Shown here in pieces: positions 1 to 64,000 of a stretch of 64,000 nt of DNA. The stretch comes from Prorocentrum cordatum (taxonomy: Eukaryota > Sar > Dinophyceae > Prorocentrales > Prorocentraceae). The notes beneath the pieces were generated by a model that made no database searches, was not told the DNA's origin, and worked only from the letters and a program-made list of their open reading frames with translations. Made by a program: the position numbers and the translations under genes. The stretch lies in the NCBI GenBank assembly GCA_963575745.1, contig CAUYUJ010000658.1, positions 465,001 to 529,000 on the forward strand, read 5' to 3'. The stretch's first letter is position 1. Each line of letters opens with the position of its first letter.

Positions 1-3000
1 GCGCCCGTTCCCTCGGGCCGCCGACGCCCCACCCCCCCCCTCGCGCTCCGTCGCTCCGTCGGCGTCACCGCCAACAGCCCCACCCCCGCCCCATCCGCCG
101 CCACCAGACGCACTCGCATCACTGCCCCCCGGCCCACTCCCGCCACTGCCCTGCCCCTCACGCGCTGCGCCCACCTCGGTCGCACCTGCGCCCGCGCCCT
201 GCCCCTGACCGCGGCCCAGGCGGCAATACACTGCCATGTACGCCTCCTTCTGCTTGATGTGCGCCGGCTCGCCTCGGATCAAGCGCGGTGGCTCATCGTC
301 GTCAAACATGAAGTACCTCCCATCATGAACGCGGCACAGAGTCGTGTAATGGCCGCTATTCACTGACCGCCCATTGTGGTAAACCACACCGACCAACTGC
401 ATCTGGGGAAGCCCTGGCAGCCTCAGTTGCTCTTCCACCCACACTGCCTCCCGCGCCTCGGTGCCCCTCCTCAATTGAACCACCAGAACCTGTGGCACAC
501 CAGTTGCTCTCGTCTGCCTCACGTGCTTAACCCGGTCGTGCTCGTCGCGGCAACACCCCGGGCAGCTCTTCTCGATTTCTTCAGGAGCACAGAAGTCGCA
601 GTACAACTCCTGCAGCATCAAGGGCCCACCTGGACGTCCATGAACACGCAGCTTCAGTACATCCTCAGCCTCGTACGCGACAGTCTCGTAATTGCACACG
701 TCACACTTCTCCCGCTTCTCCACGACGAACCCGAACATCTGATCAACGCACGTCACCCGTAGATTCACCGCGCGGATGCTCTCGGGTTCCCGCTGCGCAA
801 AACGACCTGCCAACATCTCTGCGTCACGCGCAGCCACCATCAGCTTACCCCAATACGCAAACACATCCTGCTGCTGCCACGGGTCGTTGAACTCACTCGG
901 CCGCCCCATCACATCGTCGTCGCAGTCAACGCTCGTACGCCGCAGCACACTCACAGGTCCCTGCTGCCAGCGTCGCGAGCACAACTGGTTGTACGTCTCC
1001 CACATCCCGCACACGCAACAACGCCCCGTGCCCCGGTCCTCGCACTGCTGCTCTGAATGCCATCGAAGCCACTCCAAGACGGCAGGCGTCCGCAACATCA
1101 GCTGCGTCACACTGACTACGTAGCAGGTGTGCCATGGCCGCGGCATCCCTCGGACGGGCACGCACCGCACGCTGTCCCACGAAGCCGCGCGAATGCCAGC
1201 CACGTTCGGGACATACATGTCTGCCGGGCACGGTGGCGGCGGAGGCGGGCAGGGGCTCGGTGGCGGCGGAACCGGGCGACCCAAAGCAAACAAACTCTGT
1301 GGCCCGAACGCTGCGGATATCGCTTGTTCCCGACGGCGCTGTCGGCGGCCGGCAGCCCGCTGCTGCGTCCGCAAGTACGCCTCTCGATCTCGTTCCTGCG
1401 CCTGCTGCCGGGCCAGCGCCGCGGACTCTCGACCACGCTGTAACCGACTCTGAACCTCCACACCCTCCAGTCTCTGTGACTGATCGCGCGTCGCCTGCAG
1501 CACGACTCGCGCGCGCTGCGCCACGGCCCTCATCTTCTGCTCCCGAGATCCAAAGCACGCGTGGGCACGCACATACCCGAACAGCCCATAGTGGTCGGAC
1601 ATGTGGAACTCGGAACCCTCGAAGAACACCTTCCCTTTCCCTACCAAGTGCACCTCGGACCAGAGATCCGCTCCAAAGAGCACCCGGTCACGTCTCTGGC
1701 CGACAGCCCCCCTCTCGCCGAGACCCGAATAGAACTTATTGCCGGGGCAACCCCAGGATCGGCCCTCATACCATGCGTCCCTCAGACGCAACTGCTCCAC
1801 GGCTGCCTGCACCTGCGCATCCGTGCTGTTCATGTCGCCCACGATGAGCAGCCGATGGCATTCGTCCCCGCACTTCGCCACAATCTTCCCAAGTATCGCA
1901 CGACGCCGTTCCCATGACGCGTCCGTGGGCAGGTGCACCGCCGCCACGTGCACGTGCCCATCGCCGCCGGCGCCGCCGTCTCCGGGCACCTGGACACGGC
2001 ACAGCACGCACGGATCCTGCCCTGGCACAGCCACAGATTCCGCCCGCAGACCGTGCCTGACGTACAGATGCACATACCCCCTGGACTCGTGCGCCTGCGC
2101 AACGCCCGCCAATTGAAACTCCCCTGACAGCTCCTCGTACGCGCCCCCGCCCTCGCACTCCTGCAAGGCAACGACGTCACACCCGCGCGCCTGCCTCCAA
2201 CGGAGCACCTCGCCAAGAACCGCGGCGCGCTGATCCCGCGCGGTCCAGGAATGCGGCGCCACGGCAGCGCGATGCCCACCAGCAATGTTCCACGTCGCAA
2301 ACGACAACGTCGACGCGCCCTCAAGGCCCTCTCCCTCGCCTGCCTCGTCCACGGCCCTCCCCACCACACCCGCCATCGCCCGGCCCGCGCCCGCCGCACT
2401 GGGCCCAGACACATCCGCGCGCGGGGCGACGCCGAAGAGGTCCAGAGCGTCACGGCACTCCTGGTCCGAGAGCAACAACTCCATGACATCCCGCGCACCC
2501 CGCGCGCCGACACCCGCGCGGAAAGACGCGAACGCGCCCCGCAACGCACGACACACGTCTGGCACGAACGACTCCGCCGACGCATCCAGCACCCTGGCAC
2601 CGGCCCCGCGACCAACGTGGCCCAGCAGGAGCCCGAGTGCGCCGGCGATCCTCTGCGAAGGCACCCGAACGTGCGGCGCCTCCCCAAACTCTACCACTGG
2701 TGGCGGGCGCCGCCCATCACTGGCCTGTATCGGCCGCAGCAGCGCGTCGATATTCCGAGCGATTCGCCCTGCAACCGCCTCCCTCCGGCCTCGATCGTAC
2801 ACGCACACGGTCAGAGACTCGGCACGCCCGAGCGCCTCCCCCGCCCGACCAGCCTGGACGCGCACGAAGATCCAATCCTGGGGAACGCCAGACACGCTCA
2901 GAGCGTCCACGGCAGCAACCATCAGCAACTCCTTCTTATCGCTGACGCTGCTCGCGTCCCAAACGCTCGTCCAGTTGTGCGCCACCCGAGCAAAATGCTC

Positions 3001-6000
3001 TGGGTTCTCCTCCGCGCCGACGTGCTCGCCCACCTTTGCCGATGCCACAGTCATCGGCAGGTCTAACCCTGAGCACAGCTGTCGCGCCACCTTCAGGAAG
3101 AACTCCAACGCCTGACGCTCCAGTCTGCCCTCCGCCAGAGCGCTCTCCGACCGCACGTTCACGACCCACTTGTCCATCCGCAGCGCGCAGCCACCGCGAA
3201 CGTCCCCGAACGCATCCTTCATCTTCCTGGCCGCCTTATCCAAGCTTCCGTGCAGTCTCGGCGGCACCAGCGCACCCATGGCTTCCTTCACAGCGCTCAT
3301 GTGCAGCGGGCCCAGGCTCGGTTCCACGACATCGAACACGCGACCATCCCACCGCCCACACGCCACCCACCGATCCACCATCATGTCAGCGACACGGCCC
3401 AACAACTCCACTCCGTCGTCGTCCGGGCGCTCCCGCGACAGCCGCGCAGCGGCAGCCCTCAAACGCCCCCGCAACTCTTCCACCGTGTCAACACCAGAGA
3501 AATCCTCTGCATCCCCACCCGCCAGCTCCCGCGCGGCCTCGCGTTCCTCCAACGTCACACCGCGCACCCTCTTCCGGTCCAGGAGCCTGTCAGCCACGGC
3601 GGTCAGACGCCGCCGCGCGACGTCATCACCCCCCGCCTCGGCATCGACAGCCTCAGCCAACGCGGACACGCACGGCGCGCCGTCCTCACCCCAGAGCCAA
3701 GTGTCATCATCCACCACTCTGTTCAGACCTCTGAGCCTCTCCGCCTGCGCCGCACGGACGGTCTCGAGACGGCCCAACAATCTCCCCGCCGCACACCTCT
3801 CCTCTGCGGTCCACAAATCCGCCTCGCAGTACCCATACTTCCGCAACGTTGACGAAGCGCGCGCCTCCAACCGCAGCTCGAACCGACGGCGCTCCCGGAA
3901 CGCCGTCGTGTGCCTGGCCCGCATGAAGTCCGCGTACTCCGGCAAGTCTTCCTCGAACACCAAGTCCCACGGATGCCTGACGCGCGTCGTTGCGACGAAC
4001 CCGATCCCAGCGACGGCCGCGGTCTTCGCCGACATGTGCACGCGGACTTTCGCCAACGTCATCCCCTGCGCCTTCCAGTGCGTCAAAGCCCACGCCAGCT
4101 GCAGCGGGTAGTTCTCGCGCGCGAGGCCGTCCTCCGTCGTGGACGATACAGTCTGCCTCCAGATGGGCACCCAGTTCTTGCGCACAGGATCGTTCTTGAA
4201 GAAAGACCGCGGCTCGCCATTCTCGTCCTTTCCCAGATCGACGTCGTCGAACTCGACGAAAACACAAATGGGCGCCTGCAAGTCCGGGCGCGCACTGTTG
4301 TGCGGGTCCGCCCCGTCCGGCCACATGTACCCGCGCAGCGTGCCCATCGCCCCGTTCATCAACCCCGCCTCGACCCACAAGTTCTGCGTCAGCAGCACGC
4401 GCGCCCCTTCACACATGTGAAGCTCGTTCTCGATCCCTCGGAAATCGTCGGCCGCCATCTCTTCCGGCCGAGATTTACTTTTATCCTTCCAATTGTGATA
4501 GGCGCGCAGAGACGCAATGGGCTTGCCACTGGCAGCCGCCACCTGGTACAGCCTCTCCAGGTTCACCCTATCCGCGCCGCAGGCACCCGACGCCCGATCC
4601 TTCCTGCCATCCATCAGCAGCGGCGCCGTCTCGAACGCTGCGAGCTCCTCCCTGCCCTCCTTCGTCATCTGCAGCACCGACCTGTTCCGGCGCCTCAACC
4701 ACGCATGATCCGACTGGTCCCACGTGCACTGCGCCATTCCTTTGGTCACCTCCAGAAAACGATCGGCATCCCGCCGGTACTCCGCCTGCCGCTCGGCGGA
4801 CAGACCCTCCTTCTTCCCACTCCATCTGTGCACGCGCCGTAGCACGGCGACGTCCTGGAACGTATTGCGCACAAACTGGCCCGTGGCCACCAACTTCTCC
4901 GTGCTCCACGCATCGTCTGGAGTGCGCTCCGCCCCCCTCGGCTTATTTTTCCCATGCCCCTCATACTTGCCTATTCGATACAACGGATCGTCGCCGATGG
5001 GCGGCGCCTGCTGCGGATCTCCTGCCAGCACGACATCCTTCCCGCCGAGATACACTGGCTCGTCCTCCTCCATCTTCCTCCCCTTTCCTCCTTTTCCGCC
5101 TCCTCCGCGTGCCGCAAACTTCGCATCCGTGCCCAGAGTGTCCTGCACCTTGTACTCGATCTTCCCCAACATCTGCCGCCCGATCATACTCATCTCATCC
5201 AACACAAACAGCTTCGCCTGCCGCAACCGGTCCCGCGTCCGCAAGAAGCGTTCACCGCCCTTTTGCTTCCAAGGCCCGCAGTACCCCACCGGAACGCCGA
5301 AAGCCCTGTGCAGAGTAGTCGCCCCATACTTCAACTGGAACGAGGCGCACCCTGTCGGAGCAGCCAGCAAACAGCAATTCCGCACCTCCTCATCAATCTC
5401 CGACTGAGAGCGCCTTCCCTCCCGCATCCCACCGCGGAGGCCCGGCACCCGATCCATTCTGGTCCGCGGAGCCGTCTGACGCGCCCTCTGTCGCCTCGCC
5501 GCCACAAAACTACGCACCGTGCGCGACTTCCCCGTGCCTGCCACGCCCGTGACCATCAGGCGGAGCGGGTCCTTCTCGGAGTGGCGTCCATCCATAACGA
5601 TGTCGTGGGCAAACTTCTGCCAGGGGTCCAGGTCTTCGCGCAAGACGACCTCGGCCCCGTCACCCACGTTGGCCTTGCCGTACCAGACATCGCGCAGCTC
5701 CTCGAGGCGCCGCTTCTCCCCTGTCGACACATTGCACGGTTCATCCAGCCAATTGAAATCCTTCGGGTTCACACGCACCCTCCCGCGAACGTCCTCCCGC
5801 GCCACATCCCCGACGCGCACGTCTGCCGCCTGCACCGCGGGGCCCGCCGCGCTAACACGCTCATCCGCTGGGCGGCGATCCCACTCGGACACCTCCCCCG
5901 CACCTGCGGCACCCTCCACACCCTCCCCTGGTCGCGGGTCGCGCAACACGATATCCCGAGGCTCCTCGTTGGGATCGTCCTCGGCGTTCTGCGCGAGTCT

Positions 6001-9000
6001 GTCCACCAGCTCCTCCAAGTCCTCCCCCGACTCCGCCGCATCGCTCTCTCTGCCAGCGTCACCCTCCCTCGAGCCACCGTCGGATTCCTGGCCCCCCACG
6101 TCGCCCGCGGCGTCGCCCGCCCCAGCGTCACGCCCCTGCTGCCGCGCCCGGTGCCGACGCACCATCTCGCGGCGCGTCCGCCTCAGCAGCTCGCGGTTGG
6201 TCCGCACCCCACCAGCCTCCAAGATTGCGCCCAGCACCTCCTTGTAGAACGGATTCGCGCGTTCGTACTGCTCCACGACCCACGCCGGCACCCACTGTCG
6301 GAGCATCGGGTCCGTGAGCATCTCCATCAACATATCTCCCCAGAACCGATCCTCCATGCCCCTCCAAGCCGCCCCCCCCGACTTGAACCACAGATCCTGC
6401 ACTCCCAGGAACCGATCGCCCCCAGCATGGGGCACGAAATCCGTGGCCCCAATGCAGACTTCCGGCACAGGGCGGACGTCGCGCCGCATCTCTGCACCGA
6501 TCATGGCTCTGCGGTCCGCCGTCGCCATGTGCCGCCAGTGCGCGATGACGTTCGCCCGCGCGTACGCCTCGTGGCAGGCGTGCTCCACGTTCGCACACTC
6601 CGCGCTATAGCCGGGCGTCACCTGCAGGCACACCGCAGGGTTCCCGCGCCTCAGCTTCCCTCGATACACGGCGTACTTCCAGTAAAACTCGAAGAGTGAC
6701 ACATCGCGCACCTCCTCCTCCGTGATGGACCCGTCGCCCCGGGCCCGCTGGCGCCGCACCAACTCCAGGCGCTTGTCGAACTTGTCCACTTTGCTATCCC
6801 AGTGAACCGGCTCATCCTCCGACTTGTCCCGCAGTGCGGACGCAGGCTTCAGGGCACGCGCGCCCGTCGTGTTCAGAGTCACGACGGGCATCATGGACAA
6901 GACCATTGGCAAGCGCAACCCCAGCAGCGCCACTTCGTAACAATGGTAATCCCTCTCCCCGAGCATCCGAGCGAAGAACTTCTGGATCGAGCGTCGGAGG
7001 AAGTCGGTGCCCTCGCCGTCGGGAACGTACGCGCAGACCTCGTTGACGGCGTCGTCCAGCACCTCCTTGATCTTCCGCGAGCCCTTGGGCGCTTTCGTCG
7101 CATATTTCGTGACGTACTCCACAACGGCCCACAGGTTCAGGACGGGGCGCCAATCGATGTTCCCCATATTGGCCAGGAGCACGTGCTCCTCGTAGCTGTT
7201 GCAGAGCCGGTCGTTCCTCGGGAACACCGCCTGCCAGTGGCCCTCCCTGCGCCCCTTCTCCATCCGGAACGGTCTCGGCCCGACGCGGCCCCACCTCTCT
7301 CGCGGAAAATCATACCGGCAGAACACGCACCCCTCCTTGCCGCGCGCACACGCATGTACCCCGAGCTTCGGCGGGCCCATGCCATGCTTCGTGTGGCGCG
7401 CAACCCTGTTCACCAGCGCGGACACCATTCTCCGAACCGGCTGCACGTCCAACGTCCCTGCTGCCTCGGACTGAAAGGCCTCGTCCAGAACCTTCCGCAA
7501 GTTCAAGCACTCCGGCGCAGACGCAGGCACGCTCCGGACCGCCCGGGCCTCCGACGTCTCAGCAGCAGCCTCGTCTTCCATCTCCACGTCAACATCGAAG
7601 GCCCCAACCTCGTCGTCCCACGTGTATCTGCACGCGCCCGCGTCATCGTAGCAGGGGTTCCACTCCGAGACCACGTGCCCGAAGAACTCATAGAACCGCT
7701 TCTCCAGAACGCTCTGCAGCGAAACGTTCTCGTGTTCTGGCTTCAGCACGCCGAAATCAGCGCCAGCACCCGTCAAGCGCTGCAAGCGGGCCCCATCAGG
7801 AACTCCAGCAGGCCGACCCGCACCGGCGTCCTCTGCGCCGTCACCGCCCTCACCGTCCTCCACAGGACTCTCTCCCGGCGCGTCCACAGGCGCGGAAATC
7901 TCTCGGCCGACACGCTCGAACGCGACATCTCGTTCTCCTCCCCGACCTCGCGCACCCTCATCAACATCAACGATCACCAACCACCCGCGATCCACCAGCG
8001 CGTCAAGCAGCGCATCAGCCCTGCCCACGAACTCATCCTCATCGTCGTCGTCCGCGCCATCCTCACTCCCAGACCCTGAAGCCGCCGTACCCTCACCCCC
8101 ACGACCCCTGGATGCACGCGCGCCTGGCCGGCCGGCAGCGGCGCGCAGCACCTGCTCCAGGACCGCGAGAGCAGCGGCGCGGCGCTTCTGCTCCTGCGGG
8201 GGCCAAGCCATCGGCCCCGCCTCCAGCGATGGCAAACACGCCGCCAAGTCGCTGGTCACGCTCGGCGGGAGCATGTCGCCCTCCCCGTCCACGTCCGCAC
8301 GCACCCGCGCAACCTCGGGCCCGGGCAACCCTACGCTGAACCCGTGGTAGTGCAAATTCCCTCCCGCGCCACACTCGGCCCTGGCCATGGCCATGTACTT
8401 GAACTGCTCAGAGTGCGGCAGCACTGCGGGCATCACCATCCGCATGTTCAGCTCCACCCGCAGGGCCATCATGTACGCCACCAGGTCCGGGTTGTCCCGA
8501 GCGAACCGAAAGCGCTCCTCTCGCCCGTCACCCACCCAATCCCCGAGGGCGCGCTCCCCTGCCGCCCGCGCCCCCCGGCCTCCTCCCATGCGCTGAATGT
8601 CAAACGCGGCATTGTAGAACGGATTCTGCGTCCACCAGATGGACGGGTGCCGGCCGAGCCCGACAACATCCGGCACGAGAGGCCGCCTGCGCTGAGTCCG
8701 CCCGTTCCCCGCCGGCAAGTCCATCTCGCGCAGGAACCGCCTGCCGACAGGCTCCGCGCCGTCCGCCAGAGGGCCCTCGACCCAGGGCGGGTGCCAGGAC
8801 AGGTGCTTCACGGTACTCTGCAACTTCTTGGACTCATAGGACCAATGCATCGTGGTCGAGGGCACGTCGCGCCCAACGTTCGCCAGCTGACCCACCAGGA
8901 TCCGCACCCGGTCCTCGCTCTCCAAGATCTGCCTGAGCCCACCCTTGGTCATCACACTCGGGCCCTGCACCGCGAGCCCCGCCCGCCTGCACATGGTCCG

Positions 9001-11697
9001 ATACACGCCGAAGCCCTTCGCCCGTGCCTCGTTCAGGAGCAGCACGTTCACCATAGCCCACATCACGCGCTGCCCACGCGGACCACCAACGAACTGCCCG
9101 GTGCGGTAGCGCATCAGGTGCTGCACCCACTCCTGCACGGAGACCCGGCGAGGGCGGTCCTCGAAGAGGTCGCCGATGCCCATCGGGAACTCCAACGGGA
9201 ACGCCCTCGCGAAGCGACCGACGGAGCGCGCCGGGATCGGGTCGTCACTCTGACCGGGCCACCCGTAAATCATCCGCTCTCCCGTCCGCGCGACCACCTC
9301 GTCCTCGTCAAACTCCGGCAAATTCTCCTCCACGCACCCCGTATCCTTGTCCTGAGCAGCTCCCACGAACCTGCCGGCCATGGCCAACTCCAGCATCACA
9401 TCGTCCAGGACCGCCTCCGGAGTCACGCCCCCGTCTGGGTCAGAGAACGGCCCCCCGACCCGCGGCCCGATCCAGTCCACGAGGAAATCGACGCGCACGC
9501 ACTCCACGGGCACCCGATCCCTCTGCACGGCCACCACTTTGCTCTCCCCCCGCGCCGCGTCCAGCAAGCGCCCGAACAGGTCCTCCGTCGTCTCGTCATC
9601 ACCAAACTTCAGCCCCTCCAAATGGCCCTCCGCCTCCGGCTGCAGCCCCGCCCACCATCGCTGCACAGCCCCGCCGTACCTGAACTGCGCCTTCTCGAGC
9701 CAAGCACTGAACACATCGTGATCGATGGCCATGGCCTCGTCTCCGTCCCCGACATCGAACTGGTCCTCATCTGCCTCCATCGCACCACCGTCGCCCGCGG
9801 CGTCCTGGCCGCCCTCGTCGCCACGCTGTGCGCCGTCGCCGTCGCGGACTCTCGCCCCTCGCTGAGCCTCATCACGCGGCCCCACGAAGTGCACGTCGAA
9901 ACCCGCGGCAATGAACTGCCGCGGCGTGACGACGTCGACGCCACACGGAACAGTATCCCTGGCAATGGCCTCCGCCCGAGTCACCGGCCCCGGCCCCTCG
10001 GCTTCCCCCGCCTCGTCCCCCGACAGCACGGCGCCGTCGTCGCTCTCCTTCGGCGCATAGCACCGGATGATGTCGTCGTCCGGCAGCACATCAAACAAAC
10101 GCGGGTCGTAGTACTTGTGCATGGGCTCATTCGCAGCGCCGCCCAGGCGCCAGGGCCCGCACGTGCCGGCGAACGCGCACAGCGCCCGCAGCAGGTGCCC
10201 ACAGTAGCGCCAGCGCACGTGCAGGCCCTCGACCACCTCCTTCCCGAAACCAACGTTCCGCCGCAGCATCAGACTGAAGGGCACCTTCCTCGGGTGCCAG
10301 GGCAGCATCACCCGCGGCTCCACGTTCTCCTGAAGCTCCCTCCCCCTGCCGCCATGGTCGTAATCGATGATCACTTCCCCACTGAGCAGCACCTCCGCGA
10401 CCCGACCGGGAAACACCAGGCGCCCGTACACGTCCACGCCGAAGCGCTGCCGCTCCTCGTCCGTGCCCCCCGCGGCAATGCGCTCCGGGCGGTGCGGGTC
10501 GTCGGGGCGCTCGCCAGGTCCGCGCACCGAGTTCACGCGATCCCCGACGCGGTACCCCTTCATTAGCTCGTGACGCCGCGCGAACCCGGCCACATCCTGC
10601 GGGAACGAGATGATGTTCTTGCGGAACTTGCGCAGCCCTGTCCGAGACACGGTGGCCAGATGCACCTGCATGTGGTCCAGAGCAATGAGCAGGCTCTCCG
10701 TGAGCGTGGCCTGGTCGAACAGGTCGCGCAGGTCATCGGAGGGGAACCGGAAGCACGGGTCCATGTGATTCTGCGCGGTGCGGAGACCCACCACCTGATA
10801 CAGGTCGTCTTCCGTGGGCGCGGCCGCCGCCTGCTTGTCCAGATCCCGCCTACACCGCATGCACACGCCCGCGCACTCCAGGGCGAAGCCATCCGGCGGG
10901 TCGCTCGGCGGCACCTCGTCCCACTCGGCCACCTCCGTGCTGCACGCAGCCAGCCCGTCCCCGCCGCGACGCAGCAGCAGCATCTCATCCGCCAGCTGGT
11001 CCGGCGGCTCGAAGGCAGGGTGGAACGCCGGGAACCGCTCCTGGCACTCGTGGCACGTGAACTTCACCATGCGCGTCAGGATCGCCTGCGCCGCCTGCAC
11101 GGCCCGCACGGACGCATCGCGCAGCTGCACGTCATACTTCGCCACGCGCAGCGGCACCGTCTTCAGCGCCAGCAGCATGCACTTCTGGTGTACGTCCCCT
11201 GCAGCAACACGCGCTCGTTGGTCTACATGCCCTCCGCAGCGCTCGCGCAAACGCGCGTTCGGACGAATCTCCCAATGCTCCGATTCTGGCGCTGATCCAA
11301 ACACAAACGACTCCGCGACGCCCGGGCCGGCACCTTCCGACGACCTCCCAGGCGCCCATCTGGTCCGAATTACGGCCCGCAAATCACTCCCGTACCGACC
11401 GCGCTTCTTCGCCCGGCGCCCCCGGCCACGACCCGCGCGACCCGCCCCCCGCGCTTCCTGACCGGCCTGCTGCAGCGCGTCGAGCCCTCTTTCGCAGTGC
11501 GCTCGCCCGCGCCGCCCTCGGGCAGCAGCCCCGCCACGCCGGCGTCCTCCTGCAGCTGGCCCACCCAGACGCGCCCGGGATTCTCCCCCTCCTCTGCTCT
11601 GCGCTCCCGCGGGCCCTGGCCCCGCCACCACGCCCCCGCCATGTGCGCGGGCTCCGTCCACCCGGCAGGCCGCTCCACAGGCAACACGACCACGTCG
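1..11697 (-). CDS. Helitron-type Rep/helicase-EEP-USP polyprotein, 3' end beyond window
   Basis: One minus-strand frame (codons at forward positions 1-3, 4-6 and so on) has no stop from 11,697 to the window edge, at least 3,899 codons; the previous in-frame stop is at 11,698. Reading 5' to 3' the domains are: Cys-pair region (FTCHEC near 11.05 kb, CAGVCMRC near 10.86 kb); HUH-Tyr2 Rep (8.64-6.9 kb); Pif1-like helicase (5.62-3.88 kb); about 500 unrecognised residues; EEP nuclease (2.32-1.54 kb); and a USP protease (1.18-0.2 kb). A Gly-rich tail then leaves the window. Rep nicks and joins one strand and the helicase unwinds it during rolling-circle transposition. Helitrons with an EEP domain (Helentron type) are known; a C-terminal USP is not one I recognise. 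The true start is unclear: the preceding coding-like sequence is in another frame (11,370-12,976), so an intron or frameshift probably joins them. The long plus-strand open frames here are antisense shadows of GC-rich coding sequence. Confidence 0.85.
190..1180 (-). other. Ubiquitin-specific-protease (C19 USP-like) domain
   Basis: The Cys box reads PWHTCYVVSVTQLM, with the nucleophile Cys at 1,123-1,125. The His box reads GRSVNSGHYTTLCR, with His at 349-351, followed by DGRYFMFDDDEP (acidic third residue) and a typical USP ending, EAYMAVYCRLG. Between them two Cys pairs, CDVC (about 0.70 kb) and CDFC (about 0.59-0.6 kb), match the zinc finger of many USPs. Cys-to-His distance is about 258 residues, on the short side. 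Usual role: removal of ubiquitin from target proteins. A plausible but unproved role here is protecting the transposase from the proteasome. Confidence 0.82.
1540..2320 (-). other. EEP (APE-like) endonuclease domain
   Basis: The start motif is FATWNIAGG (about 2.28 kb), followed by CDVVALQECEGG (metal-binding Glu, about 2.13-2.17 kb), LLIVGDMNS (about 1.83-1.85 kb) and the terminal catalytic SDHYGLFGYV (about 1.57-1.6 kb). The order and spacing are those of the endonuclease/exonuclease/phosphatase fold. In Helitrons this fold is characteristic of the Helentron lineage, where the nuclease follows the helicase. All named catalytic positions are present. Confidence 0.85.
3880..5620 (-). other. 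Pif1-like SF1B helicase domain of the Helitron protein
   Basis: The Walker A motif is VTGVAGTGKSRTV (5,514-5,553). Walker B is KLFVLDEMSMIG (about 5.19-5.22 kb). Motif III is LAGDPQQAPPIGD (about 4.99-5.03 kb). The late motifs are THWKAQGMTL (about 4.05-4.08 kb) and GFVATTRVRHPWDLVF (about 3.95-4.0 kb). These are the Pif1 helicase motifs in the expected order, carboxy-terminal to Rep as in all autonomous Helitrons. A Gly/Lys-rich insert lies between Walker B and motif III (about 5.05-5.1 kb). Confidence 0.88.
6900..8640 (-). other. Helitron Rep (HUH, two-tyrosine) domain
   Basis: The HUH metal-binding motif reads GNLHYHGFSVG, with the His-Tyr-His codons at 8,344-8,352, after the context NPDLVAYMMALRVEL. 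The catalytic region reads EYVTKYATKAPKG, with tyrosines at 7,114-7,116 and 7,102-7,104; this YxxKYxxK spacing is the Helitron two-tyrosine signature. A CVFCRYDFPRER segment near 7.3 kb matches the Cys-containing stretch usually found between them. The interval from HUH to Tyr (about 410 residues) is lengthened by an acidic, low-complexity insert at about 7.55-8.25 kb. All catalytic residues are present, so the nickase could be intact. Confidence 0.85.
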
Positions 11698-12976
11698 TCA
11701 TCCCGAACCACGTTCGCTGCGAAGCCGGCCGCGACCCGCGACTCGCGCTGCCACAGAGCCTGGAAATCGTCCGCATCGCCCCCGTCCGGCTCATCGCAGC
11801 ACCGCACCGCCCGCCACTGCGTCCCGCCGCTCTCGGACACGACCGGCGTCTGCAACATACTACACTCGAAACGCACTCGGGGCCACTCCGAGCGACGACG
11901 GAAATCCTCCTCCACGGCAATCGCCTCCCAAGACGAACGCTCCGCGCTCGGCCCACGACCGCGCGCGCGATCCTCCAGCTCCAGCAGCACGCGCCCGAAC
12001 TGTCCTGGCCGCCCCGGCTCCATCAGCGCAACCCACAACTTATCGCCGTCCGACCCCTGGATCCGAAAACTACCCCGGTCGCACTGACGGCACAACACCA
12101 GGTACTCGCGGACGGCACCGACCAATGCCACCATCCGCTTGTCCTTGAGGTGGGGCACGGACGCAACTGCCCACGCCCGCGCATCCCCACCTCCGGTTCG
12201 CGACAATCCCGCGCGGCGCGGCGCGCTCCCGCGCCCTTCCTCGGCCGCTCGCGCCCCCGCCAGGTCTGCCTCCGTCGGCGGCCCAGCACCAGCGAAACGC
12301 ACCAGCTCCGCATCGAGCGCGCTGCGCACCTCGCGCGGCAGCGGCGCCGCGTCTTCTTCCGAGGCGCACTCATGATCTGACGCAGAACGCTCGTCGTCGC
12401 AATCCGAAGCCGATAACTCCGCCATGCCGCCGCAAGCCTCGTCACCACCGCCCTCCTCATCCACGGCTCCGCGGACCGCACCGCCCGCTTCGGCCCATTC
12501 TTCGGCGGACGTCTTGCGCTCGAGTCTCCGGCGCCCCCGGCGCGCCTCCGGCACCCCCGCGCCCCCCTCGCCAGCTCGCCCCTCCTCCGCGCCCCTGCGC
12601 CCCGCACCGCTCTCAGCAGCCTCTGCCTCGGACGTCTTGCGCCCCAGCCGCCGCTTCCGCGCCGCCGCCACCTCCGCGGCGCCCTCCCCCGCGCGCCCGG
12701 CCCCCGCGGCCTCGCGCCCCGCGTCGCCCCCAGCAGCCTCTGCCACGGACGTCTTGCGCCCCAGCCGCCGCTTCCGCGCCCCGCCGCGCACCGCGGCGGG
12801 CTCGGCAGCCTCCGCCTCGGACGTCTTCCGCCCCAGGCGCCGCTTCCGAGCGCCGCCGCGCACCCCCCCCCCCCCACCCCCGCCCTCGTCCGCGCCGCCG
12901 CCCTGCTGCATCGCACCCTCCACGGCGTCGCCGCCCACCCCACCGAGCGCAGCGTCCCGGTCTCTCGACGCACAAG
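11370..12976 (-). CDS. Upstream coding segment of the Helitron gene (unrecognised domain)
   Basis: This minus-strand frame (stop at 11,370-11,372) reads as protein from about 12,976. It begins with a Lys/Arg-rich repeat region, followed by a globular-looking part containing KDKRMVALVGAVREYL, LCRQCDRGSFRIQG and LWVALMEPGRPGQFGRVLLE. Farther upstream the same frame is only translated poly-T (poly-Phe), so the exon probably begins near 12,976. At its 3' end it overlaps the open frame of the Rep/helicase ORF over 11,373-11,697. A short intron, a frameshift or an old indel must lie there if the two are one protein. I do not recognise a family. Confidence 0.5.
12506..12860 (-). repeat. In-frame tandem peptide repeat (RKRRLGRKTS type)
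   Basis: Four copies of a Lys/Arg-rich peptide, consensus ARKRRLGRKTSEAEAAE, are encoded on the minus strand. The shared word begins at forward positions 12,508, 12,631, 12,748 and 12,820. Spacings of 123, 117 and 72 bp are all multiples of three, so the reading frame is kept. The basic cores resemble nuclear localisation signals. Confidence 0.75.
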
Positions 12977-13260
12977 CCAGAGAAAAATACAAACAAAAAG
13001 AAAATACAAAAAAAAAGAAGAAAAAAAAAAAAAATACAAACAAAAAAAAAACACAAAAAAAACAAAATAAAAAAAAAGAAAAAAAAAAAACAAGACAAAT
13101 AAAAAAAAACAAAAAAAAGAAAAAAAAAAAAAAAAAACAAAAAAAACAAAACGGAAACAAAAAGAAGAAAAAAAGACCAAAAAAAAAGCAAGCAAATTAA
13201 GAAAAGGGAGTAAAAAACAAAAAGCCGCCCGGCCGCACACCCGATGCGCCGCCCCCTTCA
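12970..13260 (-). other. Candidate intron with extreme T-rich tract
   Basis: Forward positions 12,977-13,200 are almost only A with scattered C, G and T, so the transcript strand carries about 220 nt of T-rich sequence ending in CTCTGGCTTGTG just before coding-like sequence resumes. This resembles a very long polypyrimidine tract before a 3' splice site. Possible donors (GT) lie in the 13.2-13.4 kb segment. Exact splice sites cannot be fixed by eye; an expanded microsatellite is the alternative. Confidence 0.45.
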
Positions 13261-15616
13261 AAAACCCAACCCCTCCCAATCCAAGTCGTGTCGCGAACCC
13301 TGTAGTACTCCATCCCCTCGCGCGCTGCGCAGCGCAGCAGGCAGAAGGGGGCGCCAGCAATGTGGGCACCGATCTCTTCTGGCACCGATCGCACTGCGCC
13401 CAATTCCGCATACAGAACAAGTGCGACGCCCCGTCGTCGGCTCCCCCGCACGCCTCGGGCCCGGCGCCGCCGTCGCCGCCCCCCTGCGGATCCTCTCCTG
13501 GCGCATGCCCCATTTTCTCGTTCGCGTGCAGCCTGTTCTCCTTCGAACGCGGATCAATGTGCGGATAGCACTGAGGGCCTGCGTACGGCTTCAGATACTG
13601 CTGCTTCATTGGGTACCGCCGGATCTCCTCGCTGGTCAACCGCAACGCCTCCACGCAGTCCTTCTCGCTACATTCCATTTCGGAAGCAAGCAGCTGCCCC
13701 AAGTACTTGTTGAAGACCGCCCTGCTGTACCACATGAACACCTTCCCCCCCTGCTGCCCATTGTAGGACTCCCTCTCCGATCCGAACCGAGTAGTTCCCT
13801 CCCCGCAGCGATCCTGCAGTGTCCGCACCCCTGCCCCCTTCTCGTATACGAAGCCAGAACGGCCATAGTTCTTATTGATTCGGAGATTGGCATGGACTTG
13901 CTTGAGGCACTGCTCGTACTCACTGTTCGTTAACACAAATCGCTTGTGCTCGTCCACCTCACACAAGGACTTCAGCTCAGGCTTCATCTTCGACGCCACG
14001 TCCCACATCGCGTGCCGCGCGTACCACTGCTTAGATGGCTTGTTCGCCTTGAGCGCGAACTCCATGAACTTATCCAACGCGCCTGCAGGAATCGGGCCCC
14101 TGACGCGCCCGTGCGGGCACCCATATCGAGCGCACTTCCCGCACACGTCGCCCCCCGTCTTCGGCCGAAACCGGCACTGCTCTCGCCCCCAGCCCCCCCC
14201 CCACGTCAGCCCTTTGCAGCGGCCCTCGTCCACGTAATCCGGCTGGAACTGCCAGGGCTCTGCCTCGGACGCAAGCACCCCGTCCGCGGCCCCGCGCTTC
14301 CGGCGCGCTCTCCGGGCACCGCGCGGACGCGCGGCCGGCCCGCTGCCATCGCTTGCGCCATCGCCAGCACCCCCGACGTCCACGGTCACTCCAGGGATGA
14401 CAGGCATCTCCTCGCCATCAGAATCGCTCGGCGGCGCCGCGGCCGAAGCCGCGCCCCGAAGAGCGCGCCTCGCAGCCGCTGCCTGCGGTGCGACGGCGTC
14501 CGAACGCGCCCGAGCAGCCCCCGCGTCATCCTCTTCCACCGTAACCCCTGGAAGCATCGGCATGTCCTCACCCGAATCGCTCTCGTCCCCAGACGCACGG
14601 CCACGCGTGGCGACCGCAGCTGCAGGTCGACGAAGCACGGACGCCCCCGCGGCATCGCCCGAATCGGCATCGTCAACGGTGACTCCCTGGATGACTGCCA
14701 TGTCCTCGCCAGACGACGACGGCGCCCCATCCTCACCGGTCGCGCGTCGCTCCCGCGCAGCAACGCCCGCCATGACGTTCGGGTTCTGCGCACCGCGGAG
14801 ATGCGCACCTCGCTGGCTTTTCGCGGCGGCCTTCTTTTTCGGCGCACTCCACTTCGGCGCGCCTGCAATCGACCGCAGCCACGGCGCGGCGCCTGCGTCT
14901 CCGAGAGATACGCCAGCGGCCAAGCGACCGTCCACATCAACGACCGTCGCGACATGGCCCTCTGGGTACCACACAACGCTGCCGATCTCGGCCCCCCCCG
15001 CGGAACCCAAAAACCATGCGCCGGAACACTCCCCACGCAGTAAACCATGCACGAGAGCAAAGTTCGCCTTCTCCGCCGCGTCACCGCACGCCCCAGCTCC
15101 GGAATCATTAGCGCACTGCAACTCGAAGAAGCCCTCCACCTGCGCGCGCGCGCCAGCACCCCCGCACCGAGCGACACTCAATTGCAGACACTTATTCCGC
15201 CACGGCCCCAGGCGATCTCCCGCATCAGCAACTCCGAGTCGCCCCGACGCGACGCCACGTCGAAGGCGCCGCCTCCACGCGCGGGACGCGCCAAACCCCC
15301 CACCCAGCAGCACCGAGTCGTCCCACGCGGGAAGACACATCGCAGGACACACCGCCCAGCGCGGCGAAGACACAGGCCACGCGCAAAGCCGCATCGCCAA
15401 CGCACTGCCCCGCCCTCTGCGACGCCCTCCAGGCAGCGCCCCCCACGCACTCGTCCGCGCCCCGGCCCGCCCTGGCCTTGGCAGCGCGGATGCCAATACC
15501 GGGGGAGAACCTGCGCGCGCACACGCGCCGCCCCCCGCACCTCCGCGCGGAGAGCCCACGCAGGCCACAGTAAAACCCCTTGGCGACCCAAACCTTCGCG
15601 GCAGACGGCGCCGCAT
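13260..15616 (-). CDS. Cys-rich dinoflagellate-type protein segment upstream of the Helitron domains
   Basis: Coding-like sequence in a third minus frame, best from about 15,219 down to 13,385. In order: RNKCLQLSVAR and GHVATVVDVDG (a Cys and a His that could belong to a cysteine-protease-like fold, weak); three acidic repeats; a Cys-rich part (RCKGLTWGGGWGREQCRF, VCGKCARYGCPHG, then RVRGPIP); an alpha-helical segment; and WAQCDRCQKRSVP, similar to the start of a CW zinc finger but lacking its second Trp. The HGR-GPIP ending resembles a domain I associate with dinoflagellate proteins. Beyond the CW-like motif the better-looking frame is a different one (VPEEIGAHIAGAPFCLLRC), so an indel or a splice is likely near 13.39 kb. 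The ATG at 15,616 bounds the open frame only; sequence before 15,219 looks better in another frame. Confidence 0.5.
14375..14725 (-). repeat. Three in-frame acidic peptide repeats (GEDMPxxxGVTV)
   Basis: Three peptide copies, GEDMAVIQGVTVDD, GEDMPMLPGVTVEE and GEEMPVIPGVTVDV, each follow a Ser/Asp run. Their GVTV codons start near forward 14,676, 14,538 and 14,382 (spacings 138 and 156 bp, multiples of three). Ser-Asp-Gly-Glu acidic motifs of this kind are often phosphorylation targets; the function here is unknown. Confidence 0.7.
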
Positions 15617-17591
15617 CGGACGGAGCGTCCACGTCGCGCCAGAAGCTCTCTCTCTCTTTCCACATCCGCGCGCGCGCCATCGCGCGCGTCACAGCGCGGC
15701 CACCCGAAAGAACTTGTGGCCTTGGCGGGAACAGACCCAGCGCAGCGAAAACTAAAGCTGCAATCAGCGCAACCTCCCCGACTGACAGCGCCGACACCCG
15801 CGCTTCCAGAGACGGCAGCGCCACGCGCGGGGTGGACACCGAATCGACAGCCCGCGCCGCTCGGGCATTCAGAAACTGCTGCAGTCGCGCGCTTCTCCGC
15901 CCCCCCAGCGCCGCGCGGGACACCCGGGCACGCCGCGGCAACTCAACGCGCGCACGCGGCGACTCATCGCGCGGAAGCGGGCGCGGCACGACCAGAAGCG
16001 GGACACGGACCGCCATCTCTTCGTTACGCGCCGCCGCCGCCTCCGTCCGCCGCGCCCACTCCGCCTCCCGCCGCGCGCGGCGCGACCTCCGAAGCGACGC
16101 GCGGCACGCCTTGCGATGCGCTTTCTGCTCGCGCTCCGCCGCCTCCCAGGCGGAATCATCCACGACTTCCCCCCTGAACACGTCGTGCTCTGCGCGCAAG
16201 CTCTCACGCAGCCGGTCCCCCCACTCAACTGATCCCCCCAGCGGCGGGGCGCGCTCCGCGCCCCGCACAGACGGAGCCGGGATCGAGGCCACGGCCGCGA
16301 CAGAAGCCGAGGCCAACGCCGGTGCCCAAGCGGAAGCCAAAACCGGGGCTGGCCTGACAGCGTCGTCAGCTCCAAACCAATCGTCGTCAGCGTCAGTCTC
16401 GTCGTCCTTGTCACAATCGCTGGCGGCAGAATCGGAACACTGTCGCGGAAAATTCGCGATCGTTTCCCCCTCCCAGCGCGCTGCCTCCGAAGAGACACAT
16501 CCGCACCGAGCGGCCAAAGGAGCAGAAGACCCTCGGGAAAAATCGGCGAGGGTATCCCCCTCCGAGAGCGCCCTTCCCGAAACGCCCGCTCGGCCCAGCA
16601 GGCCACACGCCGGAGCAGAAAACCGTTGCGAAAAATTCGCGATAGTTTCCCCCTCCCAGCGCACTGACCCCGAGGCCTCCCCGCGCCGCACAGCCCGCGC
16701 TGGAGCCGAAAACGCCCGCGAAAATTTGGCGAGCGTTTCGTCCTCCCAGCGCAGACCGCAGTCGCGTCCGCCCACCGCGCCCGCCGCGCCACCGACACAC
16801 CACGCTTCCGCACATACAGACAGTCCCTCCAAACTTTCTTTACTGTAACCCGAAGCGATGAACCACCGAGTCCCCATGGCACCAGGCCAACCCGGAGGGG
16901 AACCAGGGCCCGCTTTCGCGGGACTTTCCCCGGCCGCACAGCGTGGCGCGGCCAGGCGCCCAGCCGGAGCTGGGGCTTCCACAACAGCTAGCTGCCAAGG
17001 GAGAGGAGACTCCCGAGCGCCCGCTGCATAGGTCCTTTTTTTAGCCTCGGTAGGATCGAGGTGCCCTTCACTACTATCTCTCTCGGAGAGTGGAGACTCC
17101 CGAGCGACTGCCGTGAAGTGTCGATGAACCCCGGCGTGGTTAACCCGGGGGTGTCCGCGCATCGCACCCGCGGAGGGAGAGCCGGCATCAACCCAGCATT
17201 TCTCTCGATCACTCGAGAGCACAACCGCGTACGCGGCCGAGCCTTCCCCCACAGCGTGCTCGAAAGCTTCTGCGGGCTCCAGCGTTTCCTCAGTTTGCTC
17301 TGAGGCACACCCCGAAGGGCGGCCCGGGCAGGAGAGCCCAGGTCTTGAAGAGAGAGGTTCCCGGGTTCTCACCGGGCACGCCGCAGTCCCCGGAGGGAGC
17401 CACAGCTCTGCTGGGCTTTCACCAACTCCCCCACCGACTCCCGGAGGAAGCAGCAGAAGGTCGTCGCGGGTTTCCACCGGACGCGCCGCACTCCGCGCAG
17501 GGACGCACGACTCTGCTAGGCTTGCACCAGCTCCCCCACCGCCACCCGGAGGCAGCAGCAGGTCCTGGGCTTTCACCAGGTGCCCCGCCAT
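15225..17591 (-). CDS. Unrecognised repeat-containing ORF, 788 codons
   Basis: Open minus-strand frame from 17,591 to a stop at 15,225. The amino-terminal part has paired degenerate repeats (DLLLPPGGGG / DLLLLPPGVGG; ARESPLSER / ARESPLPWQ). A four-copy WEGETIANFS repeat follows, then an acidic stretch (DKDDETDADDDWFGADD), a charged probable coiled coil (about 16.0-16.2 kb) and a hydrophobic segment near 15.75-15.8 kb (EVALIAALVFAALGLF) that could span a membrane. The carboxy end overlaps the next downstream frame at 15,225-15,616. It may be the 5' part of the Helitron gene or a separate gene, and its start is uncertain because Gly/Arg repeats continue upstream. No family recognised. Confidence 0.4.
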   Translation of the reverse strand: MAGHLVKAQDLLLPPGGGGGAGASLAESCVPARSAARPVETRDDLLLLPPGVGGGVGESPAELWLPPGTAACPVRTREPLSSRPGLSCPGRPSGCASEQTEETLEPAEAFEHAVGEGSAAYAVVLSSDREKCWVDAGSPSAGAMRGHPRVNHAGVHRHFTAVARESPLSERDSSEGHLDPTEAKKRTYAAGARESPLPWQLAVVEAPAPAGRLAAPRCAAGESPAKAGPGSPPGWPGAMGTRWFIASGYSKESLEGLSVCAEAWCVGGAAGAVGGRDCGLRWEDETLAKFSRAFSAPARAVRRGEASGSVRWEGETIANFSQRFSAPACGLLGRAGVSGRALSEGDTLADFSRGSSAPLAARCGCVSSEAARWEGETIANFPRQCSDSAASDCDKDDETDADDDWFGADDAVRPAPVLASAWAPALASASVAAVASIPAPSVRGAERAPPLGGSVEWGDRLRESLRAEHDVFRGEVVDDSAWEAAEREQKAHRKACRASLRRSRRARREAEWARRTEAAAARNEEMAVRVPLLVVPRPLPRDESPRARVELPRRARVSRAALGGRRSARLQQFLNARAARAVDSVSTPRVALPSLEARVSALSVGEVALIAALVFAALGLFPPRPQVLSGGRAVTRAMARARMWKERESFWRDVDAPSDAAPSAAKVWVAKGFYCGLRGLSARRCGGRRVCARRFSPGIGIRAAKARAGRGADECVGGAAWRASQRAGQCVGDAALRVACVFAALGGVSCDVSSRVGRLGAAGWGVWRVPRVEAAPSTWRRVGATRSC
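16440..16775 (-). repeat. Coding copies of the WEGETIANFS minisatellite
   Basis: Four copies of a word related to GCGATAGTTTCCCCCTCC start at about 16,456, 16,546, 16,639 and 16,729. Spacings of 90, 93 and 90 bp keep the minus frame and encode peptides such as RWEGETIANFSQRFSAPA. The same word is the core of the large non-coding array at 18.4-21.1 kb, so the two arrays share an origin. Confidence 0.75.
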
Positions 17592-17771
17592 CTCCTGTGA
17601 GACAGCAGTTCTCCCTCGGGTTAGCCCCGAAGGTAGGCCCCAGAGCCCGCCGCCGCTCCCTGCGGAACGACTGCAGACCCCCGGGCCGCGCTAGAAGCTC
17701 AAGGCTCCTTGAGCCTAAAGGAAGAGAAGGAGGCGCGCCTGTGGAGGCTGCGCGGCGGCGGCGGCCCCCCC

Positions 17772-17846
<75 letters not shown>

Positions 17847-17863
17847 CCGTCGTCGTCGTCGTC

Positions 17864-17900
<37 letters not shown>

Positions 17901-17908
17901 GTCGGTCG

Positions 17909-17957
<49 letters not shown>

Positions 17958-18031
17958 CCGTCGTCGTCGTGGTCGTCCGTCGTCGTCGTCGCGTCCGTCG
18001 TCGTCGTCGTCGTCGTCGTCCGTCGTCGTCG
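17772..18031. repeat. (CGT)n trinucleotide microsatellite
   Basis: About 260 bp of CGT/ACG trinucleotides with a few interruptions (for example near 17,846, 17,900 and 17,957). Long apparent ORFs with poly-Val, poly-Arg or poly-Asp/Thr runs across it are artefacts of the repeat. Confidence 0.95.
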
Positions 18032-18420
18032 GCGCCCCTCCCGCTCCTCCCCGCTGCTAGCCCTCTGCTTGCCTTGCCCTGCTGCTCTCCCCGCCGCTGC
18101 CCTCGCCGCTGCCCTCCGCTGCCCTTGCTTGCTTGCCCTCCCCGCTGCTGCCCTCGCCGCATGCTCCGCTCCCCATCGCCGCTCCCTTGCTTGGCCGTCC
18201 CCCCTCTGCCCCGCCTTGCCCTGCTGTGGGGGGGGAGAGGGGGGCGCTCGATCCCGGCGCTCCCCCCCGCCGGCCCCTCGCGCCTCCGTCGTCGTCTCTG
18301 TCGCCCCTTCCGCTCCCTCGCCGCTGCTGCTCTTTTCTGCTCCCTGCTGGCCGGCCCCTCCTCTGCTTGCCTTGCCCTTCTGCTCTCTCCCGCTGCCCCC
18401 CCGCCGCCCCCCAGCCCCGG
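18032..18420. repeat. C/T-rich low-complexity spacer
   Basis: Degenerate CTGC/CTTGCC-rich sequence with internally duplicated segments (about 18,045-18,130 resembles 18,310-18,390) and a GGGGGGGAGAGGGG interruption near 18,228. No gene is visible. Confidence 0.7.
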
Positions 18421-21116
18421 CCGCGGCCGGAGCCGCAGCCGCGGCCGCGGCCGCGGCTGGAAGAAAAAACCACCGCGAAAAATTCCCGATAGTTTTCCCC
18501 CTCCCAGCCGCAGCCACAGCCGGAGCCGCAGCCGCGGCCGCGGCCGCGGCCGCGGCTGGAAGAAAAAAAACACCGCGAAAAATTCGCAATAATTCCCCCC
18601 CTCCCAGCCGCAGCCACAGCCAGAGCCGCAGCCGCGGCCGCGGGCGCGGCTGGAAGAGGAAAACCACAGCGAAAAAATCGCAATACTTTCCCCCTCCCAG
18701 CCGCGGCCAGAGCCGCAGCCGCGGCCACGGCCGCGGCTTGAAAAAGAAAACCACCGCGAAAAATTCGCGATAATTTTCCCCTCCCAACCGCGGCCGCAGC
18801 CGCAGCCGCAGCCGCGGCCGCGGCCGCGGCTGGAAGAAGAAAACCACCGCGAAAAATTCGCGATAGTTTCCCCCTCCCAGCCGCTGCGGCAGCCGCAGCC
18901 GCAGCCGCGGCCGCGGCCGCGGCTGGAAGAGGAAAACCACCGCGAAAAATTCGCGATAATTTCCTCCTCCCAGCCGCGGCCGCAGCCACAGCCAGAGCCG
19001 CAGCCGCGGCCGCGGCCGCGGCTGGAAGAGGAAAACCACCGCGAAAAATTCCAAAAAAATTAAGTTTCCCCTCCAGCCGCGGCCGACGCACAGCCAAGCC
19101 GCGCCGCGCCGCGGCCGCGGCCGCGGCTGGAGGCAGAAAACCACCGCGAAAAAATCGCAACAAATTCCCCCTCCCAGCCGCGGCCGCAGCCGCAGCCGCA
19201 GCCGCGGACGCGGCCGCGCCTGGAAGAGGAAAACCACCGCGAAAAATTCACGATAATTTCCCCCTCCCAGCCGAGGCCGCAGCCACAGCCAGAGCCGCAG
19301 CCGCGGCTGAAGAGGAAACCCAAACAGAAATTCGCGATAAGTTTCCCCCTCCCAGCCGCGGCCGCAGCCGCAGCCGCAGCCGCGGACGCGGCCGCGCCTG
19401 GAAGAGGAAAACCACCGCGAAAAATTCACGATAATTTCCCCCTCCCAGCCGAGGCCGCAGCCACAGCCAGAGCCGCAGCCGCGGCCGCGGCCGCGGCTGG
19501 AAGAAGAAAACCACCGCGAAAAATTCGCGATAGTTTCCCCCCTCCCAGCCGCGGCCGCAGCCGCAGCCGCAGCCGCGGCCGCGCCTGGAAGAAGAAAACC
19601 ACCGCGAAAAATTTGCGATAGTTTCCCCCTCCCAGCCGCGGCCGCAGCCGCAGCCGCAGCCGCGGCCGCGCCGCGGCTGGAAGAAGAAAACCACCGCGAA
19701 AAAATCGCTATAGTTTTTCCCCCTCCCAGCCGCGGCCGCAGCCCCACCGCGAGAGCCGCACCGCGGCCGCCGGCCGCGGCTGGAAGACGAAAAACACCGC
19801 GAAAAATTCACGATATTTTCCCCCCCCTATCCGCCGCGCCCATCCGCAGGACCCCGCAGCCGCGGCCGAGGGGGGGCGGGCCGCGGCCTGGAAAGAAGAA
19901 AACCACGCGCAAAAAATCGCGATAGTTTCCCCCCTCCCAGCCGCGGCCGCAGCCACAGCCAGAGCCGCAGCCGCGGCCGCGGCCGCGGCTGAAAGAAGAA
20001 AACCACCGCGAAAAATTCGCGATAGTTTCCCCCTCCCAGCCGCGGCCGCAGCCGCAGCCGCAGCCGCGGCCGCGCCTGGAAGAGGAAAACCACCGCGAAA
20101 AAATCGCGATAATTTCCCCCTCCCAGCCGCGGCCACAGCCACAGCCAGAGCCGCAGACGCGGCCGCGGCCGCGGCTGAAGAAGAAAACCACCGCGAAAAA
20201 TTCGCGATAGTTTCCCTCTCTGAGCCGCGGCCGCAGCCACAGCCAGAGCCGCGGCCGCGGCCGCGGCCGCGGCTGGAAGAAGAAAACCACCGCGAAAAAA
20301 TCGCGATAATTTCCCCCTCCCAGCCGCGGCCGCGGCCGCGGCTGGAAGAGGAAAACCACCGCGAAAAATTCGCGATAGTTTCCCCCTCCCAGCCGCGGGG
20401 CCGCAGCCAGGCCAGAGCCGCCGCCGCGCCTAAGCGGCCGCGGCTGGAAGACGAAAACCACCGCGAAAATTCGCGATAGTTTCCCCCTCCCGGTGAGCCG
20501 CTGCGCCGCAGCCGCAGCCGCAGCTGCGGCCGCGCCTGGAAGAGTAAAACCACCCGCGAAAATTCGCCATAATTCCCCCCTCCCAAACCGCGGCAACACC
20601 ACACCAGAGCCGCAGCCTGCGGCCGCGGCCGCCGGCTGGAAGAGAAAACCACCGCGAAAAATTCGCGATAGTTTCCCCCTCCCACCCGCGGCCGCAGCCA
20701 CAGCCAGAGCCGCAGCCGCAGCCGGAGCCGCAGCCGCGGCCGCGGCCGCGGCTGGAAGAAGGAAACTACCGCGAAAAAATCGCGATAATTTCCCCCTCCC
20801 AGCCGCAGCCGCAGCCACAGCCGCAGATGCGGCCTCGGCCGCGGCTGCAAGAAGAAAACAACCGCGAAAAATTCACGATAGCTTCCCCCTCCCAGCCGCG
20901 ACCGCAACCGCAGCCGCAGCCGCGGCCGCGGCCGCGGCTGGAAGAGGAAAACCATGGCGAAAAATTCGCGATAATTTCCCCCTCCCAGCCGCGGCCGCAG
21001 CCACAGCCAGAGCCGCAGCCGCGGCCGCGGCCGCAGCTGGAAGAAGAAAACCACCGCGAAAAATTCGCGATAGTTTCCCTCTCTCAGCCGCGGCCGCAGC
21101 CACAGCCGCAGCCTCA
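18421..21116. repeat. GC-rich minisatellite array, about 28 units of 87-105 bp
   Basis: Each unit has a conserved A/T-containing core around CGCGAAAAATTCGCG (a perfect inverted repeat around AAA), then ATAGTTTCCCCCTCCCAGCC. A block of alternating CCGCGG, GCCGCAGCC and CCACAGCCAGAGCC follows, ending in GGCTGGAAGAAGAAAACCACC. Cores start near 18,475, 18,575, 18,669, 18,756, 18,849, 18,942, 19,041 and so on to 21,056. Spacing is mostly 87-105 bp, with outliers of 69 and 117. Many spacings are not multiples of three, so the long minus-strand frames are not one coding sequence. Confidence 0.92.
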
Positions 21117-21750
21117 AATCTATGTTACATACTTCATACCATAATCATATGTAATCCTTCGATTGCACAACTACGCTGCTTACTTCGTATCACTCCGCGG
21201 CACCTCCTCTCTGCCCACCGCGGCTCCTCCTCTCCTTGTTTGTTGCCTCCGCGGCACCCCCTCTCTGCTGAGGGGCGGAGGTGGCTCGGGCGGCTGCGGC
21301 CTTCGGTTTCGCTGACGAGATGTACTAGAAGCTCAGGACCTGGGCATCCTTTCTAAGGCCCGTACGGTCCATCTCAGCAACTCTCCATCCCCGCTACACC
21401 TCCGGTCCGTCTTACGTTCCGCTCTGGCCCGACTTTAGGAAACAGGGCGCCCCCACACGGTCTAACTTGGGACTAGCCCCTTTGACCGTGTGCCGCAACC
21501 AAGTTCCCAGGGACGAAGCCTGCCACAGCTCCGCCCCAGCAGTCTCTGGCAACTGCCCGTACCACCAGTCCTTGGGTCCGGCTCCCGCCAGTTCTTGGGT
21601 TGGTCGCCCGCCGGCTTGTGGGTCCGGTCTCCCCTTAGGAATGGGATTGCTCCCGGGTCCAGTGGCCCGCCAGTTCTCGGGTTGGTCGCCCTGGAGTGGG
21701 ATTTCTCCCTCTCTGCCGTCGGTGAGCAGTTTAACGACATGCTCAGGTCA
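21117..21750. other. Spacer with short direct duplications, no gene seen
   Basis: AT-richer sequence at 21,117-21,175 leads into GC-rich spacer. Two approximate duplications are visible: a CCGCGGCACC/CTCTCTGC word near 21,200 and 21,250, and CCAGTTCTTGGGTTGGTCGC near 21,588 with a variant about 80 bp later. No convincing coding sequence. Confidence 0.6.
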
Positions 21751-21816
21751 AAATAACCCAGGCCAAAGCCCGAGCCCGAGCCGAGGCCTGGGCCGGGGCC
21801 TGAGCCCGAGCCCGAA

Positions 21817-21861
<45 letters not shown>

Positions 21862-21957
21862 AAGCCCGGGCCCGGGACCGAGCCCGAGCCCGAGCCCGAT
21901 CCCGAGCCCGAGCCCCAGCCCCAGCCCCAGCCCCAGCCCCAGCCCCAGCCCCAGCCC

Positions 21958-22028
<71 letters not shown>

Positions 22029-22382
22029 TGCGCCCGCGCCCGAGCCCGAGCCCGAGCCCGAGACCGAGCCCGAGCCCAGGCCCAACCCCGAGCCCGAGCC
22101 CGAGCCCGAGCCCGCACCCGAGCCCGAGCCCGAGCCCGACCCGAGCCCGAGCCCGAGCCCCGAGCCCGAACCCGAAAGCCCGAGGGCCCGAGCCCAGACC
22201 CGAGCCCGAGCCCCGAGCCCAGGCCCCAAACCCGAGCCCGAGCCCGAGCCCGAGCCGAGCCCGAGCCCGAGCCCGAGGCCCGAGCCCGAGCCCCGAGCCC
22301 GACCCGAGCCCGAGCCCCGCGCGAGCCCGAAGCCCGAGCCCGAGCCCGAGCCGAGCCCGAGCCCAGGGCCCAAAACCCGAGC

Positions 22383-22451
<69 letters not shown>

Positions 22452-22511
22452 ATGCCCGAGCTCGAGCCCGAGCCCGATGGGCCGAGCCCGAGCTCGAGCC
22501 CGGGCCCGAGA

Positions 22512-22550
<39 letters not shown>

Positions 22551-22668
22551 GGCCCGAGCCCCGAGCCCGAGCCCAGCCCGCGCCCGAGCCCGAGCCTGAG
22601 CCCGCGCCAGAGCTCCAGCCCGCCCGAGCCCGAGCCCCAGCTCGAATCTGAGCCCGAGGGGCCCGACA
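21751..22668. repeat. CCCGAG hexanucleotide array
   Basis: About 0.9 kb of CCCGAG (CTCGGG) repeats with scattered variants and a pure CCCCAG block at about 21,911-21,960. It translates to Pro-Ser, Ala-Arg or Pro-Glu dipeptides, and to Gly-Ser or Leu-Gly on the other strand, which explains the long apparent ORFs on both strands. Confidence 0.95.
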
Positions 22669-23870
22669 CAGAGAGATAGAAACACACACATGCACAGACG
22701 CACAGACACACAGACATTGAAGCACAAAGCCCCACACGCACACAGACAGACGCACAGAAGGAGAGAGACAAAGACAGATCCACAGACAGACAGACACAGA
22801 GATATACTGAACTAGAGAGACGCAGACACACAGACACAAAGACGGGCAGACACAAGGATACAGAGAGACACAGACAACCAGTCACAGAGACACAGACACC
22901 CAGACAGACACTCTCAGACCCACAATCTCACAGAGACACAAGCAGACATACACACACACTCAGACACACATACACACAGACATACAGGTGCCAGACTGAC
23001 ACCTACACACCCAGATAGACCGACATATAGAACACAGACACACTGAAAAACTGATAAATTGACGCACACAGAAACACGGACACAGATACACAAGCAACCA
23101 GACATACAGATGGACAAACATAGACACGCAAACACAAAGACTGTCAGGAACACTGATATAGACAAACACGCACACGGACCTACAGACACACAGACAGAAC
23201 ACACACACATAGAGAGAGACATAAGGACACAGACACACAGACACATAGACATACAGACACACCAACATAGGAAGCAAAAAGACACACAGGCACAGAACAC
23301 ACAGATATGCACACACACACACAGGGACACACACACACAAGGACACACACACACACGCATACGCACACACACACACACACACGCACACGCACACACACAC
23401 AGATAGAGACACCCGGATACACAGACAACCAGACACACAGATGTAGACACACAGACACACAGACATAGGGGCACATTGCGAGACTGACACCTAGACACAG
23501 ACAGATAAAACACAGACACACTCACAAACTGAGAAATTCACATACTGGCAGAAACACGACACACAGACATACTCTAACAAACAGACGGAGAGACATACAA
23601 ACACGAAGCCACACACATACAGAACACAGACGGACAGAACGAATGCGAGACAGAGGCACAGGAACAGACAGAGAACAGAGACACTGAGGCAGATTTACAG
23701 GCACACAGACCAACAGAAAGAAGAAGTATACACAGACAGACAGACACACAGACACACAGTCACAGAAACACAGACACGGGCACAGAAAGACAGAAAAGCA
23801 GAGAGACACAAGAAAGACACGCAGACATGCTCGAGACCGACATACACAGCAGAGACACACGGACACACGA
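22669..23870. repeat. ACAGAC/ACACAG-type CA-rich tract
   Basis: About 1.2 kb of degenerate ACACAGACA repeats. The plus strand is very poor in T, giving strong strand asymmetry. Minus-strand frames rich in Val, Cys and Ser are repeat artefacts, not genes. Confidence 0.92.
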
Positions 23871-24757
23871 AAAAAGGTTTGCGGACCTAGCTCGAGTAGC
23901 AGCCTCTGTTCATCACTGTAGATGTTTCAGCCGAGCGCCCCTGATTTTTCGGAATCTGTTTCTGTGCCCTAGCTCCATTACAGCACGACCCTAGCTCCAT
24001 TACAGCACGAGGTAATCACAGAAGACCAAAAAATGTAGAGAACTTGTAAACTACGAATAGTCTTGTGACCAAGCCCGAGTAGTAGACAAAGTTCAGGCCT
24101 CTCGATGTTACGGACGAGCGCACCTGGTGATACTAAATCAGTTCATGTGCGTAACAGCTCTGTAGCTTCTCTGAATCTTAAGTTAAGTACAGAAAAACAA
24201 TATCACTGATTTAAATGATTCAACGTATGTGAACAGCTGTACCAACCTAGCTCGAGTAGCAGGCCGAGTTCAAACCTCTAGATGGAACAGACAAACTCTC
24301 CTGATCATTATCAATCAGTTTGCACAAGTATCAGCTCTGTAACTCTCCGAAATTTGTCCTAAGGTGACTTGAAACAGAGTCGGTTTCCCCAAGTGTTTCG
24401 ATAGTAATACTGCACCTACGACCTGAAAATTGTGCTAGCAGGCGCGATAACCAACTTCAGCTGCGGAAAATCTGCTTTCTCAACAGCCAGTGGTGAACCG
24501 TCCACGCCTAAGAGTGCCTGGAAGCATTTCTCGAAAATTGATTTTTTTCGTGCCGACATGAAGATGGTTCCGCCAAGTGTTTTGATAGTAAAAGTGTAGC
24601 TACAGAGCTCATATTAAGACAGAGAGGCCCTCATGGTCGTTTAGAGGTGCGAAAAATCTGCTTTCTCAAAATGAATTGCCAAATATCTATCAAAAAATTG
24701 CAAAACCACCCAAAAGTTACCACTTTGTCCTTTCTGGCCGGGTCGTCCAACTGGGCG
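23871..24757 (-). repeat. Degenerate 178-bp satellite units and a type II module, reversed
   Basis: Three diverged satellite units (CTAGCTCGAGTAGCAG words near 23,888 and 24,247, with a diverged unit between) are in reverse orientation relative to the arrays on the right of the window. A 21-bp tandem duplication (CCCTAGCTCCATTACAGCAC) lies near 23,969-24,010. From about 24,400 the sequence is the type II module (AAAAATCTGCTTTCTCAAAATG, then AAAACCACCCAAAAGTTACC). No gene. Confidence 0.7.
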
Positions 24758-24791
24758 CCGGCGGTAAACCGTCAACCTTGGTTACCGCCGG
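24758..24791 (-). repeat. Cassette-boundary palindrome (reverse orientation)
   Basis: CCGGCGGTAA and TTACCGCCGG arms flank a loop containing ACCGTCAACC. It separates a type II module from a satellite cassette. Other reverse-orientation copies lie at about 25,747, 26,710, 27,195, 27,670, 30,120 and 51,021. Confidence 0.85.
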
Positions 24792-26705
24792 GAGACTCGT
24801 AGAGCTTCCTGGCTCGACTTAAGTTGAGGAAACCGACAGCACCTACCAACATTCCGACTTATAGTGCATATTTTTTGACCTCTGAATGCGACAGGCGGAC
24901 GCGCCTGATGTCTGCGAATCGACTCCTGTCATTACCAGCCCTGCAGCACCCCTACAGCCCGAGTCAAGTGCAGAAAACCGACAGCACCTCTCAGGATGAC
25001 TCGAACAATACAATAGTTTCGCAGACCTACTTCGGGCAGCAGACCGAGTTCCGAGCTCTAGATTCGAGAGCCCGACGCACCTGATGCCTTCGAATCGATT
25101 CCTGTGACAACAGGCACTGTAGCCCCCCTCAGCGCGAGTTGAGTGAAGAAAACCGAGAGTACTTCTCAAGATGACTCGACCAATACGAATAGTTTCGCGT
25201 TTCTAGATCGAGCAGCAGACCGAGTTTAGAGCTCTCGATTCGACAGACATACACAACTGATGATTTTGAATCGGTTTCTGTAAATATCGGCTCTGTAGCT
25301 GTCCTACAGCTCGAGTTAAGTACAGAAAACCGAGAGTTTCTGTCAAGATTCGAATAATACGAATAGGTTTGCGGACCAAGCTCGGCTAACAGACCGAGTT
25401 CAGACCTCTGGATTCTTTCAACAGACGAACGCGCCTAATCATTCTACATCGATTAGCTGTGCTTACTAGCCCTGTAGCTGTCCTAAAGCTCGAGTTATGT
25501 TCAGAAAACCGTCAGCGCGTATCAAGATGACTCGAAACGGCCGATCCCGCCAGAGCGCTTTTCAATAGTAATATTCACCCAATCGAGCTGAGATCAAGAT
25601 GGTGAGCGGGAATAAGATCGAATATCACGGGAAAAAATACTAGAGTGTTGAATTTCGAGAACAAAATTTTCAACCGACCAAAAATCAGCAAAAGTTCCGT
25701 CGAGATTTTTCTTGCCAACTATCTATCCGCCGGTGTCGACCTGGGCGCCGGGTAACCCGTCAAACTTTCTTACCGCCGGGGCCTCGTAGAGCTTCCTGAC
25801 AATATATAATGTGGACAAAGAAATTTCAGAGAACGACTAGTTTTTCAGCCCAAGCGATTATAGACCTCTCAAATGACTCTAACAAACAACGAACAGTTTT
25901 TCAATCGAGCTCGAGTATGAAACCGAGTTCAGACCTCTGAAATGCGACGGCGGACGTGTCTGATTTCTGCGATCGATTTCAGCCCGATTTAAGTGCAGAA
26001 AACCGAATACCTCTAGGATGACTCGAATAATACAACAGTTTCGCGGATCTCGTTCGAGCAGCAGACCGAGTTCCGAGCTCTCGTTCGACGAACGGACGGC
26101 GCCTGATGTCTCGAAATCGATTCCTGTGACCAGCAGCACTGTAGCCTCCCCCAGCACGATTTAAGTACAGAAAAACGAGAGCACTTCTCAAGATGACTCG
26201 AACAATACCAATAGGTTCGCGAACCTACCTCGGGGAGCAGGCCGAGTTCAGAGCTCTTGATTCAACAGACGAACGCGCCTGATAATTCTCAATCGATTTC
26301 TGTGATTATCAGCTCTGTGGCTGCCCTACAGATCGAGTTAAGTACGAAAAACCGATACCGTCTGCTACAATGACTCGAATAATACGAATAGGTTTGCGAC
26401 CCTAGCTCGGCTAGCAGACCGAGTTCAGACCTCTGGATTCACATGCGAACGCGCCTGATCATTCTGAATGCATTAGCCGTGCTGACCAGCTCTGTAGTTG
26501 TCCTGAAGCTCGAGTTATCTTGAGAAAACCGACAGCGCGTATCAAGATGACTCGAAACGGCTGTTCCGGCCTGCCTGCTTTTTGGCCTTCAAAGTTACCC
26601 GATCGAGCTGAGATCAAGATGGCGAGCGGGAATAAGATCAAATATCATGGGAACAAATACTAGAGCTCTAACGAATGGTCAAATTTTGAGAACAAAATTT
26701 TCAAC
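24792..26705 (-). repeat. Two reversed satellite cassettes (about 0.95 kb each)
   Basis: Each cassette, read on the minus strand, starts with module M3 (GGCAAGAAAAATCTCGACGG, CCCGCTCGCCATCTTGATC), continues with several 178-bp satellite units and ends at the boundary palindrome. The internal boundary palindrome is at 25,747-25,779 (slightly diverged). No coding sequence is supported; short ORFs here are shared by all satellite copies because they are the repeat itself. Confidence 0.8.
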
Positions 26706-27945
26706 CGACCAAACTGGCGCCAGCGTGAACCGTCAACCTGGTCACCGCCAGAACCTCGTAGAGCTCCTTTCACGCGTAAAGAGTCGAAAGAGAGAGCTTC
26801 TCGAAGCACTTCTCGAAAAAGGGAAACATTGATTTTTTTCGTGTCGACATAAAGTTGGTTGCACGGTTTAAGTACAGAAAACCGAGAAGACTTCTCAAGA
26901 TGACTCGAACAATACCAATAGGTTCGCGAACCTACCTCGGGGAGCAGGCCGATTCCAGAGCTCTTGATTCAACAGACGAACGCGCCTGATAATGCTCAAT
27001 CGATTTCTGTGATTATCAGCTCTGTGGCTGCCCTACAGATCGAGTTAAGTACGCATTAGCTGTTTTAAGCAGCTCAGTGTCCTGAAGCTCGAGTTATCTT
27101 GAGAAAACCGGAAGCACGTATCAAGATGACTCGAAACGGCCGTTCCCGCCTGCCTTTTGAAAGTTACCCGATCGAGCTGAGACCGAGACTCGAAACCGGA
27201 GGTAAACCGTCAACCAGGTCACCGTCGGGACCCTCGTAGAGCTCTTCCCTTACACTGCTCCTCGTAGAACAACGAAAGAAGTCTGGAGTAAGAAAGAAAA
27301 AAGTGTAAAATTCACGTTTTTCTGTTTGTATCAAACGTCGGTTCCTTCAAGTGTTTTGATAGTAATACTGCACCTACAGACCTCAACATTTCACTCGCAG
27401 ACGCGTCTTAACCTACCACAGGTGCGAAAAATATGTTTTCTCAAAATAAATGGTCAAATATTTTTGAAAATTTGCAAAATTACCCGAACGTTATCATATT
27501 CTCCGTTCTGGTCGGGTCGACCAACTCGCTTGAGTCCGCGCCGGAATTCCTCTAGCTCATCAATCCCGAAGAGCTCTACAAGGTATGGCGAGCAGGAATC
27601 AGATCGAATATCATGGGAACAAATACTAGAGTTCTACTAAATTTTCAAATTTTCAGAACAAAACTGGCGCCGGCGGTAAACCATCACCTGGGGCCCGTCA
27701 GAAACCTCCCAGAGCTTCTAGCACGTGTGAGAGTGCTCAGCATCGGAAGAGAAAGCTTCTGGAAGCATTTCTCGAACAATAGAAACTATGATTGTTGCAT
27801 GTCGACATGAAATTGGTTTGACCAAGTGTTTCAAAAGTAATAGAGCATCTATAGAGCTCATATTAAGACAGGGAAGCCCTGATATTTGTCGAAAGTTACG
27901 AAATATTTGCCAAACCACCAAAAAGTTGTTACACTTGGTAGCATC
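26706..27945 (-). repeat. Fragments of type II, satellite and M3 modules with three boundary palindromes
   Basis: Boundary palindromes near 26,710, 27,195 and 27,670 divide this stretch. Between them are a type II fragment fused to a satellite fragment (26,760-27,170), a fuller type II copy (about 27,240-27,520), an M3 remnant (about 27,590-27,665) and another type II piece (27,720-27,930). No gene. Confidence 0.65.
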
Positions 27946-28930
27946 CACTTGTAAGCGTCCAAAACCCGGATAGCGAAGCGAAGCGCGGAACGCCGCACGG
28001 GAACCTCTGCCAGGCTGCCTGAAACAATGCGCGGGACGCTGGAAACCTCGCAGGAGACGCTTGCAGGGGCGCCGTTTACGATGCGTGGGGCCCTGCAAAG
28101 TGCGCAAGGAAGATCTGCCTAGGAGCCTGGAAAAACTGCCGAAGCTCTTCCGAAGCTCTGCCGAATCGCTTCGCGCACCCTGGATGCGCGGGACGCTGGA
28201 AACCTCGCAGGAGACGCTTGCAGGGGCGCCGTTTACGATGCGTGGGGCCCTGCAAAGTGCGCAAGGAAGATCTGCCTAGGAGCCTGGAAGAACTGCCGAA
28301 GCTCTTCCGAAGCTCTGCCGAAGCGCTTCGCGCACCCTGGAGCCACGCGTATTGGGAAACGCTAGGAAGCCACGCTCCCGGACCCGCTGCAACCTCGGGC
28401 GAGTTGCTGCGAGAATCGTGGACCGGCGGAGGTGGGCGTGTCTCCCTCACCACCCACCGCCGACTTCTTCCCTGAAACCCTCAGCTCTCCAAGGAGCTAT
28501 CCGGGAAAAACCCGGACAGCGAGGCAAGGCGCAGAGCGCAGAGCGCTCCAAAGCGCCGCACGGCGACCTCTGCCAGGCCGCCTGGAACGCTGCGTGGGGC
28601 TCTGGAAACATCGCAGGAGACGCCTGCGAGGGCGTTTTGTATACGACGCGCGGGGCTCTGTGAAACCTACCATACCACGACTCCTCTGCCTAGGAGCCTG
28701 CGAGCACTGGCGAAGCTCTGCCGAAGCTCTGCCGAAGCGCTTCGCGCACCCTTGAGCCACGCGTATTGGGGAACGCTAGGAAGCCGCGCTCCCGGACCCG
28801 CTGCAAGCTCCGGCAACTCGCTGCGAGGATCTTGGACCAGCAGAAGTGGGCGTGCCCCCCTCACCACCCACCTCCGGCTTCTTCTCTGAAACCCTTAGCT
28901 CCCCAAGGAGCTATCCGGGGAAAACCCAGA
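27946..28930 (+). repeat. M4 repeat module, plus orientation
   Basis: GC-rich sequence built of TGCCGAAGCTCTTCCGAAGC, ACGCGTATTGGGAAACGC and CACCACCCACC words. Its reverse complement occurs at 32,740-33,640. It includes the 156-bp duplication listed separately. Open frames are short and shared between copies; I see no gene. Confidence 0.7.
28027..28338 (+). repeat. 156-bp direct tandem duplication
   Basis: The segment beginning ATGCGCGGGACGCTGGAAAC at 28,027 recurs at 28,183 with only a couple of differences, which indicates a recent duplication. Confidence 0.9.
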
Positions 28931-29215
28931 GAGCGAAGAGAATCTCGGGGACAGGAAATCTTTTCTGGAGACCTCGAGAGCGCGGCGGAACCGCTGCCAG
29001 ATACGCTTCCATGCGTGCCTGCACGCATGCAGGCAGGCGCGGAAGCTTGTCGGAAGCTCCCCCGCACCAGCTGCCGGCCCGAACGACCTCCTGCGGGGAT
29101 TCTGGAGCGCCGCGCAGGAGCTCCTGGCGGGCACCACCACCGTCCGGCTTCTAATCTTAAACCCTTTGGCCCTCAGCGAGCTCTCCGGGAATTGCCCGCC
29201 TCCGCCGGTTGGGCC
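28931..29215 (+). repeat. M5 module with GCGTGCCTGC palindrome
   Basis: Contains a palindrome of GCGTGCCTGC and GCAGGC near 29,008-29,035, followed by GGAAGCTCCCCCGGACCAGC-like sequence and CACCACCGTCCGGCTTCTAA. Related copies lie at about 30,250-30,530, 30,955-31,250, 32,380-32,680 and 52,190-52,420. Confidence 0.7.
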
Positions 29216-30118
29216 AACTAGCTCCACCCCGCGCCGGAATTCCTCTAGCTCATCGATGCCGGAAAGCTCTACGAGGTATTTTCAACCGACCAAAAGTCAG
29301 CAAAAGGTCCGTCGTGATTTTTCTTGTTTTCACATTATATATTGCCAGGAAGCTCTACGAGTCCCCCGGCGGTAAGAAAGGTTGACGGTTTACCGCCGGC
29401 GCCCAGTCAGCAAAAGGTCCGTCGTGATTTTTCTCACCAACTAGCTCTCCAGCTCCCCAGAATTCCTTGTAAGCTTCCAGCAATAACTTGCTAACCGAAG
29501 CTCCACGAGTTAGGGTCGCAAAAGGTCCGTCGAGATATTTCTTTGCCAACTAGCTCTCCAGCCCCCCGGAATTACTCTTATGCTTCCAGCAATAACTTGC
29601 TAAGGGAAGCTCTACGAGATATTACTCTTGAGCTTCCAGCAACTAGCTTAGGGAAGCTCTACGAGTTACCAGCTCCACCCCGCGCCGGAATTCCTCTAGC
29701 TCATCGATACCGAAAAACTCTACGAGGTATTACTCTCAAGCTTCCAGCAACTAGCGTAGGGAAGCTCTACGAGTCACTAGCTCCACCCCGCGCCGGAATT
29801 CCTCTAGCTCATCGATGCCGAAGAGCTCTACGAGGTACTAGCTCTCCAGCGCCCCGGAGTTACTCCTAGCTTCCAGCAATAACTTGCGAAGGGAAGCTCT
29901 ACGAGTTACTAGCTCCACCCCGCGCCGGAATTCCCCTAGCTCATCGATGGCGAAAAGCTCTACGCGGTATTACTCTTAAGCTTCCAGCTGCTAGCTTAGG
30001 GGAGCTCTACGAGTCACTAGCTCTCCAGCGCGCCGGAGTTACTTTAAGCTTTCAGCACTAACTTGCTAAGGGAAGCTCTACGAGATATTTTGCACAAAGA
30101 TTGAATAACCCTTTGGGA
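29216..30118. repeat. M6 array: CTAGCTCC / AAGCTCTACGAG short tandem modules
   Basis: Repeated words GCGCCGGAATTCCTCTAGCT, GAAGAGCTCTACGAGGTA and CTTCCAGCAATAACTTGC alternate about ten times at 60-120 bp intervals. One plus-orientation boundary palindrome is at 29,366-29,399. No gene. Related arrays occur at 31,680-32,260, 52,450-52,850 (reversed) and 54,938-55,290. Confidence 0.75.
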
Positions 30119-32735
30119 GCCGGCGGTAAACCGTCAACCAGGTTACCGCCGGAAGCCTCGTAGAGCTCTTGTCTGCGGGGCACTGCTTGGGAGACATGGG
30201 GACGCTTGAACTGCGAAGCTTTGAACACTACACTTGGTAGCGTCTAAAACCCGGAGAGCGAGGAGCGCCTGTGGGGACGGGAGATCTTTCCTGGAAAGGT
30301 CCCGGAAGCTCTCTGCAGCGCTGCCGAAGCGCTGGCAGAAACGATTCCATGCGTGCCCGCCCGTGTGCAGGCACGCGTGGAAGCTTGCCGGAAGCTGCCC
30401 CGGACACGTGTCCCGTTCACCGGAGCTGCTGGGAGGCTTGTGGACCGCCGTGGAGGAGCTCCTGGCGGGCAGCACCACCGTCCGGCTTCTAATCTTAGAC
30501 CCTTTAGCTCTCAGCGAGCTCTCCGGGAATACCTCGTAGAGCTCTTCGTCAACGATGAGCTAGAGGAATTCCGGCGCGGGGTGGAGCTAGTTGGCCGACT
30601 CGGCCAGGACGGACAAAGTGGTAACTTTTGGGTGGTTTTGCGATTTTTTGAAAGATATTTGACCATTTATTTTGAGAAAGCAGATTTTTCGCACCTGTAA
30701 ACGACTATGAGGGCTTCTCTGTCTTAGTATGAGCTCCGTAGGCGGTCTTTTACTATCAAAGCACTTGGAGCAACCATCTCCATGTCGACACGAAAAAATC
30801 AATTTTCTCCTTTTCCAGAAATGCTTCCAGAAGCTGTCTCTTTCGACTCTGAGCACTCTCACGCGTGAAAGGAGCTTTACGAGGTTCCCGGCGGTGACCA
30901 GGTCGACGGTTCACCGCCGGCGCCAGTAACTTGCTAAGGGAAGCTCTACAAGTTAAACCCGGAGGGCGAGGACGCCCTCGGGGACGAGAAGTCTTTCCTG
31001 GAAAGTCCTGGAGGGCCCCGCTGCTGCGCTGCTGAAGCGCTTCCAGGAACGCTTCCATGCGTGCCTGCTCGCGTGCAGGCACGTTTGGAAGCTTGCCAGA
31101 AGCTCCCCCGGACACGTTGCCGGCTCACCGGAGTCGCTGCGAGGCCTGTGGACCGCCGTGGAAGAGCTCCTGGCGGGCACCACCACCGTCCGGCTTCTAA
31201 TCTTAAGCCCTTTAGCTCTCAGCGAGCTCTCCGGGAATTTTTGGAGCTTTGCCCGAGAGTCGGTTGATTCAAGTGGGGAACTCACAGCACTTCTCAGATC
31301 ACTTGTATGATACGAATAGTTTCGCAGATCTAGCTCGAGTAGCAGGCCGACTTCAGACCTCTCGATTGGAGAGACGACCGCGTCTGATAATTCTGATTTG
31401 GTGTCTGTAAGTAGCCGCTCTGTACCTCTCCTAAATCTTGAGAATTACAGAGAACCGTCAACGCGTGTCAAGATGCTCGAAACGACCGACGGTTCCCTCG
31501 AGTCTTTTGATAGAAATATTCCAGCTACGGACCCGAGAATTGAACTGACAGACGCAGCACAACTCACTACTGGTGAGAAAAATACGAGTTCCCAAAACGA
31601 ACTTCGAACTTTTGCACAAATATTGAAAAACCGACCCAAAGTTACCACGTCGTCTCTTAAGCTCGGGTTGCCCAACTAGCGCCACCCTGCACCCGAATTC
31701 CTCTTAGTTCATCTTGCCGAAGAGCTCTACGAGGTATATTGCAGCTACGGACCTGAAAATTTTACTGCCAGACGCGTCATAGACCCACTACAAATGAGAC
31801 AAATTTGGTTTCTCAAAATGAATTGTCAAATATCTTTCGAATCTTAGCAAAATCGACCCAAAGTCACCACTTTGTCTCTTAAGGCCGGGACGGCCGACTA
31901 GTTCCATCCTGCGCCGGAATTCCTCTAGCTCATCGATGCCGAAGAGCTCTACGAGGTATTACTCTGAAGCTTCCAGCAAAAAATTGTTACGGGAAGCTGT
32001 GCGAGTTACTAGCTCCACCCGCACCGGAATGTCGACGGCGAAAAGCTCTACGAGGTACTAGCTCCACCCCGCGCCCAAATTCCTCTAGCTCACCGATGCC
32101 GAAGAGCTCTACGAGGTACTTCTGTAGCCCAAAGCTCCGCTCTGCGCAAGTAGAAGCCGAAACGAATTGTTAGAACTGCACAATCGACCGAACAAGGCCG
32201 CGGAATGTATGATCGCGTCCCTTCACGACATTTCGCCAACTAGCTCCACCCTGTCGCCGACTTCCTCCAGCTGTTGCATTGCTTGGTAGCGTCCACCGTC
32301 ACCACCCACCCCCGGCTTTTTTTTTTTTTCAAGCCCTCAGCTCTGCAAGAAGCTATCCAGGGTAGCGTCCCAAACCCGGAAAGCGAAGAGACCCCTGGGA
32401 TCGAGAAATCTTCTCTGGAAAGAGCTGGGGGGCACACCTGAAGGGCTTCGGAAGCGCTGCCAGGAACGCTTCCCCGCGTGCCTGCCCGGGTGCAGGCACG
32501 CGTGGGCGCGTGCCGGAAACGCTGGGAAAAACCCGGAAAGCGAAGAGACCCTTCGGGGACGGGAACTCTTTCCTGGATAGCTCCTGGAGACTCCCCTGCT
32601 GCGCTGCCGAAGCGCTGGCAGAATCGCTCCCTTACGTGCCTGCACGCGGGCAGGCGCGCGTGGAAGTAACTCGTAGAGCTTCCCTTATAGCAAGTTATTG
32701 CTGGAAGCTTAAGAATAATTCCGGGGCGCTGGAGA
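30119..32735. repeat. Mosaic of M5, M6, type II and satellite fragments
   Basis: In order: reversed boundary palindrome (30,120-30,152); M5 (30,250-30,530); type II cassette in plus orientation ending at a boundary palindrome (about 30,586-30,917); M5 (30,955-31,250); satellite and type II fragments (31,260-31,890); M6 (31,900-32,260); two M5 copies (32,380-32,680). A run of 12 T lies near 32,318. No gene. Confidence 0.65.
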
Positions 32736-33640
32736 GCTAGTTGGCAAGAAAGATTCCCGGATAGCTCCTTCGAGAGCTTAGGGTTTCAGAGAAGAAGCCG
32801 GAGGTGGGTGGTGAGGGGGACAAGCCCACTTCTGCCGGTTCACGATCCTCGCAGAGGTTGCAGCGGGTCCGGGAGCGCGGCTTCCTAGCGTTTCCCAATA
32901 CGCGTGGCTCAAGGGTGCGCGAAGCGCTTCCGCAGAGCTTCGGCAGAGCTTCGCCAGTGCCCGCAGGCTCCTAGGCAGAGGTGTCGTGGTGGGTTTCACA
33001 GAGCCCCTGTGCGTCGTGAAAGACGCCCTCGCAGGCGTTTTCTGCGAGGTTTCCAGCGCCCAACGCATCGTTCCAGGCGGCCTGGCAGCGGTCGCCGTGC
33101 GGCGCTTTGGAGCGCTCTGCGCTCCGCGCCTTGCCTCGCTATCCGGGTTTTGGACGCTTACAAGTAACTCGTAGAGCTTCCCCCAGCAAGTTAATTCCCG
33201 GGGAGCTCGCTGAGAGCTAGAGAGTTTTTTTCCCGGATAGCTCCTTGGAGAGCTGAGGGTTTCAGAGAAGAAGCCGGCGGTGGGTGGTGAGGGAGACACG
33301 CCCACCTCCGCCGGTCCACGATTCTCGCAGCAACTTGCCCGAGGTTGCAGCGGGTCCGGGGGCGTGGCTTCCTAGCGTGTCCCAATACGCGTGGTTCCAG
33401 GGTGCGCGAAGCGCTTCGGCAGAGCTTCGGAAGAGCTTCGGCAGTTCTTCCAGGCTCCTAGGCAGATCTTCCTTGTGCACTTTGCAGGACCCCACGCATC
33501 GTAAACGGCGCCCCTGCAAGCGTCTCCTGCGAGGTTTCCAGCGTCCCGCGCATCGTCTCAGGCGGCCTGGCAAAGATCCCCGTGCGGCGTTCCGCGCTTC
33601 GCTTCGCTATCCGGGTTTTGGACGCTTACCAGTAAGATTA
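32736..33640 (-). repeat. M4 repeat module, inverted copy
   Basis: Reverse complement of the M4 sequence at 27.95-28.93 kb: it contains TTTCCCAATACGCGTGG, GCGAAGCGCTTCGGCAGAGC and GGTTTTGGACGCTTAC. With the plus copy it forms a long, imperfect inverted repeat about 4 kb apart. Confidence 0.75.
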
Positions 33641-34225
33641 GAAGCGGGACGGTGGTGGTGGTCCCCAAAGGGTCTTCGCTCTCCGGGTTTTGCTACCAAT
33701 GAAAGCTTAAGAGTAATACCTCGTATAGCTCTTCGTCATCGATGAGCTAGAGGAAATCCGGCGCGCTGCGGGGCTGCTAATGACAAGAGTCGATTCGCAG
33801 ATATCAGACGCGTCGCTTGTCGCATTCAGAGGTCAAAACATATTCACTATGAGTCAGAATGTTGATAGGTGCTGTCGGTTTTCTGAACTTAAGTCGAGCT
33901 TGAAAGCTCTACGAGTTCCCCGGCGGTTCCTTGGCTGAAGAACCGCACGGCTCAAGAACCGCAAGGGTTCTAGCGTGCTCTTGCCTCCCCCTCCATCTCC
34001 GCGCGACCTGCTTTCTCTGGGCGCTGGTCTCTGCTCCCTCTGGGCGCGTTCTCTCCTCCCTCCGGGCGCGCACTCCCCCGGGCGCTGCCATAGTATTCTG
34101 ATTCTGGGAATCTCCAGCCACGTCTTGGGACGAGCCAGAGGACCAGGCTAGGCTTCTGGAGGAGTGGGGTCTTGGCAATTCGCTTGAGACAAGGGAGCAG
34201 TGGCTTCAGAGGCAGACTTAACTCG
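33641..34225. other. Satellite remnant and a non-repeated insert
   Basis: A short satellite piece (33,780-33,900) reaches a boundary-palindrome left arm (CCCCGGCGGTT, 33,925). About 300 bp not seen elsewhere in the window follows (33,930-34,220; GC-rich, with CTCTGGGCGC repeats). Its 89-codon minus frame is not recognisable. Confidence 0.5.
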
Positions 34226-35384
34226 TAGAGCTTCCCTTAGCTAGTTATAGCTGGAAGCTAAGAGTAATTCCGGCGCGCCCCAGAGCTAGTTGGCAAGAAA
34301 AATCTCGACGGAACTTTTGCTGACTTTTGCTCGGTTGAAAATTTTGTTCTCAAAATTTGACAATTCGTTAGAGCTCTAGTATTTTTTCCCGTGATATTCG
34401 ATCTTATTCCCGCTCGCCATCTTGATCTCAGCTCAATCGGGTAACTTTGAAGGCCAAAAAGCACTGTGGCGGGAACGGCCGTTTCGAGTCATCTTGATAC
34501 GCGCTGTCGGTTTTCTGAACATAACTCGAGCTCTAGGGCAGCTACAGAGCTGGTAAGCACAGCTTATGCATGCAGAATGATCTGGCGCGTTCGCCTGTTG
34601 AACCCAGAGGTCTGAACTCGGCCTGTGAGCCGAGCTAGCTCCGGAAACCTGTTCGTATTATTCGAGTCATCTTGACAGAAACTCTCGGTTTTCTGGTCTT
34701 AACTCGAGTTGTAAGACAGCTACAGAGCTGGCAAGCAAATCTATCGCAGTCAGAATCATTAGGCGCGTTCGTCTGTTGAATCTAGAGGTCTGAACTCGGT
34801 CTGGTAGCCGAGCTAGGTCCGCAAACCCATTCGTATTATTTGGATCATCGATAGGCGCCCTCGGTTTTTTTGTACTTAACTCGAGCCGTAGGGCAGCTAC
34901 AGAGCTCGTAGTCACAGAAATCTATTGGAAATCACCAGGCGCCTATGTTCGTTGACTCGAGAGCACTGAACTTGGCCTGCTGCCCGAGCTAGGTTCGCAA
35001 AACTATTCGTATTGTTCGAGTCATCCTGAGAAGTGCTGTCGGATTTCGTGCTGGGGGGAGGCTACAGTGCTGCTGGGGACAGCAATCGATTTAGAGACAT
35101 CAGGCGCACCGCCTGCGGAGACCAGAGCTCGGAACTCGTCTGCTGCCTGAACTAGGTCTGCGAAACTACTGTATTGTTGGAGTCATCCTGAGAGGTGCTG
35201 TCAGTTTTCTGCATTCAACTCGGGCTGTAGGGGGGCTGCAGGGCTGGTAATGATAGAAGTCGACTCGCAGACATCAGACGCGTCCGCCTGTCGCATTGAG
35301 AGGGCACAACATATTTACTATGAGTCGGAATGTTGGTAGGTCCTCGGTGTTCTCAACTTTCTCGAGCTGGAAGCTCTACGAGTC
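34226..35384 (+). repeat. Satellite cassette, plus orientation, upstream of LINE A
   Basis: M3 module (34,270-34,510), then about five 178-bp units containing CAGGCGCGTTCGCCTG-type and CTACAGAGCT words. It ends at GAAGCTCTACGAGTCT, where LINE A with its spliced-leader relic begins. Confidence 0.82.
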
Positions 35385-35406
35385 TCCGTAGCCATTTTGG
35401 CTCAAG
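35385..35406 (+). other. Dinoflagellate spliced-leader relic
   Basis: A T followed by CCGTA and GCCATTTTGGCTCAAG reproduces the 22-nt dinoflagellate spliced leader without mismatch, joined directly to GAAGCTCTACGAG. Trans-splicing adds this leader to nuclear mRNAs in dinoflagellates, so the LINE copy was apparently made from a trans-spliced transcript. Confidence 0.93.
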
Positions 35407-35612
35407 GAAGCTCTACGAGTCCCCCGGCGGTAAGAAAGGTTGGGGAAGCGGAGTTTACCTCCCGCTCTCCCCCGGCCTTGGCCCGTCGGGGGGCTCCTCG
35501 AGCTGCATCGTGCAGTCAGGGGTTTCAGTTTTGTTCTCCATACCTGAACTGTATACCACACATCCCAATTTTGTCTCTCGCTTGTGCGTTCTTGAGCATT
35601 GTTGTGGATTGA

Positions 35613-37112
35613 TCTTCAGTACTCGTCACGGCGGAGAGAGAGAAGAAGAGGTCCCCTTCGGAGTACGATTTCAGGGTACTTGACAGAGTGTACAAGAGGA
35701 GAAAGACGGCGCAGGCTCAGGAGGCCCCCATTGTTGGTGACGAGTTCTCAGATTTGGGAGTGGACGAAGGTCATTCTTTGGATATCGATCAGATCGACGA
35801 TTTCGTTCTGGCACTTAATCACCAGATACGTCGCAATCACCTTGACATTCCAGAGATGACGACTGAAGAACAGCAGGCAGCACTTCTTCGGCAGCAGCAG
35901 CAGGCTGAAGGGGAAGCAGGTGAACTGGCGGCTGCTGCAGCGGTAGTATCAGGGCAACAACTTAAGGGGGATGGGGATGCTGATATGGCTCTTCCTGGAA
36001 AACGTGATGTCGTGACTGGAGCGGATGAGCGGACAAAACGTGCTCGTCCGCCAGAGTCCCCCCATGTTGCTGCAAAAGGTCATGGTAGAGGCGCAGCAGC
36101 TGGTGAGGAGCAGGTGGTTACGATTTCAATTCTCAGAGGTGAGTTCTCTTCGATGAAAGATGAGTTGAAGGCGACTTTCACAGATATTAAGAATGAGATG
36201 GTCAAAGATGTCCAGCGTGAAATGGAACCGCTGCGAAAAGATATCTCTGATCTCCAGAAGGGTCAGGAGGATCAGAAGAAAATAAATGCACAGCTCTTTG
36301 CCGCCATCCAAGGACGCCCCCCTCAGAATCTTGGTGCTGGATCTGGAGGGCCACCGTCCGAGGCTGGATCGTCAGGTTCGACGAGATTCACAGCCTCACG
36401 TATCGAATGGAACAAAACCAGGGCCGACTTCAAACCAGGATGGATCAGTTTGCAAGGCTGGACTTCAGGAGATCCGAGGGACCTGACGGCGAGGACGAAC
36501 AATATCATGTCGGAGGAAAGGGGTACTAGGATTGTCACGTGGATGGTTGAGAATATCTTTTGTAATTTTGAAGATCGCTCGAAGCAGGTGCCAGTGAAAG
36601 TTCTTGATGATATGGCGACTCACAGAGAGAATACACGCAAACCATATGGCTTGTTCAGGATCAAGTTCATTCTTGAGAGCAGTATTACGAAAGATCAGAT
36701 CTGGGATCTTCAGCGCGCTATTCATGAAGCAGTTACGTCCAGGACTGGAGAGCTTTGGGCTGAAGATAAGCTGGGCCCAGCGAGCCAGAGTTACATCAGT
36801 GTGAAGGTGGAGACGGCCCCATGGAAGGTTCAACAAATACAGGCGGGATCGAAGCTCATCGCCACGTATCACAAGCGTAAGGGCAGTACTCCTCAAGAGC
36901 TGAATGCTACTGTGAGGGTGGAATATGGACCACCCAGTATTTCCTGGGCTTGGGGTTTTCCGAATAAGAATGATATGGGCAACAGGGTATGCCTGGGCAC
37001 GTGGTCATCCGAGGAGGGATGGAAGTTGAAGACCTCGGAGGTTGAGAAGATCAGCAAGTCGATCCACGTTGCGAACTGGCAGACCGAGCTCAACCAACAA
37101 AATCGTTTCTGA
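35613..37112 (+). CDS. LINE A ORF1 (coiled-coil, RNA-binding-type protein)
   Basis: The frame opens after a TGA at 35,610 and runs to TGA at 37,110-37,112. There is no AUG near the start: conserved coding (PSEYDF, YKRRKTAQAQE) precedes the first in-frame ATG at 35,856, and GTG at 35,688 is the only early alternative. Part of the ORF could also be translated after trans-splicing, which removes normal constraints on the 5' end. Features in order: acidic amino terminus, Gln/Ala-rich stretch, basic region (KRARPPESP), a probable coiled coil (SSMKDELKATFTDIKNEMVK onward) and a carboxy-terminal globular part. No zinc knuckle is seen. Known role of LINE ORF1 proteins: binding the element RNA. It is directly followed, in the same frame, by ORF2. 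Confidence 0.75.
   Translation, partial: SSVLVTAEREKKRSPSEYDFRVLDRVYKRRKTAQAQEAPIVGDEFSDLGVDEGHSLDIDQIDDFVLALNHQIRRNHLDIPEMTTEEQQAALLRQQQQAEGEAGELAAAAAVVSGQQLKGDGDADMALPGKRDVVTGADERTKRARPPESPHVAAKGHGRGAAAGEEQVVTISILRGEFSSMKDELKATFTDIKNEMVKDVQREMEPLRKDISDLQKGQEDQKKINAQLFAAIQGRPPQNLGAGSGGPPSEAGSSGSTRFTASRIEWNKTRADFKPGWISLQGWTSGDPRDLTARTNNIMSEERGTRIVTWMVENIFCNFEDRSKQVPVKVLDDMATHRENTRKPYGLFRIKFILESSITKDQIWDLQRAIHEAVTSRTGELWAEDKLGPASQSYISVKVETAPWKVQQIQAGSKLIATYHKRKGSTPQELNATVRVEYGPPSISWAWGFPNKNDMGNRVCLGTWSSEEGWKLKTSEVEKISKSIHVANWQTELNQQNRF
37110..37112 (+). promoter_or_regulatory. In-frame UGA between ORF1 and ORF2, candidate readthrough stop
   Basis: Context TTC TGA CGA. ORF2 continues in the same frame (RRPQRIRTASWNIRMKG), and its first ATG (37,155) is already past the catalytic Asn of ASWNI. 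The same layout occurs at 42,776-42,778 (LINE B) and 58,023-58,025 (LINE D). Confidence 0.65.
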
Positions 37113-38424
37113 CGACGGCCACAGCGGATTCGGACCGCATCGTGGAATATCAGAATGAAGGGTGATGGAGCCGAAACATTGAATGCCTTGGGTTTCTTAA
37201 AACATGAGGGGATGGAACTTATCGGCCTCCAGGAGTGCCAGAATGTACCGTTGTACCTCGTGCACGAATTAGGGTATGAAGCCAAGTGGTCCACGCAACA
37301 TGTTCTTGGGGATGATGCTCGCGATCGCAGATGTATTGAGGGGAATGCAGGGGTTTTGATTGCAAATGGGTTGCAGGATAGCATTCTTGAGACTAGAGAG
37401 CGTAGAAGATTCGTTGTTGTTGCCCTGCGGGGTCCCAGAATCGGTGCTCTAATAGTTGCCTCATTGTATTTGCCGCATGTAGAGTTCTATGGGCGCTCAG
37501 CTGCCCAAATGGATCGTATGTTTACTTTCTATCAGGACATCTTGCTAGAGCTTGTTGAGATGATTATTGAGCTTAGGAAAAAGTTTGGGATAAAGGAGGT
37601 TGTAATCATGATGGATGCGAATGTTGAGGTCCACCAGGATGTCACCATTGATAGGGTGCAGGTCACGGGGAAAGGTGTGCAGGCTTCCACAAGTAAGAGC
37701 AGCCAGGGAGGGTTTGAGAAAATGCGTGAGAAGTACAGAGACTACATGAGTAGGAGCTTGTGCATGGCCATGGCACGTCTGCAGTTGACCCTGATAAACA
37801 CGCACGGTGAGAGATGTGCGACCTTCCGAAGTAGCATGAATACATATAAGGTCCTGGACTACATAGCTGTACCTAAGGATTGGTGTCACACTGGACTAGA
37901 CCCCAGATGCGATTTTGTCAAGCCGCTCGGAGATAAGAGAGTTGACCGTTGGAGTGATCATAAGATGGTTAGTTGTTTTCTCCCTGGACCCCCTGCTCGC
38001 GTTGGTAAAGGACCTCGTGTTCTTGGCAGCCTGGCGAGATGGAGACCCATTCCAGGGAAAGATGTGGAGGTGCGTCGTGTTATTGCTGAGCGTGTCCTGG
38101 GGATTTCGAACAGTGAGTGTGAGAGGAGAAGAACGACAAAAAGGAGGAGGGATAGAGAGGAGGAGAAGGTTGAGGACCAGGAGGGGCTGATGGAGCAGCA
38201 GGTGTGCAAGACTAGGTGGAGGACGATCTCTTTAGATATCTTCGAGGAGCGTTTGAAGGCTGGTGCGGTTGAGGACAAAAAGCTCTTCGAGCTGAAGACC
38301 TCGATTGGCAACGATCTGAAACTCTCGGAGGAGGAGAAGGAGGTTCGGGACTACCACTATGGGGTGCACAAGAGGTGGAAGAAGGGGGAGGTGGATGAGA
38401 AGGAGTTCAAAGATTCTCGGCGAA
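37113..38424 (+). pseudogene. LINE A ORF2, 5' part: APE-like endonuclease
   Basis: Same frame as ORF1. EEP motifs in order: ASWNI (37,137-37,151), GMELIGLQECQN (metal-binding Glu), IMMDANVEVH in place of GDFN, and WSDHKMVSCF at the end of the domain (about 37,951-37,980). A Lys/Glu-rich linker follows. The frame is lost at about 38,424, where 7 bp present in LINE D (TAGGTGG) are missing; the codons to 38,510 are out of frame. Role in the family: nicking the target site to prime reverse transcription. Confidence 0.85.
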
Positions 38425-41400
38425 TCGGGTCCGACGTGAACTTCGTAGGCGTATCTTGGAATATAAGTATCGGGATGAGGGTAAACCACACACAGTCGTC
38501 ACACACATGAAAATTGACGGTACCATGACTGAGAATCGGGAGTCCTGGAAAAAGGAAATCGCCAAAATTGCCCGGATGAAATACTCCAGTCAAACACTCC
38601 ATCAACAAAATGTAGAATGCTTGGCTCGACTTAAGCAGCGAGCAATCCAGCACACTCGACTCAATGCAGTTTCTTCTCCCATCACGATGGGTATTCTACA
38701 TAAAGCGAGAGCCCGCCTCAAGGTGGGCAAAGCAGTTGGCTATGATGGCATATCAGCAGCTCTTTTACGTAGTCTGTCTTGGGAGGCACTCAGAGTGGTC
38801 TTGGATTGTTTCCAACAGTTGTATGCTAGACGATTGCAGTCACCGCCGTCTTGGAGAAAATTATTAGCTACGCTCATTTTGAAGGATACGAAGAAGCCAG
38901 AGTTCACCAGTACGCGTACTCTGGCTCTCAATAGCGTGCTTTCGAAATGGTATATGGCTTGTTTGTGTATCTTACTCAACCGTCATGTTGAACAGAATAC
39001 GCCTCGGACTGGAATCAATTTGTATTTTCATGAGGGACGGAAATGCAGCGAGATAACAGCAGGATTGAAGAACTTGATTAGACATGCCAGACTCTGGGGT
39101 AAGCATGAGAATGCATGTGTGGGAGTTCTAGACGTTGAGTGCGCCTTCGACAACATCACGATACCGATGGCAGATAGAGCGATGTATGATATCAACGTTG
39201 ACCCAGAGCTGGCGTATGCGATTTTGGAGCAAAATGCAGATGTAACAGCGACGTTTCGATTTGGTCCAGTGGAATCAGAAAGCTTACCGTGGAGCTCATG
39301 TATTAAAACGGGGTCCCTTGAAGGCCCTGATATCTGGAATATTGTTACGATTGCATGTCTGGGCAAGGTTCTCTTGGACTGGGAACGAAGAGGTATAGGC
39401 CTGAAGCTATCACACGAGGCTGCTTCTATCACTATCTCGCACTTCATTTGGGCGGATAACTTTGTTTTGATTACTGACTCTAGATCAGCACTGAGGGAGA
39501 TGATCTGGCAGCTCACTGTACCACTGCATGCATGGGGACTCAGATGGAAGCCTACCTCGCTCGAGTATATGGACGTTGGCGCGCTGAAGAATGTGTTCGA
39601 CCCGCTCGTGGTTACCATGACACCACCAGGACTGGAGAGATTGGGAAGTTCCAGCTCAGGTGTTAGAAACCATATGTGTGGAAGCTCAAGCTCGGGTGTT
39701 AGGAACCATATGTGTGGAAGTTCAAATGGGGCTCTGGATGTGTCGCCATCTGAAGCTGTCAACCAGACCACTGTGGAACTCAAGCAGGTTGACGAGATCA
39801 TCGTCTTGGGCACAAAGCTGAATAGAACACTGGATGATTATCATGATATTCGATACAGACTGCAAAAAGGTATCTCAGCTTTTTGGCGGGATCGACGATA
39901 TTATCAGAGTATGGTCATTCCTTGGCGACGTAAATTCAAAAGATATGATGCAAGAGTGAGAGTTCAGATTCTTTATGGAGTTGAGGGTTCATCTTCTGAT
40001 ATTGGCGTATTGAGACTTCTACACAAGGAGGAGGGTAAGATGCTCTCTCGCATGTGCTGGCGCCAGAAGCGCAATGGAGAGAACTTCGCGACCTTCATGA
40101 CACGTATGTTTCGACGTGGGCGCTCGATGCTACACAAGGAAGGGAAACCGTCCTTGGTCCAGCTGTACCTGCACAAGCAGTTCATGTGGGCCAAGGATAT
40201 TGCCACGGAGTGCTTTGAAAATATGTCAGGCTCGCTGCAGGACTTGAGTATCCCTGCAACGGGAGGGTCTCAGTTGATTGGGAAGAGCGTGGAGGAGGAG
40301 ATGATGGAGGTGGAGGTGGAGGAGCCTAACAGGAGGAAGAGGAAGAGTGCTCTCATCAGGGAGGCAAAACGAGCTTGTGAAGGGTTGTCTCAGAACACGT
40401 CCAGGTTGCAGGCCGGGGTCCAGGAGAAGCAGGTTCGTTTCCCAGGGAGAAAGCTTCGTTTTCGTGAAGGGGAGCATGTTGACCGAGGTGCTCAAAGTAG
40501 GCTTCTCATGCTGCATGCAGGTTTTGAATGGACTGATAGGCGGGATGACTTTATTGCGACCCTGGACACACAGAGTGCACGGGAGGTGACGAGAGCCAGG
40601 GGACAGTCAACCAATCTTCTGGGTATGTGTCCGTGGGCCAGAGTGTTCGAAGAGGTGGCGGGGAAGTACTGGATCGACGGTATTGCTTGGGATGAGGCTA
40701 GCTGGATATTCTTTGTGAGGACTGTCTTGAAGGACGCTCCTGAGATGTTGAACCTGTGTGTATTGAAAGACCCCATGCCCTGGAAGGAGTCGGAGGAGGA
40801 GGAGATGACTAAGAAGCAGGAGGACCCAGATAAGTTGGCCAAACGTCTCATTGCTATATTCCAGGATCATACTGAATTTGAGTTCGTGCCAGGGAAGATT
40901 TCTGTGGAACTGATGGGGGATTCGCAATGTGTTATCAGGTGGTTGGAGGGCTTGAGTAGTATCACTAATAGAAAGTATGCTAACCGTGTGATGTGGGCGC
41001 AGGATACTACAAACGATCTAGCCGACAGATGCGGACTACGAGCTGCCAATTTAGGACGGAATGTGTGGAAGTGGGTGTATAGGGAGGGCAATACTCGTGC
41101 CGATGAATTAACGTGGGCCGCGCGGAGAGGTGAATGTTTCGAACATTATGACACTTGTTTTCTTCAGGATGTGAAAGATTGTAAGGTTGTGATCTCGGGG
41201 ATCAAAGGAGGCTTTGATGGTGGGAGATCGTTTCTTGGCGTAGGCTGTGGCTGGTATCTGGATTGTCATGTGTGTAGTGCTCTCCCCTCCTCTTCCTACT
41301 ATAATCAGACTGGCTGGCGCCAGAATGTAGGTCTCAAAAGCTTCCTTCTCCCAGCACAATGCACTATCACAGAGGCTGAGCTTGAAGCTGCCCGAGAGCT

Positions 41401-41449
41401 CCTTTTAGGAGTGGTGCATATCCTGAGTTTGTCAGGATATCCCCTGTAG
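38425..41449 (+). pseudogene. LINE A ORF2, 3' part: reverse transcriptase and permuted RNase H
   Basis: Open to TAG at 41,447-41,449. RT motifs: ARLKVGKAVGYDGISAALL, SWRKLLATLILKDTKKPE, a finger motif reading YFHEGRKC (LINE D has YGFHEGRKC, so one Gly codon is deleted here), motif A VGVLDVECAFDNI, motif B KTGSLEGPDIWNI, motif C HFIWADNFVLI (39,449-39,460) and motif D HAWGLRWKP. An 11-residue tandem duplication (SSSGVRNHMCG twice) follows the palm. The carboxy end holds RNase H motifs in permuted order: GDSQ (Asp 40,919-40,921), REGNTRADELT (Asp 41,102-41,104), GGFDGGRS (Asp 41,216-41,218) and TEAELEAARE (Glu 41,378-41,380). Confidence 0.85.
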
Positions 41450-41947
41450 GACTGGGTCTGGGGCTCCTAAGGAGCTTAACCCTGCCAGGACCCGCCTAGA
41501 ACGCCTAGAACCAAGGTTGACGGTTTACCGCCGGCGTCCAGTTATTAGATCTTGACGACGACAGGCTCATCAGCCCGACGGTCCCCCTTACTCGTACAGA
41601 AGGGTATCGCTTCGATTCAGTTCTCAGGGTTGCTTCAGCTCAACTACTTAAGCGACACAGAGAGGGACAGGGCTTTCGAAATCGTTGGAATATCCCCGAA
41701 GATCTCCTTAGAGGCGACGTAGGCATTATGTCGAGCTCCGTGGAAGCAGCTGCTGCTACTGCACTGCGGGTACTAAGAGACAGCGAGGTCCTGATGTCCA
41801 GGCGCGCAGGACCCAGACGCTGGCACAATTCACGGATCCCTTCCAGCGTATGATGATTGAGGGAATGTTCAAAGAGGAAGACGTAGGTGACGATATCCGT
41901 GAGACTGTGGAGGCCACAAAGACAGACATCAAGAGAATGGACAGAGT

Positions 41948-42778
41948 ATGGACGAGACAGATAAACGTATGGACGAACTCGAGAAAACACTGAAAACGGT
42001 TCAGAATGGGGGTGCGGTATCTACCTTCAGTGCTGGGAGTGGCCCCGAAGACGGGGGCGGTGGAGGAGGCGGAGGTAGGAGCCAATTCTCTCCAACATAT
42101 ATCGAGGTCAAGGGGTGGGTTACGGATTGGGCCAATCATCAGAATCGTTGTGCTCAAATGTTGACTTCTGACGACACCATGATACTCGTGGACAATATAT
42201 CCAAAGTGATTGCCTCAGATGACCAGGCCTTTCTCAGCAAGGGGGGGACAGAGCGTATCAATGCGGGTCGCTACATGTTCGGCAGTTGTCGCATCAAGTT
42301 TCTTCCATTCACTGATCGAGAAGTGTTATATCGTTTCCAGAAGCTTCTCAGGATCATTGTGACTCCCACTGCGCAGCGAGCCCCCTTGCCAGAGGGGGCG
42401 ACTATTCCAGACCCCAGCGTGCTCATCGCAGGCATGACGCAGGTCATCGACCCGACTCAATTACGTTTCAATATCGAATCAGCTCCCTGGAAGCGCGACC
42501 ATGTTCGTGCAGTTGGTCGCTTCTGCGGGGCCTGGCGTAACGTGTGTCAGCGCCACAGCTTGGTCCTGGAGGTGAGGGGAGAGGTTGGCCCCCCGAAATC
42601 GAACATGTGGGTCAAGGCTCAGGGCGACCGACTCCTCCGCCCGATCTGTATCGCTGAATTCGGAGCGGCCCAGACGTGGACGATCCATGAGACGCAGTGG
42701 GGCCAACTTCAGGTGAAGTTCCCAAATCTGACGATCACAGCGACGGACTTCGAGGTCGAGGTCAACCGCAAGGTGTGA
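41948..42778 (+). pseudogene. LINE B ORF1
   Basis: ATG at 41,948, stop TGA at 42,776-42,778. It begins with a heptad-like helix (DETDKRMDELEKTLKTVQ); coiled-coil sequence in another frame immediately upstream (FKEEDVGDDIRETVEATKTD) indicates an amino-terminal frameshift near 41,940. The rest matches the layout of LINE A ORF1: a Gly-rich linker, a globular region and RFNIESAPWKRD near the end (compare VKVETAPWKVQQ in A). The same frame continues past TGA into ORF2. Confidence 0.75.
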
Positions 42779-44740
42779 CCGAATCGGCACCGGCTGTCGG
42801 GGATCAAGTTGGGATGCTGGAACCTCGACAAGGCTGGTGAGAACAACTTCAGCGGCGTGGAGGTGCTCAACCATATGCGTGCATGTGGCGGTCTGTTCGC
42901 GCTTCAGGAGGCCCAGAATATAATTCATGCAGATGCCGCCCGTCTCGGATGGCAGATCAAGCATAGTGCCTGCAGGAAGGCGGGGCTCCTCTTCGATCGA
43001 AGTTGGGCCTCGACGTCCAGGGAATTCGTTACTACTTTCTCTAGATTCGCCATTGGTGTGTTCGGTACTTCCATCTCGCCCTTGGTTGTCTGTTCTCTCT
43101 ACCTGCCCGATTCTCATCGAGAAGATTGCGAAGCGGAGTATGAACTCACGCTTGAGCGGGTGTCTGCCACTTTCAGAAGCCTCAGACACAGGTATAGCCA
43201 GGCCAGCTTTGTTTGTTTGCTTGACGGGAATGTTGAGCTACCGCCACTATGTGAGTTAGAATGTAATGGGGAATTGTATCTTGCCACGGGAGAGGGCTTG
43301 AGGAAGGAGGTCAGGACCTTGGCATGTGGTACGGAGGAGAGGGAGCGTATCAACAGGAGGAGGAGGATGATGGAGATGCTACTGGGGTTCATGCAGACCC
43401 ACATGTTTAAGGCGGCCAATACCTTTTCTGCAGATAGGCGTCCTACTTGGGAAGCGTGGGGCGAGCAACGTAGCTTCGGACGAATTCAGAAGGTGCTAGA
43501 TTACATCTTGGTGCCCAGCCGCTGGGAGTGCTCTGAGTGTGAAGTTTCTTGGTGTTATGCAAGAGGAGGAAGGAGGAATAGGAGTCGATTAAGTGATCAT
43601 GCACTTCTAACTGGACAGTTTGCATCGCCTGGCCGTGTGATTGTGCGACGTGACGACAGGGAGCGGGTGGAGCCGCCAGCGCCCTCTTTGGTAGGGTACC
43701 GATGCGTGACATGGGGCGATGAGTTCAATGCCAGGAGGAGGGTGGATCGGAGCTTGGGAGATGTTGTGTTTCGTGGGATTCCCGCACGTTCTCTCGAGAT
43801 GGAGCCAGCCAGCTTGCCTAGCACGCTCATTCAGTCTTTTGTTGCTGCTCCTGACGTGGACTTTACCACGGCGCAGAGTGGCAAGCAGAGGCCACCTGTG
43901 AGGCCGACCGAGTTGACTCGTCTTTTGGAGAGATGGCGGGAACTACCGTCAGACACGACTCCAGAGGAAAAGAAACGTTCCAGGAGTGAGATTAATCTAC
44001 ATCGCCGTCGATATCGCAGAGATGTTGCAGCCTGGAAGTGTCCCCTCAATCGTCGAAAGACTCGTCATCATATTAAACACTTGGTGGTGGAGGGCCAGGA
44101 GACGGAGGACAGGGAGGTTTGGAGGAAGGAGCTCGACAGTTTCTGCAGAACTAAGCTTTCATCGGATCAGATGCGGGAGGAGAACGCTAGTAGGATGGAG
44201 GAGATCAAGGAGAAGGCGAGGGAGGAGCTTTGTAGCAGCACGTATTCGACCATCACTATGGCGTTACTCGGACGTGGGCGGGCGCGCCTCCGTACACAAC
44301 GAGCCACAGGGCCAGATCGAGTACCGTGTGAGGTGTTAAAGTGTCACCCTTGGACGGTATTGCGCAACATCCGACGCCTGTTCGACGATATGCTACACAT
44401 GTGCACACCGTACCCCTCCTCATGGCGTGATATCCTCATCTCCTTTATGCCCAAGCTGCCTGGCATCACGGATCTTAGGGACGGTAGGCTTCTATGTATG
44501 TAGAACGCTATTGCACGATGGTATAGCACATGTATTGTTATCTTGGTGGAACAACATGTCGAGCGAAACGGTCTCTTTCGCCCTCTCGGACTTTATGGCT
44601 TCCAATCTAATTGCACCACGAACGAGATCACGGCGAGTTTGAAACACATCGGCCAGCATGCTTCTACATGGGGAAAGGGGAAACAGCACATCTGGCCAAT
44701 GCAGATATCCTACAAGCCTTCGACCATTGCACGGTAGCCA
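42779..44740 (+). pseudogene. LINE B ORF2, 5' part: endonuclease and start of RT
   Basis: Continues in the ORF1 frame after UGA: KLGCWNLDKAG (endonuclease start), GLFALQEAQN, VCLLDGNVEL and SRLSDHALLTGQF. RT begins with ARLRTQRATGPDRVPCEVL and PSSWRDILISFMPK. A TAG at 44,501-44,503 interrupts it, but homologous sequence (NAIARWYSTCIVILVEQHVE, LYGFQSN) goes on in the same frame until about 44,680, where a single-base-type frameshift moves coding to another frame. The only early non-AUG start is TTG at 42,809; the first in-frame ATG (42,875) lies inside the endonuclease. Confidence 0.82.
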
Positions 44741-46770
44741 ATGTTAGACGGGGTTTACAGCACGCGCATGTACCTTATCATCTTCAATATGCATTTCTTG
44801 ATCCACTATGCGATAGTGTGGGGACGGCTTGCCATGAAAGTATCGAGGTGGAGGGTGTGAGATGGGATAGATGTATTAGAACGGGCGGAGCCGAGGGACC
44901 CCTAGGTTTCAATCTTATTATTGCTGCGATGTGGCAGGAAACCTTCCGACAATGGGATAGACAGAACATAGGCTACCAAGTGTGTTTTAAAACTGGGGAC
45001 CCCATGGAGTCTGGCAAGTCGTCCTACACGTCGGTCGTCAATCACTTCGTATGGGCAGATAATTGCTACATCTTGGCACGAAGCAGGGAAGAATTGGCAC
45101 ACATGATTCACGACCTTACTGTTAGACTCCAAGATTTCGGCATGCGCTGGAAACCCTCAAGCTTGCTTTACATGGTCTTTGGAGCCGACGCTGCGAGAGA
45201 TGCAGAAGGGCAGATCCTATCTTCAGCCGACTTGCTTGTACCCTTCCTGAATGACGTAATGCGGTTCAGGCGTGTTACTGAGATGACGGTTCTAGGCGTC
45301 CAGTTGTTCTCTGATTATAAGTACTCCTCACACCTTGACGTGGACTCTAGGATTGAGGCGGCTCGTCGGACATTTTATTCCCAGGCAGGATATTTTCGGA
45401 ACAACAGCACGCCTCTTAAGGATAAGTTCCTACGGTACCAGCAAAAGGTCCAGAGTATTGCCCTTTTCGGTGCGGACGGCTGCACGGCCGACCAGGATAG
45501 CCTCCATACATTGCACGCGTTTGAGGGCAAGTGTTTATGCTTCATGCTTCGATGCCGCCGAGAACCAGACGAATCCCATGCTACATGGAACGAGAGAAGA
45601 TACAGCGTTGCCAGATCGAAGTTCGCAGAGGCTGGGTACCACAGCTTGGTCCAGAGATTTCTCCGAGCTCAGTGGCTGCTGGCAAAGGATGTCTCGGCAT
45701 ATGCGCAGAGGTTGTATCAGGGAGAGGACATGACGGACGAGCATAGAGCACGGAGTGATGCACGCATGTGTTTGATTGCCTTTGGAATAAGTTATGACAC
45801 GCTGCGCACACTTGAGGGAGAAGCCCTTCGTGCTTTCGGCAAGTGGAGGGAATGTGGAGTTATGAAACGCTGGAGGTCAGGAGGGCAAGCGATCGGACAA
45901 CGTTGTTGGCAGACACCCTTTCATGAGTTCTTTGGCCCACGGTGGTGGGAAGTGTTCCAAGATGGCCTTCATGCCTTCATGCAGTTTGCAGCTCATCAAT
46001 GTACACCCTCTATGCTCAAGCTTCCCCAGAAGAAATGCAAAGGTATCCATGATGGTAACTCCCCCGTCTTTCTGGCTGAACGAAATGAGGAGTATGTTGT
46101 TACAGATGACGTCTCTCCCGCTGCACGCCTGCGATTCAGTAAGAGATTAGCTATCCACAATATGAAGAGCACATGTTGGGACGTGACTTCAGGAGGCGTG
46201 CCGTTGGAGATCACAGGAGATTCTCTTCTTATCATTTGCTGGCTTTGCGGCCTCTGGAAGGCCGATAATCACTTATACCAGACACGTGTTGATAATATGA
46301 TTAATTCTTTGGAAGGAATGTGTTGTATGTATGGTGTCAGACCTGCTGAAGCAGGACGCGATCTTCTCAAGCATGAGTTTCGGGAATGGAGCGAGAAAGC
46401 CGACCTCCTTACCCACCAGGCCCGCGAGGGCCACCTATACACGAACGAACAGTACCAGTTGCAGCCATACGAACAGTCATGCTATGAACCTTGCCTCATC
46501 AAAGCGGGCTTTGATGGTGGTGTGTGCAGCCTGGGAGCAGGAAGTGGAGCTTGGATTCAGATTGGACTGCGTTCTCGATACTCCCATCTATCGCCCACCT
46601 CTTCCTTCTGTGAATCCCCACAGATTATCTTCAAGGACGTTTACGTTTGCTCCTTCGCTCTCCAAGACGGGTCCACGGTGACGGATACGGAACTCTCCGC
46701 TGCAGAGTGCGTTATTGCAGCACTCCCACGGGTTTTGCAGGCCTATTTTAGCGATAAGTTGTGTGATTGA
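44611..46770 (+). pseudogene. LINE B ORF2, 3' part: RT palm and permuted RNase H
   Basis: Reliable from about 44,680 to TGA at 46,768-46,770 (a second TGA follows at once). Motif A is ANADILQAFDH, motif B RTGGAEGPLGFN, motif C HFVWADNCYIL (45,052-45,063) and motif D DFGMRWKPSS. RNase H order is permuted: LEITGDSLL (Asp 46,219-46,221), EKADLLTHQAREG (Asp 46,402-46,404), KAGFDGGVCSLGAGSG (Asp 46,513-46,515), TDTELSAAEC (Glu 46,690-46,692). All four acidic residues are present. Confidence 0.83.
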
Positions 46771-46994
46771 TGATTCTCATTTGTGTTGTTGCCTTCTTGC
46801 GTGCACACATTGTGTTGATGTACACACTCCTTATAAGAGCTGCCAGAGGCTACCGCCTAAGCCGCCCCCCACGTGCTTGGCGTGGTGAGGCTTTCGCCTT
46901 AGCCGCTCGGTGGCCCGCGTTTGGCGTGCCCGCCCGCCTCGGACTGGACTGGGCCTTAGGGCCCGTGTGTCCGCGAAACGAAACGAAAAAACCC

Positions 46995-48351
46995 AGGTTG
47001 ACGGTTTACCGCTGGCGCCCAGTGTGGCAACTTTTGGGTGGTTTTGCAAAAATTTGAAAGATATTTGATCATTTTTTGGAAAAAGCAGATGTTCACGCCG
47101 AGCACTGGCATATGAACTCCTCACAACAGCTCAGCTCTCTCGATTCGTTCTTGCATGAGTTGACTTCCGGGAACTGAGCAAATATGAACATCGAAAAAAT
47201 CGAATTTCAAGATTTTCGAAAAATCTCCATTGTTTGATTATGTGTCGATTCTCTGCACTCTTACTAGTGAGAGGAGCTCTACGAGGTTCCCGGCAGTGAT
47301 CAGGTTGACGGTTCACCGCCGGCGCCAGTTCCGGCGCGCTGGAGAGCTAGTTGGCAAGAAAAATCTCGACGGAACTTTTGCTGACTTTTGGTCGGTTGAA
47401 AATTTTGTTCTCGAAATTTGACAATTCGTTTGAGCTCTAGTATTTTTTCCCGTGATATTCGATCTTATTCCCGCTCGCCATCTTGATCTCAGCTCGATCG
47501 GGTAGCCTTTACTGCCAAAAAGCACTGCGGCGGGATCTGCCGTTTCGAGTCATCTTGATGCATTATCGGTATTTTGTACTTAACTCGAGCTGTAGGGCAG
47601 CTACAGAGCTGGTAAGCACACCTATCGCATTCAGAATCATCAGGCGCGTTCGCCTGTTGAATCTAGAGGTCTGAACTCGGTCTGCTAGCCGAGCTAGGTC
47701 TGCAAACCTATTCGTATTATTCGGGTGATCTTGATAGACGCCCTCGGTTCTCTGTACTTAACTCGAGCTACAGGACAGCTACAGAGCTGGTAAGCACTCC
47801 TATCGCATTCGGAATCATTAGGCGCGTTCGCCTGTTGAATCTAGAGGTCTGAACTCGTTCTGTTAGCCGAGCTAGGCTCGCCAACCTATTCGTATCATTT
47901 AGGTCATCTTGATCGACGCCCTCGGTTTTCTGTACTTAACTCGAGCTGTAGGGCAGCTACAAGCTCATAGTCACAGAAATCGATTGGGAATGATTAGGCG
48001 CGTTCGTGCGTCGAATCGAGAGCTCTGGACTCGGCCTGCTGCCCGAGCTAGGTTCGCAAAACTATTCGTATTCGAGTCATTCTGAGAAGTTCTCTCGGTA
48101 TTCTGCACTTAACTCGTGCTGGTCACGGAAATCGATTCTGAGACATCAGGCGCGTCCGTCTGTCGAACCCAGAGCTCGGAACTCGGTCTGCTGCTCGAAC
48201 TAGGTCCGAAACTATTGTACCATTCGAGTTGTTCGTTTTTTTTTGTTAGACTCATCCTGAGAGGTATGAAATCGCTTGGGCTGAAAAATTAGTTCTCTGG
48301 AATTTTCCTCACATCCCTACGAGTCAGGAAGCTCTACGAGTCCCCCGGCGG
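46995..48351 (+). repeat. Boundary palindromes, type II fragment and satellite cassette
   Basis: The right half of the palindrome ends at about 47,022. A type II fragment (47,023-47,285) runs to a palindrome at 47,288-47,322. An M3 module (47,340-47,560) follows, then four to five 178-bp units ending at CCCCCGGCGG (48,342-48,351), where LINE C starts. No gene. Confidence 0.78.
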
Positions 48352-49209
48352 ACTCGTAGAGCCGGAGGAGGAACTGGAGGACGAGGAAACTACATAAAGG
48401 AGAGGGGGGAGGAGATGATGGCTCGTCCGTTGTCGGTGAAGGAGTCTGAGAAGCTGGCCCAGAGATTGGCCTCGAACAATGAACAGGAGCCGACTTGGGA
48501 TCTGAGTGATGATGGGATCGGTCTGGAGCTGACGGGCGATTCGCTTCTTATCTGTAATTGGATCAACGGTCTCTGGAAGGTTGAAGGAGGAGAAGGAGGA
48601 GATGGGGCTTCTTATCGTAGGCGGGTTGCAAATATTATTTCTCTTTTGGAAGAATTGGAGGAGGAAGGAGTACGACCCCCCTCATGGGGCAATGACTTTA
48701 TTCGACACATATATCGGGAGAGTAATACAGTAGCTGATGAACTTACCCATTTAGCACGGGAAGGCCAGATATTCAGAGAGCTGTTCCACCACCATATCTT
48801 CCGTCCTGATGTTCAAGACAACTTTCGAGTTATCGGCCTCCGCGGATCCTTCGATGGCGGAGTGTGTGCCCAAGGTGTGGGCGTTGGTTGGTTTCTGCAG
48901 ATTGGATATATCCCTCGCTTCCATGATCCGTACCCTGACCCTGAGCATAGAGATAAGAGAGCTCGTGTAGTCTCCCTCTTCCCCCAAGCCTCCTCCCCTT
49001 GTCCAATTATATGGGAAGTAGTAGGGCGTTGTGCACAGGCACTCCCCTCCCATAGCAGTATCACTGACGCTGAGCTTTCGGGTCTCGAGGGCCTCTTGCG
49101 GGCCGCAGCCCAGGTGGCCCAAGACCTCCAGCTGCAGAGAGACTAGGTAGGCACTTAACGGGCGCTGGGGCGCTCGGTGCCTGGTCAGCCTCCCCCCAAA
49201 AAAAAAAAA
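48352..49209 (+). mobile_element. LINE C, 5'-truncated 3' fragment with poly(A)
   Basis: Starts after the palindrome left arm and ends with 12 A (49,198-49,209) directly against GGTTGACGG. The 3' UTR can fold: AGGCAC pairs with GTGCCT around GGGCGC/GCGCTC. Only the RNase H end of ORF2 is retained. It represents a third family. Confidence 0.85.
48415..49146 (+). pseudogene. LINE C ORF2 carboxy-terminal fragment: permuted RNase H
   Basis: Open from before ATG 48,415 to TAG at 49,144-49,146, 243 codons from the ATG. It contains the permuted set: LELTGDSLLIC (Asp 48,538-48,540), RESNTVADELTHLAREG (Asp 48,736-48,738), GSFDGGVCAQGVGVGWF (Asp 48,853-48,855) and TDAELSGLEG (Glu 49,072-49,074). No endonuclease or RT is left, so it is a dead fragment, although the frame itself is intact. 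Confidence 0.8.
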
Positions 49210-50615
49210 GGTTGACGGTTTACCGCCGGCGCCCAGTCTCGACGGACCTTTTGGTGACTTTTGGTCGGTTGAAAATTTTGTTCTCGAAATTTGACCATTC
49301 GTTAGAGCTCTAGTTTTTTTTCCCGTGATATTCGATCTTATTCCCGCTCGCCATCTTGATCTCAGCTCGATCGGGTACCTTTTACTGCCAAAAAGCGTCC
49401 CGGCGGGATCGGCCGTTTCGAGTCATCTTGATACGCGTTGTCGGTATTTTCTACTTAACTCGAGCTGTAGGGCAGCTACAGTGCTGGTAAGTACACCTAT
49501 CGCATTCAGAATCATCAGGCGCGTTCGCCTGTTGAATCCATAGGTCTGAACTCGGTCTGCTAGCCGAGCTAGGTCCGGAAACCTATTCGTATTATTCGAG
49601 TCAACTTGATACGCGTTGTCGGTATTTTGTACTTAACTCGAGCTGTAGGGCAGCTACAGTGCTGATAAGCACACCTATCGCATTCAGAATCATCAGGCGC
49701 GTTCGCCTGTTGAATCCATAGGTCTGAACTCGGTCTGCTAGCCGAGCTAGGTCCGCAAACCTATTCGTATTATTCGAGTCAACTTGATACGCGTGGTGGG
49801 TATTTTGTACTTAATTCGAGCTGCAGAGCAGCTACAGAGCTGGTAAGCACATCCATCGCATTCAGAATCATCAGGCGCGTTCGCCTTTTGACTCCAGAGG
49901 TCTGAACTCGGTCTGCTAGCCGAGCTAGGTCCGGAAATTTATTCGTATTATTCGAGTCATCTTGACAAACGCTCTCGGTTTTCTGTACTTAACTCGAGCT
50001 GTAGGGCAGCTACAGAGCCTATAGTCACAGAAATCGATTGGGCATTATCGGGCGCGGTTGTCTGTTGTATCGAGAGCTTTGAAATCGGCCTGCTGCCCGA
50101 GCTAGGTTCGCGAAACTATTCGTATTGTCCGAATCATCGTGAAAAGTGCTCTCAATTTTCTGCACTCAACTCGTGCTGGGGAGGGCTACAGTGCTGCAGA
50201 CCATAGCAATCGATTTGCACACATCAGGCGCGTTCGTTGGTCGATTCGAGAGCTCAGGACTTGGTCTGCTGCTCGAAACAGGTCCGCGAACTTATTGTAT
50301 TATTCGAGTCATCCTGAGAGATGCTGTCGGTTTTCGGCAGTTAACTCGGGCTGTTGGGGGGCTGCAGGGCTGGTAATCACATGAGTCGATTCGCAGACAT
50401 CAGACGCGTCCGCCTGTCGCATTGAGAGGTCTGAACTCGGTCTGATACTCGAACTGGGTTGCGAAACTGTTTGTTTTTTGTTAGAGTCATCTTGAGAGGT
50501 CTGAAATCGCTTGGGCTGAAAACTAGTCGTTCTCTGGATTTTTTCCCACACTATACACTGTCAGGAAGCTCTACGAGTCCCCCGGCGGTAAGAAAGGTTG
50601 ACGGTTTACCGCCGG
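49210..50615 (+). repeat. Satellite cassette with regular 178-bp units
   Basis: Palindrome right half, a 5'-truncated M3 (from CTCGACGGACC, 49,238), then units whose equivalent bases lie at 49,441, 49,619 and 49,797, exactly 178 bp apart, followed by more diverged units. It ends with a full boundary palindrome at 50,582-50,615. Confidence 0.88.
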
Positions 50616-52840
50616 CGCCCAGTTTGCCGGAAGCTTTTTCGGACCAGCTGCTGGGCCGGCCCGTCTTCTAATTTTACCCTCTAGCCCTCAGCGATCTGTC
50701 CAGGAAAAACTAACCCTGAGCTTACACATTGTCTCTTAATTCCGGGTCGGCAAACTAGCTCCACCCTGCGCCCGAATTCCTCTTAGCTCTCAGGCGAGGC
50801 CTGGAACGCTTTCGTAAAGCATCTCTGGCCCTGTGGGGAGCTCCCCTGCAGCGCCGCTGAAGCGCTGCCAGAAACGGTTCTATGCGTGCCGGAAGCTCCC
50901 CCGGACCAGCTGCCGGGTCGGGCGAGGCGCTGCGGGGAACGTGGACCGCCGTGAAGAATCTCCTGGCGGGCAGAACCATCGTTTGGTAGCATCCGAAACC
51001 CGGAGAGCGAAAAGACTGGCGCTGGCGGTAAACCGTCAACCTGATCACCGCTGGGAACCTCGTTGAGCTCCTTCCACGCGTGGGAATGCTGAGAGTCGAA
51101 AGAGAGAGCTTCCGGAGGCATTTCTCGGAGAAGGCAAACTTGTTTTTTCTCATGTCCACGTGAAGTTTGTTCCCCTCGAGTGCCTTGTCCTTTCTGACCG
51201 GCCCGACAGCACCTCTCAGGATGACCCGAACAAGAATTCTAATTCGGGCAGCAGACCGAGTTCCGAGATCTGGATTCGACAGACGGACGCGCCTGATGCC
51301 TTCGAATCGATTCCTGTAAGAACAAGCACTGTCGCCCCCTTCAGCGCGAGTTGAGTGAAGAAGACCGAGTGCACTTCTCAAGATTACTCGACCAATCCGA
51401 ATAGTGTCGCGATTCTAGATCGGGCAGCAAACTGAGTTCAGAGCTCTGGATTCGACAGACAAACGCAACTGATGATTCGAAATTGGGTTCTGTAAATATC
51501 AGCTCTGTAGCTGTCCTACAGCTCGAGTTAAGTACAGAAAATCGAACGTTTCTGTCAAGATGACTCGAATAATACGAATAGGTTTGCGGACCTAGCTCGG
51601 CTAACAGACCGAGTTCAGACCTCTGGATTCAACAGGCAAACGCGCCCAATCATTCTGCATCGATTAGCTGTGCTTACAAGCTCTGTAGCTGTCCCAAAGC
51701 TCGAGGTATGTTCAGAAAACCGTCAGCGCGTATCAAGGTGACTCGAAACGACCGATCCCGCCACATTGCTTTTCAATAGTAATATTCAGCCGATCGAGCT
51801 CAGATCAAGATGGCGAGCGGGAATAAGATCGAATATCACGGGAAAAAATACTAGAGCTCAAACGAATTGTTGAATTTTGAGAATCAAATTTTCAACCGAG
51901 CAAAAGTCACCAAAAGTTCCGTCGAGATTTTTCTTGCCAACTAGCTCTCCATCGCGCCGGAATTATTCTTACGCTTCAGCAACTAGCTTAGGGAAACTCT
52001 GCGAGTCATTCCTCCAGATCTATTACCATGAGAGCTCTACAAATGGTCGGGCGGGCCAACGAGCTCCGCCGTGCGCCCGAATTCCCCTTAGCTCATCTTG
52101 GCGAAGAGCTCCTCGAGGTACTAGTTCCACCCTGCGCCCGAATTCCTCTTAGCTGATCTTGCCGACGAGCCCTACGACGTACTTTCCTGCAGAACGCTAT
52201 GGGGGACCCCCTGCAGCGCTTCGGAATTGCTCCCAGGAGCGTGTCCACGCGTGCCTGCGCGGGTGCAAGAACACGTGGTCCCGTGCTGACAGCGCCCCCG
52301 AACCAGCTGCCTTCTCGGGCGAACTGCTGCAGTGGATCGTGGAGCGGCGGCGATGGGCTGCTGGCGGGCACCACTATCGCCTGGCTTCTAATCCAAAACC
52401 CTCTAGCTCTTAAAGCGGACATTGTCTCTGCTGGTCGGGTCGAGAAACGAGCTCCACCCCACCCCGGAATAACTCGTAGAGCTTCCCTTAGCAAGTTATT
52501 GCTGGAAGCTTAAGCGTAATACTACCTTGTAAAGCTCTTCGGCATCGATGAGCTAGAGGAAATCCGGCGCGGGGTGGAGCTAGTAACTCGTAGAGCTTCC
52601 TTTCGCTAGTTGCTAGAAGCTTAAGGGTAATTCCAGCGCGCTGAAGGGCTAGTGACTCGTAGAGCTTCCCGAAGCTAGTTGCTGGAAGCTAACGAGTAAC
52701 TCGTAGAGCTTCCCTCAGCAAGTTATTGCTGGAAGCTAAGAGTAACTCCGGCGCGCTGGAGAGCTAGTAACTCGTAGAGCTTCCCTTAGCAAGTTATTGC
52801 TGGAAGCTTAAGAGTAATTCCGGGGCGCTGGAAGAGCTAG
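50616..52840. repeat. Mosaic of M5, type II, reversed satellite/M3 and M6 modules
   Basis: M5-like fragments (50,625-51,010) lead to a reversed palindrome (51,021-51,054). A type II piece (51,060-51,190), reversed satellite units with M3 (51,190-51,945), an M6/M5 mixture (51,945-52,430) and reversed M6 (52,450-52,840, with CTCGTAGAGCTTCCCTTAGC about six times) follow. No gene. Confidence 0.65.
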
Positions 52841-55800
52841 TTGGCAAGAAAATTCTCGACGGACCTTTTGCTGACGTTTGGTCGGTTGAAAATTTTGTTC
52901 TCAAAATTCAACAATTCGTTTGAGCTCTAGTATTTTTTCCCGTGATTTTCGATCTTATTCCCGCTCGCCATCTTGATCTCAGCTCGATCGGGTACCTTTT
53001 ACTGCCAAAAAGCACACAGGCGGGATCGGCCGCTTCGAGTCATCTTGTCACGCGGTGACGGTTTTCTCAAGATAACTCGAGCTTCAGGACAGCTAAAGAG
53101 CTGGTACGCACAGCTAATCGATTCAGAATGTTCAGGCGCGTTCGCCTGTTGAAGCCAGAGGTCTGAAGTCGGTCTGCTAGCCGAGCTAGGTGCGCAAACC
53201 TATTCGTATTATTCGAGTCATCTTGACAGGCGCTCTCGGTTTTCTGTACTTAACTCGAGCTACAGGACAGCTAAAGAGCTGATACGAACAGAATCTGATT
53301 CACAATAATCAGTGGTCGTTGTCTGTTGAATCCAGAGCTCTGAACTCGGTCTGCCGCCCGATCTAGAATCGCAAAACTATTCGTATTGTTCGAGTCGCTT
53401 GCGAGATGCTGTCTGTTCTCTGCACTTAACTCGGGCTGCAGCTGGTAATCACTGGAATCGATTCGAAGACATCAGGCGCGCACGCCTGCGGAATCCAGAG
53501 CTCCGAACTCGGTCTGTTGCCCGAACTAGGTCCGCGAAACTATTCGTATTGTTCGAGTCATTCTGAGAGGTGCTGGCGGTTTCCTGCACTTAACTCGGGT
53601 GCAGGGGGGGCTGCATGGTTGGTAATCACAGGGATAGATTCAGAGACATCAGACGCGTCCGCCTGTCGCATGCAGAGGTCTGAACTCGGTCTGATACCTG
53701 AACTAGGTTTGTCAAACTATTCGTATTGTTCGAGTCATCTTGAGAGGTGCTGTCGATTTACGCGGGCTGTAGGAGAGCTACAGAGCTCGTACAGAAGACA
53801 ATCTAGAAGCATCGGGGGCGTTCGGCTGTTGCATCCGAGAGGTCTCAAATTGCCTGGGCTAAAAAACTATTTTTTCTCTGTAATTTCTTCCGACATTATA
53901 TGTTGTCAGGAAGCTCTACGAGTCCCCCGGCGGTAAGAAAGGTTGACGGTTTACCGCCGGCGCCCAGTTGGCAAGACAAATCTCGACGGAACTTTTGGTG
54001 ACTTTTGGTCGGTGAAAAAGTTTGTTCTCGAAATTCAACAATTCGTTAGAGCTCTAGTATTCTTTCCCGTGATATTAGATCTTATTCCCGCTCGCCATCT
54101 TGATCTCAGCTCGATCGGGTGAATATTACTATCGAAAAGCACTCTGACGGGATTGGCCGTTTTGAGTCATCTTCATACACGCTGACGGTTTTCTGAACAT
54201 AACTCGAGCTTTAGGACAGCTACCGAGCTGATAAGCACAACTAATCGATGTAGAATGATTAGGCGTGTTCGTCTGTTGAATCCAGAGGTCTGAACTCGGT
54301 CTGTTAGCCGAGCTAGGTCCGCAAACCTATTTGTATTATTCGATTCATCTTGACAGGAACTCTCGGTTTTCTGAACTTAACTCGAGCTGTAGGACAGCTC
54401 CAGAGCTGTTATTTACAGAAACCGATTCAGAATCATCAGTTGCGTTTGTCTGTCGAATCCAGAGCTCTGAACTCGGTCTGCTGTCCGATCTAGAATCGCA
54501 AGCCTATTCGAATTGGTTGAGTCATCTTGAGAAGTGCTCTCGGTTTTCTTCACTCAACTCGCGCTGAGGGGGGCTACAGTACATTGGAATCGATTCGGAG
54601 ACATCTGGCGCGTCCGCTTGTCGAATCGAGAGCTCTGCACTCTGTCTGCTGCCCGAACTAGGTCCACGAAACTATTCGTATTGTTCGAGTCATCCTCAGA
54701 GGTGCTGTCGGTTTTCTGCACTCAACTCAGCCTGTAGGGGGCTGCAGGGCTGGTAATGACAGGAGTCGATTCGCAGACATCAGACGCGTCCGCCTGTCGC
54801 ATTCAGAGGCCAAAAAATATTCACTATGCGTCGGAATGTTGGTAGGTGCTGTTGGTTTTCTTAACTTAAGTCGAGCTAGGAAGCTCTACGAGACTCCGGA
54901 CGGTAACCAAGGTTGACGGTTTACCGCCGGCGCCCAGTAATACCTCGTAGAGCTCTTCGTCGTCGATGAGCCAAAGGAATTCCGGCGCGGGGTGGAGCTA
55001 GTACCTCGTAGAGCTCTTCGGCATCGATGAGCTAGAGGAATTCTGGCGCGGGGTGGAGCTAGTTGGCCCACCCGGCCGAGGCGGACAATGTGGTGACTTT
55101 TCGGTGGTTGTCCGAATATGACTCGTAGAGCTTCCTAAGCTAGTTGCTGGAAGCTTAAGAGTAATTCCGGCGCGCTGGAGAGCTAGTTGGCAAGAAAAAT
55201 CTCGACGAAACTTTTGGTGACTGACTCGTGGAGCTTCCCTAAGCTAGCAGCTGGAAGCTTAAGAGTAATTCCGACGCACTGGCGAGCTAGTTGGCTCGAA
55301 GAATCTCGACGGAACTTTTGGTGACTTTTGGTCGTTTGAAAATTTTGTTCTCATAACTCAACAATTCGTTAGAGCCCTAGTATTTTTTCTCGTGATATTC
55401 GATCTTATTCCCGCTCGCCATCTTGATCTCAGCTCGATCGGGTGAATATTACTATCGGAAAGCACTGTGGCGGGATCGGCCGTTTTGAGTCATCTTGATA
55501 CGCGCTGACGGTTTTCTGAACATAACTCGAGCTTTGGGACAGCTACAGAGCTGGTAAGCACGGCTAATCGAGGTAGAATGATTAGGCGCGTTCGCCTGTT
55601 GAATCCAGAGGTCTGAACTCGGTCTGTTAGCCGAGCTAGGTCCGCAAACCTATTCGTATTATTCGAGTCATCTTGACAGGAACTCTCTGTTTTCTGTACT
55701 TAACTCGAGCTGTAGGACAGCTACAGAGCTGATATTTACAGAAACCGATTCAGAATCATCAGTTGCGTTTGTCTGTCGAATCCAAAGCTCTGAACTCGGT

Positions 55801-56235
55801 CTCCTGCCCGATCTAGAATCGCGAAACTATTCGTATTGGTCGTGTCATCTTGAGAAGTGCTCTCGGTTTTCTTCACTCAACTCGCGCTGAGGGGGGCTAC
55901 AGTGCTGGTGGTCACAGGAATCGATTTCTAGACATTAGGCGCGTCCGCCTGTCGTATCCAGAGCTCGGAACTCGGTCTGCTGCCCGAATTAGGTCTGCGA
56001 AACTATTGTATTTTTCGAGTCATCCTGAGAGATGCTGTCGGTTTTCTGCACTTAACTCGGGCTGTAGGGGGGCTGCAGGGCTGGTAATGACAGGAGTCGA
56101 TTCGCAGACATCAGACGCGTCCGCCTGTCGCATTCAGAGGCCAAAAAATATTCACTATGAGTCGGAATGTTGGTAGGTGCTGTCGGTTTTCTCAACTTAA
56201 GTCGAGCTAGGAAGCTCTACGAGTCTCCCGGCGGT
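52841..56235 (+). repeat. Three head-to-tail satellite cassettes
   Basis: Each cassette runs M3, then four to five 178-bp units, then boundary palindrome: 52,841-53,960, 53,965-54,930, and 55,190-56,235 after an M6 stretch (54,938-55,190). Palindromes lie at 53,927-53,960 and about 54,896-54,930; the third is split by LINE D. M3 start points differ after CCCAGT, as if 5'-truncated to different extents. Confidence 0.85.
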
Positions 56236-56285
56236 AACCAAGGTTGGGGAAGCGGGGTTTACCTCCCGCTCTCCCCCGGCCATGG

Positions 56286-56307
56286 CCCGTCGCCATTTTG
56301 GCTCAAG
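56286..56307 (+). other. Second spliced-leader relic (one internal mismatch)
   Basis: CCCGTC followed by GCCATTTTGGCTCAAG matches the leader except for an A-to-C change (and a C at the variable first base). It is again joined to GAAGCTCTACGAG, the same junction as in LINE A. Confidence 0.85.
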
Positions 56308-56894
56308 GAAGCTCTACGAGTCCCCCGGCGGTAACAAAGGTTGGGGAAGCGGAGTTTACCTCCCGCTCTCCCCCGGCCTTGGCCCGTCGGGGGGCTCCTC
56401 GAGCTGCATCGTGCAGTCAGGGATTTCAGTTTTGCTCTCCATACCCGAACTGTATACCACACATCCCAGTTTTGTCTCTCGCTTGTGTTATTCTCGAGCA
56501 TTGTTGTGGGTTGATCTTCAGTATTCGTCACGGCGGAGACAGAGAGGAAGAGGCTCCCTTCGGAGTACGATTTCAGGGCACTGGACAGAGCGTACAAGAG
56601 GAGAAAGACGGCGCAGGCCCAGGAGGACCCCATTGTCGGTGACGAGTTTTCAGATTTGGGAGCAGACGAAGGTTATTCTTTGGATATCGATCAGATTGAT
56701 AATTTCATTCAGACACTTAATCGTCCAGGAACCAGATACGTCGGTAATCACCTCGCCATTCCAGAAATGACGTCTGAAGAACAGCAGGCAGCACTTCTTC
56801 GACAGCAGCAGCAGGCAGAAGGGGAAGCAGGATAACTGGCGGCAGCAGCAGTGGTAGTATCAGGACAGCAACATATGGGGATGGGGATGCTGAT

Positions 56895-58025
56895 ATGGCT
56901 CTTCCTGGAAAGCGTGATGGTGAGACTGGAGTGGATGAGCGGACAAAACGTGCCCGTGCGCCAGCGTCCCCACGCCACGTTGTCGCAAAAGGTCTCGGTA
57001 GAGGCGCAGCAGTTGGTGAGGAGCAGGTTGTTACGATTTCAGTTCTTAGAGGTGAATTTTCTTCGATGAAAGATGAGTTGAAGGCGACTTTCACAGATAT
57101 TAAGAATGAGATGGTCAAGGATGTGCATCGTGAATTGGAACCGCTGCGGAAAGATATCTCAGATCTTCAGAAGGGCCAAGAAGATCAGAAGAAAATACAT
57201 GCACAGCTCTTTGCCGCCATCCAAGGACACCCCCCTCAGAATCTTGGTGTTGGAACGGGTGCGCCACCGTCGGAGGCAGGATCATCAGGTTCAACGAGAT
57301 TCACAGCCTCACGCGTTGAATGGAACAAAACCAGGGCCGATTTCAAACCAGGATGGATCAGTTTGCAAGGCTGGACTTCAGGAGATCCGAGGGACCTGAC
57401 GGCGAGGACAAACAACATCATGTCGGAGGAAAGGGGTACTAGGATTGTCACGTGGATGGTGGAGAATATCTGTTGTAAATTTGCAGATCGCTCGAAGCAG
57501 GTGCCAGTGAAAGTTCTTGATGATATAGCGACTCAGAGAGAGAATACACGCAAACCATACGGCTTGTTCAGGATCAAGTTCATTCTTGAGACCAGCATTA
57601 CGAAAGATCAGATTTGGGATCTGCAACGTGCTATTCATGAAGCAGTTACGTCCAGGACTGGAGAGCTCTGGGCTGATGATAAGTTTGGTCCAGCGATTCA
57701 GAGTTACATCAGTGTGAAGGTGGAGACGGCCTTATGGAAAGTTCAACAAATACAAGCGGGATCGAAGCTCATCGCTACGTATCACAAGCGCAAGGGCAGT
57801 ACTCCTCAAGAGCAGAATGCTACTGTGCGGGTGGAATATGGACCACCCAGTATTTCCTGGGCCTGGGGCTTTCCTAACAAAAATGATATGAGCAACAGGG
57901 TATGCTTGGGCACGTGGTCATCTGAGGAGGGGTGGAAGCTGAAGACCTCCGAGGTTGAGAAGATCAGCACGTCGATCCACGTTGCGAACTGGCAGACCGA
58001 ACTCAACCAACATAATCGTTTCTGA
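56895..58025 (+). pseudogene. LINE D ORF1 (broken at the amino-terminal side)
   Basis: The intact part, 376 codons from ATG 56,895 to TGA 58,023-58,025, is very similar to LINE A ORF1. The amino-terminal part is in another frame because of a missing G near 56,880 and is also stopped by TAA at 56,833 (GGT GAA in A, GGA TAA in D). Coiled-coil and carboxy-terminal regions are as in A. The frame continues past TGA into ORF2. Confidence 0.82.
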
Positions 58026-61000
58026 CGACGGCCACAGCGGATTCGGACCGCATCGTGGAATATCAAAATGAAGGGTGATGGAGTTGAAACATCGCATGCT
58101 TTGCGTTTCTTGAAACACGAGGGGATGGAACTTATCGGTCTCCAGGGGTGCCAGAATGTACCGTCGTACCTCGTGCACGAATTAGGGTATGAAGCTAAGT
58201 GGTCCACGCAACATGTTCTTGGGGATGATGCTCACGATCGCAGATGTATTGAGGGGAATGCAGGGGTTTTGATTGCAAATGGGTTGCAGGATAGCATTCT
58301 TGAGACTCGAGAGCGTAGAAGATTCGTTGCTGTTGCCCTTCGGGGTCCCAGAATCGGTGCTCTAATAGTTGCCTCATTGTATCTACCTCATGTAGAGTTC
58401 TATGGGCGTTCAGCCGCCCAAATGGATCGTATGTTTACTTTCTATCAGGACATCTTGTTAGAGCTTGTTGAGACGATCATCGAGCTTAGGAAAAAGTTTG
58501 GGATAAAGGAGGTTGTAATCATGATGGATGCGAATGTTGAGGTCCATCAGGATGTCACCATTGATAGGGTGCAGGTCACGGGGAAAGGTGTGCAGGCCTC
58601 CACAGGTAGGAGCAGCCAGGGAGGGTTTGAGAACATGCGTGAGAAGTACAGAGACTACATGAGTAGGAGCTTGTGCATGGCCATGGCACGTGTGCTGTTG
58701 ACCCTGATAGACACTCACGGTGAGAGATGTACGACTTTCCGAAGTAGCATGAACACATAAAAGGTCCTGGACTACATAGCTGTACCTAAGGATTGGTGTC
58801 ACACTGGACTAGACCCCAGATGCGATTTTATCAAGCCGCTCGGAGATAAGAGAGTTGACCGTTGGAGTGATCATAAGATGGTTAGTTGTTTTCTCCCTGG
58901 ACCTCCTGCTCGTGTTGGTAAAGGACCTCGTGTTCTTGGCAGCCTGGCGAGATGGAGACCAATTCCAGGGAAAGATGTGGAAGTGCGTCGTGTTATTGCT
59001 GAGCGTGTCTTGGGGATTTCGAACGGTGAGTGTGATAGGAGAAGAGCGACGAAAAGGAGGAGGGATAGAGGCGAGGAGAAGGTTGAGGACCAGGAGGGGT
59101 TGATGGAGCAGCATGTGTGCAGGACTAGGTGGAGGACGATCTCTTTAGATATCTTCGAGGAGCGATTGAAGGCTGGTGCGGTTGAGGACAAAAAGCTCTT
59201 CGAGCTGAAGACCTCGATTGGCAACGATCTGAAACTCACGGAGGAGGAGCAGGAGGTTCGGGACTACCACTATGGGGTGCACAAGAGGTGGAAGAAGGGG
59301 GAGGTGGATGAGAAGGAGTTCAAAGATTCTCGGCGTAGGTGGAATCGGGTCCGACGTGAACTTCGTAGGCGTATCTTGGAACATAAGTATCGGGATGAGG
59401 GTAAACCACGCACAGTCGTCACACACATGAAAATTGACGGTACCATGACAGAGAATCGAGAGTCCTGGAAAGCGGAAATCGCCAAAATCGCCCGGGTGAA
59501 ATATTCCAGCCAAACACTCCATCAACAAAATGTAGAATGCTTGGCTCGACTTAAGCAGCGAGCAATCCAGCACACTCGACTCAATGCAGATTCTTCTCCC
59601 ATTACGATGGGTATTCTACATAAAGCGAGAGCTCGCCTCAAGGTGGGCAAGGCAGTTGGCTCTGACGGTATATCAGCAGCTCTTTTACGCAGCCTATCTT
59701 GGGAGGCCCTCAGAGTGGTCTTGGATTGTTTCCAGCAGCTGTATGCTAGACGATTGCAGTCACCGCCGTCTTGGAGAAAATTACTAGCTACACTCATCTT
59801 GAAGGATACGAAGAAGCCAGAGTTCACCAATACGCGTACTTTGGCTCTCAATAGCGTGCTTCCGAAATGCTTTACGGCATGTTTGTGTATCTTACTCAAT
59901 CGTCATGTTGAACAGAATACGCCTCGGACGGGAATCAATTTGTATGGATTTCATGAGGGACGGAAATGCAGCGAGATAACAGCAGGATTGCAGAACTTGA
60001 TTAGGCACGCCAGGCTCTGGGGGAAGCACGGGAATGCATGTGTGGGAGTTCTAGATGTTGAGTGCGCCTTTGACAACATCACGATACCGATGGCAGACAG
60101 AGCGATGTATGATATCAATGTTGACCCAGAGCTAGCGTATGCGATCTTGGAGCAGAATGCAGATGCAACGGCGACTTTTCGATTTGGTCCAGTGGAATCA
60201 GAAAGCCTACCGTGGAGCTCATGTATCAAAACGGGGTCCCTTGAAGGCCCTGATATTTGGAATATTGTCACGATTGCATGTTTGGGCAGGGTGCTCTCGG
60301 ACTGGGAACAAAAAGGTATATGCCTGAAGCTATCACATGAGGCTGCTTCTATTACGATCTCGCACTTCATTTGGGCGGATAATTTTGTTTTGATTGCTGA
60401 TTCTAGACCAGCACTGAGGGAGATGATCTGGCAGCTCACTGTACCGCTACATGCATGGGGACTCAGATGGAAGCCTACCTCGCTCGAGTATATGGACATT
60501 GGCGCGCTGAAGAATGTCTTCGACCCGCTCACGGTTACCATGACACCACCAGGACTGGAGAGATTGGGAATTTCCAGCTCAGGTGTTAGAAACCATATGT
60601 GTGGAAGTTCAAGCTCGGGTGTTAGAAACCATATGTGTGGAAGTTCAAATGGGGCTCTGGATGTGTCGCCATCTGAAGCTGTCAACCAGACCACTGTGGA
60701 ACTTAAGCAGGTTGACGAGATCATCGTTTTGGGCACGAAGTTGAATAGAACACTGGATGACTATCACGATATTCGATACAGACTGCAAAAAGGTATTTCA
60801 GCTTTTTGGCGAGATCGACGATATTATCAGAGTATGGTCATTCCTTGGCGACGAAAATTCAAAAGATATGATGCAAGAGTGAGAGTTCAGATTTCTTATG
60901 GAGTTGAGGGTTCATCTTCAGATATTGGTGTTTTGAGACTTTTACATAAGGAGGAGGGCAAGATGCGTTCTCGCATGTGCTGGCGCCAGAAGCGCAACGG

Positions 61001-62372
61001 AGAGGACTTCGCGACCTTCATCACACGTGTGTTTCGACGTGGGCGCTCGATGCTACTCAAGGAAGGGAAACCGTCCTTGGTTCAGCTGTACCTGCACAAA
61101 CAGTTCTTGTGGGCCAAGGATATTGCCACGGAGTGCTTTGAAAATATGCCAGACTCGCTGCAGGACTCGAGCATCTCTGCAACGGGAGGGTCTCAGTTGA
61201 TTGGGAAGAACGTGGAGGAGGAGATGATGGAGGTGGAGGTGGAGGAGCCAAACAGGAGGAAGAGGAAGAGTGCTCTCATCAGGGAGGCAAAACGTGCTTG
61301 TGAAGGTTTGTCTCAGAACACGTCCAGGTTGCGGACCAGGGTCCAGGAGAAGCACACTCGATTTCCAGGGAGAAAGCTTCGTTTTCGTGAAGGGGAGCAT
61401 GTTGACCGAGGTGCTCAAAGTAGACTTCTCATGCTGCATGCAGGCTTCGAATGGACTGCTAGACGGGATGACTTCATTGCGACTCTTGACACACAGAGTG
61501 CACGGGAGGTGACGAGAGCCAGGGGACAGTCAACCAAGCTTCTGGGTATGTGTCCGTGGGCCAGGGTGTTCGAAGAGGTGGCGGGGAAGTTCTGGATCGA
61601 CGGTATTGCTTGGGATGAGGCTAGCTGGATATTCTTTGTGAGGACTGTCTTGAAGGACGCTCCTGAGATGTTGAACCTTTGTGTATTGAAAGACCCTATG
61701 CCCTGGAAGGAGTCGGAGGAGGGGGAGACGATTAAGAAGCAGGAGGACCCAGATAAGTTGGCCAAACGTCTCATTGCTATATTCCAGGATCATACTGAAT
61801 TTGAGTTCGTGCCAGGGAACATTTCTGTGGAACTGATGGGGGGTTCACAATGTGTGATCAGGTGGTTGGAGGGCTTGAGTAGTATCACTAATAGAAAGTA
61901 TGCTAGCCGCGTGATGTGGGCGCAGGACACTACAAACGATCTAGCCGACAGATGTGGACTACGAGCTGCCAATTTAGGACGGAACGTGTGGAAGTGGGTG
62001 TATAGGGAGGGCAATACTCGTGCCGATGAATTAACGTGGACCGCGCGGAGAGGCGAATGTTACGAATATTATGACACTTGTTTTCTTCAGGAAGTGAAAG
62101 ATTGTAAAGTTGTGATCTCAGGGATCAAAGGAGGCTTTGATGGTGGGAGATCGATTTTTGGTGTAGGCTGTGGCTGGTATCTGGATTACTATGTGTGTAG
62201 TGCTCTCCCCTCTTCTTCTTACTATAATCAGACTGGCTGGCGCCAGAATGTAGGTCTCAAAGGCTTCCTTCTCCCAGCACAATGCACTATCACAGAGGCT
62301 GAGTTAGAAGCTGCCCGAGAGCTCCTTTTAGGAGTGGTGCATATCCTGAGTTTGTCAGGATATCCCCTGTAG
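58026..62372 (+). pseudogene. LINE D ORF2: endonuclease, RT and permuted RNase H, one nonsense codon
   Basis: A single frame, 1,448 codons to TAG at 62,370-62,372, interrupted only by TAA at 58,758-58,760 (TAT in LINE A). Endonuclease: TASWNI, GMELIGLQGCQN (Gln-Gly here where A has the catalytic-type Gln-Glu), MMDANVEVH, WSDHKMVSCF. RT: YGFHEGRKC, VGVLDVECAFDNI, KTGSLEGPDIWNI, HFIWADNFVLI (60,372-60,383). RNase H in permuted order: GGSQ (61,842; Asp replaced by Gly), NTRADELTW, GGFDGGRS, TEAELEAARE. The Glu-to-Gly and Asp-to-Gly changes would each disable the enzyme, consistent with a dead copy. Confidence 0.88.
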
Positions 62373-62431
62373 GACTGGGTCTGGGGCTCCTGAGGAGTTT
62401 AACCCTGCCAGGACCCGCCTAGAACGCCTAG

Positions 62432-63408
62432 AACCAAGGTTGACGGTTTACCGCCGGCGCCCAGTTTTGGTCGGTTGAAAATTTTGTTTTCGAATTTTGA
62501 CAATTCGTTAGAGCTCTAGTTTTTTTTTCCCGTGATATTCGATCTTATTCCCGCTCGCCATCTTGATCTCAGCTCGATCGGGTGAATATTACTATCGAAA
62601 AGCACTGTGGCGGGATCGGCCGTTTTGAGTCATCGTGATACAGGCTGACGGTTTTCTGTACATAACTCGAGCTTTAGGACAGCTAGAGAGCTGGTAAGCA
62701 CAGCTAATCGATGTAGAATGATTAGGCGCGTTCGCCTGTTGAATCCAGAGGTCTGAACTCGGTCTGTTAGCCGAGCTAGGTCCGCAAACCTATTCGATTA
62801 TTCGAGTCATCTTGACAGGAACTCTCGGTTTTCTGCACTTAACTCGAGCTGTAGGACAGCTACAGAGCTGATATTTACAGAAACTGATTCAGAATCATCA
62901 TTTGCGTTTGTCTGTCGAATCCAGAGCTCTGAACTCGGTCTGCTGCCCAATCTAGAATCGCGAACTTATTTGTATTGGTCGAGTCATCTTGAGAAGTGCT
63001 CTCCGTTTTCTTCACTCAACTCGCGCTGAGGGGGGCTACAGTGCTGGTGCTCACAGGAGTTGATTCGCAGAAATCGGGCGCGTCCGCCTGTCGAATCCAG
63101 AGCTCGGAACTCGGTCTGCTGCCCGAATTAGGTCTGCGAAACTACTGTATTGTTCGAGTCATCCTGAGAGGTGCTGTCGGTTTTCTGCGCTTAACTCGGG
63201 CTGTAGGGGGGATGCAGGCCTGGTAATGACAGGAGTCGATTCGCAGACATCAGACGCGTCCGCCTGTCGCATTCAGAGGTCAAAGAATATTCACTATGAG
63301 TCGGAATGTTGATAGGTGCTGTCGGTTTTCTCAACTTAAGTCGAGCTAGGAAGCTCTACGAGTCTCCCGGCGGTAACCAAGGTTGACGGTTTACCGCCGG
63401 CGCCCAGT
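62432..63408 (+). repeat. Satellite cassette downstream of LINE D with intact target palindrome
   Basis: After the palindrome right half, a 5'-truncated M3 starts at TTTTGGTCGGTTG (62,465), followed by four 178-bp units. It ends in an uninterrupted palindrome (63,367-63,400) whose flank (CTCTACGAGTCTCCCGGCGG) is identical to the left flank of LINE D, so it shows the unoccupied target. Confidence 0.88.
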
Positions 63409-64000
63409 TTGAAAGATATTTGACCATTTATTTTGAGAAAGCAGATTTTTCGCACCTGTAGTGGGTTAAGGCGCGCCTGCCAGTAATATTTTCAGGTCCG
63501 TAGCTGTAGTATTACTATCAAAACACTTGGGGGAATCAACGTTGGATAAAAAACAGAAAAGCGTGATTTTTCGAGTTTCTGAGGTCTTGCTCTAGACGCT
63601 TTCTTCATGCTTACCGATGAGCGCCGTGTGAGGGAAGAGCTCTACGAGGGCCCCAGCGGCAACCTGGTTGACGGTTTACCGCCGGTTCCCAGTTGGCCCA
63701 GCCGGCCGAGGCGGACAATGTGGCAACTTTTGGGTAGTTTTGCAAATATTTGAAAGATATTTGACAATTCATTTTGATAAAGCAGATTTTTCGCACCTGT
63801 AGACAACTTTGAGGGCCTTTGCGTTTCAATATGAGCGCTGAAGGCGCACTTTTACTATCAAAACACTTGGCGCAACCAAATTTCTATCGACATGAAAAAA
63901 TTGAAGACTCAATTTTTCAAGAAATGCCTCGAGAAGCTCTCTCCTTCGACTCTCAGCAATCTCACGCGTGAAAAGAGCTCTACGAGGTCCCCGGCGCATG
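63409..64000 (+). repeat. Two type II cassettes; window ends in a palindrome left arm
   Basis: The first type II copy starts truncated (TTGAAAGATATTTGACC, 63,409) and ends at a palindrome at about 63,652-63,685. The second starts at TGGCCCAGCCGGCCGAGG and ends with GAGCTCTACGAGGTCCCCGG at the window edge. Type II length is about 300 bp. No gene. Confidence 0.8.

Follow-up and report, generated by a model that had tools for sequence, protein, structure and literature searches.

LINE elements of the window and their ORF2 motifs

The window, a 64,000-nucleotide stretch of a Prorocentrum cordatum contig, holds two copies of LINE A (37155-41449 and 58068-62372), one of LINE B (42809-46770) and a 3' fragment of LINE C (48415-49146). 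The ORF2 frames of these elements end in a domain that we read as a circularly permuted RNase H. The features are:

37155..38510, + strand: LINE A copy 1, N-terminal part of ORF2, its frame broken relative to 38456-41449; presumably the endonuclease region, judged by its motifs and not called by Pfam
38456..41449, + strand: LINE A copy 1, part of ORF2 with RT, connection and putative permuted RNase H
40823..41446, + strand: LINE A copy 1, putative permuted RNase H at the C terminus of ORF2 (translation, AlphaFold2 model, homologues); stop codon 41447-41449
40898..41125, + strand: first half of that domain, the canonical second half (AlphaFold2 secondary structure, hhalign), with beta4 and its D (40919), alphaB, a long helix, beta5, R (41081), and alphaE with D (41102)
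41186..41431, + strand: second half of that domain, the canonical first half (AlphaFold2; profile alignment in register, weak), with beta1 and its D (41216), beta2, beta3, and alphaA with E (41378)
42809..46770, + strand: LINE B ORF2 (42809-44503 and 44611-46770), with an intact 1330-aa relative in the genome
46132..46767, + strand: LINE B, putative permuted RNase H; stop codon 46768-46770
48442..49143, + strand: LINE C, putative permuted RNase H; the element is present as a 3' fragment (ORF 48415-49146)
58068..62372, + strand: LINE A copy 2, ORF2 (58068-58760 and 58878-62372)
61746..62369, + strand: LINE A copy 2, putative permuted RNase H with G in place of the first catalytic D

LINE A consists of an upstream frame (ORF1) of about 503 aa followed by an ORF2 with an RT domain, which in other LINE A copies is uninterrupted at 1448 aa. 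Open ORF2 frames among the genome copies measure 1448 aa in A (1455-1468 in variants), 1412-1414 aa in the related family A' (one 1323), 1330 aa in B and 1317 aa in B' (1341 in one run-on copy). Pfam finds RVT_1 in all four ORF2s searched (E 6e-8 to 5e-5), above its cut-off in A alone, with one further non-significant match in B'; it calls neither RNase_H nor Exo_endo_phos in the four. The N terminus of ORF2 shows motifs of an APE-type endonuclease.

The canonical order of RNase H motifs is DG, E, DS, AD; in LINE A, B and C it is DS, R..AD, DG, E. Complete members read G-D-S, then R-E-x-N-x-x-A-D, then F-D-G-G, then a helix with a conserved E. The acidic codons of LINE A are the D of GDS (40919), the D of TRAD (41102), the D of FDGG (41216) and the E of AEL (41378); by translation and motif position, those of LINE B (46219, 46402, 46513, 46690) and LINE C (48538, 48736, 48853, 49072) follow in the same order. 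A sequence-only reading of this DNA had proposed these 12 positions, and in the translations every one falls on the named acidic codon. The catalytic D, E, D, D of RNase H type 1 are present as D132, E186, D33 and D94 of the LINE A domain, all invariant or nearly so. The fifth catalytic residue is an arginine (R87), which replaces the His of the catalytic loop and stands seven residues before D94, a spacing shared with canonical archaeal-type sequences. The permuted order also holds in LINE A copy 2, where the first D is changed to G (GGS, codon 61842). Its frame from RT to the end is open despite the loss of this Asp.

With a profile built from the four domains of the window we found 20 homologous proteins in a collection of 5.8 billion sequences. 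Twelve have the complete permuted order, which makes the DS-AD-DG-AE arrangement described in the sequence-only reading more than a chance occurrence; none of the 20 has DG, AE, DS, AD, and the four window copies and 12 complete homologues all run DS-AD-DG-E. Eleven of the 12 were identified by a motif script (permuted order in 15 of 24 rows, namely these 11 and the four window copies), and P0013 was added from its alignment row, in which the real DG motif sits at the permuted place and a stray FDGG lies upstream. The other eight lack one or more motifs through truncated ends, a frame change (P0023) or a shortened gene model (P0026). The homologues come from environmental contigs, from Prorocentrum cordatum (P0017, P0020, P0026) and from EukProt entries labelled Pyramimonas, a prasinophyte alga (P0021, P0025). 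By eye, P0021 very closely resembles the B' element of this genome, which transfer, common descent or contamination could each explain. Queries with the single protein P0003 (residues 935-1164 and 180-1164) returned no homologues, and no relative was found in viral contigs or in a first scan of genome contigs.

We also scanned the host genome itself (4.13 Gb, 21,875 contigs), where 5304 candidates for A and 5395 for B passed a loose first look, and scored the best 150 of each. An in-frame stop occurred in 12 of 150 scored candidate rows, a best-first list biased to intact copies. The proposal that the order is conserved across three diverged families was borne out, and the same order is found in A' and B'.

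Predicted fold and homology of the two halves

We predicted the structure of the LINE A domain with AlphaFold2 (one prediction for this one family, from a 22-row alignment and no templates). The model is a single compact unit (mean pLDDT 89.9, pTM 0.87). It begins with a helix (2-14), a strand (26-32) ending just before D33, and helices at 35-41 and 50-70; continues with strands 72-74 and 82-84, a helix (87-101) bearing R87 and D94, and a linker with a strand (106-109) and a helix (114-118); and closes with strands 122-136 (containing D132), 139-152 and 165-176 and a helix (182-203) bearing E186. The predicted order of elements is beta4-alphaB-beta5-alphaE-beta1-beta2-beta3-alphaA. All of the RNase H type 1 elements (beta1-3, alphaA, beta4, alphaB, beta5 and alphaE) are therefore predicted, in rotated order; we assigned them because of the order of the elements, the placement of the motifs and the homology of the first half. 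In the predicted structure, the LINE A domain is an RNase H cut between alphaA and beta4, with the old termini joined by a linker, and D33, D94, D132 and E186 would meet in space once it folds. A structure prediction was among the checks that the sequence-only reading had proposed, and it returned an RNase H-like alpha/beta fold with its strands in permuted order.

Sequence comparison speaks most clearly for the DS-AD half. Searched against the PDB, the family profile had five matches at E<=10, each of them either an RNase H entry or the ST0753 protein of Sulfolobus: 3u3g (0.01), 4h8k (0.087), 3aly (0.78), 2ehg (0.86) and 4e19 (1.7). Chain residues 68-134 of 3u3g and 4h8k, the second half, align to family positions 58-134; residues 73-127 of 3aly and 2ehg, again the second half, align to 64-130; and residues 134-175 of 4e19 align to 62-103. 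The Pfam family RVT_3 also matched 9 of 22 family members, weakly (best 0.0014). We then compared the family with a profile of 83 canonical archaeal-type sequences, three from plasmid records and 80 from genome contigs (viral contigs gave no match to canonical RNase H, and the single phage record found was left out). In native order, hhalign matched family residues 26-100 to canonical residues 60-123 with a probability of 97.2%. When the family profile was duplicated in tandem, the best alignment crossed the junction, pairing residues 130-299 with canonical residues 3-123, as expected of a circular permutation; only 2 of 200 shuffles of the columns of the second half reached template residue 10 or less in this set-up. 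With 29 rows, the tandem alignment lost its junction crossing at default settings.

Other comparisons involving the DG-AE half were less decisive. Aligned alone to canonical RNase H, it scored 14.9 in hhalign (P 0.05), a value reached by 11 of 200 column shuffles. With its halves simply put into canonical order, the profile aligned to canonical residues 61-123 at default settings and to 1-127 solely with a loosened setting, and 3 of 200 shuffles reached the canonical start at default. We left total score out as evidence, since the rearranged and duplicated profiles gain nothing beyond shuffles (191 and 169 of 200, respectively, reach the observed value). Rearranging single sequences barely changed the Pfam E value, from 0.052 to 0.035 for A and from 0.067 to 0.041 for C, with no match either way for B. 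At loose settings the N-terminal helix KLAKRL runs into the alphaA region in hhalign, and we considered it as a possible vestigial alphaA. The sequence case for homology of the DG-AE half is thus suggestive, and it is the structural prediction that carries the identity of this half.

A canonical RNase H elsewhere in ORF2 would offer another source for these motifs, as the sequence-only reading had pointed out. Save for the run-on B' copy, the ORF2 frames stop shortly after alphaA and hold no second DS-AD half beyond it. Run on six ORF2s (A, A', B and B'), half-domain HMMs gave no credible match to the canonical N-half, and the C-half matched the permuted site, with no match below E 0.05 outside it; none of the six thus holds a detectable canonical RNase H.

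Taken with the predicted fold and the profile alignments, the lack of a detected canonical N-half supports the circular permutation proposed in the sequence-only reading, and neither of the two refuting outcomes named there was seen. We consider it very likely that ORF2 ends in a genuine circular permutant of a type 1 RNase H of archaea-like kind, predicted to be functional. The chain would enter at beta4 and pass through alphaB, beta5 and alphaE; a linker of about 20 residues would bridge the former C and N termini; and beta1-beta2-beta3 and then alphaA would close the chain, where ORF2 ends. So folded, the domain would rebuild the standard D-E-D-D(+R) two-metal site.

Conservation, selection and alternative readings

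All of 41 domain rows keep residues D33, R87, D94, D132 and E186. The rows represent 39 distinct places in the genome (two places were fetched twice, and one is window copy 1); they were picked as best-scoring or open-frame and are biased to intact copies. Window copy 2, with G for D33, is an exception outside this set. Among the non-gap positions of 29 homologue and family rows, conservation is 22/23 for D33, 27/27 for R87, 26/27 for D94, 28/28 for D132 and 28/28 for E186.

We estimated dN/dS by pooled pairwise Nei-Gojobori comparison of nine open A copies and six A' copies, which were picked for open ORFs and whose pairs are not independent. Among A copies the values were 0.16 for EN, 0.15 for the EN-RT linker, 0.10 for RT, 0.26 for the connection, 0.09 for the linker and 0.21 for RNase H, within which the DS-AD half gave 0.09 and the DG-AE half 0.40. 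Among A' copies they were 0.21 for EN, 0.14 for RT, 0.19 for the connection, 0.39 for the linker and 0.17 for RNase H (0.19 in the DS-AD half, 0.14 in the DG-AE half). By this measure the RNase H of A and A' is under purifying selection, constrained like the rest of ORF2 and not more. Together with the conserved catalytic residues, this supports the view, offered in the sequence-only reading, that the domain is probably functional.

During target-primed reverse transcription, a LINE-encoded RNase H would remove the RNA from its hybrid with the cDNA. The conservation of these residues fits such a role in retrotransposition, in which the permuted domain would strip the RNA strand of the RNA:DNA hybrid, with catalysis and role both inferred.

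The permuted fold could also be real and its RNase function gone, leaving a conserved structural or nucleic-acid-binding remnant. We think this improbable. Activity is a prediction, window copy 2 has lost its first D, Pfam does not recognise the domain, and it is under no stronger selection than the other regions of ORF2. Against a remnant, however, stand a dN/dS of about 0.2 and the retention of D, R, D, D and E in 41 of 41 rows (39 places, in a biased sample), at positions that are nearly invariant in the 29 homologue and family rows as well.

It is very unlikely that two unrelated adjoining domains, or a canonical RNase H elsewhere, mimic the motif order by chance. The weak similarity of the second half alone to canonical RNase H is what such a reading would draw on, but the prediction is of one compact domain (pTM 0.87), in every family the complete rows conserve the motifs together, and the half-domain searches described above detected no other RNase H in the six ORF2s. 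A domain swap, in which each half pairs with its counterpart on a second ORF2 molecule, is compatible with the sequence; the compact and confident monomer prediction speaks against it, and we give it only a slight chance. An assembly or annotation artefact, or a local rearrangement of one element, can practically be dismissed: no supporting point was found for it, and it is already contradicted by the recurrence of the permuted order in A, A', B, B', C, environmental contigs and Prorocentrum cordatum proteins.

Related RNases H, possible origin and insertion sites

The RNase H of I-group LINEs lies downstream of RT in canonical order, and that of plant L1 elements is C-terminal. By its D-E-D-R-D residues and its best, if weak, PDB matches, to the LC11 and Sulfolobus RNases H, the domain described here looks archaea-like, so that the RNase H of I-clade elements need not be its closest comparison. 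Sulfolobus tokodaii (2ehg, 3aly) and LC11 (3u3g) RNases H match it over the DS-to-AD half, but these are stand-alone enzymes of canonical topology that align collinearly over a single half. I-group LINEs share with our elements the presence of an RNase H in a LINE and differ in its canonical order.

The literature lists I, R1, Tad1, Loa and Ingi as I-group LINEs with RNase H (PMC4640811), and describes archaea-like RNase H (aRNH) in plant L1 and in oomycete LINEs and LTR elements, with plant and oomycete LINEs held to have acquired it independently (PMC5348765, PMC4640811). These aRNHs resemble the permuted domain as LINE-acquired RNases H with D-E-D-R-D, Arg in place of His and the seven-residue spacing from R to D; they are, however, aligned there in the canonical order D-E-D-R/H-D, whereas the halves are swapped here, and the RNase H of oomycete Utopia lies upstream of RT. 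SymbioLINE of Symbiodinium is likewise a dinoflagellate LINE with endonuclease and RT (PMC5890265). The legend of Fig. 1e in that paper shows canonical Pfam RNase_H in DNMT-bearing retrotransposons, LINE and DIRS not being told apart, and mentions no permutation.

The sequence-only reading knew of no permuted RNase H in LINEs, and we found no paper describing a permuted RNase H among the matches listed from titles and abstract openings in the open-licence PMC literature, a body to which subscription papers and preprints do not belong. The main text of a survey of the RNase H-like superfamily (PMC3985635) contains neither "permut" nor "circular". In the parts seen, other matches use permutation in other senses (PMC2628886, PMC3150331, PMC4686048, PMC7824862, PMC3710099, PMC4432964, PMC2848206, PMC5408684, PMC3578095, PMC11602121), among them a permuted RT thumb, not RNase H (PMC10830420).

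The divergence of RT and RNase H is roughly parallel, with identities of 36% and 31%, respectively, between A and B, 70% and 60% between B and B', and 47% and 55% between A and A'. On these identities, the RNase H seems to have accompanied the RT from before the split of these families. Its origin may lie in a tandem duplication of a C-terminal RNase H whose outer halves were lost before A, B and C diverged, and the most economical route would be a stop inside the second RNase H copy together with erosion of the start of the first.

A wider claim, which we think probable and hold with less assurance than the permutation itself, is that this is an active natural permutant, the first for the type 1 RNase H fold, that pre-dates at least three LINE families, and is maintained by selection in many copies of this genome and in other algae as well. 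RNase H is a textbook enzyme and among the best-studied protein folds. If the claim is true, a retrotransposon enzyme can bear new termini between alphaA and beta4, and a natural permutant under selection would offer a ready-made test of protein topology and of how retrotransposons gain domains. The swap of its halves would also explain why standard domain searches overlook this RNase H (Pfam called it in none of four ORF2s), and RNase H may consequently be under-counted in protist LINEs.

LINEs with the permuted domain seem to insert at a specific sequence. LINE A, B and C share the 3' target AAGGTTGACGGTTTACCGCCGGCGCCCAGT with 0-2 mismatches (junctions at 41513, 46994, 49208 and 62436), and this target is part of an inverted repeat (CCGGCGGTAA...TTTACCGCCGG). 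Similar target sites occur without a LINE at 24779 (- strand), 29378, 50594, 53939, 54909 and 63379. Elsewhere in the genome, the target lies 66-74 nt after ORF2 in 15 of 16 A/A' loci (L104-L119). A second set of 20 loci (L084-L103) includes window copy 1 (L086) and one place shared with the first set (L102, the same as L104); seven of the 20, read on the wrong strand, are set aside as uninformative, and among the other 13 loci the target is at +63 in ten and at +25 in one, and is absent in two (L092, L101).

At the 5' ends of both LINE A copies (35386-35406 and 56287-56307) stands the dinoflagellate spliced leader sequence, with no mismatch in one copy and one in the other, where 0.01 matches are expected by chance. 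This suggests that LINE transcripts can acquire the leader by trans-splicing and that it returns to DNA when they are copied. The leader lies just upstream of ORF1 in one of the 16 A/A' loci (L106) and elsewhere in L116.

Arrays of a tandem repeat of about 177 nt adjoin the LINEs of the window (34288-35432, 47349-48206, 49222-50455, 52839-54938, 55289-56269 and 62429-63408), and the repeat unit is matched in all 16 A/A' loci. At the start of the window, positions 1-11661 of the - strand hold an open frame of 3887 aa in which, by eye, segments resemble a Helitron-like helicase, an endonuclease/exonuclease/phosphatase and a ubiquitin protease.
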